Of a stretch of 64,000 nt of DNA, positions 1 through 64,000 are shown in pieces. Position numbers and translations under genes: made by a program. The DNA comes from Ariolimax columbianus. Its lineage: Eukaryota > Mollusca > Gastropoda > Stylommatophora > Arionidae. The notes under the pieces are model-generated. The model was not told where the DNA came from, did not search any database, and worked only from the letters and a program-made list of their open reading frames with translations. How positions within the stretch are numbered: position 1 is the first letter of the stretch; the number at the start of each line of letters is the position of its first letter. Where the stretch lies: contig JAVGWX010000007.1 of NCBI GenBank assembly GCA_036924085.1, positions 97,675,141-97,739,140 on the forward strand. Direction: 5' to 3'.

Positions 1-431
1 ACCACCTGAACACATACAACAAACACCACAGCCCTACATAGCTGTCCCAAGCACATATCACTGACGACCAACACCCACCTGACTGTTTTGGATCTGTTCT
101 GATTTCCCAGGTTCTTTAAGCCATGACAAGACGTATCCATCAAGAACGTGTTCCATATCTCCCCTATTTCGTCTGACTTATTACGCTCTACTATCATCGT
201 GTTGCGTGAATCCCGTTTCCTGACCTGACAACCTTTGATGCCGCCATTGCCACATTTCTGAAGATCTGTGATCTCGTCCTCGTCTCTCGATAACCTACGA
301 GAACTCATGAAACTATCAGAAGTCGATATTTTAGCAATCTTGTCGTCTGATGCTATGGACGAGACTTTAATTTTCTTATCTCAAAATGTGTTGTAACTGA
401 AAGTAAGATGTCAACAAGTTATCAAGACAAA
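1..431. other. No recognisable feature
   Basis: Mixed-composition sequence with no credible open frame, repeat or mobile-element motif. It ends at the left target-site duplication of the SINE that follows. Confidence 0.5.
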
Positions 432-442
432 GTACATGCATT

Positions 443-703
443 TTTTTTGTTTTTTGTTTTGTTTTGCGTTCGCCTTATTTCTCTAATCCCCAAGGCGGTG
501 TGCGTTGCACTGTGGTTTTTATTTTGCGCCTGTCGGCCCAGTGCATCAGACTTCAGCATGCCTTTTATGTAAGGGTCTGCTTCCTCCTGCATTTTCTAAA
601 GGTTTGCTTCCCCGGGGTAACGGTCGATGCTGTGATGGGGATCGAACCCAGCACCTTCGGGTTGTGAGCCGTGCCACTTAACCACTAGGTTACGCCGTCC
701 CCT
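443..703 (-). mobile_element. SINE B copy, tRNA-related, with 11-bp TSD
   Basis: A short non-autonomous retroposon on the minus strand. Reading from 702 downward, the head carries a Pol III A-box-like TAACCTAGTGGTTAAG and a near-perfect B box GGGTTCGATCCC (around 625-640), as in tRNA-derived SINE promoters. The middle holds a TGCTGAAGTC-type core that recurs in SINE C. The 3' end is A-rich (plus-strand T-rich stretch 443-470). The copy is flanked by a perfect repeat GTACATGCATT at 432-442 and 704-714, the signature of target-primed insertion. The 67-residue open frame across it is not a gene. Family name unknown; the assignment as a SINE is secure. Confidence 0.85.
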
Positions 704-880
704 GTACATGCATTCGTTAAGAACATAAAAAACACACAAATCTAATCATTTAAAATAATATATAATTTGTTTGCTTTACTCGAAATCCTGGTATTCAAAC
801 AGGCATGTTAATATCTGTTTCCAGGTAGCCGAAGCCTATTGGTAGTAGATATTTTAAACTTCCTGCGATTGACTAGACTT

Positions 881-905
881 GGGGGGGGGGGGGGGAGGGG
901 GGGGG
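881..905. repeat. Poly-G tract
   Basis: An almost uninterrupted run of G broken by one A. It could form quadruplex DNA, and its length in the assembly may be unreliable. Confidence 0.8.
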
Positions 906-1004
906 TAAGGTACAAATAACTTGGGTAGATTTGTAACTAGAATTAGATTTTTAACTAGGAGAATTGTTACCAGAAGATTCACGTAAAAACATCCCGGTCT
1001 CCAG

Positions 1005-1072
1005 AGTGACTCGAACCCGCGACCTTGAGCACCTGAGGTGGACACCATACCTCGAGACCACTTAGCCTCCTC
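1005..1072 (-). other. tRNA-like Pol III box pair (probable decayed SINE head)
   Basis: The minus strand shows GGCTAAGTGGTC (A-box-like) followed about 40 bases later by GGGTTCGAGTC (B-box-like). I could not fold a convincing acceptor or anticodon stem, so a functional tRNA is unlikely. A tRNA-derived SINE head or tRNA pseudogene fits better. No tail or target-site duplication was seen. Confidence 0.35.
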
Positions 1073-1079
1073 GGTTTTG

Positions 1080-1668
1080 GCACTTTATAATAACCATACT
1101 ATTACCAATAATATACGCAACGGTGACTACAAATAATATGATCTGCTAGCATGACATTTACAAATGTACCTAAAGAACTAAGTGTTTACAGTAGTGAATG
1201 TCTTCGAATCGTTGCTTGTATTTGGTGAGTTGGAATCGTTGTGTTTATGGTCACCATGTCAAATATGTGTACCGAATATTGAGGCACTCAAATGAGGTGA
1301 ACGTTACCACATAACAGTTTCTGGATAGCTGACTTGAATTCATTATGACATGACTTGACACCTCGTTGTTCCACGCGATGTATAAAGCCATCGCTTCAAC
1401 TGGCCCCTTACGCGAAACCTGTATCCAATTATTTATGTGGGCTCCTTAATTGGTGTTTCTGTAGCAATTCGTTTTGCATGATGAGGTTGCTTGTACCAGG
1501 CACAATCCTATTTAGTCGGCTCACGATATGCTTGAAAGGTTACAGTGGTCTTATTTGTTCTTAACTGACCGTACTCGGATGTTGACAGCTGACAATGACA
1601 ACGAAAGGCAGCGTTCTACCTTCTGCCACAAACAAATAAAATGGCGCTATTCTGTTACTCTTAACACT
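1080..1668. other. No recognisable feature
   Basis: AT-rich sequence without convincing coding, repeat or RNA signal. The frame at 1355-1564 has no recognisable motif. Confidence 0.45.
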
Positions 1669-1669
1669 G

Positions 1670-4040
1670 AATGAGGGTGAGTGAAGTCAGGTTAAGTCAG
1701 CCCATAACCGGTGAGGTCGGTAGGGCACACATGAAGACATGCTCACAACCCCACGCCATCCCTCTCTGTCCGCGGCCTGTTCCTCTTCAGGCCCATTGTT
1801 TCCTGTTGTCCTTCCACTTCTTTTTGGGACCACCTTTTCGTCGCTTGAATTGCATTTTCCGTTCAGGATCGTATTTGCAAGGCCATTTAATCTCGATACG
1901 TTTACCCTTCTCAAGTGATTTGCCTTCTTTTGACAGCTGTCAAGGGGTATTCAATTGGCCTTATTGCCGTTGTTATTATTCCCCGAATTTCATTATTTGT
2001 AATTCGATCTTTGTACGTGACGTTTAGAAGTATACGGAAACACCTCATCGCCATGGCCTGTATTCTCTACTACAGATCAGCTTTAATTGTCCATGTCTCG
2101 CAAGCATAGAGGAATATTGACAGGACCAATGTACGCATTAATCTGATTTTCGTGCATAGTGCTAACCTGGTCCCATTTTGTTAAGCGGTGCAAGCTATTG
2201 TCTGTGCTATTCTGTCCAGCACCTCAAATGTTGACCCATCATCATTGACACTAGAAACCAAGATTGTAAAACGGCCGACCAATTCGAGTTCCTGTCGATA
2301 AACTTGTATCCGTCTGTTGAAGACCTCAGCGTTGGTGGCCATTAATTTTGTCTTTCCGGCGTCAATCTCCATACCTTAGTCTATTTCATCGAGCCTTCTG
2401 ACCAATTCCTGTAGTTCCTCTTCAGTGCCGGCTAACCCGTCGATATCATCTGCAAAACGAATGTTGGTAATCGTTCAGCCACCTATCTTAGCAGTACTAA
2501 CGTGATCTCCAAGTGCCTCACTCATAATTCCCTCAAGAAATATATTGAAAAGAGTTGGAGAGAGTGTACACCCCTGTCTCACACCAACTGATGTGCGAAA
2601 CCAGTCCCCTCGCCTCCCATTCACAAGAACTGCACTGGACACCTTGTCATACAGGTGTTCAAGGACCTGTATAATATGTCCGTTGATTTTATACATCCTC
2701 ATGGTTGCCCATAGCGCTTTGTGCCATACCCTATCGAACGCCTTCTTAAAATCAACAAACACGTTATACAATTTTTGCGGCTGTTCCAGAAGTTTCTCGT
2801 TTAGCAGCCTTAAATTACAGATCTGTTCGGTAGTGTTTCTTCCCTGTCTGAACCCTGCCTGCTCCTCAGCGATGATGTTCTCAGTTTGGGGTTTCAATGG
2901 GTCGAGGATTAATCTAAGCATGACTTTGCTAGGGTGACTGATGAGGCTTTTTGTTCTGAAATTTGGACACAGCTTTAGGTTTCCAGACTTATGTAACGGT
3001 ATAACTATTGATTTCGTCCAAAAGTCTGGCCAGTTTGCCGTCGCCCATACCTTGTTGCAGATGTGTCAGGCCTTCCACCACTACCTCCCCACCTGCATGT
3101 GAGATTTCTGCATATTGTCCACGCCTTACGTAATTCCTCTTTTCAATGTCTTTACCGCTACGGCTACCTACTCCTTCTTTATGAGTTAGTTATCCTCTAT
3201 AGTTGTTGGTGTTGGAGGGGTTGGTTTACCAGGTTCGTTCCGTCCTTCATAGTTGCATAACTTGGAACAGTACTCTGTCCATCGTGCCAGTACGTCATTG
3301 TCCTCAATAAGGCACTTGCCGCTTTTATCCTGGATCAAAACGTTCCTGCCTTGTCTTGGTGTTACCAGTTCTTTGACAACCGTGTATGCTCCTTTAGCGT
3401 CATTTCTGTTTAATCTCTTCGATGTTTGTACATTGCTCACATATCCACGCTTTTTCCGCCTCTCTCATCTGTTGTTGTATCGCTTTTTTGACCTCTTTAT
3501 ATTTGCCGACTTCATCAGGTGGATGTTTTTGGTTTTTCTGTGACCTTCATCTATCACAAAGGTATAGAATGTCTTTGGTCACCCATGGCTTCTTTTTTGT
3601 TTGGTGGCACTCCAGGATCTCTGTTGCTGTATCTATGAGAGCTGAGTTAAGATACTCTGTTACTGTATCCGTATCCAGTCCCTCTCTGAGAGCCAACAGT
3701 GGAGCAAATCTCCCTCCTACCCTCGATTCTAACACTTTGATTATTCTTGGTTCTTATAGTCTATCCAGGTCAAACTTTAGTCTAGTCACATCTTTCTTTA
3801 TGACTCTCTTCAGTCGCAGACGCATAGTCATCATAACAAGATCGTGGTCGCTTCCTATATCCGCTCCAGGAAAACGTCTCGTTCTGACAGTGTTGATGCG
3901 AGATCTAAACCTCCTCAGGACGTATATAATAAATGTGGCTGTGCACATTATTGTTTGGGTTATGCGATGTCCAGCGTCTTGACAGCTTGTTATACCCGAA
4001 CGTGTTAGCCACAAACAGCTTATTGCATTGTGTGAGTGAA
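1670..4040 (-). mobile_element. RTE-like non-LTR retrotransposon, 5'-truncated and decayed
   Basis: Minus-strand remnant of an autonomous LINE. In element order: the end of an apurinic-type endonuclease (about 4035-3800, with a GSDHDLV motif typical of the last endonuclease box), a linker (3440-3186), the reverse transcriptase core (2921-2400), a post-RT region with DRIAQT and YACETWT-like motifs, and a basic C-terminal stretch near 1900-1700 resembling the RTE tail. The frame is broken by several stops and shifts and the N-terminal half of the endonuclease is absent, as expected of a 5'-truncated dead copy. No target-site duplication was located. Assignment to the RTE group rests on motif style, not on a tree. 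Confidence 0.85.
2181..2921 (-). pseudogene. Reverse transcriptase core of the RTE-like LINE
   Basis: Encodes palm and finger motifs of an RNA-directed DNA polymerase that would copy LINE RNA at a nicked chromosomal site. Visible from the N side: EQAGFRQGRNTTEQI, then FVDFKKAFDRVWH (motif A with its aspartate), VGVRQGCTLSPTLFNIFLE (motif B), and after a frame break near 2475 a FADDIDGLAG motif C with the catalytic Asp pair. The break between motifs B and C and the stop before the last segment make this non-functional. The ORF at 2545-2937 on the opposite strand is its shadow. Confidence 0.88.
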
Positions 4041-4497
4041 ATACTCACATGTAATATATAACTTGACTTTGTTACATGAAACCGATCGTTGGACAATGAG
4101 TACACGTATACACTGGTCCCAGGAAACGACAGAAGTGTGTGTTCTCAGCAACGACGTATCGATAACAGGAATTTCTTCCGTGGCTAATTAAAAGCGATTG
4201 GAAGCAATCAATTTCATCACACAGATAACAAGAATGGAACAGAAAAATAACGAAGACATTGAATCTTAAATGGAATTACATAAAAGACACGGGAGCCCAT
4301 GAAAACATGCAAGAAGTCGACAATAACTGATAAACAAGGCTCTAGACGGCGCAGAGATAAGATGAAAATGTTGTCTGCGTCTGGAAAATGTTAGTTTTCC
4401 TAATGATTGGAATCGTTGATCAGCCAAACTTGTTCTTGGGACAACAGACATATATCATCTCAAAGATTTAGATATTCTTGATGTAATCAAATGTGCA
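4041..4497. other. No recognisable feature
   Basis: AT-rich spacer between two LINE fragments. The 61-residue frame on the minus strand has no known motif. Confidence 0.4.
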
Positions 4498-4905
4498 TTA
4501 ACTTAACTTAACGTTTTTAAACTGGTTTAAAAGACTCTGTTGAGTCTGTGTACAGCCAGTGTTTATTTTTTTTACATTCACTTGATTAAAAATACATGTG
4601 CGCATCCAATCTATTCTTGAATGCATTAATTGACCCTGCCTCCACTATTCATGTGGCATTGCATTCTAATTATTCACCACTCTCTGACTTAGAAATAATT
4701 TCTTGTTTCTAATCTGGACTTTTCTTTCATTAATTTGTGGTTGTGACCTCTTGTTCTTGAAGGCCGCTTTATTTTGAAAAAAAACTTATAGTTAAATTTA
4801 TCCTTTTCGTTGATTATCTTATAAATTTGTATTAAGTCACCACGAATTCTTCTCCTTTTTAAACACTGTAGGCAGGTTTTTTTTAGTCTTTCCGCGTAAA
4901 CATTG
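4498..4905 (-). mobile_element. LINE-C 3' end (CR1/jockey-like) with TTAAG-type tail
   Basis: Reading on the minus strand, this matches the 3' end seen on the plus strand at 18066-18535: the post-RT region, the stretch equivalent to GTTTCATTTACATT, the conserved terminal block ending CCAGTATAAAGACGTTA, and a short GTTAAG tail. It is 5'-truncated and non-coding. The plus-strand start ACTTAACTTAACG is the complement of the pentamer tail. Confidence 0.8.
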
Positions 4906-4966
4906 TCTTACCGTTGTTTTGTTGTATGTTGTTTGTCACACCACATAGACCAAAAATACGAGAACG

Positions 4967-7900
4967 ATTGTGGGGCAGTAGACATTCATGTCTAACCAGT
5001 AAAAGGTACTGACAGCTTAATTGTTGGGCAGTAGACATTCATGTCTAACCAGTAAAAGGTACTGACAGCTTAATTGTGGGGCAGTAGACATTCATGTCTA
5101 ACCAGTAAAAGGTACTGACAGCTTAATTGTGCGGCAGTAGACATTCATGTCTAACCAGTAAAAGGTACTGACAGCTTAATTGTGGGGCAGTAGACATTCA
5201 TGTCTAACCAGTAAAAGGTACTGACAGCTTAATTGTGGGGCAGGAGACATTCATGTCTAACCAGTAAAAGGTACTGACAGCTTAATTGTGGGGCAGTAGA
5301 CATTCATGTCTAACCAGTAAAAGGTACTGACAGCTTAATTGTGGGGCAGTAGACATTCATGTCTAACCAGTAAAAGGTACTGACAGCTTAATTGGGGGGC
5401 AGTAGACATTCATGTCTAACCAGTAAAAGGTACTGACAGCTTAATTGTGGGGCAGTAGACATTCATGTCTAACCAGTAAAAGGTACTGACAGCTTAATTG
5501 TGGGGCAGTAGACATTCATGTCTAACCAGTAAAAGGTACTGACAGCTTAATTGTGGGGCAGTAGACATTCATGTCTAACCAGTAAAAGGTACTGACAGCT
5601 TAATTGTGGGGCAGTAGACATTCATGTCTAACCAGTAAAAGGTACTGACAGCTTAATTGTGGAGCAGTAGACATTCATGTCTAACCAGTAAAAGGTACTG
5701 ACAGCTTAATTGTGGGGCAGTAGACATTCATGTCTAACCAGTAAAAGGTACTGACAGCTTAATTGTGGGGCAGTAGACATTCATGTCTAACCAGTAAAAG
5801 GTACTGACAGCTTAATTGTGGGGCAGTAGACATTCATGTCTAACCAGTAAAAGGTACTGACAGCTTAATTGTGGGGCAGTAAACATTCATGTCTAACCAG
5901 TAAAAGGTACTGACAGCTTAATTGTGGGGCAGTAGACATTCATGTCTAACCAGTAAAAGGTACTGACAGCTTAATTGTGGGGCAGTAGACATTCATGTCT
6001 AACCAGTAAAAGGTACTGACAGCTTAATTGTGGGGCAGTAGACATTCATGTCTAACCAGTAAAAGGTAATGACAGCTTAATTGTGGGGCAGTAGACATTC
6101 ATGTCTAACCAGTAAAAGGTACTGACAGCTTAATTGTGGGGCAGTAGACATTGATGTCTAACCAGTAAAAGGTACTGACAGCTTAATTGTGGGGCAGTAG
6201 ACATTGATGTCTAACCAGTAAAAGGTACTGACAGCTTAATTGTGGGGCAGTAGACATTCATGTCTAACCAGTAAAAGGTACTGATAGCTTAATTGTGGGG
6301 CAGTAGACATTCATGTCTAACCAGTAAAAGGTACTGACAGCTTAATTGTGGGGCAATAGACATTCATGTCTAACCAGTAAAAGGTACTGACAGCTTAATT
6401 GTGGGGCAGTAGACATTCATGTCTAACCAGTAAAAGGTACTGACAGCTTAATTGTGGAGCAGTAGACATTCATGTCTAACCAGTAAAAGGTACTGACAGC
6501 TTAATTGTGGGGCAGTAGACATTCATGTCTAACAAGTAAAAGGTACTGACAGCTTAATTGTGGGGCAGTAGACATTCATGTCTAACCAGTAAAAGATACT
6601 GACAGCTTAATTGTGGGGCAGTAGACATTCATGTCTAACCAGTAAAAGGTACTGACAGCTTAATTGTGGGGCAGTAGACATTCATGTCTAACCAGTAAAA
6701 GGTACTGACAGCTTAATTGTGGGGCAGTAGACATTCATGTCTAACCAGTAAAAGGTACTGACAGCTTAATTGTGGGGCAGTAGACATTCATGTCTAACCA
6801 GTAAAAGGTACTGACAGCTTAATTGTGGGGCAGTAGACATTCATGTCTAACCAGTAAAAGGTACTGACAGCTTAATTGTGGGGCAGTAGACATTCATGTC
6901 TAACCAGTAAAAGGTACTGACAGCTTAATTCTGGGGCAGTAGACATTCATGTCTAACCAGTAAAAGGTACTGACAGCTTAATTGTGGGGCAGTAGACATT
7001 CGTGTCTAACCAGTAAAAGGTACTGACAGCTTAATTGTGGGGCAGTAGACATTCATGTCTAACCAGTAAAAGGTACTGACAGCTTAATTGTGGGGCAGTA
7101 GACATTCATGTCTAACCAGTAAAAGGTACTGACAGCTTAATTGTGTGGCAGTAGACATTCATGTCTAACCAGTAAAAGGTACTGACAGCCTAATTGTGGG
7201 GCAGTAGACATTCAAGTCTAACCAGTAAAAGGTACTGACAGCTTAATTGTGGGGCAGTAGACATTCATGTCTAACCAGTAAAAGGTACTGACAGCTTAAT
7301 TGTGGGGCAGTAGACATTCATGTCTAACCAGTAAAAGGTACTGACAGCTTAATTGTGGGGCAGTAGACATTCATGTCTAACCAGTAAAAGGTACTGACAG
7401 CTTAATTGTGGAGCAGTAGACATTCATGTCTAACCAGTAAAAGGTACTGACAGCTTAATTGTGGGGCAGTAGACATTCATGTCTAACCAGTAAAAGGTAC
7501 TGACAGCTTAATTGTGGGGCAGTAGACATTCATGTCTAATCAGTAAAAGGTACTGACAGCTTAATTGTGGGGCAGTAGACATTCATGTCTAACCAGTAAA
7601 AGGTACTGACAGCTTAATTGTGGGGCAGTAGACATTCATGTCTAACCAGTAAAAGGTACTGACAGCTTAATTGTGGGGCAGTAGACATTCATGTCTAACC
7701 AGTAAAAGGTACTGACAGCTTAATTGTGGGGCAGTAGACATTCATGTCTAACCAGTAAAAGGTACTGACAGCTTAATTGTGGGGCAGTAGACATTCATGT
7801 CTAACCAGTAAAAGGTACTGACAGCTTAATTGTGGGGCAGTAGACATTCATGTCTAACCAGTAAAAGGTACTGACAGCCTAATTGTGGGGCAGTAGACAT

Positions 7901-10858
7901 TCATGTCTAACCAGTAAAAGGTACTGACAGCTTAATTGTGGGGCAGTAGACATTCATGTCTAACCAGTAAAAGGTACTGACAGCTTAATTGTGGGGCAGT
8001 AGACATTCATGTCTAACCAGTAAAAGGTACTGACAGCTTAATTGTGGGGCAGTAGACATTCATGTCTAACCAGTAAAAGGTACTGACAGCTTAATTGTGG
8101 AGCAGTAGACATTCATGTCTAACCAGTAAAAGGTACTGACAGCTTAATTGTGGGGCAGTAGACATTCATGTCTAACCAGTAAAAGGTACTGACAGCTTAA
8201 TTGTGGGGCAGTAGACATTCATGTCTAACCAGTAAAAGGTACTGACAGCTTAATTGTGGGGCAGTAGACATTCATGTCTAACCAGTAAAAGGTACTGACA
8301 GCTTAATTGTGGGGCAGTAGACATTCATGTCTAACCAGTAAAAGGTACTGACAGCTTAATTGTGGGGCAGTAGACATTCATGTCTAACCAGTAAAAGGTA
8401 CTGACAGCTTAATTGTGGGGCAGTAGACATTCATGTTTAACCAGTAAAAGGTACTGACAGCTTAATTGTGGGGCAATAGACATTCATGTCTAACCAGTTA
8501 AAGGTACTGACAGCTTAATTGTGGGGCAGTAGACATTCATGTCTAACCAGTAAAAGGTACTGACAGCTTAATTGTGGGGCAGTAGACATTCATGTCTAAC
8601 CAGTAAAATGTACTGACAGCTTAATTGTGGGGCAGTAGACATTCATGTCTAACCAGTAAAAGGTACTGACAGCTTAATTGTGGGGCAGTAGACATTCATG
8701 TCTAACCAGTAAAAGGTACTGACAGCTTAATTGTGGGGCAGTAGACATTCATGTCTAACCAGTAAAAGGTACTGACAGCTTAATTGTGGGGCAGTAGACA
8801 TTCATGTCTAACCAGTAAAAGGTACTGACAGCTTAATTGTGGGGCAGTAGACATTCATGTCTAACCAGTAAAAGGTACTGCCAGCTTAATTGTGGGGCAG
8901 TAGACATTCATGTCTAACCAGTAAAAGGTACTGACAGCTTAATTGTGGGGCAGTAGACATTCATGTCTAACCAGTAAAAGGTACTGACAGCTTAATTGTG
9001 GGGCAGTAGACATTCATGTCTAACCAGTAAAAGGTACTGACAGCTTAATTGTGGGGCAGTAGACATTCATGTCTAACCAGTAAAAGGTACTGACAGCTTA
9101 ATTGTGGGGCAGTAGACATTCATGTCTAACCAGTAAAAGGTACTGACAGCTTAATTGTGGGGCAGTAGACATTCATGTCTAACCAGTAAAAGGTACTGAC
9201 AGCTTAATTGTGGGGCAGTAGACATTCATGTCTAACCAGTAAAAGGTACTGACAGCTTAATTGTGGGGCAGTAGACATTCATGTCTAACCAGTAAAAGGT
9301 ACTGACAGCTTAATTGTGGGGCAGTAGACATTCATGTCTAACCAGTAAAAGGTACTGACAGCTTAATTGTGGGGCAGTAGACATTCATGTCTAACCAGTA
9401 AAAGGTACTGACAGCTTAATTGTGGGGCAGTAGACATTCATGTCTAACCAGTAAAAGGTACTGACAGCTTAATTGTGGGGCAGTAGACATTCATGTCTAA
9501 CCAGTAAAAGGTACTGACAGCTTAATTGTGGGGCAGTAGACATTCATGTCTAACCAGTAAAAGGTACTGATAGCTTAATTGTGGAGCAGTAGACATTCAT
9601 GTCTAACCAGTAAAAGGTACTGACAGCTTAATTGTGGGGCAATAGACATTCATGTCTAACCAGTAAAAGGTACTGACAGCTTAATTGTGGGGCAGTAGAC
9701 ATTCATGTCTAACCAGTAAAAGGTACTGACAGCTTAATTGTGGGGCAGTAGACATTCATGTCTAACCAGTAAAAGGTACTGACAGCTTAATTGTGGGGCA
9801 GTAGACATTCATGTCTAACAAGTAAAAGTTACTGACAGCTTAATTGTGGGGCAGTAGACATTCATGTCTAACCAGTAAAAGGTACTGACAGCTTAATTGT
9901 GGGGCAGTAGACATTCATGTCTAACCAGTAAAAGGTACTGACAGCTTAATTGTGGGGCAGTAGACATTCATGTCTAACCAGTAAAAGGTACTGACAGCTT
10001 AATTGTGGGGCAGTAGACATTCATGTCTAACCAGTAAAAGGTACTGACAGCTTAATTGTGGAGCAGTAGACATTCATGTCTAACCAGTAAAAGGTACTGA
10101 CAGCTTAATTGTGGGGCAGTAGACATTCATGTCTAACCAGTAAAAGGTACTGACAGCTTAATTGTGGGGCAGTAGACATTCATGTCTAACCAGTAAAAGG
10201 TACTGACAGCTTAATTGTGGGGCAGTAGACATTCATGTCTAACCAGTAAAAGGTACTGACAGCTTAATTGTGGGGCAGTAGACATTCATGTCTAACCAGT
10301 AAAAGGTACTGACAGCTTAATTGTAGGGCAGTAGACATTCACGTCTAACCAGTAAAAGGTACTGACAGCTTAATTGTGGGGCAGTAGACATTCACGTCTA
10401 ACCAGTAAAAGGTACTGACAGCTTAATTGTGGGGCAGTAGACATTCATGTCTAACCAGTAAAAGGTACTGACAGCTTAATTGTGGGGCAGTAGACATTCA
10501 TGTCTAACCAGTAAAAGGTACTGACAGCTTAATTGTGGGGCAGTAGACATTCATGTCTAACCAGTAAAATGTACTGACAGCTTAATTGTGGGGCAGTAGA
10601 CATTCATGTCTAACCAGTAAAAGGTACTGATAGCTTAATTGTGGGGCAGTAGACATTCATGTCTAACCAGTAAAAGGTACTGACAGCTTAATTGTGGGGC
10701 AGTAGACATTCATGTCTAACCAGTAAAAGGTACTGACAGCTTAATTGTGGGGCAGTAGACATTCATGTCTAACCAGTAAAAGGTACTGACAGCTTAATTG
10801 TGGGGCAGTAGACATTCATGTCTAACCAGTAAAAGGTACTGACAGCTTAATTGTGGGG
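4967..10858. repeat. 53-bp satellite array, about 111 copies
   Basis: A head-to-tail array with a 53-bp period (for example the AGTAGACATT word recurs at 5401 and 5454). Units are nearly identical. The rare variants are single changes such as GGGGCAG to GGAGCAG, TCATGT to TGATGT, or GGTACTG to GATACTG. Each unit contains the inverted repeat AGACATTCATGTCT (6-bp arms, 2-bp loop). No frame stays open, because TAA and TAG recur in every unit. There are no unique spacers, so this is satellite DNA and not a CRISPR array. High homogeneity suggests recent expansion or ongoing homogenisation. Confidence 0.97.
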
Positions 10859-10889
10859 ACTAGTCTCCAGTGCTTAGTTTTTGTTATTG

Positions 10890-11400
10890 CAAGAACAACA
10901 TCAGCAGCAACAGCAACAATAGCAGCAACAGCAACAACAACAACAACAACGGCAGCAACAGCAATAACAACAACAACAACGGCAGCAACAGCAACAGTAG
11001 CAACAGCAAAAAAAACAGCAGCAGCAAGAACAACAGCAGCAGCAAGAACAACATCAGCAGCAAGAACACTAACAGCAGCAGCAATAGCAACAACAACATC
11101 AACCATCAACAACAACAACAGCAGTAATAACAACAACGGAAGCAAGAACCGCAACAACAGTAGCAACAGTAGTAACAACAACGGAAGCAGCAACAACAAT
11201 ATCAGCAACAACAGCAACATCAGCAACACTGACAATAACAGCAACAACAGTATCAACAACAACAGCAGCAACAACAGCAACATCAGCAACAAAAACAACA
11301 ACAACAGCAGCAAAAAAACAGCAACAACAACAACCACAATAGCTGCAATAACAACATTAACAACATCAGCATCAACAACAACTACAACAACAGCAACAAC
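10890..11400. repeat. CAA/CAG compound trinucleotide tract
   Basis: About 510 bp of interspersed CAA, CAG and AAC units on the plus strand. Open frames of 224 residues (minus) and 226 residues (plus) cross it but encode only Leu/Val/Ala or Asn/Thr/Ser runs and have no domain. They are by-products of a microsatellite without stop codons. Confidence 0.93.
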
Positions 11401-11745
11401 AAATCCTGCTCGCTCTTCTCGCAGCATCTTTGATATTTCTTGTGTAGTTCTTCTGTTCGTACTATTTTCCTTTCTTTTAAAGCGCAGGGCCGCCATTGTT
11501 AGTTGGCCTGCTACAGGAAGTCTCCACCATTGAAGGATGTACTCTTGCAGAGATGTTGTTCATCGTCATTCGTTTGATATCTTCATCCACATTGTATATG
11601 AGGTATCTAAGCCCATGTAGAACACTCCTAAGTTGCATTTGGCAGCATGCCTCAAAGATTGGGGGGGGGGGGTGTGTGTCTTTTCTTTAGTCCCCCGAGA
11701 TCATTTAGCGTCACTTTTGTGTAAATATAGCCCATTCTTATTCTG
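11401..11745. other. Short non-repetitive spacer
   Basis: Sequence between two arrays. It contains a G-run near 11661-11670 and no recognisable gene. Confidence 0.4.
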
Positions 11746-12468
11746 CTCAGAACAGGTCAAGTCTTGGTCAGAGCTGGCCCAGTCTTAGTCAGGAGTGTGA
11801 ACTGTTCTAGTCATGGTCAGGAGTCAGGACTGGTCCAGTTTTGGTCAGGAGTCAGAACTGTTCTAGTCTTGGTCAGAAGTCAGGACTGGTCCAGTCTTGG
11901 TCAGGAGTTAGGACTATTCTAGTCTGGGTCAGGAGTCAGAACTGTTCTAGTCTTGGTCATGAGTCAGAACTGTCCCAGTCTTGGTCAGGAGTCGTAGGTG
12001 GACGAGTCTTAGTCAGGAGTCAGAACTGTTCCAGTTATAGTCAGGAGTCAGAACTGTTCCTCTCTTAGTCATCAGTCAGAACTGTCCCAGTCTTAATCAG
12101 GAGTCAGAACTGTTCCAATTTTGGTCAGGAGTCATAGATGGGCCATTCTTGGCAACGATTCGTAGGTGTCCAATCTTGGTCATGAGTCAGAACTGTGCCA
12201 GTGTTGGTCAGGAGTCAGCAATGTTCTAATCTTGTCAGGAGTCAGGCCTGTGCCAGTGTTGTTCAGGAGTCAGGACTGTGCCAGTGTTGGTCAGGAGTCA
12301 GACTGTGCCATTGTTGGGCAGGAGTCAGGACTGTGCCAGTGTTGGTCAGGAGTCAGAACTGTGCCAGTGTTTGTCAGGAGTCAGAACTGTGCCAGTGTTG
12401 GTCAGCAGTCAGAACTGTGCTAGTGTTGGTCAGGAGTCAGGACTGTGCCAGTGTTAGTTAGGAGTCGT
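11746..12468. repeat. 28-bp minisatellite, degenerate
   Basis: Roughly 26 units built on TTGGTCAGGAGTCAGAACTG followed by a variable TTCYAGTC. Copies differ at several positions and a few have indels, so the array is older or less homogenised than its neighbours. Two overlapping frames of 85-88 residues cross it and are not genes. Confidence 0.9.
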
Positions 12469-14100
12469 ATGTCTCTCCATTTTCTAGTCTCTACAGTTGC
12501 CTTTCTTGCCAAGATTTATGAGGTATCTGTCTATGTCCTGTCAACCTCAAATAGTTTCCATACTCTGTGTGTGTGTCCTGTCAACCTCCAATAGTTTCCA
12601 TACTCTCTGCCTGTGTCCTTTCAACCTCCAATAGCTTCCATATTCTCTGTCTGTGTCCTGTCAATCTCCAATAGTTTCAATACTCTGTCTGTGTCCTGTC
12701 AACCTCCAATAGTTTCCATACTCTCTGTCTGTGTCCTGTCAACCTCCAATAGTTTCCATACTCTCTGTCTGTGTCCTGTCAACCTCCAAAAGCTTCCATA
12801 CTCTCTGTCTGTGTCCTGTCAACCTCTAATAGTTTCCATACTCTCTGTGTGTGTCCTGTCAACCTCCAATAGTTTCCATACTGTCTGTCTGTGTCCTGTC
12901 AACCTCCAATAGTTTCCATACTCTCTGTCTGTGTCCTGTCAACCTCCAATAGTTTCCATACTCTCTGTCTGTGTCCTGTCAACCTCCAAAAGCTTCCATA
13001 CTCTCTGTCTGTGTCTTGTCAACCTCCAATAGTTTCCATACTCTCTGTCTGTATCCTGTCAACCTCCAATAGTTTCCATACTCTCTGTCTGTGTCCTGTC
13101 AGCCTCCAATAGTTCTCATACTCTCTGTCTGTGTCCTGTCAGCCTCCAATAGTTCCCATACTCTCTGTCTGTGTCCTGTCAGCCTCCAATAGTTTTCATA
13201 CTCTCTGTGTCCTGTCAACCTCCAATAGTTTCCATACTTTCTGTGTCCTGTTAACCTCCAATAGTTTCCATACTCTGCCTGTGTCCTGTCAACCTCCAAT
13301 AGTTTCCATACTCTCTGTCTGTGTCATGTTAATCTTCAATAGTTTCCATACTCTATGTCTGTGTCCTGTCAACCTCCAATAGTTCCCATACTCTCTGTCT
13401 GTGTCCTGTCAATCTCCAATAGTTTCCATACTCTCTGTGTGTGTTCCTGTCAACCTCCAATAGCTTCCATACTCTCTGTCTGTGTCCTGTCAACCTCCAA
13501 TAGTTTTCATACTCTCTGTCTGTGTTTTTGTCAACCTCCAATAGTTTCCATACTCTCTGTCTGTGTCCTGTCAACCTCCAAAAGCTTCCATACTCTCTGT
13601 CTGTGTCCTGTCAACCTCCAATAGTTTCCATACTCTATGTATGTGTCCTGTCAACCTCCAATAGTTTCCATACTCTCTGTCTGTGTCCTGTCAACCTCTA
13701 ATAGTTTCTATACTCTCTGTCTGTGTCCTGTCAACCTCCAATAGTTTCCATACTCTCTGTCTGTGTCCTGTCAACCTCCAAAAGCTTCCATACTCTCTGT
13801 CTGTGTCCTGTCAACCTCCAATAGTTTCCATACTCTCTGTCTGTATCCTGTCAACCTCCAATAGTTTCCATACTCTCTGTCTGTGTCCTGTCAACCTCCA
13901 ATAGTTTCCGTACTCTCTGTCTGTGTCCTGTCAGCCTCCAATAGTTCCCATACTCTCTGTCTGTGTCCTGTCAGCCTCCAATAGTTTTCATACTCTCTGT
14001 GTCCTGTCAACCTCCAATAGTTTCCATACTTTCTGTGTCCTGTCAACCTCCAATAGTTTCCAAACTCTCTGTCTGTGTCCTGTCAACCTCCAATAGTTTC

Positions 14101-15880
14101 CATACTATCTGTCTGTGTCATATTAATCTTCAATAGTTTCCATACTCTATGTCTGTGTCCTGTCAACCTCCAATAGTTTCCATACTCTCTTTCTGTGTCC
14201 TGTCAATCTCCAATAGTTTCCATACTCTCTGTGTGTGTTCCTGTCAACCTCCAATAGCTTCCATACTCTCTGTCTGTGTCCTGTCAACCTCCAATAGTTT
14301 CCATACTCTCTGTCTGTATCCTGTCAACCTCCAATAGTTTCCATACTCTCTGTCTGTGTCCTGTCAACCTCCAATAGTTTCCATACTCTCTGTCTGTGTC
14401 CTGTCAGCCTCCAATAGTTCCCATACTCTCTGTCTGTGTCCTGTCAGCCTCCAATAGTTCCCATACTCTCTGTCTGTGTCCTGTCAACCTCCAATAGTTT
14501 CCATACTATCTGTCTGTGTCATATTAATCTTCAATAGTTTCCATACTCTATGTCTGTGTCCTGTCAACCTCCAATAGTTTCCATACTCTCTTTCTGTGTC
14601 CTGTCAATCTCCAATAGTTTCCATACTCTCTGTGTGTGTTCCTGTCAACCTCCAATAGCTTCCATACTCTCTGTCTGTGTCCTGTCAACCTCCAATAGTT
14701 TCCATACTCTCTGTCTGTATCCTGTCAACCTCCAATAGTTTCCATACTCTCTGTCTGTGTCCTGTCAACCTCCAATAGTTTCCATACTCTCTGTCTGTGT
14801 CCTGTCAGCCTCCAATAGTTCCCATACTCTCTGTCTGTGTCCTGTCAGCCTCCAATAGTTCCCATACTCTCTGTGTCCTGTCATCCTCCAATAGATTCCA
14901 TACTCTCTGTCTGTGTCCTGTCAGCCTCCAATAGTTCCCATACTCTCTGTCTGTGTCCTGTCAGCCTCCAATAGTTTTCATACTCTCTGTGTCCTGTCAA
15001 CCTCCAATAGTTTCCATACTTTCTGTGTCCTGTCAACCTCCAATAGTTTCCAAACTCTCTGTCTGTGTCCTGTCAACCTCCAATAGTTTCCATACTATCT
15101 GTCTGTGTCATATTAATCTTCAATAGTTTCCATACTCTATGTCTGTGTCCTGTCAACCTCCAATAGTTTCCATACTCTCTTTCTGTGTCCTGTCAATCTC
15201 CAATAGTTTCCATACTCTCTGTGTGTGTTCCTGTCAACCTCCAATAGCTTCCATACTCTCTGTCTGTGTCCTGTCAACCTCCAATAGTTTCCATACTCTC
15301 TGTCTGTATCCTGTCAACCTCCAATAGTTTCCATACTCTCTGTCTGTGTCCTGTCAACCTCCAATAGTTTCCATACTCTCTGTCTGTGTCCTGTCAGCCT
15401 CCAATAGTTCCCATACTCTCTGTCTGTGTCCTGTCAGCCTCCAATAGTTCCCATACTCTCTGTCTGTGTCCTGTCAACCTCCAATAGTTTCCATACTATC
15501 TGTCTGTGTCATATTAATCTTCAATAGTTTCCATACTCTATGTCTGTGTCCTGTCAACCTCCAATAGTTTCCATACTCTCTTTCTGTGTCCTGTCAATCT
15601 CCAATAGTTTCCATACTCTCTGTGTGTGTTCCTGTCAACCTCCAATAGCTTCCATACTCTCTGTCTGTGTCCTGTCAACCTCCAATAGTTTCCATACTCT
15701 CTGTCTGTATCCTGTCAACCTCCAATAGTTTCCATACTCTCTGTCTGTGTCCTGTCAACCTCCAATAGTTTCCATACTCTCTGTCTGTGTCCTGTCAGCC
15801 TCCAATAGTTCCCATACTCTCTGTCTGTGTCCTGTCAGCCTCCAATAGTTCCCATACTCTCTGTGTCCTGTCATCCTCCA
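14101..15880. repeat. Higher-order duplication: 401-bp block nested in a 990-bp block
   Basis: A marker unit with TCATATTAATCTTCAATAG occurs near 14116, 14517, 15106 and 15507. Spacings are about 401, 589 and 401 bp, so a 401-bp block (ten 40-bp units) was duplicated and the resulting 990-bp block was then duplicated again. The four copies translate to identical 62-residue frames starting at 14149, 14550, 15139 and 15540, so the duplications are recent relative to point mutation. Confidence 0.88.
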
Positions 15881-16246
15881 ATAGATTCCATACTCTCTGT
15901 CTGTGTCCTGTCAACCTCCAATAGTTTCCATACTCTCTGTGTCCTGTCAACCTCCAATGGCTTCCATACTCTCTGTCTGTGTCCTATCAGCCTCCAATAG
16001 CTTCCATACTCTCTGTCTGTATCCTGTCAACCTCCAATAGTTTCCATACTCTCTGTCTGTGTCCTGTCAACATCCAATAGTTTCCATACTCTCTGTCTGT
16101 GTCATGTCAGCCTCCAATCGTTTCCATACTCTCTGTGTCCTGTCAACCTCCAATAGTTTCCATACTCTCTGCCTGTGTCCTGTCAGCCTCCAATAGTTCC
16201 CTTACTCTCTGTCTGTGTCCTGTCAACCTCCAATAGTTTCCATACT

Positions 16247-17570
16247 CTCTGTGTCCTGTCAACCTCCAATGGCTTCCAAACTCTCTGTCTGTGTCCTATC
16301 AGCCTCCAATAGCTTCCATACTCTCTGTCTGTGTCCTGTCAGCCTCCAATAGTTTCCATACTCTCTGTCTGTGTCTTGTCAACCTCCAAAAGCTTCCATA
16401 CTCTCTGTCTGTGTCATGTCAGCCTCCAATCGTTTCCATACTCTCTGTTTGTGTCCTGTCAACCTCCAATAGCTTCCATACTCTCTGTGTCCTGTCACCC
16501 TCCAATAGTTTCCATACTCTCTGTCTGTGTCCTGTCAACCTCCAAAAGCTTCCATGCTCTCTGTCTGTGTCCTGTCAACCTCCAATAGTTTCCATACTCT
16601 CTGTCTGTGTCCTGTCAACCTCCAATAGTTTCCATACTCTTTGTCTGTGTCCTGTCAACCTCCAATAGTTTCCATACTCTCTTTCTGTGTCCTGTCAATC
16701 TCTAATAGTTTCCATTCTCTCTGTGTGTGTTCCTGTCAACCTCTAATAGCTTCCATACTCTCTGTGTGTGTCCTGTCAACCTCCAATAGTTTTCATACTC
16801 TCTGTTTGTGTTCCTGTCAACCTCCAATAGTTTCCATACTCTCTGTCTGTGTCCTGTCAACCTCCAAAAGCTTCCATACTCTCTGTCTGTGTCCTGTCAA
16901 CCTCCAATAGTTTCCATACTCTCTGTCTGTGTCCTGTCAACCTCCAATAGTTTCCATACTCTCTGTCTGTGTCCTGTCAACCTCCAATAGTTTATATACT
17001 CTCTGTCTGTGTCCTGTCAACCTCCAATAGTTTCCATACTCTCTGTCTGTGTCCTGTCAACCTCCAAAAGCTTCCATACTCTCTGTCTGTGTCCTGTCAA
17101 CTTCCAATAGTTTCCATACTCTCTGTCTGTGTCCTGTCAACCTCCATTAGTTCCCATACTCTCTGTCTGTGTCCTGTTAGCCTCCAATAGTTCCCATACT
17201 CTCTGTGTCCTGTCATCCTCCAATAGATTCCATACTCTCTGTCTGTGTCCTGTCAACCTCCAATAGTTTCCATACTCTCTGTGTCCTGTCAACCTCCAAT
17301 GGCTTCCATACTCTCTGTCTGTGTCCTATCAGCCTCCAATAGCTTCCATACTCTCTGTCTGTGTCCTGTCAGCCTCCAATAGTTTCCATACTCTCTGTCT
17401 GTGTCTTGTCAACCTCCAAAAGCTTCCATACTCTCTGTCTGTGTCATGTCAGCCTCCAATCGTTTCCATACTCTCTGTTTGTGTCCTGTCAACCTCCAAT
17501 AGCTTCCATACTCTATGTGTCCTGTCACCCTCCAATAGTTTCCATACTCTCTATCTGTGTCCTGTCAACC
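16247..17570. repeat. Higher-order duplication of about 1030 bp
   Basis: The variant order around 16291-16500 (AATGGCTTCC, CCTATCAGCC, CAATCGTTTCC, TGTCACCCTCC) recurs at 17321-17530, a 1030-bp shift. This is a second independent segmental duplication within the 40-bp array. Confidence 0.82.
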
Positions 17571-18065
17571 TCCAATAGTTTCCATACTCTCTATCTGTGT
17601 CCTGTCAACCTCCAATAGTTTCCATACTCTCTGTCAGTGTCCTGTCAACTTCCAATAGTTTCCATACTCTCTGTGTCCTGTAAACCTCCAATAGTTTCCA
17701 TACTCTCTGTCTGTGTCCTGTCAACCTCCAATAGTTTCCATACTCTCTGTGTCCTGTCAACCTCCAATAGTTTCCATACTCTCTGCCTGTGTCCTGTCAA
17801 CCTCCAATAGTTTCCATACTCTCTGCCTGTGTCCTGTCAACTTCCAATAGTTTCCATACTCTTTGTGTCCTGTCAACCTCCAATAGTTTCCAAACTCTCT
17901 GTCTGTGTCCTGTCAACCTCCAATAGTTTCCATACTCTCTAGCAGAAGAGGTGTATCTCTGTGGGGGATGGAATGACAGGTTTTCTATGTCTTGTCTGGG
18001 TAAAAAAGGAAGAGGGGAAACGGGAAGGAGGGAGAGAGTTGGAGGAGGTGGGGAGGGGGGGGGGA

Positions 18066-18535
18066 GCCCTTATCACAAAGGGAATAAACATGCTGGAAAG
18101 AATACAAAAAAGAGCGACGAAGCTGATAGTGGGATTCCAGAATTACAGTTATAAGGAAAGACTCCGAAAAACCGGCCTACAGTGTCTCGAAGAGAGAAGA
18201 ATTTGATGTGGCTTAATACAGGTTTATAAGATGATCAGAGGAATGAATAAATTAGACTATAACACATTTTTTTTAAAATTCAGCCACCTACAAGAACAAG
18301 AGGGCATAGCTAAAAGTTAACTAAGGAGAGGTCCAGATTAGATATTAGGAAATATTTTTTTAGTCAGAGAGTGGTGAATGCTTGGAATACATTGCCACAG
18401 CATTTAAGAATACATTAGATGCCCATAGCTTTTAGAGCAAGGTAATGTAAATGAAACTGGTTGTATACAGACTTTTCAGAGTCTTCTAAATCAGTATAAA
18501 GACGTTAAGTAAGTTAAGTTAAGAAGAGAAAAAGA
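18066..18535 (+). mobile_element. LINE-C 3' end with GTTAAG tail (plus copy)
   Basis: Starts in the C-terminal part of the reverse transcriptase: LERIQKRATKLI, then YKERLRKTGLQCLEERRI, typical of CR1/jockey/L2-group LINEs after the RT domain. Frame-disrupted remnants of the tail domain (DLIQVYKM-like, KLDYNTFF) follow, then about 150 bp of 3' UTR, the conserved terminal block ACTGGTTGTATACAGAC to CCAGTATAAAGACG, and TTAAG repeats. It directly follows a G-rich segment next to the 40-bp array. It is 5'-truncated and dead, and serves as the reference for the other LINE-C fragments in this window. Confidence 0.85.
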
Positions 18536-18879
18536 AAGTTCACTTGTTCCCTTTTTTTTTAAAGTCCCTAGTATGAAATGGCGACATTGTGTCTTTTCTT
18601 CTTGTTCTTCACAACCGTTGATTTTCTTTTCCATCAGTCTCCATTGTTCTCCCAGGTCTCACGTGCTCAGTGCAAGCATGTATGTACGATGTGCACATCC
18701 TTTTCAGAGAACCTGGTCGCGTGGGATTCATACCGCTTCTTCAAGAGTGTATCAGAGGTTGTCAATGGTTACTGTAAGGGCTGACCATGGGGTCTCGAGG
18801 CACATTGTACAAATGTGAATAAATATTTAAATGATAGTCAACTGTTGTTATAATTGTAGAGCAATAATTGGAATGGAAT
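18536..18879. other. No recognisable feature
   Basis: Spacer between two LINE fragments. The 68-81-residue frames here carry no motif. Confidence 0.4.
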
Positions 18880-19951
18880 AAGAGTGTGTACATCAATTTC
18901 GTTGATGATAACAAGACTTTCGATAGTTTGGACAGAGATCTACTCTGGAAACTATTGAGGCTCTATGGAATTCCTCGAAAGCTCACAAAAATAATTAGAC
19001 AGACGTAGGAAAGTATGCAATGTAGAGTTAGAGACAACTCACAAAGCCATTTAAAATTAAATCTGGGGTACGGCAGGGTTGCCTACTGTCGCCTTTCCTG
19101 TTCATCCTGGCAGTGGCCTGGATTATTAAAGTAACAACAAATGAGAGAAATGGAATCCAGTGGACCTTGAATAAACAGCTGGAGGATCTGGATTTTGCGG
19201 ATGATATAGCCCTTCTGTCCTACAGCCAAAGCCAAATGCAAAGGAAATTGGATAGACTGGATTAGAGCTCAGTTTGCAGATCCATGAGGAAAAAAACAAA
19301 AATAATTAGGACCAATGCAGCAAACATAGAACTAATCCAGCTGAGAGGAAGGCCACTGGAAGAGGTAGAGGTATGCACATACCTAGGAGGTATCATCAAC
19401 AAGGAAGAGAGGACAGACAAGGATATGAAAACTGGGATACAAAAAGGCAAGAGTTGCATTCGGAATGTTGAAGCCCAAAAATAAGGATTTTCAATTTAAA
19501 TGTGAAGCTGCCGAATGGAGAGCAAACCTGGGACATGACCAAAAGCAATGACAGGAGACTGTCAACAGATGCCTGAGAAAGATTCTTGGTATAAAATGGT
19601 TTGACAAAGTTACAAACGACAGACTGTGGGAGAGAGCGGTACAAGGTCAATTGGAACAGGAAATCGTAGGAAGAAAGTGAAGATGGATGGGTCATACATT
19701 AGGAAAGCTCCAGGCCAGTATTAAGAGCACTACCTGTCATGGAACCTCCAGGGAAGGAGAGGAATAGGCAGACCAAGGAATACATGACGACGAGATCTGG
19801 AGGTGGAAGTAAAGAAAACAGGAAAAAGCTGGAAGGAAAGGGAAAAGATTGCACAGGACAGAGCTGCTTGACGAGGGTTGGTTGATGGCCTATGCACCCC
19901 CGAGTGATAGAAGGCGAAAGAAAGACAGAGAGAAAGAAAGAAAGAAAGAAA
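18880..19951 (+). mobile_element. LINE-B: endonuclease/RT-type non-LTR element, decayed 3' half
   Basis: Fragmented reverse transcriptase read across shifting frames: INFVDDNKTFDSLDRDLLW (motif A region), KSGVRQGCLLSPFLFILAVA-like motif B around 19060-19120, LDFADDIALLSYSQSQMQ motif C around 19185-19230, an EEVEVCTYLGGIINKE segment (19355-19400), the post-RT stretch CLRKILGIKWFDKVTNDRLW, and a final GWLMAYAPPSDRRR. Ends in an AAAG repeat (19920-19951). Many stops and shifts: a dead copy. Other fragments of this family lie at 43208-44055 and 60957-61087. Confidence 0.85.
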
Positions 19952-20189
19952 GATTGTTCTGTTCCTCTATGTCGTGACATCCAATCAGATAATACCAGCA
20001 TTGGCTAACGGAGACTACGTAAAACAGTTCAGATCAGATTATTCTTCGTCTCCATAGTGAAGCTCGGCAGCGTTAAATCTCCAACGTCCTCTCTCTTGTC
20101 TTGGTGGTACAATCTGTCGGGCCCTCTCCTTGTCCATATCTTGATACAACTCTCTTATAGGATCTTTATGCTCAACATTTACTGTTCTG
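19952..20189. other. No recognisable feature
   Basis: Unique spacer downstream of the LINE-B tail. Confidence 0.35.
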
Positions 20190-20345
20190 TTTTTCAGCAA
20201 GATGCTGTCTTTGTACCAGGTCAGTCCAGGTCATCTCGAACCGGTGAGGTCGTTGGGGTACACATAAAGACATCCCCTCAACCCCCTGTTATCGCTCGCT
20301 ATCAGCAGCCGCTGTCTGTTCCTCCTCTGGTCGGAGATTGGTCAA
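20190..20345 (-). mobile_element. Small fragment of the RTE-like LINE C-terminal region
   Basis: The plus-strand stretch with ACCGGTGAGGTCGTTGGGG and the following ACACATAAAGACATCCC resembles 1705-1745 of the first LINE, in the same orientation. Both are followed by a CTGTTCCTCTTCAGG-type segment. It is a short, diverged remnant. Confidence 0.6.
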
Positions 20346-20679
20346 TTTTTTAAATATTTTTTAAAATAAAATTATAGAAAATCTCAAATGTGATAGGTCC
20401 AGAATACGCCAGACGCTCCCTGTTTGAGCTAAGTAATGAATGCGACATGTCAAAGTGGTAGTTCCTGTAGGTTATGGCATAATGTTCAACATTACAATTG
20501 AACAATCAACTTTCTATATATTACTCTAACTTCTTCTTCTTCTACTTCTTGTGATCACATCTTTGATGTTGGCACCATCAGACGAGTTCCTCCGCCTTTG
20601 TTTGAAGTTTCTCTTTAGCTCCGTTCAGTTCTGAGTTTTGGTGTTGAATCGTTGAGCCAGTTTTCTTGAATAACTTAAC
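20346..20679. other. No recognisable feature
   Basis: AT-rich spacer with a short CTTCTT stretch near 20530. No gene seen. Confidence 0.35.
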
Positions 20680-21065
20680 TGTGGTCAGTTTATCGCCATT
20701 AACTGTGGCCAGTTTATCTCCACTAACTGTGGCCATTTTATCTCCATTAACTGTGGCCAGTTTATCTCCATTAACTATGATCAGTTTATCTCCATTAACT
20801 ATGGCCAGTTTATCTCCATTAACTATGATCAGTTTATCTCCATTAACTATGGTCAGTTTATCTCCATTAACTGTGGCCAGTTTATCTCCACTAACTGTGG
20901 CCAGTTTATCTCCTATAACTATGGTCAGTGTATCTCCATTAACTGTGGCCAGTTTATCTCCATTAACTATGACCAGTTTATCTCCATTAACTTTGACCAG
21001 TGTATCTCCATTAACTATGACCAATGTATCTCCATTAACTATGACCTGTTTATCTCCATTAACTA
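20680..21065. repeat. 24-bp minisatellite, 16 copies, open on both strands
   Basis: Unit GTTTATCTCCATTAACTATG plus GTCA or GCCA. Because 24 is a multiple of 3, both strands give eight-residue peptide repeats (VNGDKLAT on the minus strand, LSPLTVAS on the plus). The 148-residue minus frame and 158-residue plus frame are therefore repeat artefacts unless transcript evidence shows otherwise. Confidence 0.92.
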
Positions 21066-21245
21066 GCCGTGCAGGGTTTAGTCGTGTAATACATTCTAAT
21101 CAGTTTGTTCGCTTAGTTCACATGTACACAATGGTGAAGTAGAAAGTCAGTTTGACATGTGTTTGGTCAGTCTGTTATGCCCGGCCATGAGACGAAGAAT
21201 GGCGATCTGTCCCTGCCGATCAAGGGTGTGATTTTTTTGTTGTTG

Positions 21246-21662
21246 TGACAAAACTAATAGTGTTATTCCTGAATTACATTTATCAGGAAAGACTTAGAAA
21301 ACCCGGTCTACAGTGTCAAGAAAAGAGAAGAATTCGAAGTGACTCAATACAGGTTGATAAGTTAATCAAGGAAAATTATAAATTAGACTATACCAAGTTT
21401 TTCAAAGCACAGCCGGCTACAAGAACAAGAGGTCACAGCTACAAATTAATTAAAGATCTAGATTAGATATTAGGAAATATTTGTTTAGTTAGAGGGTGGT
21501 GGATGCGTGTAATGCATTGTACAACAAATAGTAGACGCCAGCGTCAGCAAATGCATTCAAAAATAGACTGGATTTACGTAGTTATTTTTAGAAGTTAGTA
21601 GAAGAAACTAGTTGTATATAGACTCTAAACCTTCTAAACCAGTATAAAGAATTGAAGAGTTA
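21246..21662 (+). mobile_element. LINE-C 3' end (plus copy)
   Basis: Begins TKLIVLFLNYIYQERLRKPG, homologous to the RT tail at 18120. It continues with QVDKLIKENYKLDYTKFFKA, the 3' UTR and the terminal block CTTCTAAACCAGTATAAAGA, ending AGTTAA. The next base begins a LINE-C copy of opposite orientation, so the two are joined tail to tail. Confidence 0.82.
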
Positions 21663-21835
21663 ACTTAACGACTCTATACTGGTTTATAGGACTCTGTAGT
21701 GTCTGTATACAATAAGTTTCATTTATTTTCACCTGAACTAAAAATAGCTATGTGCATCCAATCAATTCTTGAGTGCATTAATTGACCCTGCCTCCTTTAA
21801 CTATTTTCTGTGACAATGCATGGTGTTGATTGTGT
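21663..21835 (-). mobile_element. LINE-C 3' end (minus copy, about 170 bp)
   Basis: From the junction TTAACTTAACGACT the minus strand matches the terminal block and 3' UTR of LINE-C, then loses similarity after the CCTGCCTCC region. It forms an imperfect palindrome with the preceding plus copy. Confidence 0.75.
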
Positions 21836-21892
21836 CTTCCTCTGACAAGTTTCGATGGCTCTCTTTTTCTCTAAGTATGTGATTTCAATGTC

Positions 21893-22940
21893 TAAACTTA
21901 ACTTAACTTAACTTCATTACACTGGTTTAGAAGGCTCTACAGAGTCTGTATACAACCAGTTATTTCACTCCACGAATACCGAAAATACTGTGAGCATCCA
22001 ATCTATTTTTGAATGCATTAACTGACTGTGCTTCCATTACATCCTGCTGCAATGCATTCCAAGAATTCACCACTCTCTAACTAAAAAAAATATTTTCTAA
22101 TATCTAATCTAGACTTATCTTTAAACAATTTGTAGCTGTGCCCTCTTGTTCTTGTTGTCCGTTGAACTTTGAAAAACTTGGTATAGTCTCATTTATCATT
22201 TCCATTTATTATTTTATACGCTTGCATTGTCATCTCGAATTCTTCTTTGTTGTAGACACTCAAGACGAGTGTTTTTTTTAGTCTTTACTTATGACTATAA
22301 TTCTGAAACCCCGTGATAATTTGTGTAGCTCTACTTTGTAACACTTCCAGCATGTTTATGCCCACTCTATTATATGGACTCTACACCTGTACTAGGGAGC
22401 CGCGTAGAACAGTGGTTAGCGCTCTGGCTTCGTATCTGAGTGGTCATGGGTTCATTCCCAGTTGAGGCGGTAGTGTTTTTTTCAGACCGCAATGGCTCCC
22501 GGATCGACCCAGTCTTAAATGGGTACCGGTTCAGTCCGGGAAGTAAAAGCGGCGAGGGAGAAGAGATGGCTACCGCCCTCATAAAGCCGAGACTTTGAAA
22601 TGTGAGATCGCTAACACCTCACACCCCTACAGCAGAAATGCTAAAGGTTACTTTACTTTACTTTTACTTACACCTGCACACATTACTATAATTAAGGTTT
22701 CACTAATGATTTATATAACTTGACTATCACTTCCTTGCTCTTATATGAATTGTTTCTTTTCATCATGCCTAACATGGCATTAGCCTTCTTTACTGCCACC
22801 TGGACTTGCTCCAGCGCCTTTGCTGTATGATCTATTATCTCCTAGGTCTCTTTCCTTTTTTATTGTTCTAATATTGTTTTCTCCCATCATGTAATTATAT
22901 TCATTATTGCATCTTCCCTTGTGGAGGACAATGGAGGTCG
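21893..22940 (-). mobile_element. LINE-C, longer copy interrupted by SINE A
   Basis: The minus-strand copy starts at the pentamer tail (complement of GTTAAG, 21896-21912) and runs through 3' UTR, RT tail and, beyond the SINE at 22390-22668, further upstream RT sequence. Minus-strand translation of 22900-22690 gives fragments such as KERDLG, AVKKANAMLGMMKRN and EVIVKLYKSLVK, the classic stretch just before the LERIQKRATKLI segment. It is the longest LINE-C copy here and still 5'-truncated. Several stops make it inactive. Confidence 0.8.
22390..22668 (+). mobile_element. SINE A, tRNA-derived, inserted in LINE-C
   Basis: The head GGGAGCCGCGTAGAACAGTG contains an A-box-like TAGAACAGTGGTTAGCGC and, about 45 bases on, a B-box-like GGGTTCATTCC. 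A body with GGCTCCCGGATCGACCCAG follows, then a TTACTTTAC-type tail (22645-22668). Candidate target-site duplication TACACCTG at 22382-22389 and 22669-22676. It splits the LINE-C copy, so it inserted later. A second copy lies at 61761-61949 on the minus strand. Confidence 0.82.
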
Positions 22941-23459
22941 TCTTGTTTCCAATTTTCTCCTTTTCGTTACAAGGCTACCTGCTTTCTCGTTCCCTGGTAG
23001 GTCCCAGTGGGATGGTAGCCACTGAAATAGGGCCAGCTTTCTGGCGGCTACCTCATTCACTCCTCTTATCGATGTATCAGTACGGCGCTAATTTCCTTTG
23101 TTGAGGACTGACTCTAGGATTATAAGCCTGAAGTATAAAGGCGGCTTGCGCTTGCAGTCATCACCTAGTATACAGGCAAGATTTGTTTATTTTTACCTGC
23201 GATAAAAACCCTTAGCTTTACCTGGATTTGACACCTCGGTCTGACACCTGGATCTCACATCTGGATTTGATACCAGTGTCCCCTTTGTCGTGATATCGTG
23301 TTCCTTATCGCTGCCTCACACGCTCCTGAAACAACTCATTTGATCAAACCTACAAACCTACAAACCTACCAGTATCATCCTATGGAAATGATTATCACGT
23401 GACTCGCTTACATATTTATGCGTACACACAATGACTTTATACAGATATATTTAAATTTC
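22941..23459. other. No recognisable feature
   Basis: Unique sequence with no convincing coding signal. A short triplicated word CCTACAAAC is near 23350. Confidence 0.35.
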
Positions 23460-23645
23460 CGTTTCTCCATTCGCCTATTTCCTGAAGCGAAGTGCGTTAT
23501 ACTGTGATTCTGCGCCTTGCGGTCCAATTCATCAAACTCCATCATGCATTTAAAAATTAGTTGACAACCCATAACGACACTACCTTGCTGAATTCGAACA
23601 TACGCACGCTTTGGTTGTGAGCAGTAACATTAACCCCTTCGCTAC
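23460..23645 (-). mobile_element. SINE B, strongly decayed copy
   Basis: The minus strand shows the same order as 443-703: head with TTAATGTTACTGCTCACAAC, a B-box-like ATGTTCGAATTC, the core TTTGATGAATTGGACCGCAA, and the distal CACAGTATAACGCACTTCG. Diverged throughout; flanking duplications not recognised. Confidence 0.6.
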
Positions 23646-24596
23646 AAATCCCCCCCCCCTCCCCCCCTTTTCCATATAATAATTGTGCATGCCAAAATAT
23701 AATAACTATACTGAACAAAACAAAACCAAAAAAGCCGGATTACGGGAGTGAAATGTCTCTAGACCATAAGACAGGATGTATCCAGTCCAATGGGTTGTTG
23801 AGACGTATGCCAATCTGTAGCAGCTTCGCCGAGGAGCCAATTGAGCCAGGAAAGTCATGAACTGTCCTAAACAGTTCATCAAATGTCCAGCTATAATAAT
23901 CGGTAACCCTTCAGTCAATAGTACCCGGTGTCCTGTGTAAATGTTTCCCAGAGTAGAAACCCGCCAAGCACACTAAAATATGTAAATATTAATAGATTAT
24001 ATTTTCAAGGAACACATCAGGAAATTATTAGAAGATATTTCTACTTGACACGAATAATAATATAAGTTACACAATCGCTTTAAAACGCATCATACTTAGA
24101 CTGAGTGGTTCTGCTTTTGAATTAGCGACAGGCGTGTTAGCAGTATTATCAATAAATTGTTATCTCCAACTAGAAAATTCAGCCTCACGTGTTATAGCTG
24201 AGACGTAATCTACAGAGAAATACAGAATTTAGGGCAAAAGTATCAAGGCCATTTGGCGCGAGTCACATGTTGTTGTCTCCCTTGGTTTACAGCCTTGTTC
24301 CAGTATCAATTAGTGGACATGACTTTGCAGAAATCGGGTATCTATGGAGTTAGCATCCACTCTATCCCCGGTAGATACAGAAAGAGGCTGCACTATATGT
24401 TAAGGTGTGTTTGTCTCTGCACAGTCGGTATAGTGCCACATATAACTGAGAATGATTGTATTTTAATTTAACCTAATTCTTAACAAACCCTCTTTAATGT
24501 TTGACCTGAACATGTGAAACAGTCGTGGCAGTAAGTGATAACAGTACGTCCTGCAGACTATACGTGAAAATCTATTTTAGTCTCTAGAATAAATAT
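23646..24596. other. No recognisable feature
   Basis: Contains a C-rich run at about 23651-23668. Otherwise unique AT-rich DNA with small unsupported frames. Confidence 0.35.
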
Positions 24597-24862
24597 TCAA
24601 TCGGCACTGTTATGGTTTGAAATAATCTGTCAGCACTGTTTTGGTTTGAAATAATCTGTCAGCATTGTTTTGGTTTGAAATATTATTTTACTTCTGCGTT
24701 CGTTCTCAATCTCCTGATACCAAGCGCTGAGCAGGGCTTTGCATGTAGCAGGATGTAGTCCGATGTAGTGCGATATTTGCACCTTTCGGTCCGACACATC
24801 CGACATCGGCCGCTTGAAATATTAAATTCGCACTGTTATGGTCTGAAACATTCTGTCATCGT
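24597..24862. repeat. 34-bp repeat, three units plus one split off by a SINE
   Basis: Units of the type GCACTGTTTTGGTTTGAAAT plus AATCTGTCA occur at 24604-24682. A further unit (CGCACTGTTATGGTCTGAAA) continues at about 24830, after the SINE inserted at 24686-24813. Confidence 0.75.
24686..24813 (-). mobile_element. SINE C copy (3' half) with 11-bp TSD
   Basis: 128-bp fragment matching the GAA-tail end of SINE C (GCGTTCGTTCTCAATCTCC, then the TGCACCTTTCGGTCCGACAC core in plus orientation). Flanked by the perfect direct repeat TTGAAATATTA at 24675-24685 and 24814-24824. It inserted within the 34-bp repeat, and its missing distal half suggests 5' truncation. Confidence 0.85.
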
Positions 24863-26201
24863 TGTCCTGAGTTTAACTTTAGGCCATACAACCAGACAAA
24901 ACAAACAGAGTGACACTTTTATGGGATTGGAGTGTGGGCTTCCGACACTTTCCTGGCCTTAAAATGCCGTATAACACTTCTTTCCACACAAACAATCTGA
25001 TTCTGACTATGCAACGCGCTACAGTCGTTGATAAAACAGTAGTCAGATAATACTAGAGAGATTACATCTGTTCGGTTAGGAGCCCATTTCGGGAAAGAAC
25101 AGACGTCAAACAGATTTTTGTGGCGGGAAATAGAATGAATACAAGATAACTATTAGTATCTTCTCTAAAAGAAAGGTACAATCAGTCTTGAAAACAGACA
25201 ACGAAAACTGCTTGTGAGATTTATGTGTAGAGACCTGGGCCGGTCATGAATGTTGGGACCAATAAACTCAGTAGCAAACTTTATGTATTAAATGATCTAA
25301 CGAGTTATGAGGTCATACAGAACTAATGAATTACGAGGTTATGAAAAGCAAAAAATGAATGTGGGGTGATTGTATGAAGAATTAACGGAATAGAATGTTA
25401 ACTTATGAAGATATAATATTAAGATATTTTTGTTAAAAGAACTAACGAATTGTGAAGGAATGGACAACTAACTGATTATGAGATAATGAAAAGTAAAATA
25501 CTGAGAGTATGTGCGAAGTACTAATGGACTATCTATGTAGCTGTTATACGAAAAACTGGTTTGAACATTGGTGAATGGATAGCTAGCTAACTTATCTCCA
25601 CGTTAATATTCTATTTCAATGAGAATGTTAAAACTAGGCATTTAGCAAAACATACGACAGTAAGTGCTTTCTATCAGAGAAACCCCATCCTAAACTCGCA
25701 TCACGATGTACAAGTCCATCTGTATATGCAACAGCATGATAGTCTCGAGCATTATTACCCATCAACTGTCTCGCTTTCGGCTTTTAATTTGCACCACTCT
25801 ATGCATTTCCTGCCAAGGGTGATAACTGCAAGCCCTACCACTTAATGTGATACTCTTACTTACATGCCCTGTTATAGAGTCATAAAATTGAACGGATTTT
25901 ACATTAGTGTTAACAGCCCTTTCTCGTTATCCCAAGATAAAGCTATATCGAACTCCACACTGAACGGTGCAAGTTGAAAGCAATAGTCTAGCACTGACAT
26001 CAAGTCCACGTTGTTCCATCGTTGCGGAAATGCCCTCAAATAGAAGACACAGTTGGTGTGGATCATTCATTACAGTATGGCGCAGAAACATCAAATGGGA
26101 ACAAGTAGAAAGAAGGAACAAATTGATGCAGAAAAATTAGACGTTTTTTTGGAAACAAGTACAGAAGTCTTTAACAAATTTGAACATTTTTTTTTAAAGT
26201 T
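24863..26201. other. Unique AT-rich stretch, no gene recognised
   Basis: I see no domain, tandem repeat or mobile-element end. The 64-65-residue minus frames near 25927-26288 have no recognisable motif, and the second overlaps the mariner left end. Confidence 0.4.
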
Positions 26202-26312
26202 TACAAGGGGCTTGTCATAAGTCTTTACCCTGACTATGAAGGAGTAGGAGGAGAAAGTTGAAATTTGGTACATATATAGCTCATTCAATTTGTACTGGAC
26301 TTGAGAAGTATT

Positions 26313-27807
26313 GGCTGGCTTGGCTTATTCATTCTCAATCTCCCGCTACCAAACACTGAAAGGGCTTAAGTAGCAGAATGTAGTCCAGAGAACGGAATAC
26401 GTTGTGTCGTAGTTTACAGCTTGACTGCGATATTTGCACCTTTCGGTCCAACATATCCGACTTCAGCAAGCATTTTTTTAGTACCGGGTTAGCATTCCTG
26501 TAACAGTTCCAGCCCAAGCATGAGCGTTTAGTGCAGGGGTGATGTGGTTGGCGACTCTGAGAACAAAGGTACCTGAATGCGTGCCAAGGTCACTGTCTGT
26601 CTGGACACTACGCCAAGGTCACTCACCGTCTCAACAAAGGAAAACGGAGTTGGGGGAAAGACTGTGTAGTTAGACTATGAACTGACCACTGGCGTTCCGA
26701 TTTGGGTAGTTGGGGATGAGTGACAGTCAAGTGGGCAGCAGAGAGCTGCGGTATTTGAGTGACAGGGTTCAGAGTAATTCGTAGCATTAGCGACTGATTG
26801 GGGCCATCCCCCCGATTTTCATTGGTCAGCTCTAATACTGCTTGAGTCTATATAACACTTGACAAAGTTTAGCTCAGGCAGACTGGCCATGAAGACGGAA
26901 TGAGAGCGAGAGAGATAAATTAGATAGGAGTCTGTTTAGCTCACCGACTTAGTAGAAGGGTGATTATTAGGCTGTTTTGATGAGTGTGTGATAGAACATG
27001 TCGCTCAACCAGCATATGCCTTGAGTCTGGACCAGCCGCTAAATACGGTTTCGGCGTCCTGTGTATAGATGTAATCAGAATGTATGTTGTATGTGCAGGA
27101 CACCTTTGGAACGAGGTATGTTCTGAGTGTACAGCTGTGTCTACGAGAGATTGAGATGTATATGTGCGTGTGTAGACACCGAGGGAACGATGTATGTTTC
27201 AGAGCGTGTGTATACGCAGATCGACTGAGTTGAGAGAGCATATGGGAGTATACGTAGAATATATTGAATGTATTATGTCCAGATCACCCGCTTGAGGGGA
27301 TCTGAGAAGGGTGTGTGATGTGTGTAAGATAATAGAACTGGGTTTTAGTCGTTGGGGATTCCATCAATAGCTAATGCTTAAATTTTCCGCTTTAGTTAAT
27401 ATTTATATTAACATATATATACTTATGAATATTTAGTTAAGATGACATATAATGTATTGTACTGTAATTTCATTGCACTCACTTTAATAGTGTTGTAAGA
27501 TTATGATCTAATAAATATGCCACCTGCTGTGTGCTATGTCATTTGCTGTGTGAGGTCATGGATGTTGTGGTTGAGTGTGGTGACGTTTTAGTTAGAATAC
27601 CCTAGTGGAAACCTGAGAACTGCTACATTCCCTCTTCGATCCCTTCTCCTTAGCCAGTCTGCCCTGCTGCAGCCTGTTATCCAGGATCACCGCGTGGAGG
27701 TGTAGAAGGGTCTTGGCAGCTTTTGTTCGCTGGCCCTGACACTAGCAGTCAGCTATGGGTCACTGACCACTGCAGCTCATGCGCTGCTCAGCATCGTGAT
27801 CCGTCTT
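26313..27807 (-). mobile_element. SINE C inside mariner 1, itself split by a solo LTR
   Basis: Two SINE C halves (about 26325-26498 and 27632-27790) join seamlessly when the LTR is removed and then match the uninterrupted copy at 60425-60778. A candidate duplication AGAAGTATT/AGAAGTACT lies at 26304-26312 and 27808-27816 (one mismatch). Without the LTR it is about 360 bp. Confidence 0.82.
26499..27627 (+). mobile_element. Solo LTR 1 (1129 bp)
   Basis: A long terminal repeat without internal retroelement genes. It starts TGTAACAG and ends CTGCTACA (TG...CA), with a perfect 4-bp target duplication TTCC at 26495-26498 and 27628-27631. A TATA-like TCTATATAAC sits near 26848-26857 and an AATAAA at 27510-27515, matching promoter and polyadenylation signals of an LTR. 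It shares its whole length with 36676-37885. Presumably left by recombination between the two LTRs of a full element. The superfamily cannot be determined from the LTR alone. Frames inside it, such as 27005-27241, are not genes. Confidence 0.88.
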
Positions 27808-27907
27808 AGAAGTACTAATTTACCTCCTCGACAGGTTTACCCAGTATGGTACATGGCGCAACATATCTTATTGACTGGGTCTGCTACACTAACGGTTTGT
27901 CAGAACA

Positions 27908-28950
27908 ATGGAGAAATCAGAGACCAGAACTGTGATAAAATTATTGATGTTGCAGGTAAAAGCACTTACAGAAATACACAGGGAGATGGAACCAGTGTTT
28001 GAGGAATTATGTCCTTCGTATGCTTCTGTAAAAACTGGTGTAGGCAGTTTAAGTGTGGCCTTCCCATATTGCTGATCTTCCAAGATCAGGAAGACCATCC
28101 CCAGAGTGCAGCGATGAAAATGCTGCAAGAGTGAAGAAAATCATTGACCAGGATAGGAAAATGACAATTGCAGAGATATCTAGATCAGCAAAACTGAATG
28201 AAAGTACAGTGTTTAGAATTTTACAGAACAGACTAAATACGAGAAAAGTATGTGCCTGCTGGGTCCCGCGTCTGCTGACGTGTGAACAGAAACAAACGAG
28301 GGTTGGTTGCTGTGGCCAGCTGCTCAAAATGTGTCGTTAGAAAAACATGTTGCCGACAATGGTTACAGTAGATGAGACTTGGGTTCACCATTATGACCCA
28401 GAATCCAAAATTTCCAGCTTGCAGTAGAAAACCCCGGGCTCACGAACACATGTCAAGCCAAGAGCACAGAAATCTGAAAGAAAAGTGATGCTGACTTTTT
28501 TGGGAGGGGGGTGTAAAAGGTGTCATATTGAAAGACTACTTGCCTCATAGCAACACGGTTAATGGGCAATATTATGCAGATCTCCTTACCAAGCTAAGAA
28601 AGACTGTGACCAGAAAACGAGGGATAGCGTGCACTTAAAGTCTGCTTTTGCTTCAAGATAACGCACCCTCCCATAAAGCAAGGCTTGTGCTGCAAACAGC
28701 CAACGATTTGAATATTGAAATTCTTTCACACCCACCATATTCTCCGGATTTAGCTCCAACATACTTTTTTCTTTTTCTAAAACATAAAAAACAGCTGAAA
28801 GGAAACCATTTTGACAGTGACGTCATTCTGGCTTGTGAGAACCGGTTTAGTTCGAAAAATAGGTTAGTTTATTCTGAAGGTCTTTTCAAGGTCACGCAGA
28901 GAAGGCAGAAATGTAAAAATTCAGGTGGTGGCTACATTGAGAAGGAATAA
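27908..28950 (+). pseudogene. Mariner transposase (element 1), decayed, catalytic Asp lost
   Basis: Cut-and-paste transposase remnant. The N-terminal helix-turn-helix begins MEKSETRTVIKLL, continues YASVKTGVG, then after a shift DLPRSGRPSPE and KVCACWVPRLLTCEQK (second DNA-binding helix region). The catalytic domain shows VDETWVHHYDPE (first Asp), LLQDNAPSHKA (second Asp) and HPPYSPDLAPTYFFLF. Mariners have a third Asp 35 residues after the second, in a PxDF context. Here that position is Tyr, explicable by one GAC-to-TAC change. Frame breaks near 28062 and 28340 and stops near 28425 and 28637 are also present. The start was chosen by similarity to the usual mariner N terminus. Confidence 0.88.
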
Positions 28951-29026
28951 TCACTGTGTCAAATTTCAACTTTCTCCTCCTACTCCTTCATGGTCGGGGT
29001 AAAGACGTGGCAAGCCCTTTGTACTA

Positions 29027-30184
29027 CGAGGCGTGTTCAAATGAAACAGGACCCAGTGGCTTTATTACAAACACATGAAAGTTACATCATCTGCGGTGAC
29101 AGAATTAAATATAGCAATTGTTATGAAGCAAACATGCCACAGGGTTAGTTAGAACAAGTCTCATAGGCATTCGGACACGCATTCCACTAACTGGGTAGTT
29201 AGCAGATGCTCTCCGAAAAAAATAACTTTGGTTGCTCTTTAAACCACCTGGTCACCGAGGCCATGACGTCTGCCTCGGAGACGAATCTTTGTTTCTTCAG
29301 ACATTTTTTTATGGGTCCGAACAAATGGAAGTCACGAGGGGACATATCTGGGCTATAGGATGGATGTGGCAGTACTTCACACCCTTTCTGTGCTAACCAT
29401 TTCTTAACAATGTTCGCGATATGTGAACGCACATTGTCGTGCAACAGAATCACACCACGCGAAAGCATGCCGGGACGTTTGTTTTTTATTGCTGTATGCA
29501 GCTTGTCTAGTGGGACGTTGTAGCAGATGGCATTGATGTTCACGCCAGGCTCTTTAAAGTCAACCAACAAAAGTCCATCGTAGTAAAAAAAAAAACCACT
29601 GGCAGCGTAACCTTACCAAATGTGTGACTTGAATTTATTTGGTTTCGGTGATCCGGGATGTTTCCATTGCATGCTAGCAATTTTGCTGCTCGACTCAAAG
29701 TGGTAGCACCACAATTTATCAACTGCCACAATGCGCAAAAGAAACCCTCTTCGTCCACCCCTATTGCTGCATCAATTTTGGCGATTGCATCTTATGACGC
29801 AACAATATGCACATGACCTGGTCTCGGAAGATTTTTCGTTAACTCACGTCCTTCTTTAAACATCGTTGTCCAGTTTTTCACTGTTGTCTTCGGCACACTT
29901 GTGTCACCTTACACTGCCTGATTTCTGCAATGAATGTCAACTGGTCGACATCTTTCAGCTGTTAGAAACCGAATCACTGCTCGCTGATCTACTTTGGACG
30001 GATTCCGTATCACACCCGCCATGTTTTTAACGGTCTGCTGAAGAAACTATGAGTCGGAGGATAATTAATTTTGCAAACTTGACGGTTGGTATGTGCTGTT
30101 TACACCAGAAAGTAACGTCATCATGCGCATCGTACGTATGTTCACTTGGTGAAGTTCGGATCGGTTTCATTTGAACACGCCTCG
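29027..30184 (-). mobile_element. Mariner element 2, complete ends, 1158 bp
   Basis: Terminal inverted repeats begin CGAGGCGTGTTCAAATGAAA at 29027 and end with the complement at 30184. TA duplications are at 29025-29026 and 30185-30186. It carries a minus-strand transposase pseudogene. The ends differ from those of element 1, so this is a different mariner family. Only TACTA separates the two elements. Confidence 0.92.
29199..30022 (-). pseudogene. Mariner transposase (element 2), internally deleted
   Basis: Starts MAGVIRNPSKVDQRAVIRFL, a mariner helix-turn-helix start, followed by PKTTVKNWTTMFKEGREL. Stops follow, and roughly 60 residues of the linker are missing. The catalytic part reads VDKLWCYHFE (first Asp), then LLVDFKEPGVNINA, LLHDNVRSHIA (second Asp) and SYSPDMSPRDFHLFG, where the third Asp is kept at the 34-residue spacing. 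At least three frame breaks or stops (near 29920, 29795 and 29600) prevent expression, although the Asp triad is still legible, in contrast to element 1. Confidence 0.88.
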
Positions 30185-30186
30185 TA

Positions 30187-31340
30187 AAAATAAAAAAAAA
30201 GACTAAACATGTTTAAGATGTATTTTCGACACAAAACGATCATTTGACTTTATTGAAAACAACATTAGGAGAGAAATGTGGCAGCAATAGGCGTGCAGAC
30301 GGCAGCCCTGCAGGTATGAGTAGAAAAGAAATACGAAGAGCTGGGTGCAATATTCGTCCAGGAACGCGGAGATGACGTGGAGAATGTTTTATCAGCAGGG
30401 ACTACTTATTCAAATGTTACAGTTGTCAAATATGATCAAATTGATAGGTACATTGACTTGACTGTGTCTATAAGTTTTTAAAAGCCGGCATTCACGTCAG
30501 ATGATTTCCGATGTGGCGTGACGAGGGCGGGGAGAGGCTAGCACGTGCTAATTATAATTATGTTAGTTCCGGTCTTTTAGAAATCGACCTGACTGCACTC
30601 GGGGTAGACTCACTGGTGCTTAGTCTCCCTCATCAAATGATGAAAAGTGTCATTACCGGTGGTTCTATTAGTTCCCTGTGGAACATCAGGCAGCAGCTAT
30701 AGCACGCCAGTAAATCCTACTTTCGAGTGTCATTCGGTTTTGCCTTTCTTTCTCTACATATTGTCAATTTTCATTTGACATCCCTTTCCTCTCTGTCCCC
30801 GCAAAATCTATATGTAAAGGATTTCACGTTGTTTCCAACTCTTTTCAGCCTTCTCTTTCATGAAAATACCAGACATTGTTTTCAGATCGATAGTTGTGCA
30901 TCGCAAATCAGCGATGGAAAGCAGAGGGCGTTTGCTACAATGAGTGATCGATCAGTACCAGGTTATCAGTTAGCTACAAACAAACAACAGATAACAGGCG
31001 GTCGGTTAGTGCTAACCGTTGCGGGTTGTTGTAATTAAGTACCCGACTTCTCTAGGGAATATCCCTATCTAAATTTGAGCGGAAACGAGTGGACATAAAA
31101 ATGTAGTTATTTGAACAGCGGCTTATTTGATTTTGGTAAAACCTTTCGAGGTAAGTGATTGTAATATCAAAGACGGATGTTGTCCGTGAATATGGCGGCT
31201 GCGCTAAAACAGGTCGTGAGTGCAGACAATCTGGACGGATATAGAAAGGAATCCTGAATCAAAACATGAAATGAGCGAAGGTCAAAAACTGGACTTCTAG
31301 AAAATATCAAGGGATCAGCACTTGAGCACGCAGAAACAAT
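30187..31340. other. Unique stretch, no gene recognised
   Basis: Possible but unsupported signals include an ATGGCGGCTGCGCTAAAACA start at 31192 with a GTGAGT 22 bases on, and a CGAGGTAAGT donor-like word near 31148. Without downstream exons these cannot be called. Confidence 0.35.
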
Positions 31341-31344
31341 TAAC

Positions 31345-31745
31345 TTCTTGTATTGTCTTGTCGTGTATAGTGGTGTCTTGTCGTGTATAGTCGCGTCTTG
31401 TGGTGTATGGTCGTGTCTTGTCGTGTATATTCGTGTCGTGTCGTGAATAGTCGTGTCTTGTTGTGTATAGTCGTGTCTTGTCGTGTATAGTCGTGTCTTA
31501 TCGTGTATAGTCGTGTCTTATCGTGTATGGTCGTGTCTTGTCGTGTATAGTTGTGTCTTGTTGTGTATTGTCGTGTCTCGATGTGTTTTGTATCTTGTAT
31601 TGTGACGTCTTGTCGTGTAGTGTAGTGAATTGTCGCATATTGTCGTGTCTTCTCGCGTCTTGTCGCGGCTTACCTTGTATTGTCGTGTCTTACCCTGTAT
31701 TGTCGTGTCTTGTGTCTTGTCGTGTCTTGTTATATCATGTGTATT
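31345..31745. repeat. TCGTGTCTTG/TCGTGTATAG minisatellite (10/20-bp unit)
   Basis: Alternating ten-base words TCGTGTCTTG and TCGTGTATAG, diverging towards the right. The Cys/Val/Leu-rich frames across it are artefacts. Confidence 0.88.
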
Positions 31746-31774
31746 GTCGGCTCATATGTGGTACATATGCTTCT

Positions 31775-32135
31775 CTACACCAAGTACCATCTCTAAACTC
31801 AGTACCATCTCAACATCCAGTACCATCTCTAAACGCAGCACCACCTCAACACCCAGCACCATCTCAACTCTCAGTACCATCTCTACACCCAGTACCATCT
31901 CTACACCCAGTACCATCTCTACACCCAGTACCATCTCTACACCCAGTACCATCTCTACACTCAGTACCATCTCTACACCCAGTACCATCTCTACACCCAG
32001 TACCATCTCTACACCCAGTACCATCTGTACACTCAGTACCATCTCTACACCCAGCACCATCTCAACTCTCAGTACCATCTCAACGCCCATTACCATCTCA
32101 ACACCACGTACCACCTCTGCACCAAGAAAATCAAC
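31775..32135. repeat. 18-bp minisatellite AGTACCATCTCTACACCC, about 20 copies
   Basis: Regular 18-bp units with a few variants (TCAACTCTC, CTGTACACT). Because 18 is divisible by 3, six-residue peptide repeats appear in two plus frames (PSLHPV, STISTP) and one minus frame (VEMVLG). None looks like a gene. Confidence 0.92.
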
Positions 32136-32374
32136 GATTTCGACGATGAAATTGAAAGAGCATACCATGTTAAAAAGGGGACACAGAACAAGAAACCCAT
32201 AAAGAAGGTGGTCGCGGAAGTAAAGGACAACAGCCGAAGCAGAAAAGATAAATGATCCAATTAAGGAGATAGATAAGTATGTCAGACAAACAGCCAAGGG
32301 AAAAAAAGTGTTTTTTTAACGGTAGCTAAGAAGACAAACAACAGATTTATGGAAGATAAACAGGACATTTTGAG

Positions 32375-33110
32375 AAGATAAACAGTAGTGTCGAAGATAA
32401 ACAGGAGTGTCGAAGATAAATAGTAGTGTCGAAGATAAACAGGAGTGTCAAAGATAAACAGTAGTGTCGAAGATAAACAGTAGTGTCGAAGATAAACAGG
32501 AGTGTTGAAGATAAACAGTAGTGTCGAAGATAAACAGAAGTGTCGGAGATAAACAGGAGTGTCGAAGATAAACAGGAGTGTCGAAGATAAATAGGAGTGT
32601 CGAAGATAAACAGGAGTGTCAAAGGTAAACAGGAGTGTCGAAGATAAACAGTAGTGTCGAAAATAAACAGGAGTGTCGAAGATAAACAGGAGTATCGAAG
32701 ATAAACAGGAGTATCGAAGATAAACAGTAGTGTTGAAAATAAACAGGAGTGTCGAAGATAAACAGGAGTGTCGAAGATAAATAGGAGTGTCGAAGATAAA
32801 CAGGAGTGTCAAATGTAAACAGGAGTGTCGAAGATAAACAGGAGTGTCGAAGATAAACAGGAGTGTCGGAGATAAACAGGAGTGTCGGAGAAAAACAGTA
32901 GTGTCGAAGATAAACAGGAGTGTCGAAGATAAACAGGAGTGTCGAAGATAAATAGGAGTGTCGAAGATAAACAGGAGTGTCAAAGGTAAACAGGAGTGTC
33001 GAAGATAAACAGTAGTGTCGAAGATAAACAGGAGTGTCGGAGATAAACAGGAGTGTCGGAGATAAACAGTAGTGTCGAAGATAAACAGGAGTGTCGAAGA
33101 TAAACAGTAA
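32375..33110. repeat. 19-bp minisatellite, about 39 copies
   Basis: Unit GAAGATAAACAGGAGTGTC. On the minus strand no frame meets a stop, so three overlapping frames of up to 289 residues show the same 19-residue repeat (FIFDTPVYLRHSCLSSTLL) in different registers. The sequence decays into degenerate GATAAACA words up to about 33540. Confidence 0.93.
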
Positions 33111-33699
33111 ATGTAGTGAAGATAAACAACGGAAGGCGAGAAAAAAAACAACGAAATGAAAGATGATAAACATCAGATGTAGAGAAGACATAACAAAAGG
33201 AGATAGGACAAATAGTGAAATTAGAGAATATAAATAACCGATAGGAGAGAATGTAAACGGGCAATATTTTAGAAGAATCTAACGGAAAGGGGACACTTTC
33301 AACAATTGATTTAGAGAAAATAAGCAATAGACGTAGAGAGGATACAAAAAAAACAAAACAACAACAAGCTGTGCACGTGACAACAGAAGTTAATAACGAA
33401 ATTAGAGAAGATAAAAATTGAAAGGTACAATTAGATTTTAAAAATAAACAACATAAAGAGATCAGATAAACAACTCAATTAGAGAAGATAGACAGCGGAA
33501 GTAAACAACAATTTAGAGAAAATTAATACATTAAAATTGTATGGAAAGTAACAAAGTAATTACCGGAGTCCCACCGCAAACACTGCTGTCGGGGATCATG
33601 TATTGGTGTCTTAACTGTACTAGTTCTCAGCTTTTTTTCCGAGTGACCATTCACTTCCTCTCTTTAATCCGCAACGGGAAGCCATGCACCAAATGGAAA
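33111..33699. other. Degenerate A-rich continuation of the 19-bp array, then spacer
   Basis: Scattered AGAGAAGATAAACA words fade out by about 33540. No gene or mobile-element motif follows before the LINE fragment. Confidence 0.5.
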
Positions 33700-34018
33700 G
33701 CTGAGTAAACGTGTGCGGGTTGAAACAATCTTTATACCACAGGGCTCGGTTTTGGGTCCAATTTTGCTCTTGATATATATAAACAATTTGACAATGGTAT
33801 CAGATACATGAATGCAAAATTCGCGGATGACATAAAACTATACAGTAGTGTCTCATCTAAAGCAGAGGTGGATATATTGAGATCGGATTTAGATCAAATT
33901 TGAAAATGGTTTGAGAGCTGGAAAATTGAGTTTAATGTAGATGAATGTAGAGTCATTCACATGGGTAGATCCAATATGGAATATAATTACAGAATGGGAG
34001 AAAACAATAGAATCTTTA
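33700..34018 (+). mobile_element. LINE-C internal RT fragment
   Basis: Contains motif B (IPQGSVLGPILLLIYINNL) and, one frame over, motif C (NAKFADDIKLYSSV), then DLDQI, KWFESWKIEFNVDECRVIHM and a MGENNR segment. The last part matches the upstream end of the LINE-C copy at 21893-22940. Neither the 5' part nor the 3' tail is present, so it is a deletion remnant. A frameshift and one stop make it inactive. Confidence 0.82.
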
Positions 34019-34182
34019 CCACGACAGACAACCCGGTCTGCCACCCAGACACACATGTAGAGAAAATGGTTATGGAAACAATTAAAATGAACGAAGGAAG
34101 CAGACACGATTCAAATAAGCCACATACAGAAAATGAGTACAGAAGCAGACACGATTCAAATAATGCCTTTTAAAAAATATAT

Positions 34183-35773
34183 AGGGACGATGAGGCTAAT
34201 GTCTGGTCAGGCAAAACACACTGATCAGAGAATGTTAGCCTGGGTCAGGCAAAACACACTGATCAGAGAATGTTAGCCTGGGTCAGGCAAAACACACTGA
34301 TCAGAGAATGTTAGCCTGGGTCAGGCAAAACACACTGATCAGAGAATGTTAGTCAGGGTCAGGCAAAACACACTGATCAGAGAATGTTAGCCAGGGTCAG
34401 GCAAAACACACTGATCAGACAATGTTAGCCAGGGTCAGGCAAAACACACTGATAATAGAATGTTAGTCAGGGTCAGGCAAAACACACTGATCAGAGAATG
34501 TTAGTCAGGGTCAGGCAAAACACACTGATCCGAGAATGTTAGCCAGGGTCAGGCAAAACACACTGATCAGACAATGTTAGCCAGGGTCAGGCAAAACACA
34601 CTGATAATAGAATGTTAGTCAGGGTCGGGCAAAATACACTGATCAGAGAATGTTAGTCAGGGTCAGGCAAAACACACTGATCAGAGAATGTTAGTCAGGG
34701 TCAGGCAAAACACACTGATCAGAGAATGTTAGCCAGGATCAGGCACAACACACTGATCAGACAATGTTAGCCAGGGTCATGCAAAACACACTAATCAGAG
34801 AATGTTAGCCAGGATCAGGCAAAACACACTGATCAGAGAATGTTAGCCAGGGTCAGGCAAAACACACTGATCAGACAATGTAAGCCAGGGTCAGGCAAAA
34901 CACACTGATCAGACAATGTTAGCCAGGGTCAGGCAAAACACACTGATCAGAGAATGTTAGCCAGGGTCAGGCAAAACACACTATCAGACAATGTTAGCCA
35001 GGGTCAGGCAAAACACACTGTTCAGAGAATGTTAGCCAGGGTCAGGCAAAACACACTGATCAGACAATGTTAGCCAGGGTCAGGCAAAACACACTATCAG
35101 ACAATGTTAGCCAGGGTCAGGCAAAACACACTGATCAGACAATGTTAGCCAGGGTCAGGCAAAACACACTATCAGACAATGTTAGCCAGGGTCAGGCAAA
35201 ACACACTGATCAGACAATGTTAGCCAGGGTCAAGCAAAACACACTATCAGACAATGTTAGCCAGGGTCAGGCAAAACACACTATCAGACAATGTTAGATA
35301 GGGTCAGGCAAAACACAATATCAGACAATGTTAGCCAGGGTCAGGCCAAACACACTATCAGACAATGTTAGCCAGGGTCAGGCAAAACACACTGATCAGA
35401 CAATGTTAGCCAGGGTCAGGAAAAACACACAATCAGACAATTTTAGATAGGGTCAGGAAAAACACACTATCAGACAATGTTAGCCAGTGCAGGAAAAATA
35501 TACTGGTCAAGACCCTCACCTGACCTCCTCGTTGGTCGTCCTGGAAACGGGCTGTTGTCGAGGACAACAGTCTGGCTAGCAAGGTGAGGTTCGACGTGAT
35601 CCCCGTAATAGTGAGCGACACGCAGATGAAACTATGCATAGCACAACCGCCTGAGGGACCCCGATCTACCTTCATCGCCACGCTCGGAAAGTTACTGCAG
35701 CCCGCTACTTAACGTCCTTTTCAGGGCGCACAAAGGAGTAACCTACTCATTGTGGGCATTCGCAAACAACAAC
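34183..35773 (+). mobile_element. SINE-V copy 1: retroposon with about 34-unit internal minisatellite
   Basis: Shared 5' end (GGGACGATGAGGCTAATGTC), then a 37/38-bp minisatellite, then a shared body of about 280 bp (AAGACCCTCACCT, GGAAACGGGCTGTT, GACACGCAGATGAA, CTTAACGTCCTTTTCAGGGC, TACTCATTGTGGGCATTCGC) and a CAACAACAA tail. Flanking words AAAAAATATAT (34172-34182) and AAAAAACATAT (35774-35784) form a near-perfect duplication. Architecture and TSD support retroposition as one unit. I found no clear Pol III boxes. Copies 2 and 3 are at 44261-45330 and 47028-47378. The 76-residue frame at 35067 and the 82-residue minus frame at 35433 are not genes. Confidence 0.85.
34203..35495. repeat. 37/38-bp minisatellite inside SINE-V copy 1
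   Basis: Unit TTAGCCAGGGTCAGGCAAAA plus CACACTGATCAGACAATG. About 34 units, with ACTGATCAG shortened to ACTATCAG in many units of the right half. It contains the palindrome TGATCA. Confidence 0.93.
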
Positions 35774-35784
35774 AAAAAACATAT

Positions 35785-36251
35785 GATCGCTTCGGGTCCA
35801 TTAACAAACAAAAAAATCAAACAGCAGTCCAGAAAGATGTTATCGAATGAACTAATCAATAGATAGTCAGCTCATAAAATGGGGGTGGCAAATTAATGGA
35901 TATCAGGAGTTAATAACACAGCGTCCGGCAGTTACCAGGTCACGCGAATCGATCATTGGAAATCAATTCAAAAATCAAAATGTCCATAGCACTCTTCTTG
36001 TATAACACTCTCCCTTTATAACATCCGATATCGAAGTATTGCGTTGGTTGTGTGGTAACCGTTTATCTGACGAGCCTGTGGATTATACAGCCCATAGAAA
36101 CTCAAACGTCCACTGACTATCGCTAAGCAAACAATTGAAAATGCAAAAGCCAATCGTCTAGATTTGAAACAAAGACTACTTTTATCAGTTTCAGGGTAGT
36201 TTTATAGCTGCTGGCAAACACCGTTTAAAGTTAATTTCTTCTGCCCACTCT

Positions 36252-36326
<75 letters not shown>

Positions 36327-36671
36327 GTAATTCCTATTCTAATTGTCTGAGAAAAAAACAGAGCGGTAGATTACAGACAGTGTTGTAATATGATGATTTA
36401 GCAGATTCTCAAACAATTTAAGAGTTGCCAGACAAAAATGTCAAAAACATATTATTTTCTGAATTCAAATTTTTATTTCTTTATTCTAAAATGGTACCGA
36501 ACAGTCATAGACTTAGGGTCCTATTTTGACAAATAGGCTGTTAATAACAGGAATATTAATAAAGAATGTTTAAAGTAACGCTAATATATATTACATGCGT
36601 ACTTTATCAATAAACAAGTTATACACTTATTGTTTTATTTTATTTTTTAATTGCTTTTCTTTTTAAATGTT
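35785..36671. other. Unique AT-rich stretch with a CA/CT microsatellite
   Basis: Contains a CA repeat (36252-36281) directly followed by a CT repeat (36282-36327). No gene recognised elsewhere in the interval. Confidence 0.7.
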
Positions 36672-36675
36672 CGGA

Positions 36676-37104
36676 TGTAACAGTTCCAGTCGGAGCATGG
36701 ACGTTAAGGGCAGGGGTGATGGGGTTGTGACTCTGAGAACAAAGATACCTAAATGTGTTCCAAGATCACTCACCCTCTCGACACTAAGTCGACAAAGGAA
36801 AACGGGAGGTTGAAGGGAAGAATGTGTCTGGTACAGGTATGGGTTAGGAGCTCACCACTCTGGCGTTCCGATTTGGATAGTTGGAGGTTAGTGACAGACA
36901 GAGGCCATCGGGTCTTGCTGCGACATTTTAGAGTGACAGGAATTCAGAGTGATTCGTTCGAATAACAACTAAGTGGAGTTAGATCCAAACTAGAATGATG
37001 GCTGAGTCAGACAACCCCCAGAAGACCATTGGACAGCCCTGATACTACTTGAGACTATATAATACTAGGCAAAGTTTAACTGTTTAGCTTAATCAGACTG
37101 GCCT

Positions 37105-37159
<55 letters not shown>

Positions 37160-37885
37160 GCAGCTAGAAGACTGTTTCCTAAAGGAATGAGAGTTTAACT
37201 AGCAGACTGTTTAGCTCACAGACTTTCTAGAAGAGCGATTTATAGGCTGTTTTACGAATGTGTGAGGGATGGAATGAATTGCAGGGTGACTGAACCAGCA
37301 TGTGCCTTTGAGTCTTAGCCAGTCGCTCTATAAGGTGTATGTTAGGCATCATGTGACTAGAAGAGATCTGGATGTGTGTATGGTGTGTGTAGGACACCGA
37401 GGGAACGATGTATGTTCCGGAGCATGTGTATACGCAGATCGATTGAGTGTGTGATCACATGTGAGTATACGTCGAACAGATTGTGTAATGTCAAGATCAC
37501 CTGCCTGAAGGGATCTGAATGTATAATGTAACGATCACCTGCCTGAGGGGATCTGAGTGAATGCACAGAATACGATCGTGAAGACGAGTTTGTGAGAGTG
37601 TGGTGAATGTGCAGATAAAGGAACTGAGTGTAGCGGCTAGAAATGGGTTAGATATCATCTGGTGGCAATATTCAACAGCTTGTACTTATAACCTCCGAAA
37701 TCATTAATATTACATTATTATTGTTGTTATGATGTTATGTTTTGTTGGTTTTAGTGATGTTAATAAATGCGGACTATTACCTGCCGTTTGATACGTTATT
37801 TGCTGTGCGTGGTCTTGAATCATGTGGATGCACGTGGTAACATTCTAGATAGAAAAACCCCAGTGAAAACCTGGACTCTGCTACA
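36676..37885 (+). mobile_element. Solo LTR 2 (1210 bp)
   Basis: Same family as 26499-27627: starts TGTAACAG, ends CTGCTACA, with a 4-bp target duplication CGGA at 36672-36675 and 37886-37889. A TATA-like ACTATATAATAC is near 37054-37065 and AATAAA at 37762-37767. Longer than copy 1 partly because of a GA microsatellite (37107-37155). The shared block GGACACCGAGGGAACGATGT lies near 37391. No retroelement genes flank it. Frames at 36753-36965 and 37357-37566 fall inside and are not genes. Confidence 0.88.
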
Positions 37886-37889
37886 CGGA

Positions 37890-38104
37890 CTTAAAAACTC
37901 AACTTACCGGAGGTTTATTTAATTTATGTCAATATTGTAATAACATAAGCGAAATATCACATTTTTATTTAGGATGGTTAATTAAATTAAAACGAATATA
38001 TTCAAGAAATGATCTTGAAAAGACCAAAAATATGAAAGTTACATTCATCGTAAATGATGATAATGATCAATATTTGAACACAAACTGGAAGGCTTGATGG
38101 AAAC
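37890..38104. other. AT-rich spacer
   Basis: Short unique sequence between the solo LTR and the 29-bp array. Confidence 0.4.
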
Positions 38105-39106
38105 ATTGAAACTAGGTGTCAGCAAAAAGCCTCACGTCTACCAGGTGTCAGAAGAAAGCCTCAGCTCTACCAGGTATGAGCAGAAAGCCTCACCTCTACC
38201 AGGTATGAGCAGAAAGCCTCACCTCTACCAGGTGTCAGCAGAAAGCCTCACGTCTATCAGATGTCAGCAGAAAGCCTCACCTCTACCAGGTGTCAGCAGA
38301 AAGCCTCACGTCTATCAGATGTCAGCAGAAAGCCTCACCTCTACCAGGTGTCAGCAGAAAGCCTCACCTCTACCAGGTGTCAGCAGAAAGCCTCACCTCT
38401 ACCAGGTGTCAGCAGAAAGCCTCATCTCTACCAGGTGTCAGCAGAAAGCCTCACCTCTACCAGGTGTCAGCAGAAAGCCTCACGTCTACCAGGTGTCAGC
38501 AGAAAGCCTCACCTTTACCAGGTGTCAGCAGAAAGCCTCACCTCTACCAGATGTCAGCAGAAAGCCTCACGTCTATCAGATGTCAGCAGAAAGCCTCACC
38601 TCTACCAGGTGTCAGCAGAAAGCCTCACGTCTATCAGATGTCAGCAGAAAGCCTCACCTCTACCAGGTGTCAGCAGAAAGCCTCACGTCTATCAGATGTC
38701 AGCAGAAAGCCTCACCTCTACCAGGTGTCAGCAGAAAGCCTCACGTCTATCAGATGTCAGCAGAAAGCCTCACCTCTACCAGGTGTCAGCAGAAAGCCTC
38801 ATCTCTACCAGGTGTCAGCAGAAAGCCTCACCTCTACCAGGTGTCAGCAGAAAGCCTCACGTCTACCAGGTGTCAGCAGAAAGCCTCACCTTTACCAGGT
38901 GTCAGCAGAAAGCCTCACCTCTACCAGATGTCAGCAGAAAGCCTCACGTCTATCAGATGTCAGCAGAAAGCCTCACCTCTACCAGGTGTCAGCAGAAAGC
39001 CTCACGTCTATCAGATGTCAGCAGAAAGCCTCACCTCTACCAGGTGTCAGCAGAAAGCCTCACCTCTACCAGGTGTCAGCAGAAAGCCTCACCTCTACCA
39101 GGTGTC
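38105..39106. repeat. 29-bp minisatellite, about 34 copies, open in three frames
   Basis: Unit GGTGTCAGCAGAAAGCCTCA plus CCTCTACCA. With a period not divisible by 3 and no stop in any plus frame, frames of 352, 300 and 285 residues overlap and show the same 29-residue repeat (SRKPHLYQVSAESLTSTRC and following). Marker variants (CTCATCTCTACC at 38421 and 38798; CACCTTTACC about 377 bp apart) reveal a 13-unit (377-bp) duplication. There is no signal peptide, domain or start context to support a protein. Confidence 0.93.
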
Positions 39107-39420
39107 ATCATCATCATCATCATCCATCACCATCATCAGTCCCGTAACCTAGAAGGTCGTTGAGGCACTGGTATTGCAGTTTGTCGAATCAGTTCACGCA
39201 TACGTCTCGGTTTTTCACCAGTGTATTAGTTTCAACTATAGACCTTCTCGTCCACTCTTTTATATTGTCCTCCCATCTCTTTTTTGATCTTCCTCTCCCA
39301 CACTTCCCAGGCACAGTGCCTTGCAGGACGGTCTTTGTCAGTTCCAACGATCAGGATATAAGTCCATACCATGTTAATTTTCGTGTTTTTACTTTAGTCA
39401 GTAGGTTTTTATACTTATCC
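39107..39420 (-). mobile_element. RTE-type LINE 3' end with GAT-type tail
   Basis: The minus strand begins with a GATGATGATGATGATGA tail and, read backwards, encodes remnants of the C terminus: KRRWEDNIKEWTRRSIVETN, preceded by a GRPKK-like basic patch. KRWEDNIKEWT is characteristic of RTE-group C termini. It abuts the last unit of the 29-bp array. Confidence 0.72.
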
Positions 39421-39828
39421 TTCCCAACAATTTCAAGAACACTCTCGTTTATAAAGTGATCCAGGCATGAAATGCCAAAAATTCTTCACGATCAATCTTA
39501 TTTCCATTTTGCAAATTTTACGTTTTAGTGCAGCCATCAAGAGTCCAAGTCTCACAAGTGTAGAGGTATACCGAGGTATAAAAAATAAATATATTTTTAT
39601 CAATTTATATCTCATAATTTCTTAAATATATATTTATCAAGATAGGCATGTATTTCTTAATGCACTATAGTAAAAGTCTCTTGTTTGTGTATATAGGTAA
39701 CCTTAAGTAGTCTTATGTTTACATATAGGTAGCCTTGTATAGTTTTTGTTTGTATGTAGTTTACTTTGTAAGGTTTTCTGTCTGTATGTAAGCAACCTTA
39801 TATAGTCTTTTGTTTATATGTAGTTTAA
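39421..39828. other. AT-rich spacer with diverged TTAGTATGTT-type words
   Basis: The phrase TAGTCTTTTGTTTATATGTA recurs loosely at about 39672, 39712, 39745 and 39805 (about 40-bp spacing), a decayed minisatellite. No gene. Confidence 0.45.
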
Positions 39829-39995
39829 CTTAACTTAACTTAACTTAACTTAACTGGTTGTATACAGACTCTGCAGGGTCTTCTAAACCAGTATAAAGAC
39901 GTTAGGTTAGGTTAGGTTAGGTTAGGTTAGGTTAGCTTAGGTTAGGTTAGGTTAGGTTAGGTTAAGTTAAGTTAAGTTAAGTTAAGTTAAGTTAA
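39829..39995 (+). repeat. LINE-C terminal block between TTAAC and TTAGG/TTAAG pentamer runs
   Basis: TTAACTTAAC repeats (39831-39856) lead into the LINE-C terminal block (GGTTGTATACAGACTC to CCAGTATAAAGACG, 39857-39903), followed by about 13 GTTAG units and then GTTAA units to 39995. The block identifies the pentamers as a LINE 3' tail, not a chromosome end. The TTAGG version equals the arthropod telomere motif by sequence only. Confidence 0.85.
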
Positions 39996-39997
39996 GT

Positions 39998-40032
39998 GTC
40001 AGCAGAAAGCCTCACCTTTACCAGGTGTCAGC
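39998..40032. repeat. Detached unit of the 29-bp array
   Basis: GTGTCAGCAGAAAGCCTCAC followed by CTTTACCAGGTGTCAGCA is one full unit plus part of the next, 890 bp beyond the main array. It implies the sequence 39107-39997 was inserted into, or replaced part of, the array. Confidence 0.8.
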
Positions 40033-40435
40033 AAGTCTCTGTTGTGACAACTCTCACCGCTGATGAAACACCTGAACATCAACGTGTCAACAAAGCAACA
40101 CATGATATTTATGTATTATACAATCTTTGTGCTAACAATATCGAACGTGGTTCTTATCTACGGTACTGGAGACGTCTGAACTGAAATGTCTAAGAAAATT
40201 CTTTAGGGTTTCAAGGAAATGAAAAACTATGATGTTTATAGGAAAGATAACATGAGATACGATGACGCTGAAAATATGGTTAGAAATAGCCTTTGTGCTG
40301 AATAGATTTCAAGACAGGAAATAACTGAATAACTACCACTGCACTGCAAAAACACTGGCTTACAACAACTGACACAACACACTTGGTTCAAGAAGACAAG
40401 CCGCATTGCAGCACAATTGGACAGAACAAAAATAT
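40033..40435. other. No recognisable feature
   Basis: Unique sequence. The small frames have no motif. Confidence 0.35.
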
Positions 40436-40442
40436 AGTAAAG

Positions 40443-40597
40443 CCACTGTCGAAGACAGATGTGTCGGACCGACAGGTGCAAATATCGAAGTCAAAATGTA
40501 AACTAGCAACACAACACATTCCTTTCTCCGCACATCATGCTACTTGCAAAGCCCTGTTCAGGTGGGAGATTGAGAACTAACACAGAAGAAGAAGAAG
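40443..40597 (+). mobile_element. SINE C copy, plus strand, GAA tail
   Basis: Carries GATGTGTCGGACCGACAGGT and the following GCAAATATCGAAGTC core, then CATGCTACTTGCAAAGCCCT and GGGAGATTGAGAACTAACAC, ending in a GAAGAAGAAGAA tail. Candidate short duplication AGTAAAG at 40436-40442 and 40598-40604. Confidence 0.8.
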
Positions 40598-40604
40598 AGT
40601 AAAG

Positions 40605-41269
40605 TGAGTTTGTTTGTGTTTCTGGAGAATAGTGCATATAGCTCCATATTATAAACAATGAGACTGGTGAAGGTAAGGGACAAATTGGTTTGTAGTTTTA
40701 AAGAAGGGCAAGAAAATACAAAAGACAAGACAGTCTTTATCTTTAACAAAAATGTGCTCAAATAACTGTTGGCAGGGTAAGATTTATGATAATGAACAAT
40801 AAAACAGTGACATTAGAATGATTGGCGGCACAGAAAAAGGATAGTCCACAGTGACACTGTCCCCCATGTTTCATCTCGTCATTGTGTACTGTTGCTATGG
40901 CGACCATGTCTAATTTATCACAATTGTTTGGCTCTAAACGTTTTTCTGGTGTTTGAATTGATCTGATGTGGCCAGGTTTTCATACTTTTCTCTGTCCATG
41001 TTGTGGTCACAAACCAACCAGAAGGCTACATGTGCTCAAGTTAATGGAACATGGTCAGTATGAAACCAATTTCGATGACCAATGGGTCACATTAAGACAA
41101 TTTTGATGAAAAAAGGTCAGAGAGAGCTTAAATGATCCAAGGTCTATATGGAGACAATTTTCATGACCCAAGGGCCATGTGAAGACAAATTACAAAAAAT
41201 GATTTACTCCTGGGGAAATATGCCCAACAGGGGAGTGTGAATAATTCAGGATACAGAAAGAGGGAAAGC
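40605..41269. other. Spacer with weak 45-bp repeats
   Basis: Around 41060-41190 the motif ATGACCCAAGGTC/GACAATTTTGATGA recurs about three times. No gene recognised. Confidence 0.4.
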
Positions 41270-42010
41270 ATTGAGTGACTTTTGGACAAAATCAGAGAAC
41301 TAGACAGAGAATTACTAATCAAATTGAGTTACACACATATAGACATCAACTTTATTCAAATATATGCACCAACGGCGGAGGGATCAGAAGAGGATGTGGA
41401 CACATTTTATGGTGAACTTGAAATGGCCATGACGCAATAGAAGAACCACGAGATGACGGTCGTTCTGGCAATCTCAAAGCAAAGGTGGAGGGGGGACGGG
41501 AAGATGGAGGTCATCACTGGGTGGTACGGAATGGGAGAAAGGAATGAAAGAGACTATAGACTGATGGAATGGGCCAAAATACATGACATGATCATAGCAC
41601 ATGGTTTCAAAACCATCCTAGGCGCTTCTGGACATGAAAAAGCCCGGGAAACAATGCTGGTGTCCGGAAGATTCTGAAATGGGCTTGTTTCGGCAATGAC
41701 CAGGCCAGTAACCAGATTGCAACGGTAATCACATGCCAATAACCATCAAGATAGGAGTAAAATTTACAAATGTAAGGAAGTCACCACAGAATATGAGATT
41801 ATACATAGACACAGAAATGATAGAGAGGTGTAGTGCAGCCGTAATGAATGTATACAACACAGGGGGGAGAGAGAGAGGAAGGTTGGTGTGCAACAAAAGT
41901 CTATCAGTGGATTTAAGGAAGATAATTCTTGTATGCTACATGGAACCAATACTGACATACGATAGTGAATCACGGACGGACAATCATCAAGCATGTAGGA
42001 CAATCATACT
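41270..42010 (+). mobile_element. LINE-B-like remnant: endonuclease segment joined to RT tail
   Basis: The left part encodes an endonuclease-like stretch (APTAEGSEEDVDTFYGELEM, then TVVLAISKQRWRGDGK, which resembles the VLGDFNAKVG box after a shift). The right part encodes LRKIILVCYMEPILTYDSES, the post-RT segment usually far downstream of the endonuclease. Most of the RT is therefore deleted. Stops and shifts throughout. Confidence 0.65.
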
Positions 42011-42019
42011 ACAACATGT

Positions 42020-42790
42020 CTTTTGGCTGCCCCCAATAGAGATGATAAACTTTATGGGTCAAATGTTTGATGTTATGGCTGCCAACAACCCCCAATGTTT
42101 GGTATTCTGGCTGCCCACGTCAGAGAAAACAAACTTTATGGGCCCAATGTTTGGTATTTGGCTGTCAACGACATAGAAAACAAACTTTATGGGCCCAATG
42201 TTAGGTATTCTGGCTGTCAATGACAGAGAAAACAAACTTTATGGGCCCAATGTTTGGTATTCTGGCTGTCAACGACATAGAAAACAAAACTTTATGGGCC
42301 CAATGTTTGGTATTCTGGCTGTCAATGACAGAGAAAACAAACTTTATGGGCCCAATGTTTGGTACTCTGGCTGTCAACGACAGATAAAACAAACTTTATG
42401 GGCTCAATGTTTGGTATTCTGGCTGTCAATGACAGAGAAAACAAACTTTATGGGCCCAATGTTTGGTATTCTGGCTGTCAATGACAGAGAAAACAAACTT
42501 TATGGGTCCAATGTTTGGTATTCTGGCTATCAATGACAGAGAAAACAAACTTTATGGGTCCAATGTTTGGTATTCTGGCTGACGACAGAGAAAATAAACT
42601 TTATGGGTCCAATGTTTGGTATTCTGGCTATCAATGACAGAGAAAACAAACTTTATGGGTCCAATGTTTGGTATTATGGCTGCCAACGACCCCCAATGTT
42701 CAGGATTCTGGCTATCAACGACAGAGAGAACAAACTTTATGGGTCCAATGTTTGATATTCTGGCTGCCCACGATAGAGAGAACAAACGCT
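42020..42790. repeat. 52-bp minisatellite, about 14 copies
   Basis: Unit ACTTTATGGGCCCAATGTTT plus GGTATTCTGGCTGTCAACGACAGAG in two pieces and AAAACAAA. Starts within 20 bp of the LINE-B remnant and decays to the right. Frames of 60-147 residues on both strands are artefacts. Confidence 0.9.
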
Positions 42791-43207
42791 GACTGGAATT
42801 TTGTATATTTTATTCAAATTTTATATACAAATGTGTCAGATACAAACAACATGGAGACATTCACTTAAATAAAAAGACAGCAATACATTAAAATGTTTTC
42901 AAATAATATATTTAAAAAATGTTTTTCATGAACATAGACATGTATGTGGTTAATGCCAATAAGCAAATACAAGAAACCAACATACACACATACTTACACC
43001 ATCATTTAGTCATGTGCTCTTATTTGACCAATACTAACACGAAGTTCAGCTGACTTCCGCTAATGCAAATCTTCTGCTACTAACCAAAATGTCCAACAGG
43101 AAATTTTATTTCAGCATCTCCCAAAATTGTTTATTTTGCTGCTTTCAAACAAATAATGCAAACATTTTTGTTTTCAGTTGGCACATACATTAATTGCTGA
43201 AAGCTAT
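42791..43207. other. No recognisable feature
   Basis: AT-rich spacer between the array and a LINE fragment. Confidence 0.35.
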
Positions 43208-44055
43208 TTATTCTGTATTATTTAGATGCCAGGGAGAATATTTCAGGGCATAGGCCATTGACAACTCTCCTCCAACAAGTTCGACATTCAGCTGTCCTTT
43301 CTGCCTCTCTCCAATTGAGGTCCAAGGGCAAAGTTCATTTTCACATTCTCTTTTCCGGGTGTTTCTTGGCCTACCTCTCTTCCTCTTCCTTTGTGGATTC
43401 CAAGTCAGGGCCTGTCTGGCCACGTTTGATGGTGCTTTCTATAGTGTGTATCCTACCAAACCCCATTTCCTACATTTGATCTGTTGCTAGACTGGTTGTT
43501 GTTGGCCCCTTACCCATAGGTCTTCATTCCTTGCCATGTCTTGCCAGCCTATACCAATTACCCTCTGTAGACATTTATTGTCGAACAACTGGAGTTTCCT
43601 CTTTATTGCCTTTGTCGTTCTTCAAGTACCAGCTCTGTACAGGGGTACTGACTTGACATTTGGAATTGACCAATCTTAACTTTGTATTAGTCTTTATTTC
43701 CCTGGATTTCTATATATTATTCAGTAATAAGAATGCTGTCCTTGCATGTCTAATTCTAGCCCTTACATCTGCCTCTGGGCCCTCTGAAGGATCAATTGTG
43801 CTGCTCAAATATGTGAAGGTATCCACCTCTACCAGTGCCTCACCTCAAAGCATGACTGGCTCTTTGCTTAAGGTGTTGATTTTAACAGTTTGGTTGTCTT
43901 CTTGATAATTTTTAGTCCCAGTTAAGCTGAATTCTACTATTTAGTTTTGCTTGCATCTGGCTATGGATGTGACAGCAGTACCAAGTTGTCTGCATAGTCC
44001 AGATACTCTAAATGTGATTCATTTTACTCCTGTATCATATATCGGCTATAGTTTC
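43208..44055 (-). mobile_element. LINE-B 3' half, minus copy
   Basis: In element order from 44055 down: LEYLDYADNLVLLSH (motif C-like YADN; the canonical family residue here is FADD), a GLKIIKKTTK stretch, WIPSHI/YLGS-like remnants, the post-RT region, and at 43423-43208 ARQALTWNPQRKRKRGRPRN with ELSMAYALK at the end. The last segments match 19600-19930. The YADN reading and many stops show decay. Confidence 0.75.
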
Positions 44056-44248
44056 TAGAGTTTTCCTTCAAACCAAGATGGCTACACCACTAAGAAGGAT
44101 TGTAGCCTGTGTCCATGGTGGCTCTGTTGATATATAGATAGATGAAAGATTCAATGGTACTGAAGGTCAAATGTTGATAAAAACATATGTAGGAAATGGC
44201 ACAGTGACCGCACCAGGTGTGTAAATACCCGTGAGTTGAGAGTCTTCT
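44056..44248. other. Short unique spacer
   Basis: No feature recognised before the left duplication of SINE-V copy 2. Confidence 0.35.
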
Positions 44249-44260
44249 ACCCTAGAGGAG

Positions 44261-45330
44261 GGGAGGAAGACTTAACGTCTGGTCAGGCAAAATATACTGA
44301 TCAGACATGTTAGTCAGGGTCAGGCAAAATATACTGATCAGACATGTTAGTCAGGGTCAGGCAAAATATACTGATCAGACATGTTAGTCAGGGTCAGGCA
44401 AAATATACTGATCAGACATGTTAGTCAGGGTCAGGCAAAATATACTGATCAGACATGTTAGTCAGGGTCAGGCAAAATATACTGATCAGACATGTTAGTC
44501 AGGGTCAGGCAAAATATACTGATCAGACATGTTAGTCAGGGTCAGGCAAAATATACTGATCAGACATGTTAGTCAGGGTCAGACAAAACATACTGATCAG
44601 ACATGTTAGTCAGGGTCAGGCACAATATACTGATCAGACATGTTAGTCAGGGTCAGACAAAACATACTGATCAGACATGTTAGTCAGGGTCAGGCAAAAC
44701 ATACTGATCAGACATGTTAGTCAGGGTCAGGCAAAATATACTGATCAGACATGTTAGTCAGGGTCAGGCAAAATATACTGATCAGACATGTTAGTCAGGG
44801 TTAGACAAAACATACTGATCAGACATGTTAGTCAGGGTCAGGCAAAATATACTGATCAGACATGTTAGTCAGGGTCAGGCAAAATGTACTGATCAGACAT
44901 GTTAGTCAGGGTCAGGCAAAATATACTGATCAGACATGTTAGTCAGGGTCAGGCAAAATATACTGATCAGACATGTTAGTCAGGGTCAGGCAAAACATAC
45001 TGATCAGACATGTTAGTCAGGGTCAGACAAAACATACTGGCCAAGACCCTCACCTCGGTTTCCTAGTAGCCCTTCCTGGAAACGGGCTGTTTTCCTGGCA
45101 GCCTGGTTAACGAGGTAAGGGAACGGCGTTTTCCCCGTAGTAGTGAATGACACGCAGATGAAGCCACGCATAGCACAACTGCCTGGAAGACCCAAGTTCA
45201 CCTTCATCAGCACACTAAGGATGTGAGGAAAGCTACTACAACCCGCAGCTTAATGTTCTTTTCAGAGCGCACAAAAGAGTAACCTACTCATTGTGGGCAT
45301 TTGCAAACAACAACAACAACAACAACAACA
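44261..45330 (+). mobile_element. SINE-V copy 2 with about 20 internal units, 12-bp TSD
   Basis: Begins GGGAGGAAGACTTAACGTCT and enters a minisatellite of about 20 units (44283-45035). It continues with the shared body (CAAGACCCTCACCTCG, CCTGGAAACGGGCTG, GACACGCAGATGAAGCC, AGAGCGCACAAAAGAGTAAC) and ends in AAC repeats. It is bounded by the perfect duplication ACCCTAGAGGAG at 44249-44260 and 45331-45342. That TSD and the AAC tail indicate target-primed retroposition and place the minisatellite inside the mobile unit. Confidence 0.92.
44283..45035. repeat. 37-bp minisatellite inside SINE-V copy 2
   Basis: Unit TTAGTCAGGGTCAGGCAAAA plus TATACTGATCAGACATG. More homogeneous than the array in copy 1 and fixed for different variants (TATACT versus CACACT; AGTCAGGG versus AGCCAGGG). 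Confidence 0.93.
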
Positions 45331-45342
45331 ACCCTAGAGGAG

Positions 45343-45954
45343 TTAGACTGCAGTTAGTAAACTCTTACAACATGCTCTCAGTGTGGAAGTGATCCTATTC
45401 TAGTCTCTGTCCCACATAGAACTCTTCCAAGGCAAATATTTTATGAAAGCGTTTTCAATTTTCAAGGTCATTAAATTACAAACTAGTTAACCTCTGTGTA
45501 CAAAGATGCAACTGTAATCACCCTGCTTTTTAAGCCTTGTTATTCCATCGAAATTTCATTAATGTTTTAATGAAATAAGTAACGTAATGATTTTTAAATT
45601 CATACCTAACAAATGACAAAATAATTTCGTGATAAATTTATCAATTCAGCACACTGTATAGTAAAGCAATAGTAATTGAATTTTTCCAATAGATTTGCTC
45701 ATAGATGATCGATCAGGACTGCAACATTAAGGTACACTATCCAAGCATTTGAAACCTGCATTCGTTATCAATGTTAAGTGTACCTAATCAATGTTACATC
45801 TAATTTTTAGTATTTATTATATTTTTCCTAAAAACATTTTACAATAGCAGAGGGAAAAAAAAGATATTTAGGAAAAGTAGAAATAAAATAAATGTGATTG
45901 CTGGTTTTCTTTTCTATTTTTCTTGTTTTTGTACCAGACTTGCAGAAGTCTACT
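45343..45954. other. No recognisable feature
   Basis: AT-rich unique sequence. Confidence 0.35.
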
Positions 45955-46350
45955 GAATAACAGAACAACTCAATAACACAGGACAACCCAATAACACAGG
46001 ACAATCCAATAACACAGGACAACCCAATAACACAGGACAATCCAATAACACAGGACAATCCAATAACACAGGACAATCCAATAACATAGGACAATCCAAT
46101 AACACAGGACAATCCAATAACATAGGACAATCCAATAACATAGGACAATCCAATAACATAGGACAATCCAATAACACAGTACAACCTAATAACACAAGAC
46201 AATCCAATAACACAGGACAACCCAATAACACAGAACAACCTAATAACACAGAACAATCCAATAACACACGACAATCCAATAACACAGAGCAACCCAATAA
46301 CACAGAGCAACCCAATAACACAGAGCAACACAATAACACAAAACAACATG
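45955..46350. repeat. 18-bp minisatellite AATAACACAGGACAATCC, about 22 copies
   Basis: Uniform 18-bp units. Hydrophobic six-residue repeats (GLSCVI, DCPVLL) in minus-strand frames of 135-198 residues could mimic membrane proteins but lack any independent support. Confidence 0.93.
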
Positions 46351-46429
46351 ATAACACATAAAAACATGATCACAAAACTTGAAAAAAACCCAGAACACAT
46401 TACCATTCGCAAAAATACACACATGTAAC

Positions 46430-46600
46430 TGCAACATTAAGTTCATTGCCAAATAATGCATGTACTTTGTTACAACATTCGTTTCAATTTCAAATAATGC
46501 ATGTACTTTGTTACAACATTCGTTTCAATTTCAAATAATGCATGTACTTTGTTACAACATTCGTTTCAATTTCAAATAATGCATGTATTTTTCGACTGCA
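46430..46600. repeat. 51-54-bp repeat, about three and a half units
   Basis: AAATAATGCATGTACTTTGT followed by TACAACATTCGTTTCAATTTC recurs from 46449 to 46590. Confidence 0.85.
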
Positions 46601-47014
46601 TCTGTCATTTCCTTCTAAATAATATATATATATATACGAAATGCGATTGCATAATCATTTCCAAACTACACATACTAAATGTGGCTGGCTGCTTGATTGG
46701 GAACAAATGAGTGTGAAGACATAACAAATATGACTACCCCATATAAACTTGACAACTAAGTACTTGCGATGACGACCATCTGCTAAAACCACTTGAGAAA
46801 CTTAGTGAGAATTTCGTCATCATGATAATTCTAGAAAGGAAATATAATATTTTTCTTCCTGCGTTCTGAAATCAGCTGCAAAAATTTTAAGATTATAAAA
46901 ATGTGTTGAATAATTAACATTACCCCTGCTTTGCTTAAGAGAAGTAACTTAATGCTTGATAAACAAAATCTGTCAAATTAGAGTTAAAAACTTCAGTGTT
47001 GCAAGAATCATTTT
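46601..47014. other. No recognisable feature
   Basis: AT-rich sequence with a short TA repeat near 46622. Confidence 0.35.
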
Positions 47015-47027
47015 AATATCACCTTCT

Positions 47028-47378
47028 GGAGAGGAAGACTAACATCTGGTCATGCAAAATATACTGAACAAGACATGTTAGTCAGAGTCAGGAAAAACAT
47101 ACTGGGTAAGACCCTCACCTCGACTTCCTAGTAGCCTTCCCTGGAAACGGGCTGTTTTCATGGCAGCCGGCTAACGAGGTGAGGGATCGGCGTGATTCCC
47201 GTAGTAGTGAGTGACACGCAGATGAAGCCAAGCATGGCACAAACGCCTGGAGGACCCCGGTCTACCTTCGTCAGCACGTTCGGTATGTGAGGAAAGCTAC
47301 TGCAACCCGCCACTTAACGTCCTTATCAGGGCACACAAAAGAGTAACTTACTCATTGTGGGCATTCACAAACAACCAC
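47028..47378 (+). mobile_element. SINE-V copy 3, minimal array (about 1.5 units), 13-bp TSD
   Basis: 351-bp copy: GGAGAGGAAGACTAACATCT, one and a half minisatellite units (GGTCATGCAAAATATACTGA...), then the shared body and a short CAAACAACCACA tail. The perfect duplication AATATCACCTTCT at 47015-47027 and 47379-47391 fixes both ends. This copy defines what the element looks like without array expansion. Confidence 0.92.
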
Positions 47379-47391
47379 AATATCACCTTCT

Positions 47392-48490
47392 AAACTATGT
47401 AAAATATTATATCAGGAGCAAGGGAAGGAGAAACTTCAGCAATTAGCTTTTGGAAAAAGTATGATAAATGACATGTTCCATAACTAACATACACAGCACT
47501 TAAAACACTTACAGACTGTCATATCTGCTAGATTTACTTCTGGCTGAGACCCCCTGAACTGAGTAATGTGTAAACAGACTGAATGCTGCAGACTTAGAAA
47601 GTAATAGAAGAGCAAGCAAGAAAGACAGTATAAAACACACATGGAGAGTGGCTGTTGTGCTAGCATGAATTAAAAGAATTATCCACTGTGAGAATTGGAT
47701 AAATGTTGATATAGATGTGCTCTCATTGCCAGTATATAGGTCAATGGTATCAGTTTCAGCGGAGAATGGTACCCAGGAGCTGTTTGCCACTAATTGTTAT
47801 CTCTTATTTCTGTTTGAAACATCTTGCTTCTCCATGAGGGTAGTTATAGCTGAGAGACAAGCAAGAAATGAACGAACGAAAGCGAGAAATGCTGGGGTTT
47901 CAAATCCTGTAAGTTTTAAGTATTCCTTGCTCTCAAGGTAGGTGGGACCAGCACCTAGTCATATTGGGGATGGTAGAAAATCTTGAAGGCTCAGAATATA
48001 CTATATCATGTAAAAGAACCCTTGGTAGTTGAAAAGCAGAAAAGAACAGACTTAGTCACCGTCTGGGCAAAAATTCAGAAAGATCATGAAATTCCCATCC
48101 AATACACCAGCTACTTTCCCCTATACCTTGCAAGTCGCTGGAAGTAAAATCACAACAAAAATAACATAATATGGGTAGCTTTAGCTACCTGGCTGCAGGT
48201 ATAACCTGCCTGTTCGAATGCCAGGATTTCAATTATTTCCCTGGTTACTTTGCTGTCAATTCTTCTACTGTTTTATGTATTTGTTGTTATAGTATTAATT
48301 GCTTTGCAAAGAAAGCAACAACAATAATGATAGCAAGGATAAGTAGATTTCAAGCTCCTAGACAATACAGACTGTCATAATGACCATCAGTCAATGAATG
48401 AATACTAAATGACATTTTAAAAACTAACAGCAAGCATTGACATCAAACTCAGCATCCAGTAATGGCACCAAATACCAATGCCATATTAAT
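47392..48490. other. Unique stretch, no gene recognised; possible tRNA-like boxes
   Basis: Near 48172-48225 the words TAGCTTTAGCTACCTGG and TGTTCGAATGCC resemble Pol III A and B boxes, but no tail or target duplication was found. The 93-residue minus frame (47509-47790) has no known domain. Confidence 0.3.
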
Positions 48491-48494
48491 CAGC

Positions 48495-49000
48495 ACTCAC
48501 TGATGACACAAAACAGCAGACGTACATCAATGACATCAAACAGGAGACTTACAGCAATGACATGAAACAGCAGATGTACATCAATGACATCAAACAGCAG
48601 ACGTACAGCAATGACAGCAGACATACAGCAATGACATAATACAGCAGACATACAGCAATGACATAAAACAGCAGACATACAGCAATGACAGCAGACATAC
48701 AGCAATGACAGCAGACATACAGCAATGACATCAAACAGCAGACATACAGCAATGACATCAAACAGCAGACATACAGCAATGACAGCAGACATACAGCAAT
48801 GACATCAAACAGCAGACATACAGCAATGACATAAAACAGCAGACATACAGCAATGACATATGACAGCAGACATACAGCAATGACATCAAACAGCAGACAT
48901 ACAGCAATGACATCAAACAGCAGACATACAGCAATGACAGCAGACATACAGCAATGGCATAAAACAGCAGACATACAGCAATGTCATCAAACATCAGCAA
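48495..49000. repeat. 18/27-bp minisatellite CAGCAGACATACAGCAATGA
   Basis: Units of 18 bp (ACAGCAATGACAGCAGAC) alternate with 27-bp units that add CATCAAACAG or CATAAAACAG. Cys- and Leu-rich minus frames up to 141 residues are artefacts of the repeat. Confidence 0.9.
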
Positions 49001-49771
49001 ATACAATACACACTAGCACTCATCAAAGACATCAATAAAACAATAATACTGGATACACCACAGAGCTTATAATGGCTTTATTACCATGCATATATACTAC
49101 CATGGATGCACATTATTGGGCAGAAATAAAGTAATTTGTGTTTACTGTTAAAAATAAACACCCTGCATCTGCCAGACAAAGTGCCAGTCAAACAAGCAGA
49201 ACAGAGCTAAGCATTCTCTATCTCAGGATGAACATCTATCTACACTGGTGACAGTCTGGCAAAGCAGTTTGTGACATGGATCACAACACACATTTGCCGG
49301 TTATCAATCTTGAAACAGCAAATCAGCACCCATATGGGAATTAAACCAATTTTTTCATGTGTGCTGAATTCAGATGCACTGGACCATTAGGAGTAAAACA
49401 CAGCATAACACACACCACCTTAGAAGAAAAAGGTGTTTGCAAACAAAAATATGTAATATATAGAATGGTGACTACACAATTCATATGAAGAATGGCTCGC
49501 TGGGAAGAATGAATAGGGCAACTGTACCCCCATGCATGCAGCAAATGGTGACTAAATAAGGTAGTGCATGTCGCTAGCAGCCTGATAATATAAATCAAAA
49601 TGCTGCAGAGACCATCACTACAAGAGTACACAGTGATTTGGCACAGGCTTCTAGTAAGAAGTCTTCTACAGTGGTAGCTGCCCTATGCTTCATAAGGAGG
49701 AGAGAAGAAACAGCAACAGATAAATGTGTTCTGTTTATGATGTAATGGTGTACTGCTGCATGGTAACCAGA
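49001..49771. other. No recognisable feature
   Basis: Unique AT-rich sequence. Frames of 67-96 residues have no motif. Confidence 0.35.
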
Positions 49772-50370
49772 GATTGTCAGACAGAGATTGTCAGTCAAAG
49801 TGCCAGTCAGACATCACCTACACATGTCAGTAGACAGAGATTGTCAGCCAAAGATTGTAAGCCAAAGTGCCAGTCAGACATCACCTACACCTGTCATTAG
49901 ACAGAGATTGTCAGACAAAGTGCCAGTCAAACATATACCTATAACTGACATAAGACTGAGATTGTCAGACAAAGTGCCAGTCAAACAGATACATATAACT
50001 GACATAAGACTGAGATCATCAGACAAAGTGCCAGTCAAATAGATATCAGCTATAACTGACATAAGACAGATCGTCAGACAAAGTGCCAGTCAAACAGATA
50101 TCACCTATAACTGACATAAGACTGAGATTGTCAGACAAAATGCCAGTTAAACAGATATCACCTATAACTGACATAAGACAGATCGTCAGACCAAGTACCA
50201 GTCAAACAGATATCACCTTTAACTGACATAAGACAGATCGTCAGACAAGGTGTCAGTCAAACAGATATCACCTACACCTGTCATTAGACAGAGATTGTCA
50301 GACAAAGTGCCAGTCAGACAGAGATTATCAGACAAAGTGCCAGTCAGACAGACATCCGCTACACCTGTCA
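49772..50370. repeat. About 57-bp minisatellite with CAGACAAAGTGCCAGTCA core
   Basis: About ten units built from GATTGTCAGACAAAGTGCCA and GTCAAACAGATATCACC plus TATAACTGACATAAGAC, with several unit-length variants. Confidence 0.88.
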
Positions 50371-51070
50371 TATAAAAAGCCAATAAATGATATCTGCACC
50401 AAACACAAAGATAGCATGTACTACTTATGCCACTCAAGATAATCAAATTTAGAATAAGAGAAGCTAATCACACAGTTCTACTGACATTTTCCCATTCAAC
50501 ATCACAAAATGAGTTATAATTAGCTATTCTTGTCAACAGAAAACAAGGTCAATCAAAATTGGTTGTCCAGTGGTGGCAAAATAGCATACTCTTGGAGAAC
50601 GTTCATGTTATAAATTAAGTTAAAATCATCTAGCTTGACCAAGATCAACATGCCATTAATAGATCTGTCCACACAACAAGAACAGTTACAGTCTCAGGAT
50701 GCCAGTAATTAACGCCAGTGATACTTTCTGCTCAACTTAACATCATTAACCTGATTCTTCACTTCAAGAATTAAGTGCCCTAGTGATGCCTGGTGCCATT
50801 ATCAGCTACATAAGTCCTCTACGTTTCTTATAATCTTCCAAGTTCAAAGATCTACGTGGAGCTGTGTCGCGGGCTGTATGCAGTGGAGGTGTGGGAACAA
50901 CCACCTGGGAACCTGAGAACACATTTCAATCATGTTAAAAGCTTTATTAGATTTGTAAATTTGATAGTTCTTCTTCTTCTTCGTGCGCTGTCAAACGTCA
51001 ACCTGTATTTGATAGTTCAAGACATCAAACTAAAGGAGAGAGGTTGATCAAGAATAAACATTTGAGAGAG
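50371..51070. other. No recognisable feature
   Basis: Unique sequence. The 63-residue frame at 50856 lacks any motif. Confidence 0.35.
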
Positions 51071-51074
51071 ATTA

Positions 51075-51540
51075 GAAATGCTCAAGAATAGTTCCTGACA
51101 ATAAGAATGGTCCAGGACATTTGAGAATAGTTTCTGAAAAGAATGGTCCAGGACATTAGAGAATAGTTCCTGACAATAAGAATAGTCCAGGACATTTGAG
51201 AATAGTTTCTGACAAGAATGGTCCAGGACATTTGAGAATAGTTCCTGACAAGAATGGTCCAGGACATTAGAGAATAGTTCCTGACAAGAATGGTCCAGGA
51301 CATTTGAGAATAGTTTCTGACAAGAATGGTCCAGGACATTTGAGAATAGTTCCTGACAAGAATGGTCCAGGACATTAGAGAATAGTTCCTAACAATAAGA
51401 ATGGTCCAGGACATTTGAGAATAGTTTCTGACAAGAATGGTCCAGGACATTAGAGAATAGTTCCTAACAATAAGAATGGTCCAGGACATTTGAGAATAGT
51501 TCCTGACAATAAGAATAGTCCAGGACATTTGACAATAGTT
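51075..51540. repeat. 33/36-bp minisatellite GAATGGTCCAGGACATTTGA
   Basis: About 13 units of TTCCTGACAAGAATGGTCCA plus GGACATTNGAGAATAG; AATAAG in place of AAG gives the 36-bp form. The 148-residue minus frame (MSWTILIVRNYS repeats) is a consequence of unit lengths divisible by 3. Confidence 0.9.
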
Positions 51541-51654
51541 CCCAACCAGAAGAGCTCAAGTTGAGAACAGGTCAGTAAGACGTACTCAAGTTGATGATCA
51601 CCTCAAGTGCCATCTCTGCATCGAAGGTTGGCTGCAATGGACCTCCAACATCTC

Positions 51655-51795
51655 TATTTCTTGTCTTAATGGTACACTCTGACAGATTTATTTCTTGTCT
51701 TGATGGTACACTCTGACAGATTTATTTCTTGTCTTGATGGTACACTCTGACAGATTTATTTCTTGTCTTGATGGTACACTCTGACAGATTGTCAT
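51655..51795. repeat. 34-bp repeat, four units
   Basis: TTTATTTCTTGTCTTGATGG plus TACACTCTGACAGA, nearly identical units. Confidence 0.88.
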
Positions 51796-51805
51796 TAGCC
51801 CATCT

Positions 51806-51908
51806 TTTCTTCTTCTTCTTCTTCTGCGTACACAGTCAGACAGTAACCATTATTTTCTCGAAAAAAGCGGCGGTCATCCTGAGACTCTCGCCACTACCAT
51901 AGCGTTTT
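51806..51908 (-). mobile_element. LINE-D 3' end, about 100 bp
   Basis: The minus strand reads CGCTATGGTAGTGGCGAGAG...AGGATGACCGCCGCTTTTTT, GGTTACTGTCTGACTG and a GAAGAAGAAG tail, the last 100 bp of LINE-D (compare 60255-60363). A very short 5'-truncated insertion. Confidence 0.82.
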
Positions 51909-52030
51909 TCGAATAGGTTGTACTGCCATCATACTGTGATTTACGTTGCACTGTTTTGTTAGGCTTGCGGCCCCGTGCATCCGATTTCAACAGGCGTTTC
52001 TGTAGGGATGCCCTCCTTAGCCTTTGGCTG
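51909..52030 (-). mobile_element. SINE D fragment with the shared core
   Basis: The minus strand carries ACGCCTGTTGAAATCGGATG followed by CACGGGGCCGCAAG, the same core as in SINE B and SINE C, but with different flanking sequence. No tRNA-like boxes or target duplications were identified. Confidence 0.5.
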
Positions 52031-52539
52031 TCCCCAGCCTATCTGCAAGGCAGCAGTTGTTTACGATCAGAGTTTTCTCTCCTATGGAAGTTGTCTTACC
52101 AGACTATCGAGTCTTCACTACTCGTGTCTATAGGGTGCAATGATGATATGTGATATATGAGATGGACTGGTTTACCCGGAAGAGAGGCAGTCCAGTGTGT
52201 CTGTATCCCAGGATCGTCACGTCCTGCCAGAAACGTAGCATTTGCATGTGAGTGGGGTATCTCTTTTTCCCTTTATTTTCTTGGCTTCTATGCAGGGATG
52301 GTACGCCTAGCATTCCCCGCCACCTGGGGTGTTGACACAGTGGGGCAGGTGTGCAATGTCCGCTGGTCTGCATCTCTTCTGCGTCCAGTATGATAGTTAT
52401 ATGGCTGATAACGTACAGAGGTAGATATCGTAGCCGGAGTGCATTCAGCCAGAGGACAAGCCTGGTAATGTCACAGAGATGTTGTTCGCCTGGTGTGCGG
52501 ACAACTCTCATGGTCAGTGGTTGAGTCTTGACAGTTCAC
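52031..52539. other. Unassigned moderately GC-rich sequence
   Basis: No recognisable motif. The 127-residue minus frame (52128-52511) has no domain I recognise. Confidence 0.35.
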
Positions 52540-52905
52540 AGTGAGGTGGCTGCTCTACTGTTTTCGACACCCCGACCAGGTACTAAGTCTTTGGTTAGTG
52601 TTTTTCGCACCCCATCGCCGTATAGGGTGAGTATCAAGCAGTTGTCCGCCCGCTTTGATTTGCGGGCGGCAAGGGCCTCTTACTGTGGCTCTACCTGATA
52701 GGGCTGGGGCGCAAGCCCCAGGTCCCGAGCATGTAGGAGCCTCCCATTGCAGTGGTGCTGAGATTTTGGGCGGGATTGCGGCTTACAAGGGTTCGGCCGT
52801 AATCCCCCACATGGTAGCCTCGCGCCCTTGGCTTATCAGCCTGGTACGTGAACCAAAGTGTCTGCGGCTCCTCTCGATTTGAGCTGGTTTTCCGTAGCAA
52901 AGCCC
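52540..52905. other. GC-rich structured segment with strong hairpins
   Basis: Perfect inverted repeats: CCGCCCGC/GCGGGCGG around an 8-base loop (52646-52669) and CTGGGGC/GCCCCAG around GCAA (52704-52721). On the plus strand the second has a GNRA-type tetraloop. The segment is flanked by decayed 18S-hybrid modules to its right. It could be the end of an unrecognised mobile element or a spacer RNA structure. The 88-residue minus frame (52691-52957) has no known domain. Confidence 0.55.
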
Positions 52906-53104
52906 TGTCATTTGTAGGGTAAAACTGACCTGTCTTCAGATGATCTATTTCCAGCACCCATTCACTATTTGGTCAGACGAATTTATTGAGGGCTTTTTGT
53001 TTGTCAATGACCAGGTATTTGAAATCTGCGGTTTCTGCGGGGTTAAAACACGATTTCCGTAGCGTTCTTTCATTTGAGTGTTTGAGAGCTGACTTGTCAT
53101 CCGT
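52906..53104. other. Decayed fourth hybrid-module remnant
   Basis: TTCCAGCACCCATTCACTAT at about 52949 resembles the hairpin loop of the following modules (TTCCAGCACATGTTCTCTAT at 53299), suggesting an older module. The rest is unassigned. Confidence 0.45.
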
Positions 53105-53557
53105 GAGTCTAATACCAGCGTACGTTCATTATTAGACCCAAACGGCAGTGCTCTCGATTTGTCAGTTGTTCTACAGTATTGGCGTGTTCAGTCAAATTAA
53201 GCCGCAGGTTCCACACCTGGTGGTGCCCTTCCGTCAATTCCCTTAGCGAGACAATCAAGTTTCTTAGAGGGTAGCCCCAAAATTTTCGAGGGTCTAATTC
53301 CAGCACATGTTCTCTATTAGACCCCACGAAGGTGTACTTTTTGATAGTCATTCTGCAGTATTGGCGTGGTAAGTTAACTTAGGTCTCAGGCTCCACTCCT
53401 GATAGTGCTCTTCCGTCAATTCCTTTATCAAACACTGGATGCAGACAGAACCGAGCCACAGGGGGCATAACCCCAGATTTCTGGGGGTCTAAGTCCAGCA
53501 CCAGTTCCATATTAGACCCCAGAAGAGTGGTCTCGGCATGTCAATCATTTCAGTGTT
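53105..53557 (-). repeat. Tandem modules containing 18S-like segments (about 181-194-bp period)
   Basis: Each module contains a hairpin (GGGTCTAAT...ATTAGACCC at 53105-53140, 53289-53325 and 53483-53520), and the first two also contain a segment resembling 18S around the universal CCGTCAATTCCTTTAAG site (53181-53244 and 53362-53427). The third hairpin is followed by the true 18S at 53558. Copies one and two have several substitutions from 18S. Sequence just 3' of the 18S-like part (minus strand CACGCCAATACTG, CACGGGCAACACTG) is shared by all three modules and differs from normal 18S, so the junction itself was duplicated. Confidence 0.75.
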
Positions 53558-53583
53558 GCCCGTGTTGAGTCAAATTAAGCCGC

Positions 53584-53632
<49 letters not shown>

Positions 53633-54798
53633 TTTGCAACCATACTTCCCCCGGAACCCAAACACTTTGGTTTCCCGGAAGCTGCCCGCAGAGTCATCGA
53701 AGCAACTCCTGCGGATCGCTAGTCGGCATCGTTTATGGTCAGAACTACGACGGTATCTGATCGTCTTCGCGCCTCTGACTTTCGTTCTTGATTAATGAAA
53801 ACATTCTTGACAAATGCTTTCGCAGTAGCTCGTCTTGCGGCGATCCAAGAATTTCACCTCTAACGCCGCAATACGAATGCCCCCGTTTGTCCCTGTTAAT
53901 CATTACCTCCAGTTCCGAAAACCAACAAAATAGAACCGAGGTCCTATTCCATTATTCCATGCACCATTATTCAGGCAGCCGAGGCCTGCTTTGAACACTC
54001 TAATTTTTTCAAAGTAAACGCGCCGGCCACCCAGGACGCTCAGCGAAGAGCACCCGTGGGAGAGAGCCGGCAGACGGTAGGGCAGGAGACAACGGGCAGT
54101 GAACCGGCGCGAGCCGGACCGCCCGCCTGCGCCTGAGATCCAACTACGAGCTTTTTAACTGCAACAACTTTAATATACGCTATTGGAGCTGGAATTACCG
54201 CGGCTGCTGGCACCAGACTTGCCCTCCAATAGATCCTCGTTAAAGGGTTTAAAGTGTACTCATTCCAATTACGGGGCCTCGAAAGAGTCCCGTATTGTTA
54301 TTTTTCGTCACTACCTCCCCGTGCCGGGAGTGGGTAAGTTGCGCGCCTGCTGCCTTCCTTGGATGTGGTAGCCGTTTCTCATGCTCCCTCTCCGGAATCG
54401 AACCCTGATTCCCCGTTACCCGTTACAAACATGGTAGGCATGTCACGTACCATCGACATTTGATAGGGCAGACATTTGAAAGATGCGTCGCCGGCACATG
54501 AGGCCATGCGATCAGCACAAAGTTATCCAGAGTCACCAGTGGGGACGCCGCAACCCCGCGAGGGGAAACGACGATTGGATTTGAACTAATAAAAGCGCTC
54601 TTTCCGGGAGGGTCGAGCTTGGTAAGCATGTATTGGCTCTAGAATTGCCACAGTTATCCAAGTAGGATCGTGTCATCTAAGGAACCTCGACTGATTTAAT
54701 GAGCCATTCACGGTTTCACCGTGAGACAGTGTGAACTTAGACATGCATGGCTTAATCTTTGAGACAAGCATATGACTACTGGCAGGATCAACCAGATA
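53558..54798 (-). rRNA. 18S rRNA: 18S (small-subunit) rRNA, 5' two thirds only
   Basis: The minus strand starts TATCTGGTTGATCCTGCCAG at 54798, the conserved 5' end, and continues through universal blocks such as GGAGCTGGAATTACCGCGGC (plus strand, about 54184), the V4 region with a GC-rich insert (54020-54120), and CCGTCAATTCCTTTAAGTTT (53606). The mature rRNA would run on for several hundred bases, but normal 18S sequence stops at about 53558, where a non-18S repeat takes over. Preserved sequence suggests a recent or functional-derived copy, but as present it cannot yield a complete rRNA. Small frames across it are artefacts. Chimeric assembly is an alternative explanation for the break. Confidence 0.95.
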
Positions 54799-55430
54799 TC
54801 TGTCGGAGACGTACGTACAGCGCACACCGGTCGGCGGAGGAAGGGTGTGTAAAAAGCCTCACTGGGACGGCCGCAGGGACCGACTGACGGGACGGACGGA
54901 CGGTTGTTCCACCCGTCCCTCACTCCGTCGACCTAGGACCGCCTGCTGACAGGGGCCTCCCACACGCACCAGACGACCGACCGACCGGGCTCGCTCGAGG
55001 AGGGATGGCAGCGCTCTGTGCAGAACGGATCCCAACGACCTCGGCGATGAATTTCACTGGGACTAGAGACAATATTTGGCCTGCCCTTCTCCGTAGGGAG
55101 AGAACGCAGGGCCTCGAGGCAACGATTCCTGCTTTCCATTTGCCGGTCACAAGCTCTTTGCGAGAGTCGGACCACCAGCGAGACGTACTGTCGAGCTCTG
55201 CTATAAGCCTTAGATAAATCACCACGGACGGACCACGTTTCCTGATACGGACCAGACTAGCGCACCTTGGTGGAGGAGCCACTACCACAAACCGCACCCA
55301 ATTCGCACTACGGGGAAAGGCAGGCGAGCGTTTTCCGCAAGCCCGCGCTATCGCTCCGCCTGGCGGGACTGAGATCGCTTTACGAACACTGGTTGAAATT
55401 GAGTCGCTGCGGCGAGACAACTACCCCAGA
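54799..55430 (-). other. Probable 5' external transcribed spacer of the rDNA
   Basis: GC-rich sequence directly upstream (minus strand) of the 18S 5' end, where the 5' ETS belongs. It loses its GC-rich character at about 55430-55500 where A-rich repeats begin. A 166-residue minus frame is present but lacks any motif, and GC-rich spacer commonly gives such frames. No Pol I promoter was identified. Confidence 0.7.
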
Positions 55431-55509
55431 TAGCCCATCTTTTGATGTTGCTCTCCCATTTATGTTGCAGTCTTCCTATCGCCTGCCCTTAACCTTTCTT
55501 GAGGAAAGC

Positions 55510-56380
55510 TCAGAATAATAACAGTTTAAGATAGATCAGAGTAGCTCAAGATGAAGATAGTTCAAGATAAAACAGAGTAGCTCAAGATACAGACAGTACA
55601 ATAGATCAGAATAGCTCAGGATATGGATAGTTCAAATAGATCAGAGTAGCTCAACATACAGATAATTCAATACATTATATTAGAATAGCACAATATATGG
55701 ATAGCTTTATAGAAAAATAATTATAGCTGACAGATCAGAATAGCTCAGGATATGGAAAGTTCAAGATAGATCAGAGTACCTCAAAATGAGAATAGCTTTA
55801 AAGATAAAATAATTATAGTTAAGACAGATCAGAATAGCTTAACTAAACTTAACGTCTTTATACTGGTTTAGAAAACTCTGTATACAACCAGTTTCATTTA
55901 CATTACATTGTTCTAAAAGCTATGCGCATCCAATTTATTCTTAAATGCATTAATTGCTCCTGCCTCCACTACTTCCTGTGGCAATGCATTCCAAGCATTC
56001 ACCACTCTCTGACTAAAAAAAATATTTCCTAATATCTAATCTGGACCTCTCTTTAGTTAATTTGTAGCTATGCCCTCTTGTTTTTGTGGGTGGTTGTATA
56101 TTGAAAAACTTCCTATAGTTTAATTTATCCGCTCCTCTGATTATCTTATAAACCTGTATTTGGTTCCCTTGAATTCTTCTCTTTTCTAAAAACTTAGACC
56201 GAGTCTTTCCTCATAAATGTAATTCTGGAATCCCACTATCAGGTAATGATAAACAGCTTAAGATATTGATAGTTCAAAATAGATTAGAATAGCTCAAAAT
56301 ATGGATAGTTCAAAATAGATCAGAATAGCTCAAGACACGGATACAAAAAAAGAAAGTAGTATGTCCTTTACCTCGTCCGT
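55510..56380. repeat. Degenerate GATCAGAATAGCTCAAGATA repeats
   Basis: Diverged relatives of the 55-bp array unit begin immediately beyond the ETS and are interrupted by a LINE-C copy (55843-56255). The position just upstream of the rDNA suggests intergenic-spacer subrepeats, though this is inference. Confidence 0.65.
55843..56255 (-). mobile_element. LINE-C 3' end (minus copy)
   Basis: From the TTAACTAAACTTAACG start, the minus strand matches the LINE-C terminal block, 3' UTR (CATTCCAAGCATTCACCACT on the plus strand) and RT tail up to the equivalent of FQNYSYKERL. It inserted in the degenerate spacer repeats. Confidence 0.82.
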
Positions 56381-56382
56381 AT

Positions 56383-56740
56383 GTCAGACGAGCGGCTCCC
56401 AAAGAAGCTTCTCTACGGTGAGCTGAGAGAGGGATGACACGAGAGAGGGCGCCCAAAGAAACATTTTAAAGACGGTCTGAAGGACTCACTGAAAAGTTGC
56501 CAGATAGACATCGACACCTGGGAATGTCTTGCGCAAAACAGATCTGACTGGAGAAGCGCAGTCAAATCGGGTGTAGCTGCCGGTGAAGACAACCGTGTTG
56601 TGAAAGCCCAGAGCAGACGCGAGACCCAGAAATTCCGAACAGCGGGAACACCATCATCTTCTACAAACTTTGTGTTCCCGTTATATAGCAGATGTTTTTG
56701 TGCCCACATTGGCCTGTTCAGCCACATGCGCACTAACACC
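56383..56740 (+). mobile_element. LINE-E: C-terminal tail of another LINE
   Basis: Plus-strand translation gives ERLPKKLLYGELREG, a stop, then HERGRPKKHFKDGLKDSLKS, CQIDIDTWECLAQNRSDWRS and, near the end, CFCAHIGLFSHMRTN. The order GRPKxxFKD, DxxxWExLAxxRxxWR and IGLxSHxR is typical of the C-terminal tail of several LINE families. One stop and loss of the RT mark it as a remnant. Confidence 0.72.
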
Positions 56741-56964
56741 CAACAGGGAAATCTGTGACAAAGATGATGTCGGCAGGTCTACAGAATGGTAGCTTGTGAT
56801 TACTTTCCATACCTGGAGAAGCAATCTTACCATGAAAAAAAAATTGTGTCTGCCAAACTGGACATAGGCGGGTTTCGTACCCAATATATGGGTAAATCAA
56901 GATATTATATCAAAATAGCTCAAGATCAGGATAGTTTCAAAGAATAGTTCAGTAAAGATAGATA

Positions 56965-58185
56965 AGAATAGCTCAAGAGATGTATAGCTTGAAAGAAAGA
57001 TTCACAGTAAATTAAGATCAGAATAGCTCAAGAGATGTATAGCTTGAAAGAAAGATTCACAGTAAATTAAGATCAGAATAGCTCAAGAGATGTATAGCTT
57101 GAAAGAAAGATTTACAGTAAATTAAGATCAGAATAGCTCAAGAGATGTATAGCTTGAAAGAAAGATTCACAGTAAATTAAGATCAGAATAGCTCAAGAGA
57201 TGTATAGCTTGAAAGAAAGATTCACAGTAAATTAAGATCAGAATAGCTCAAGAGATGTATAGCTTGAAAGAAAGATTCACAGTAAATTAAGATCAGAATA
57301 GCTCAAGAGATGTATAGCTTGAAAGAAAGATTCACAGTAAATTAAGATCAGAATAGCTCAAGAGATGTATAGCTTGAAAGAAAGATTCACAGTAAATTAA
57401 GATCAGAATAGCTCAAGAGATGTATAGCTTGAAAGAAAGATTCACAGTAAATTAAGATCAGAATAGCTCAAGAGATGTATAGCTTGAAAGAAAGATTCAC
57501 AGTAAATTAAGATCAGAATAGCTCAAGAGATGTATAGCTTGAAGGAAAGATTCACAGTAAATTAAGATCAGAATAGCTCAAGAGATGTATAGCTTGAAAG
57601 AAAGATTCACAGTAAATTAAGATCAGAATAGCTCAAGAGATGTATAGCTTGAAAGAAAGATTCACAGTAAATTAAGATCAGAATAGCTCAAGAGATGTAT
57701 AGCTTGAAAGAAAGATTCACAGTAAATTAAGATCAGAATAGCTCAAGAGATGTATAGCTTGAAAGAAAGATTCACAGTAAATTAAGATCAGAATAGCTCA
57801 AGAGATGTATAGCTTGAAAGAAAGATTCACAGTAAATTAAGATCAGAATAGCTCAAGAGATGTATAGCTTGAAAGAAAGATTCACAGTAAATTAAGATCA
57901 GAATAGCTCAAGAGATGTATAGCTTGAAAGAAAGATTCACAGTAAATTAAGATCAGAATAGCTCAAGAGATGTATAGCTTGAAAGAAAGATTCACAGTAA
58001 ATTAAGATCAGAATAGCTCAAGAGATGTATAGCTTGAAAGAAAGATTCACAGTAAATTAAGATCAGAATAGCTCAAGAGATGTATAGCTTGAAAGAAAGA
58101 TTCACAGTAAATTAAGATCAGAATAGCTCAAGAGATGTATAGCTTGAAAGAAAGATTCACAGTACATTAAGATCAGAATAGCTCA
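56965..58185. repeat. 55-bp array, about 22 nearly identical copies
   Basis: Unit GATCAGAATAGCTCAAGAGA plus TGTATAGCTTGAAAGAAAGA and TTCACAGTAAATTAA (GATCAG at 57016 and 57071). Very few variants (one GAAGGAAAG, one ACATTAA). Degenerate relatives lie on both sides, so this is a recently expanded core within an older repeat field. Stops in all frames. Confidence 0.95.
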
Positions 58186-58408
58186 AAATATTATATAAAA
58201 ATAGCTCAATAGCTTGAAAGAATAGTTCATAGTTTAGATAGATCAAGATAACTCAAGATAGTATATCAGAATAGCTCAAGATAAGGATAACCATGAGATA
58301 GATCAAACTCACTAAGACTTACACTGACTTAAACCTTACTGACAGATTATTTAAAATTTGACCTGATCTTTATTGAGTGAACAAATCATGTGGTTGTTCA
58401 GTACAATT
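58186..58408. other. Degenerate 55-bp repeat fading into unique sequence
   Basis: AATAGCTCAAGATA words persist to about 58290. Nothing else seen. Confidence 0.5.
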
Positions 58409-58422
58409 GCATGACATAAGTA

Positions 58423-58799
58423 TATCTTCTTCTTCTTCTTCTTCTTCTTCTTCATCATACGCAGTCAGACAGTAACCATTATTTTTTTTTAAAAGGCAGC
58501 GGTCATCCTGAGGCTGTCGACACTGCCATAGAGCTTGTCTAGTGTTGCCACTGGTGATGGTCCCATCTGCTCTCTCTGATCCTCGTATGTCGGGCAGTTT
58601 TGCAGCAAATGCTCAGCGGTCATTTTCCCGGTACCACATGGGCATTCGTCGGTGCCACCTATCTTCAATTTGTTGATTAGGTGGTACCTCAGTCTATTGT
58701 GGCCTGTGCGAAGTCTGAAGACCACGACCTGCTCTCTTCTGTTCAACTGGTAATAGGCATCGTTTTTGGTGTAGCCAGTATGTTCTGTTTCCCATTTGG
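58423..58799 (-). mobile_element. LINE-D, 377-bp 5'-truncated copy with 14-bp TSD
   Basis: The minus strand encodes the last 104 residues of the LINE-D ORF (KWETEHTGYTKNDAYYQLNR through the CPCGTG...H...C motif) and ends in GAAGAAGAA. Flanked by the perfect duplication GCATGACATAAGTA at 58409-58422 and 58800-58813. The coding sequence is uninterrupted until just before the family stop, so the insertion is young. Confidence 0.93.
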
Positions 58800-58978
58800 G
58801 CATGACATAAGTACAATGTAGGTTCTATTCAATAAGAGACACAATAGGTCTGCAAACACCTATTTCTTTGAAACATCAACAAGTTGTCATGAGAAACAGA
58901 ACAGAAGAAGAAAACGCACATAACTCCATCCAATGGGTCTTAATTTTTATTCCATATTTCTGTGATTTTCAACTCTAA

Positions 58979-60337
58979 CAGGCTAAACCTCCAGAGGACG
59001 AAAGCATACTAAAGAAACTGTACACTGGAAGAGTGAGACCAGTTCTCGAGTATGGCATTGCGGCATGGACAACAGCAGCAAAGGCGAACTTTGATAAAGT
59101 TAGCAAACTTCAAAATCAAGCCATGAGAGTTATAACAGGAGGCATGAAGTCAACGCCAATTGTAGAACTCGAAAAGATTACAAAACTGCAATCCATGACC
59201 GATAGAAGAGACTGTAGAGCCCAGCTGCAGTCAGAGAAACTCCGAAGACTGACTGACCATCCAATGCACCAGAGACTAAACAATTTGGGAAATGGGAAAC
59301 TAAAGTGGAGAAACTTTGCAGAAATAGCCAAAGCAAAGATGCACGAAGATCCCATAAACGCACTAACAACACCAAAACCCATCACTACTGTACGAAAACC
59401 TACCTGGAGGCAGGATATATTTCCAGAGGTGGTAGAAAATATACCAGGTATTGGAAATAAAAACTGCCAGACTGAAAAAGAAAGGAGAGATACTACCCTA
59501 AGCTTTAGATCGAAAAACTACCCAAGCATGGACTGGACCCATGCATACACCGACGGTTCTGTAACAAACACTACACAGAACGGAGGGGCAGGAGCATTCC
59601 TGAACCTACCAAATGGCAGAAAAATAACACTGTCATTCGCTACTGGTAAGTACACAAGCAATTTCAGAGCGGAGGCAGAGGCACTGAGGGCGGCAGTGGA
59701 AGAAATGGTGACACACAAAGAAAATGAAAGCCATATAGTCCTGCTTACAGATGCTCTTGCCGTAGTCACAGCGCTAAAAAGCCAGAAAAACACTGAGCTT
59801 AATGACTTAAGAGCAGCACTCTGCAAACTGTGCCAGCAGTCTGCACCAAAAAGGGTAGTGGTACAGTGGGTCCCATCACACTGCAACATCCAAGGCAACG
59901 AGGAGGCAGACAGACTGGCAAAAGAAGGTAAAAGACTACCACAAACAGAAACTAGTATGACGTACGAAGAGTCAAAACGGCTTATCAAAGCCAGATACAT
60001 GACCAAATGGGAAACTGAACATACTGGTTACATCAAAAACGATGCCTATTACCAGTTGAACCGAAGAGAGCAGGTCGTTGTCTTCAGATTTCGCACTGAC
60101 CACAATAGACTGAGGTACCACCTATTCAACAAATTAAAGATAGGTGGTACAGACGAATGCCCGTGCGGTACTGGTAAAATGACCGCTGAACATCTGCTGC
60201 AGAACTGCCCGACATACGAGGATCAGAGAGAGCAGATGTGGCCATCACCAGTGGAACTGCAAGACAAGCTCTATGGCAGTGTCGACAGCCTCAGGATGAC
60301 CGCCGCTTTTTTCGAAAAAATAATGGTTACTGTCTGA
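58979..60337 (+). CDS. LINE-D ORF (3' part): end of RT, RNase H and zinc-knuckle-like C terminus
   Basis: Uninterrupted frame of about 452 codons, 5'-truncated at 58979 (a stop precedes it). There is no true start: the first possible alternative start codon is GTG at 59033. Numbering from there, residues 1-60 are the end of the reverse transcriptase (RPVLEYGIAAW). An RNase H1-type domain runs about 170-300 with D174 (YTDGS), E214 (FRAEAEAL), D240 (LLTDAL), H283 (WVPSHCNIQGN) and D293 (EEADRLA): all catalytic positions are present. A CPCG...H...C motif (C376, C378, H387, C392) may bind nucleic acid. The stop at 60335-60337 is followed almost at once by a GAA tail. The domain order fits the I-type, RNase H-bearing LINE groups. 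The endonuclease and RT core are missing. Confidence 0.92.
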   Translation, partial: QAKPPEDESILKKLYTGRVRPVLEYGIAAWTTAAKANFDKVSKLQNQAMRVITGGMKSTPIVELEKITKLQSMTDRRDCRAQLQSEKLRRLTDHPMHQRLNNLGNGKLKWRNFAEIAKAKMHEDPINALTTPKPITTVRKPTWRQDIFPEVVENIPGIGNKNCQTEKERRDTTLSFRSKNYPSMDWTHAYTDGSVTNTTQNGGAGAFLNLPNGRKITLSFATGKYTSNFRAEAEALRAAVEEMVTHKENESHIVLLTDALAVVTALKSQKNTELNDLRAALCKLCQQSAPKRVVVQWVPSHCNIQGNEEADRLAKEGKRLPQTETSMTYEESKRLIKARYMTKWETEHTGYIKNDAYYQLNRREQVVVFRFRTDHNRLRYHLFNKLKIGGTDECPCGTGKMTAEHLLQNCPTYEDQREQMWPSPVELQDKLYGSVDSLRMTAAFFEKIMVTV

Positions 60338-60363
60338 CTGCGTACGAAGAAGAAGAAGAAGAA
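58979..60363 (+). mobile_element. LINE-D, 1.4-kb 5'-truncated copy
   Basis: The element containing the RNase H frame. The 3' UTR is only about 8 bp (CTGCGTAC) before GAAGAAGAAGAAGAAGAA (60346-60363). A convincing target duplication was not found: only TTTCAA matches on both sides. It is the best-preserved LINE in the window. Confidence 0.9.
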
Positions 60364-60424
60364 ACCCCCAGAGTTTCAATTGCTATCCCTGTCCTTGTAG
60401 AGAACTGTTTCCTACTTGTCTTAC

Positions 60425-60778
60425 TTTTTTTGTTTTTCTTCGTCGTTCGTTCTCAAACGCCCGTTACTAAGCCTTGAAAAGGACTTTGTAAAAAGCAGGA
60501 TGTAATCCGGAGAATGGAAGGTGCTGTGTCGTAGTTTACAGCTTGACTGCGATATTTGCATATTTTGGTCAGATGCATCCGACTTCAGCAGGCATTTTTG
60601 GTACTGAGTTAACTTTCCCTTTTCGATCGTTTCTCCTTAGCCATTCTGCTCTGATGCAGCCTGTTATCCAAAATCACCTCATGAAGAAGGGTCTTGGCAT
60701 CTCTGGGTCGCTGGTCCCGACTCTTGCAGTCAGCTTTAGGTTGCTGACCCCTACAGCTCATACACTGCTCAATCATGT
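60425..60778 (-). mobile_element. SINE C, longest uninterrupted copy
   Basis: About 350 bp, reference for the family. Read on the minus strand: a 5' region with GGGTCAGCAACCTAAAGCTG, AAGACCCTTCTTC, GATAACAGGCTGCATCAG, then the core GCCTGCTGAAGTCGGATGCA, GCAAATATCGCAGTCAAGCT, and a GAGAACGAACGACGAAGAAA end. It shows the empty site for the solo LTR at 26499-27627. It starts about 60 bp past the LINE-D tail. No clear tRNA boxes, so its promoter type is open. Frames at 60543-60803 are not genes. Confidence 0.82.
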
Positions 60779-60956
60779 GTAATACAAAACCAAACCATTT
60801 CAAACTGTAACTTCAGTCTACAATTATTCTTGTATGCTCTGAAATTCTGCGTATCCTACTACGTATACCTAAATTATTCTTAGCAAATACAGGATTTCCC
60901 ATTACTGGAGTATGTCTGGGCAATATTTAGTGCTGATGAATAAAGACCACTTACCC
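60779..60956. other. No recognisable feature
   Basis: Short unique spacer. Confidence 0.3.
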
Positions 60957-61087
60957 CAGGCAACCCTGTCGTACCCCTGATTTAATTTTGAATGGCTCAG
61001 TGAGTTGTCCTTCGTGTATAACTCTACATTGCATACTTTCATACGTCTGTCTAATTATGTTTGTGAGCTTTTGAGGAATCAACGGAT
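60957..61087 (-). mobile_element. LINE-B RT fragment
   Basis: Minus-strand translation gives IPQKLTNIIRQTYESMQCRV, then GQLTEPFKIKSGVRQGCL, matching 18970-19085 of LINE-B including motif B. Only about 130 bp remain, but the reading frame is open. Confidence 0.8.
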
Positions 61088-61154
61088 GGGCTACCTCTTC
61101 CTATTTGTTATTTTTATTAATCTACTTAAAAGCCAAGATACAAAACAAACTAAC

Positions 61155-61304
61155 CTCCAGAGGGCACATCAAGATCAATTTTAATATCAAAGTCATGTAC
61201 AGCAAACAGGTCCTCTGATACACGTCTCTCTGGGCCATCTGTTTTGTCACCTGACTGTAACAGAATATTATCAAGAGACTCAATAAGGACATAATCTAAA
61301 TCAC
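61155..61304 (-). CDS. Candidate internal host exon (150 bp)
   Basis: The minus strand has a 50-codon open segment beginning GDLDYVLIESLDNILLQSGD and ending FDIKIDLDVPSG, acidic and unlike any mobile-element protein here. It is bounded by an AG (61306-61305) and a GTTAGT donor-like word (61154 down). An in-frame TGA lies three codons upstream of the acceptor, so splicing is required. Both ends would be phase 1. The acceptor lacks a strong pyrimidine tract. Protein family not recognised. The neighbouring candidate exon at 63375-63458 ends in phase 0 and does not join directly. Confidence 0.4.
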
Positions 61305-61462
61305 CTTCACTTCATGAAACCTTTATTGGCATCAGCCATTAGTAGAACAGAACATCATACCGATATAGTATGTATCATCTGAAGATCCCCATCCCCTGGA
61401 ATATGAGCTATTCACTCATTCATTCCTGTATCATACATGTGGTATTGTTCTAGACCTTTCCT
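61305..61462. other. No recognisable feature
   Basis: Unique spacer, intronic if the exon candidates are real. Confidence 0.3.
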
Positions 61463-61760
61463 GAGGCTGTCGACACTGCCATAGAGCTTGTCCAGTGTTG
61501 GCACTGGTGATGCCTACATTTGCTTTCTCTGGTCCTTATATGTCAGGTAATTTTGCAGCTAATGTTCAGGGGTCATTTTCCCTGTACCCCAGGAGCATTT
61601 GTCAGTAGCACCTATCTTCAGTTTATTGACTAGATGGTACCTCAATCTGTTGTTGCATGTGCGGAGTCTGAAGACCACCACCTGCTCTCTTATGCTCAAC
61701 TCGTAATATGCATCATTTCTTGTGTAGCCAGTATGCTCTTGTTCCCCATTTGTCCATGTA

Positions 61761-61949
61761 AAGTCAAGTAAAGACTCAAAGACTCGGCTATATGAGGGCG
61801 GTTGCCATCTCCTCTCCCTCGCCACTTTTTCTTCCCAGACTGAACTGGTACCCATTTAAAGCTGGGTCGACCCGGGAGCCGTTGCGGTCTGAAAAATCAT
61901 TTCTGCCTCAACTGGGGAATGAATCCAGGACCTGCGCTACACGGCTCCA
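61761..61949 (-). mobile_element. SINE A copy lacking the A-box region
   Basis: Matches 22390-22668 in reverse: GGAGCCGTGTAGCGCAGGTC, then GATTCATTCCCCAGTTGAGG, GACCGCAACGGCTCCCGGGT, CAGTTCAGTCTGGG and an AAGTCAAGT-type tail. About 40 bp containing the A box are deleted. Short duplication CATGTA at 61755-61760 and 61950-61955. The uninterrupted LINE-D at about 59990-60010 shows the empty site. Confidence 0.85.
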
Positions 61950-62322
61950 CATGTATCTGGCCTTAATAAACTTTTTTGAACTAACATAGGTCATACTAGA
62001 ATCTAGTTGTGGTAACCTTCTACCTTCTTTTGCCAGTCTGTCTGCCTCCTTGTTGCCTTGAATGTTACAGTGGGACGGAACCCACTGTACCGTGACTCTT
62101 TTGGGTGTACACTGCTGGCATAGTTGACAGAGTACTGATCTTAAATCATTTAGTTCTGTATTTTTCTGGCTTTTTAGTACGCAACCACAGACAGGGCACC
62201 TGTAATAGACTATCTGGCTTTCATTACTTTTGCCTGTCAGCATTGCTTCTACTGCAGCTTTCAATGCCTCTATCTCTGCTCTGAAATTGCTTGAAAATTT
62301 TCCAGTTGCCACTGACAGTGTT

Positions 62323-62486
62323 CTTCTTCTGCTTCTGTGTTCGTACTCAATATCCCGCTACCAAGCCCTGAATAGGGCTTTGCAAGTAGCAGGATGCAGT
62401 CCGGAGAAAGGAATGCGTTGTGTCGATAGTTTACAGCTTGACTGCGATATTTGCACCTTTCGGTCTGACACATCCGTCTTCGGCAG
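62323..62486 (-). mobile_element. SINE C copy in LINE-D, 13-bp TSD
   Basis: 164 bp, 5'-truncated, beginning CTTCTTCTGCTTCTGTGTTC on the plus strand (complement of the GAA tail). Perfect duplication CACTGACAGTGTT at 62310-62322 and 62487-62499. The intact LINE-D copy carries the corresponding single-copy site (AACACTGTCATTCGC, about 59626). Confidence 0.92.
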
Positions 62487-63310
62487 CACTGACAGTGTTA
62501 TCTTTCTATTTGTTAGGCCCAGAAATACCCCTCCGCTTCCAATTTTCTGTTGCATTTGTTGCAGAACCGTCAGTGTATGCATGGGTCCAGTCAGTGCTTG
62601 GGTAGTTTTTCTCTATGTACTTCAGGGTTATGTCACTTCTTTCCTTTTCGGTCTGGCTGTTCTTGTATTCGATACCTGGTATATTTTCTATCACCTCTGG
62701 AAAGGTCAGATGGGTTTACATACATTAGGGATGGGATTAGGTGTTGATATGGCGTCTATTGGGTCTTTTCTCATCTTTGTTTTGGCGATTTCCACAAAGT
62801 TTCTCCGCTTTAGTCTCCCTTTTCCAAATCCATTTCTCTGGTGTATTGGATGGTCTGTCAGTCTTCTTAGTTTCTCTGCTTGCTGTTGGGCTCCGCTGTC
62901 TCTTCTATTGTTCATTGATTGCAGATTTGAAATCTTCTCAAGTTCTACAATTGGCGTTGACTTCATGCCTTCTGTTATAATTCTCATGGCTTGATTTTGA
63001 AGTCTGTTGATTTGATCAAAATTCGTCTTTGCTGCTGTTGCCCATTCCACAATGCCATACTTGAGAACTGGTCTCACTCTTCCAGTGCACAGTTTCGTTA
63101 GTATTCTCTCATTTGCCCCCCCCCCAGCTTGTGCCAGAAATGTTTCCTCATGTTTACCATTTTTTGTCTTGCTCTCATTCGGTTTCTCTTGATCTGAGTT
63201 TTCCATGTCATGCGCTGATCAAAGGTGATGCACAAGTAGTTTGGGTTGTCGTTCAGCTGCAGACATTTGCCATTGAGACTTATTATAGCAAACAATTTAT
63301 GACATTTCAA

Positions 63311-63374
63311 AAAATAGTTTATTTTTTTAATGTACATACACATGATCCCAAACAGTTTGTGTTAGAGAACTCAC
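63311..63374. other. Short unique spacer
   Basis: Between the LINE-D 5' junction and the candidate exon; would be intron. Confidence 0.3.
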
Positions 63375-63458
63375 CATGGCTGAGTCTGTGTTAAAACCTT
63401 TGGATGAGGGAGGTAATGCAAAGTTTGAGGCATCTGACTGGGCCGTCAACTTTGATTC
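63375..63458 (-). CDS. Candidate internal host exon (84 bp)
   Basis: The minus strand shows a strong acceptor (pyrimidine tract TGTTTCTTCTTCCAG ending at 63459) and a consensus donor GTGAGT (63374 down). The 28 codons between them are open in only one frame: ESKLTAQSDASNFALPPSSK followed by GFNTDSAM. A short disordered-looking, Ser-rich peptide, family not recognised. Both ends are phase 0. The LINE-D copy at 61463-63310 would lie in the following intron. Confidence 0.5.
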
Positions 63459-64000
63459 CTGGAAGAAGAAACAATCACAGTGAGATCACACATTCCGTCT
63501 GTCATTATCATCACAATGAGGTGTCTGTCCCCTGTTCAGTACCACAAATATCAAGTTCTAGAATATTGCACATTTTTGTCCTATCCCTCCTTGAAGTTTG
63601 TCTCTATTAATCCTTGTACAATACTGGTTTACAAACATTTTTATTAATGGACTACATTAGTTGAGCAATGTAAGAGCATTGTACTGTACATATTTTCTAA
63701 TAGGAATTTCAGTACTTCATTTCTGATGAATTAGATTTCAATGTTTCATTTATGTGAGAGAGAGAGAGAGTATTAGGTCGAGAGGAAAGTTTGGTGGCAG
63801 ACAAAGGACAGGCTGGAAGATACATTGAATTGATCGATGAAGCCATACTAAACAGAAATCAAAAATAAATGAAAACTCAAAGCTGATAGATTTTGGACAG
63901 AAACAAGGCAGTCATAAACAAAACCACTGGACTGATAGATGAAGCCACGTTGGACAGAAACGAAGTCAGAGAACAAAGTGAACCAGTTGATAAAGTATGT
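63459..64000. other. No recognisable feature
   Basis: Contains a short GA run near 63757-63770 and a loosely repeated TGATAGATGAAGCCA-type word (63833, 63932). No gene. Confidence 0.35.

Follow-up and report, generated by a model that had tools for sequence, protein, structure and literature searches.

The 64,000-bp stretch of Ariolimax columbianus DNA analysed here (the window) harbors three plus-strand copies of a repeat family designated V, namely copy A at 34184-35773 (identical with genome locus L009), copy B at 44260-45330 and copy C at 47028-47378. In agreement with the first-pass annotation, alignments of A, B and C exhibit a common 5' head, body and CAA/AAC tail; body identity amounts to 85% between B and C, 77% between A and B and 79-80% between A and C, and the alignments revealed no likeness of the flanks. 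A minisatellite lies between head and body, with 38-bp units (36-38 bp) at 34205-35509 in A and 37-bp units at 44281-45039 in B, and our recount of 34, 20 and 1 full units in A, B and C, each followed by a partial one, corresponds to the previously estimated 34, 20 and 1.5. The direct duplications noted at the copy ends are target-site duplications (TSDs) of 11-13 bp. Those of B (ACCCTAGAGGAG, 44249-44260 and 45331-45342, 12/12) and C (AATATCACCTTCT, 47015-47027 and 47379-47391, 13/13) are perfect; that of A (left 34172-34182, AAAAAATATAT; right 35774-35784, AAAAAACATAT) contains one mismatch, is of low complexity, was missed by an exact-match test and is weak when taken alone. The G at 44260 can be assigned either to the TSD of B or to the element itself. 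Since the array is placed inside the TSDs, it moves with the V element, as had been proposed.

When the right flanks were compared with false left flanks at every third window position (21,161 positions), chance matches of at least 12 bp were found at two positions for C and at 14 for B, whose flank contains a CAA run. Beyond the window, 68 V loci were fetched from the genome and a head was recognised in 65 of them. TSDs of at least 9 bp flank 28 of these 65 loci versus 6 of 1300 mismatched flank pairs, and TSDs of at least 11 bp flank 16 of 65 versus 0 of 1300; the remaining 37 headed loci have no TSD of 9 bp. In 20 of the 28 TSD loci the end of the TSD and the start of the head lie within one base of each other. 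Dispersed copies with TSDs and a simple tail bear the hallmarks of target-primed insertion, which favors retroposition over rolling-circle transfer, as originally suggested. A Helentron-type non-autonomous element (HINE, pearl-like) with satellite-like repeats would account for an array between two modules, the arrangement found in Pacific oyster elements according to the relevant section of PMC7492417. However, the HINEs described there lack TSDs and prefer TT sites, whereas V carries a CAA tail and TSDs at a frequency far above the mismatched-flank control, and we give this explanation practically no weight.

A search of the 2.29-Gb genome with copy C, as the first-pass annotation had recommended, gave 10,381 first-look candidates and 40 scored places spread over 18 contigs; the window itself matches at 100% identity and the other 39 places match at 88-90%. 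Together with the three other queries for V and a second family, S2 (9,963, 6,808 and 1,428 first-look candidates), this documents that both families are dispersed. The tabulation of TSDs and array lengths per locus showed that long arrays are a minority: most fetched V copies contain about 1.5 units, and the distance from head to core exceeds 200 nt in 14 of the 57 body-query loci with a head, one of which (L038) has a doubtful head. The label "SINE" suits V in size and copy number only, because no tRNA-, 5S- or 7SL-like match was detected (Rfam, E up to 10). ARAGORN reported 0 tRNAs and no B box within one mismatch is present in V; an A-box-like match with 0 mismatches is located in each of the three bodies, downstream of the ribozyme described below.

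The V body appears to open with an HDV-like ribozyme core, for which self-cleavage is predicted. In copy A the core extends from the 5' to the 3' strand of P2 (35514-35589, plus strand) and comprises P3, L3 (TCCTCG), P1', GGAAAC, P4 and J4/2 (GGCTAG). The equivalent of copy C (47112-47185) has an 11-bp P2, P4 and a J4/2 of GGCTAA with the C at 47171, together with one mismatch each in P1 and P3, and that of copy B (45047-45121) has a T at 45107 instead of the expected catalytic C (GGTTAA). P1, P2, P3 and P4 form a nested double pseudoknot in the standard HDV-like order. A descriptor of the core without a P1 term, run on both strands, placed A first (30.2), C second (26.2), S2 locus D third (25.0) and B fourth (23.9) in the window; when the window was shuffled 25 times, the best score per shuffle lay between 20.5 and 25.4. 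A and C exceed all 25 values, while the score of D was reached in three shuffles and that of B in six. A core model established from 39 V cores, A among them, retrieved A with an E of 3.4e-22 and locus D over its full length with an E of 4.8e-7; elsewhere in the window it matched only B and C and, on the opposite strand, C (E 0.0084) and B (E 0.13). The catalytic C expected in J4/2 is present in 40 of 42 aligned loci, and the columns of J4/2 and J1.1/4 are conserved at 0.974 compared with an average of 0.888. Against RF00094 the core of A scores 19.3 bits (E 0.42 to 1.4), which is below the cut-off of 50, and the cores of B and C match no ribozyme family in Rfam at E up to 10. The RF00094 search of the genome gave no match, and neither did its controls.

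The P1 of this ribozyme begins at the TSD-defined 5' end of the element. The first seven bases of A (GGGACGA, 34184-34190) pair 7/7 with P1' at 35536-35542 (TCGTCCT; the first pair is G.U), and the top P1 partner among 1412 positions is the one that starts one base past the TSD. In B, GGGGAGG (44260-44266) pairs 7/7 with CCTTCCT (45071-45077), with a rival 7/7 site four bases upstream scoring slightly higher, and in C, GGAGAGG (47028-47034) pairs 6/7 with CTTCCCT (47136-47142), with three other places outscoring it. In the genome, 24 of the 28 loci with a TSD of at least 9 bp have six or seven of seven P1 pairs, compared with 5.25% of random points when offsets were chosen in the same way. The strands of P1 and P1' both differ between the subfamilies (GGGACGA/TCGTCCT in the A type, GGGGAGG/CCTYCCT in the B type), and when heads and P1' of 24 A loci and 37 B loci were exchanged between the subfamilies, the number of pairs fell from 6.43 to 4.17 and from 6.22 to 5.43. 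Across 42 loci 90.5% of the P1 cells pair, versus a shuffled mean of 80.4; 0 of 500 shuffles, which did not control for relatedness, reached the observed value. Pairs 4, 5 and 7 changed on both sides; this count of three lies within the range of the shuffles (mean 2.6; reached in 263 of 500), and two-sided changes in P2, P3 and P4 did not go beyond shuffles in the same 42 loci. The register of P3 did not fit the A type, and shifting it by one base raised pairing from 72.6 to 78.0%. Within subfamilies a locus's own P1 pairing is no better than shuffled (A 5000/5000, B 3229/5000), and hence the covariation of P1 rests on few events at the subfamily level.

This lack of coupling would fit a scenario in which the fold is a relic of a ribozyme-bearing ancestor and the RNA 5' ends are now made otherwise, for instance from an internal promoter located in the array or the head; the array would then be neutral or act like a promoter. 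Every window copy deviates from the ideal core (B lacks the C, C is mismatched and A has GGCTAG in J4/2), and the V cores stay under the Rfam cut-offs. However, dead copies are expected to decay after insertion, whereas a relic does not readily explain why P1 complementarity was kept between subfamilies with different letters, why J4/2 retains its C in 40 of 42 loci amid columns more conserved than average, or why the TSD ends within one base of the head start in 20 of 28 loci. We therefore regard a relic as unlikely.

The 5' strand of P1 corresponds to the first seven bases of V, so the minisatellite is an insert of J1/2, the strand that connects P1 with P2. J1/2 measures about 1323 nt in A and about 777 nt in B, and across V copies its length ranges from 4 to 1323 nt. 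The lower extreme is locus L066, which has a 10-bp TSD, a P1 of 7/7 and no array, with 4 nt joining P1 to P2. In another configuration (L024, L028 and partly L019 and L035) the repeat is a 97-bp module that comprises exactly the sequence from G1 through the 5' strand of P2. A stable 5' hairpin, P1.2, is predicted from the head arm and the first unit of A (34193-34241, plus strand; z -4.0); none of 300 shuffles was as good in A or in B, and in C, where the hairpin is weak, 17 of 300 were.

A related 5' module is present in S2, the SINE-like second family, which carries a predicted ribozyme related to that of V. At locus D (minus strand) the 5' ribozyme with the P1 GGATCAC occupies 27641-27803 (core 27710-27641) and an inserted sequence of about 1.1 kb separates it from the remainder of the element at 26327-26497. 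It matches drz-agam-1 (RF01787) over its full length with 30.5 bits (E 7.2e-5), below the cut-off of 37, and one place in the genome passes this cut-off (41.8 bits, E 4.6e-4; 56 of 309,238 candidates scored, no match in 14 control genomes); an S2 copy has its 5' terminus there. Further S2 copies were retrieved by nhmmer at 40430-40600 (plus strand, without the ribozyme part) and at 60430-60600, 62310-62490 and 24681-24827 (all minus strand), with a profile that three of the five copies found had built. The P1 of S2 represents a third sequence (GGGATCA/TGATCCT). Its 5' edge is sharp: 38 of 40 scored genome places start at query base 2 (GGATCAC), and flank likeness ends directly before GGATCA in 12 copies and GGGTCA in one, with the exception of one upstream G common to 10 of 12 genome copies. 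TSDs of at least 9 bp were found in eight of 12 S2 copies. It is doubtful whether D and V have homologous J1/2 strands, as shuffles reached the score in 36 of 500 cases for C, 101 for A and 1 for B.

The earlier reading of V as an SVA-like composite SINE with a merely embedded minisatellite and no ribozyme drew on the variable internal array, the TSDs and the simple tail. SVA and LAVA composites indeed combine a variable tandem array with non-LTR-type insertion (PMC4432496), but the likeness is one of layout, and that to SVA and pearl elements has turned out to be superficial. In V the array interrupts an HDV-like ribozyme fold. The ranks of the core descriptor, the match of S2 to drz-agam-1, the recovery of D with the V model, the position of P1 at the 5' terminus and the scarcity of long arrays among the fetched copies make such a composite very improbable.

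The most likely explanation, with a probability of about 0.83, is that V is a short non-autonomous retroposon with a predicted self-cutting HDV-like ribozyme at its 5' end and a minisatellite in J1/2. As P1 is located at the first seven bases and pairs with P1' just downstream of P3 and L3, self-cutting of the RNA would be expected exactly where the element starts, as in R2. Cleavage would free the V RNA from any longer transcript, presumably after co-transcription from outside promoters, and would explain exact RNA 5' ends whatever the array length. J1/2 would open with the long hairpin P1.2, and the minisatellite would represent an expanded segment of this strand. Since any unit could provide a 3' arm for the one 5' arm of the head, arrays of almost any length could still keep P1 and P2 together, and P1.2 may thus allow J1/2 to tolerate from 4 to more than 1300 nt. 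This would provide a structural reason why a mobile element can harbor a minisatellite and survive. Array growth may involve template jumping and, once an element has inserted, changes of whole units. More tentatively, and with the odds somewhat against it, the array may both serve as a working length-variable ribozyme domain and owe its origin to a ribozyme that seeds tandem repeats. One 5' arm could then pick among tens of near-identical 3' arms, a choice that would keep cleavage possible at any array length, and the rate may follow the unit number. The 97-bp modules from G1 to P2 suggest that the reverse transcriptase, on reaching the 5' end made by the ribozyme, may jump back into the ribozyme sequence.

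V would accordingly be a variant of the ribozyme-headed non-autonomous retrotransposons, with an array inside the ribozyme. Short elements headed by HDV-like ribozymes are otherwise described, in the sections available from these sources, as R2 relatives in rDNA (PMC3414825) and in trypanosomatids (PMC4035085). The R2 and R2/R1 hybrid SIDEs of Drosophila (PMC3414825, in part) are short and non-autonomous and open with an HDV-like ribozyme, as V and S2 appear to do; they have the LINE-type 3' end that is presumed for V and S2, the hybrids have 14-bp TSDs, and J1/2 can be large. In contrast, these SIDEs are R2-derived and occupy fixed 28S sites, from which V and S2 are set apart by their dispersal and V by its J1/2 array. 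According to the pertinent pages of PMC3774820, P1 pairing sets the cleavage site of R2 ribozymes, P1 and P1' are spaced by 23 to over 700 nt, J1/2 of silkmoth R2 measures 216-498 nt and a C to U change abolished cleavage in one silkmoth R2; unlike that of V, J1/2 is not described there as a tandem array. The mosquito drz-Agam ribozymes (RF01787; PMC4908430, in excerpt) include drz-agam-1, which the S2 ribozyme matches, and in drz-Agam-2-1, too, J1/2 contains a P1.2 stem and P2 is extended. In both S2 and V, however, the Rfam model starts far downstream of P1, and V has the array. The trypanosomatid NARTc, RIME and SIDER elements (PMC4035085) are likewise small retroelements that open with an HDV-like ribozyme, a likeness to V in description only; SIDER2, as portrayed in that part of the source, has two 77-nt ribozyme signatures, whereas V repeats its J1/2 unit or the 97-bp P1-to-P2 module many times. 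Metazoan retrozymes (PMC7229834) are non-autonomous non-LTR elements that self-cleave, but with a ribozyme of the hammerhead class. Among the titles and abstract openings listed by our literature search, which mostly did not extend to subscription papers, none described such a ribozyme-headed minisatellite retroposon. V and S2 are dispersed SINE-like families with thousands of first-look candidates, in which a ribozyme fold occupies the position expected of a Pol III promoter, and the J1/2 lengths of V offer a natural series for studying the control of HDV-like ribozymes by peripheral domains.

The mobilisation of V would take place in trans, by a putative LINE recognising the CAA-tailed 3' end. 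A search that covered less than the whole genome found no LINE partner of V. The tail of S2 resembles, over about a dozen bases only, the end of a LINE-like ORF at 60337 (ACGAAGAAG).

The three window copies of V, a retroposon with a predicted ribozyme at its head (A, 34184-35773; B, 44260-45330; C, 47028-47378; all on the forward strand), possess the bodies, arrays, tails and flanking duplications described in the first-pass annotation, and its proposal of a retroposon that carries along its own variable-length minisatellite, the 37/38-bp array, is upheld. The target-site duplications (TSDs) are exact in B and C, and that of A is weak when taken alone. Alignments of the flanks of A, B and C revealed no mutual likeness, and Rfam scans of the V bodies yielded no tRNA, 5S or 7SL match. 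Three V queries against the own genome (2.29 Gb, 401 contigs) returned 10,381, 6,808 and 9,963 first-look candidates; for each query, 40 of them were scored. The 68 loci fetched (8, 30 and 30 per query), which include the window copies, represent the top scorers rather than a random sample. The first eight are biased to short arrays, since the query that retrieved them contained 1.5 units. The head, i.e. the 5' edge of V, was recognised in 65 of them (all except L022, L040 and L066), and a TSD of at least 9 bp is present in 28 of these 65 headed loci versus 6 of 1300 mismatched flank pairs.

The best Rfam match of A, located where the body begins, is to the HDV ribozyme model over its full length, with 19.3 bits against a cut-off of 50 (E 1.4 and 0.42), and the same scans found no HDV ribozyme match in B and C. 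Since the sub-threshold match of A would be chance-like if it stood alone, the fold itself was put to the test with a core descriptor comprising P2, P3, L3, J1.1/4, P4 and J4/2 of the HDV-like fold, with P1 left out, which was composed after the match of A was known and scanned over both strands of the window. The four highest ranks are occupied by A (30.2), C (26.2), the previously unsuspected locus D at 27710-27641 on the reverse strand (25.0) and B (23.9); the best scores of 25 shuffled windows range from 20.5 to 25.4, so that A and C exceed all of them, while the score of D is reached in 3 and that of B in 6 of the 25. D is also a weak nhmmer match to the V profile (E 5.6e-4), it is detected by a covariance model of 39 genomic V cores from the 68 fetched loci (E 4.8e-7), and it matches Rfam drz-agam-1 with 30.5 bits (E 7.2e-5), below the cut-off of 37. 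A search of the own genome with RF00094 gave no match, with its controls silent too, and pattern scans of viral contigs and genome contigs were likewise negative. Of the HDV-like ribozyme features that were tested, V displays all save the Rfam cut-offs; ribozyme activity is a prediction from its fold.

P1 is the strand that sets the cleavage site of the ribozyme. A first placement of P1 adjoining P2 was dropped, as it gave only 4.0 (A), 3.6 (B), 3.0 (D) and 5.6 (C) of 7, and all upstream positions were then tested. In A the first seven element bases, GGGACGA, are the top P1 partner among 1412 upstream positions. The head pairs with 7/7 in B and 6/7 in C, and it is outscored by one site four bases upstream in B and by three other places in C. 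At the TSD edge of the 28 TSD loci, P1 forms seven pairs in 11, six in 13, five in two and four in two cases, in comparison to 5.25% of random points with six or more pairs, and the head starts no more than one base from the TSD end in 20 of the 28. With the element head as P1, this stem would link both ends of the array-holding region and the array would be an insert of J1/2, whose length amounts to about 1323 nt in A, 777 nt in B and 77 nt in C. Directly after P1, the head and the first unit form a stable hairpin in A and B and a less stable one in C.

The P1 pairs define two V subfamilies, GGGACGA/TCGTCCT versus GGGGAGG/CCTCCCT or CCTTCCT, and swapping P1 and its downstream partner strand P1' between them (24 and 37 loci; 61 of the 68 fetched) lowers the pairing. 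Within the subfamilies these loci show no coupling of P1 and P1', as expected if copies decay once inserted. Over an alignment of 42 of the 68 loci (1.5-unit copies with a good head), P1 pairing is 90.5% versus 80.4% after shuffling, and none of 500 shuffles is as high. Three of the seven pairs are changed on both sides, a count at chance level (shuffles average 2.6, and 263 of 500 reach three). The covariation of P1 thus represents few events, not many.

D is a member of a second SINE-like family, S2. Its query yielded 1,428 candidates; 40 were scored, and 39 (the window's own excluded) are 96-98% identical; in 38 of the 40 the match starts with GGATCAC, from the second query base on. Comparison of 12 fetched copies plus that of the window shows flanks that diverge just before GGATCA (12) or GGGTCA (1). 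An additional G precedes GGATCA in 10 of the 12 genome copies, whereas the window copy has a C there. With this G, P1 of S2 reads GGGATCA/TGATCCT and starts with a G.U pair as in V; its 7/7 pairing refers to the typed strand pair and counts that G. A TSD of at least 9 bp flanks 8 of the 12 genome copies. In the genome copies the predicted ribozyme passes straight into a SINE-like body that is found five times in the window. An S2 copy carries, at its 5' end, the only one of the scored genome candidates to exceed the drz-agam-1 cut-off (41.8 bits). The 5' ribozyme type is thus common to V and S2. Their bodies are also alike over some 35 bp (81% in A and 75% in C, without significance in B), and their 3' tails are CAA in V and GAA or AAGCC in S2. 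Read by eye, the S2 element of D is split by an insertion of about 1.1 kb (26499-27618) with a 6-bp duplication, GGAATG; a sequence related to this insertion lies in opposite orientation at about 36660-37640.

Among the 57 headed loci of the body queries, the distance from head to core is 109-118 nt in 36, shorter in seven and more than 200 nt (226-1359) in 14. Eight of these 14 contain 10 to 34 unit junctions, mostly spaced by 35-39 bp. In another four the spacing is 97 bp or mixed; the remaining two are L045, with three junctions, and L038, whose head is doubtful. In L066, which is devoid of an array, P1, AAGA and P2 follow in direct succession. The idea that the array grows from one end was dropped after a test for polarity in its divergence (Spearman p 0.69 in A, 0.14 in B). 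L049 and L051, located on contigs C154 and C13 with flanks about 92-100% alike, look like two copies of one V insertion, apparently an allele, haplotig or duplication; they differ in their unit junctions (10 versus 11), indicating that whole units can change after insertion. L024 and L028 harbor another repeat of 97 bp, which extends from G1, the first element base, through the P2 5' strand to GAC, with no flank between the repeats, and in the mixed repeats of L019 and L035 97-bp modules cover P1, J1/2 and the P2 5' strand. The exact start of this unit at G1 points to a molecule with an end at G1, and the modules may have arisen by template jumping off a processed 5' end. The units can pair with the head arm at -20.9 kcal/mol in B (units 1-20) and at -9.3 to -25.3 in A, and no bias of the head toward P2-proximal units was found in either copy (-20.5 and -19.3 for the two halves of A; a constant -20.9 in B save the last unit, -14.0).

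We propose that outside promoters drive transcripts running through V and that its RNA would be released at G1 by the predicted ribozyme. A LINE protein may then grip the 3' end and copy as far as G1, whereby even 1.6-kb copies would be full length. Any unit could presumably substitute for another in pairing with the head arm, so that P1 and P2 would stay close at any unit number. The kinship originally seen with SVA and pearl-type elements was wrong; V, with its predicted cleavage, would work in the manner of R2 SIDEs and SIDERs. Its predicted fold has the layout of drz-Agam-2-1, whose J1/2 contains a P1.2 stem and whose P2 is long (PMC4908430). For R2 ribozymes, PMC3774820 reports that P1 and P1' can be separated by more than 700 nt and that a C to U change of the catalytic base abolished cleavage in a silkmoth R2.

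A flanking-repeat search for further array-bearing retroposons provided two notable candidates among 24 arrays. An 18-bp array (45960-46378) resides within an insertion of about 700 bp (45718-46441) with a perfect 14-bp direct repeat, ACTGCAACATTAAG, at 45718 and 46428; no simple tail was seen in this insertion, which may belong to a different type of array carrier. A 28-bp array (11597-12528) lies between copies of the exact 12-bp repeat TATGAGGTATCT, which could be due to chance among the 24 arrays examined. The long minisatellites of the window comprise 111 units of 53 bp (4967-10858), 137 of 40 bp (12526-17940) and 23 of 55 bp (56909-58186). Eukaryotic rRNA matches at 52503-54795 on the reverse strand, a partial 18S rRNA (model positions 4-1116 of 1831) and the 3' end of the LSU rRNA (3005-3399 of 3401), represent a rearranged or deleted rDNA fragment. 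Reading by eye also identified a LINE-like ORF of 434 aa (59033-60337), ending near TACGAAGAAGAAG, a similar one on the other strand (62706-63206) and, between the two, an inserted S2 copy (about 62313-62490) that has the 13-bp repeats CACTGACAGTGTT.
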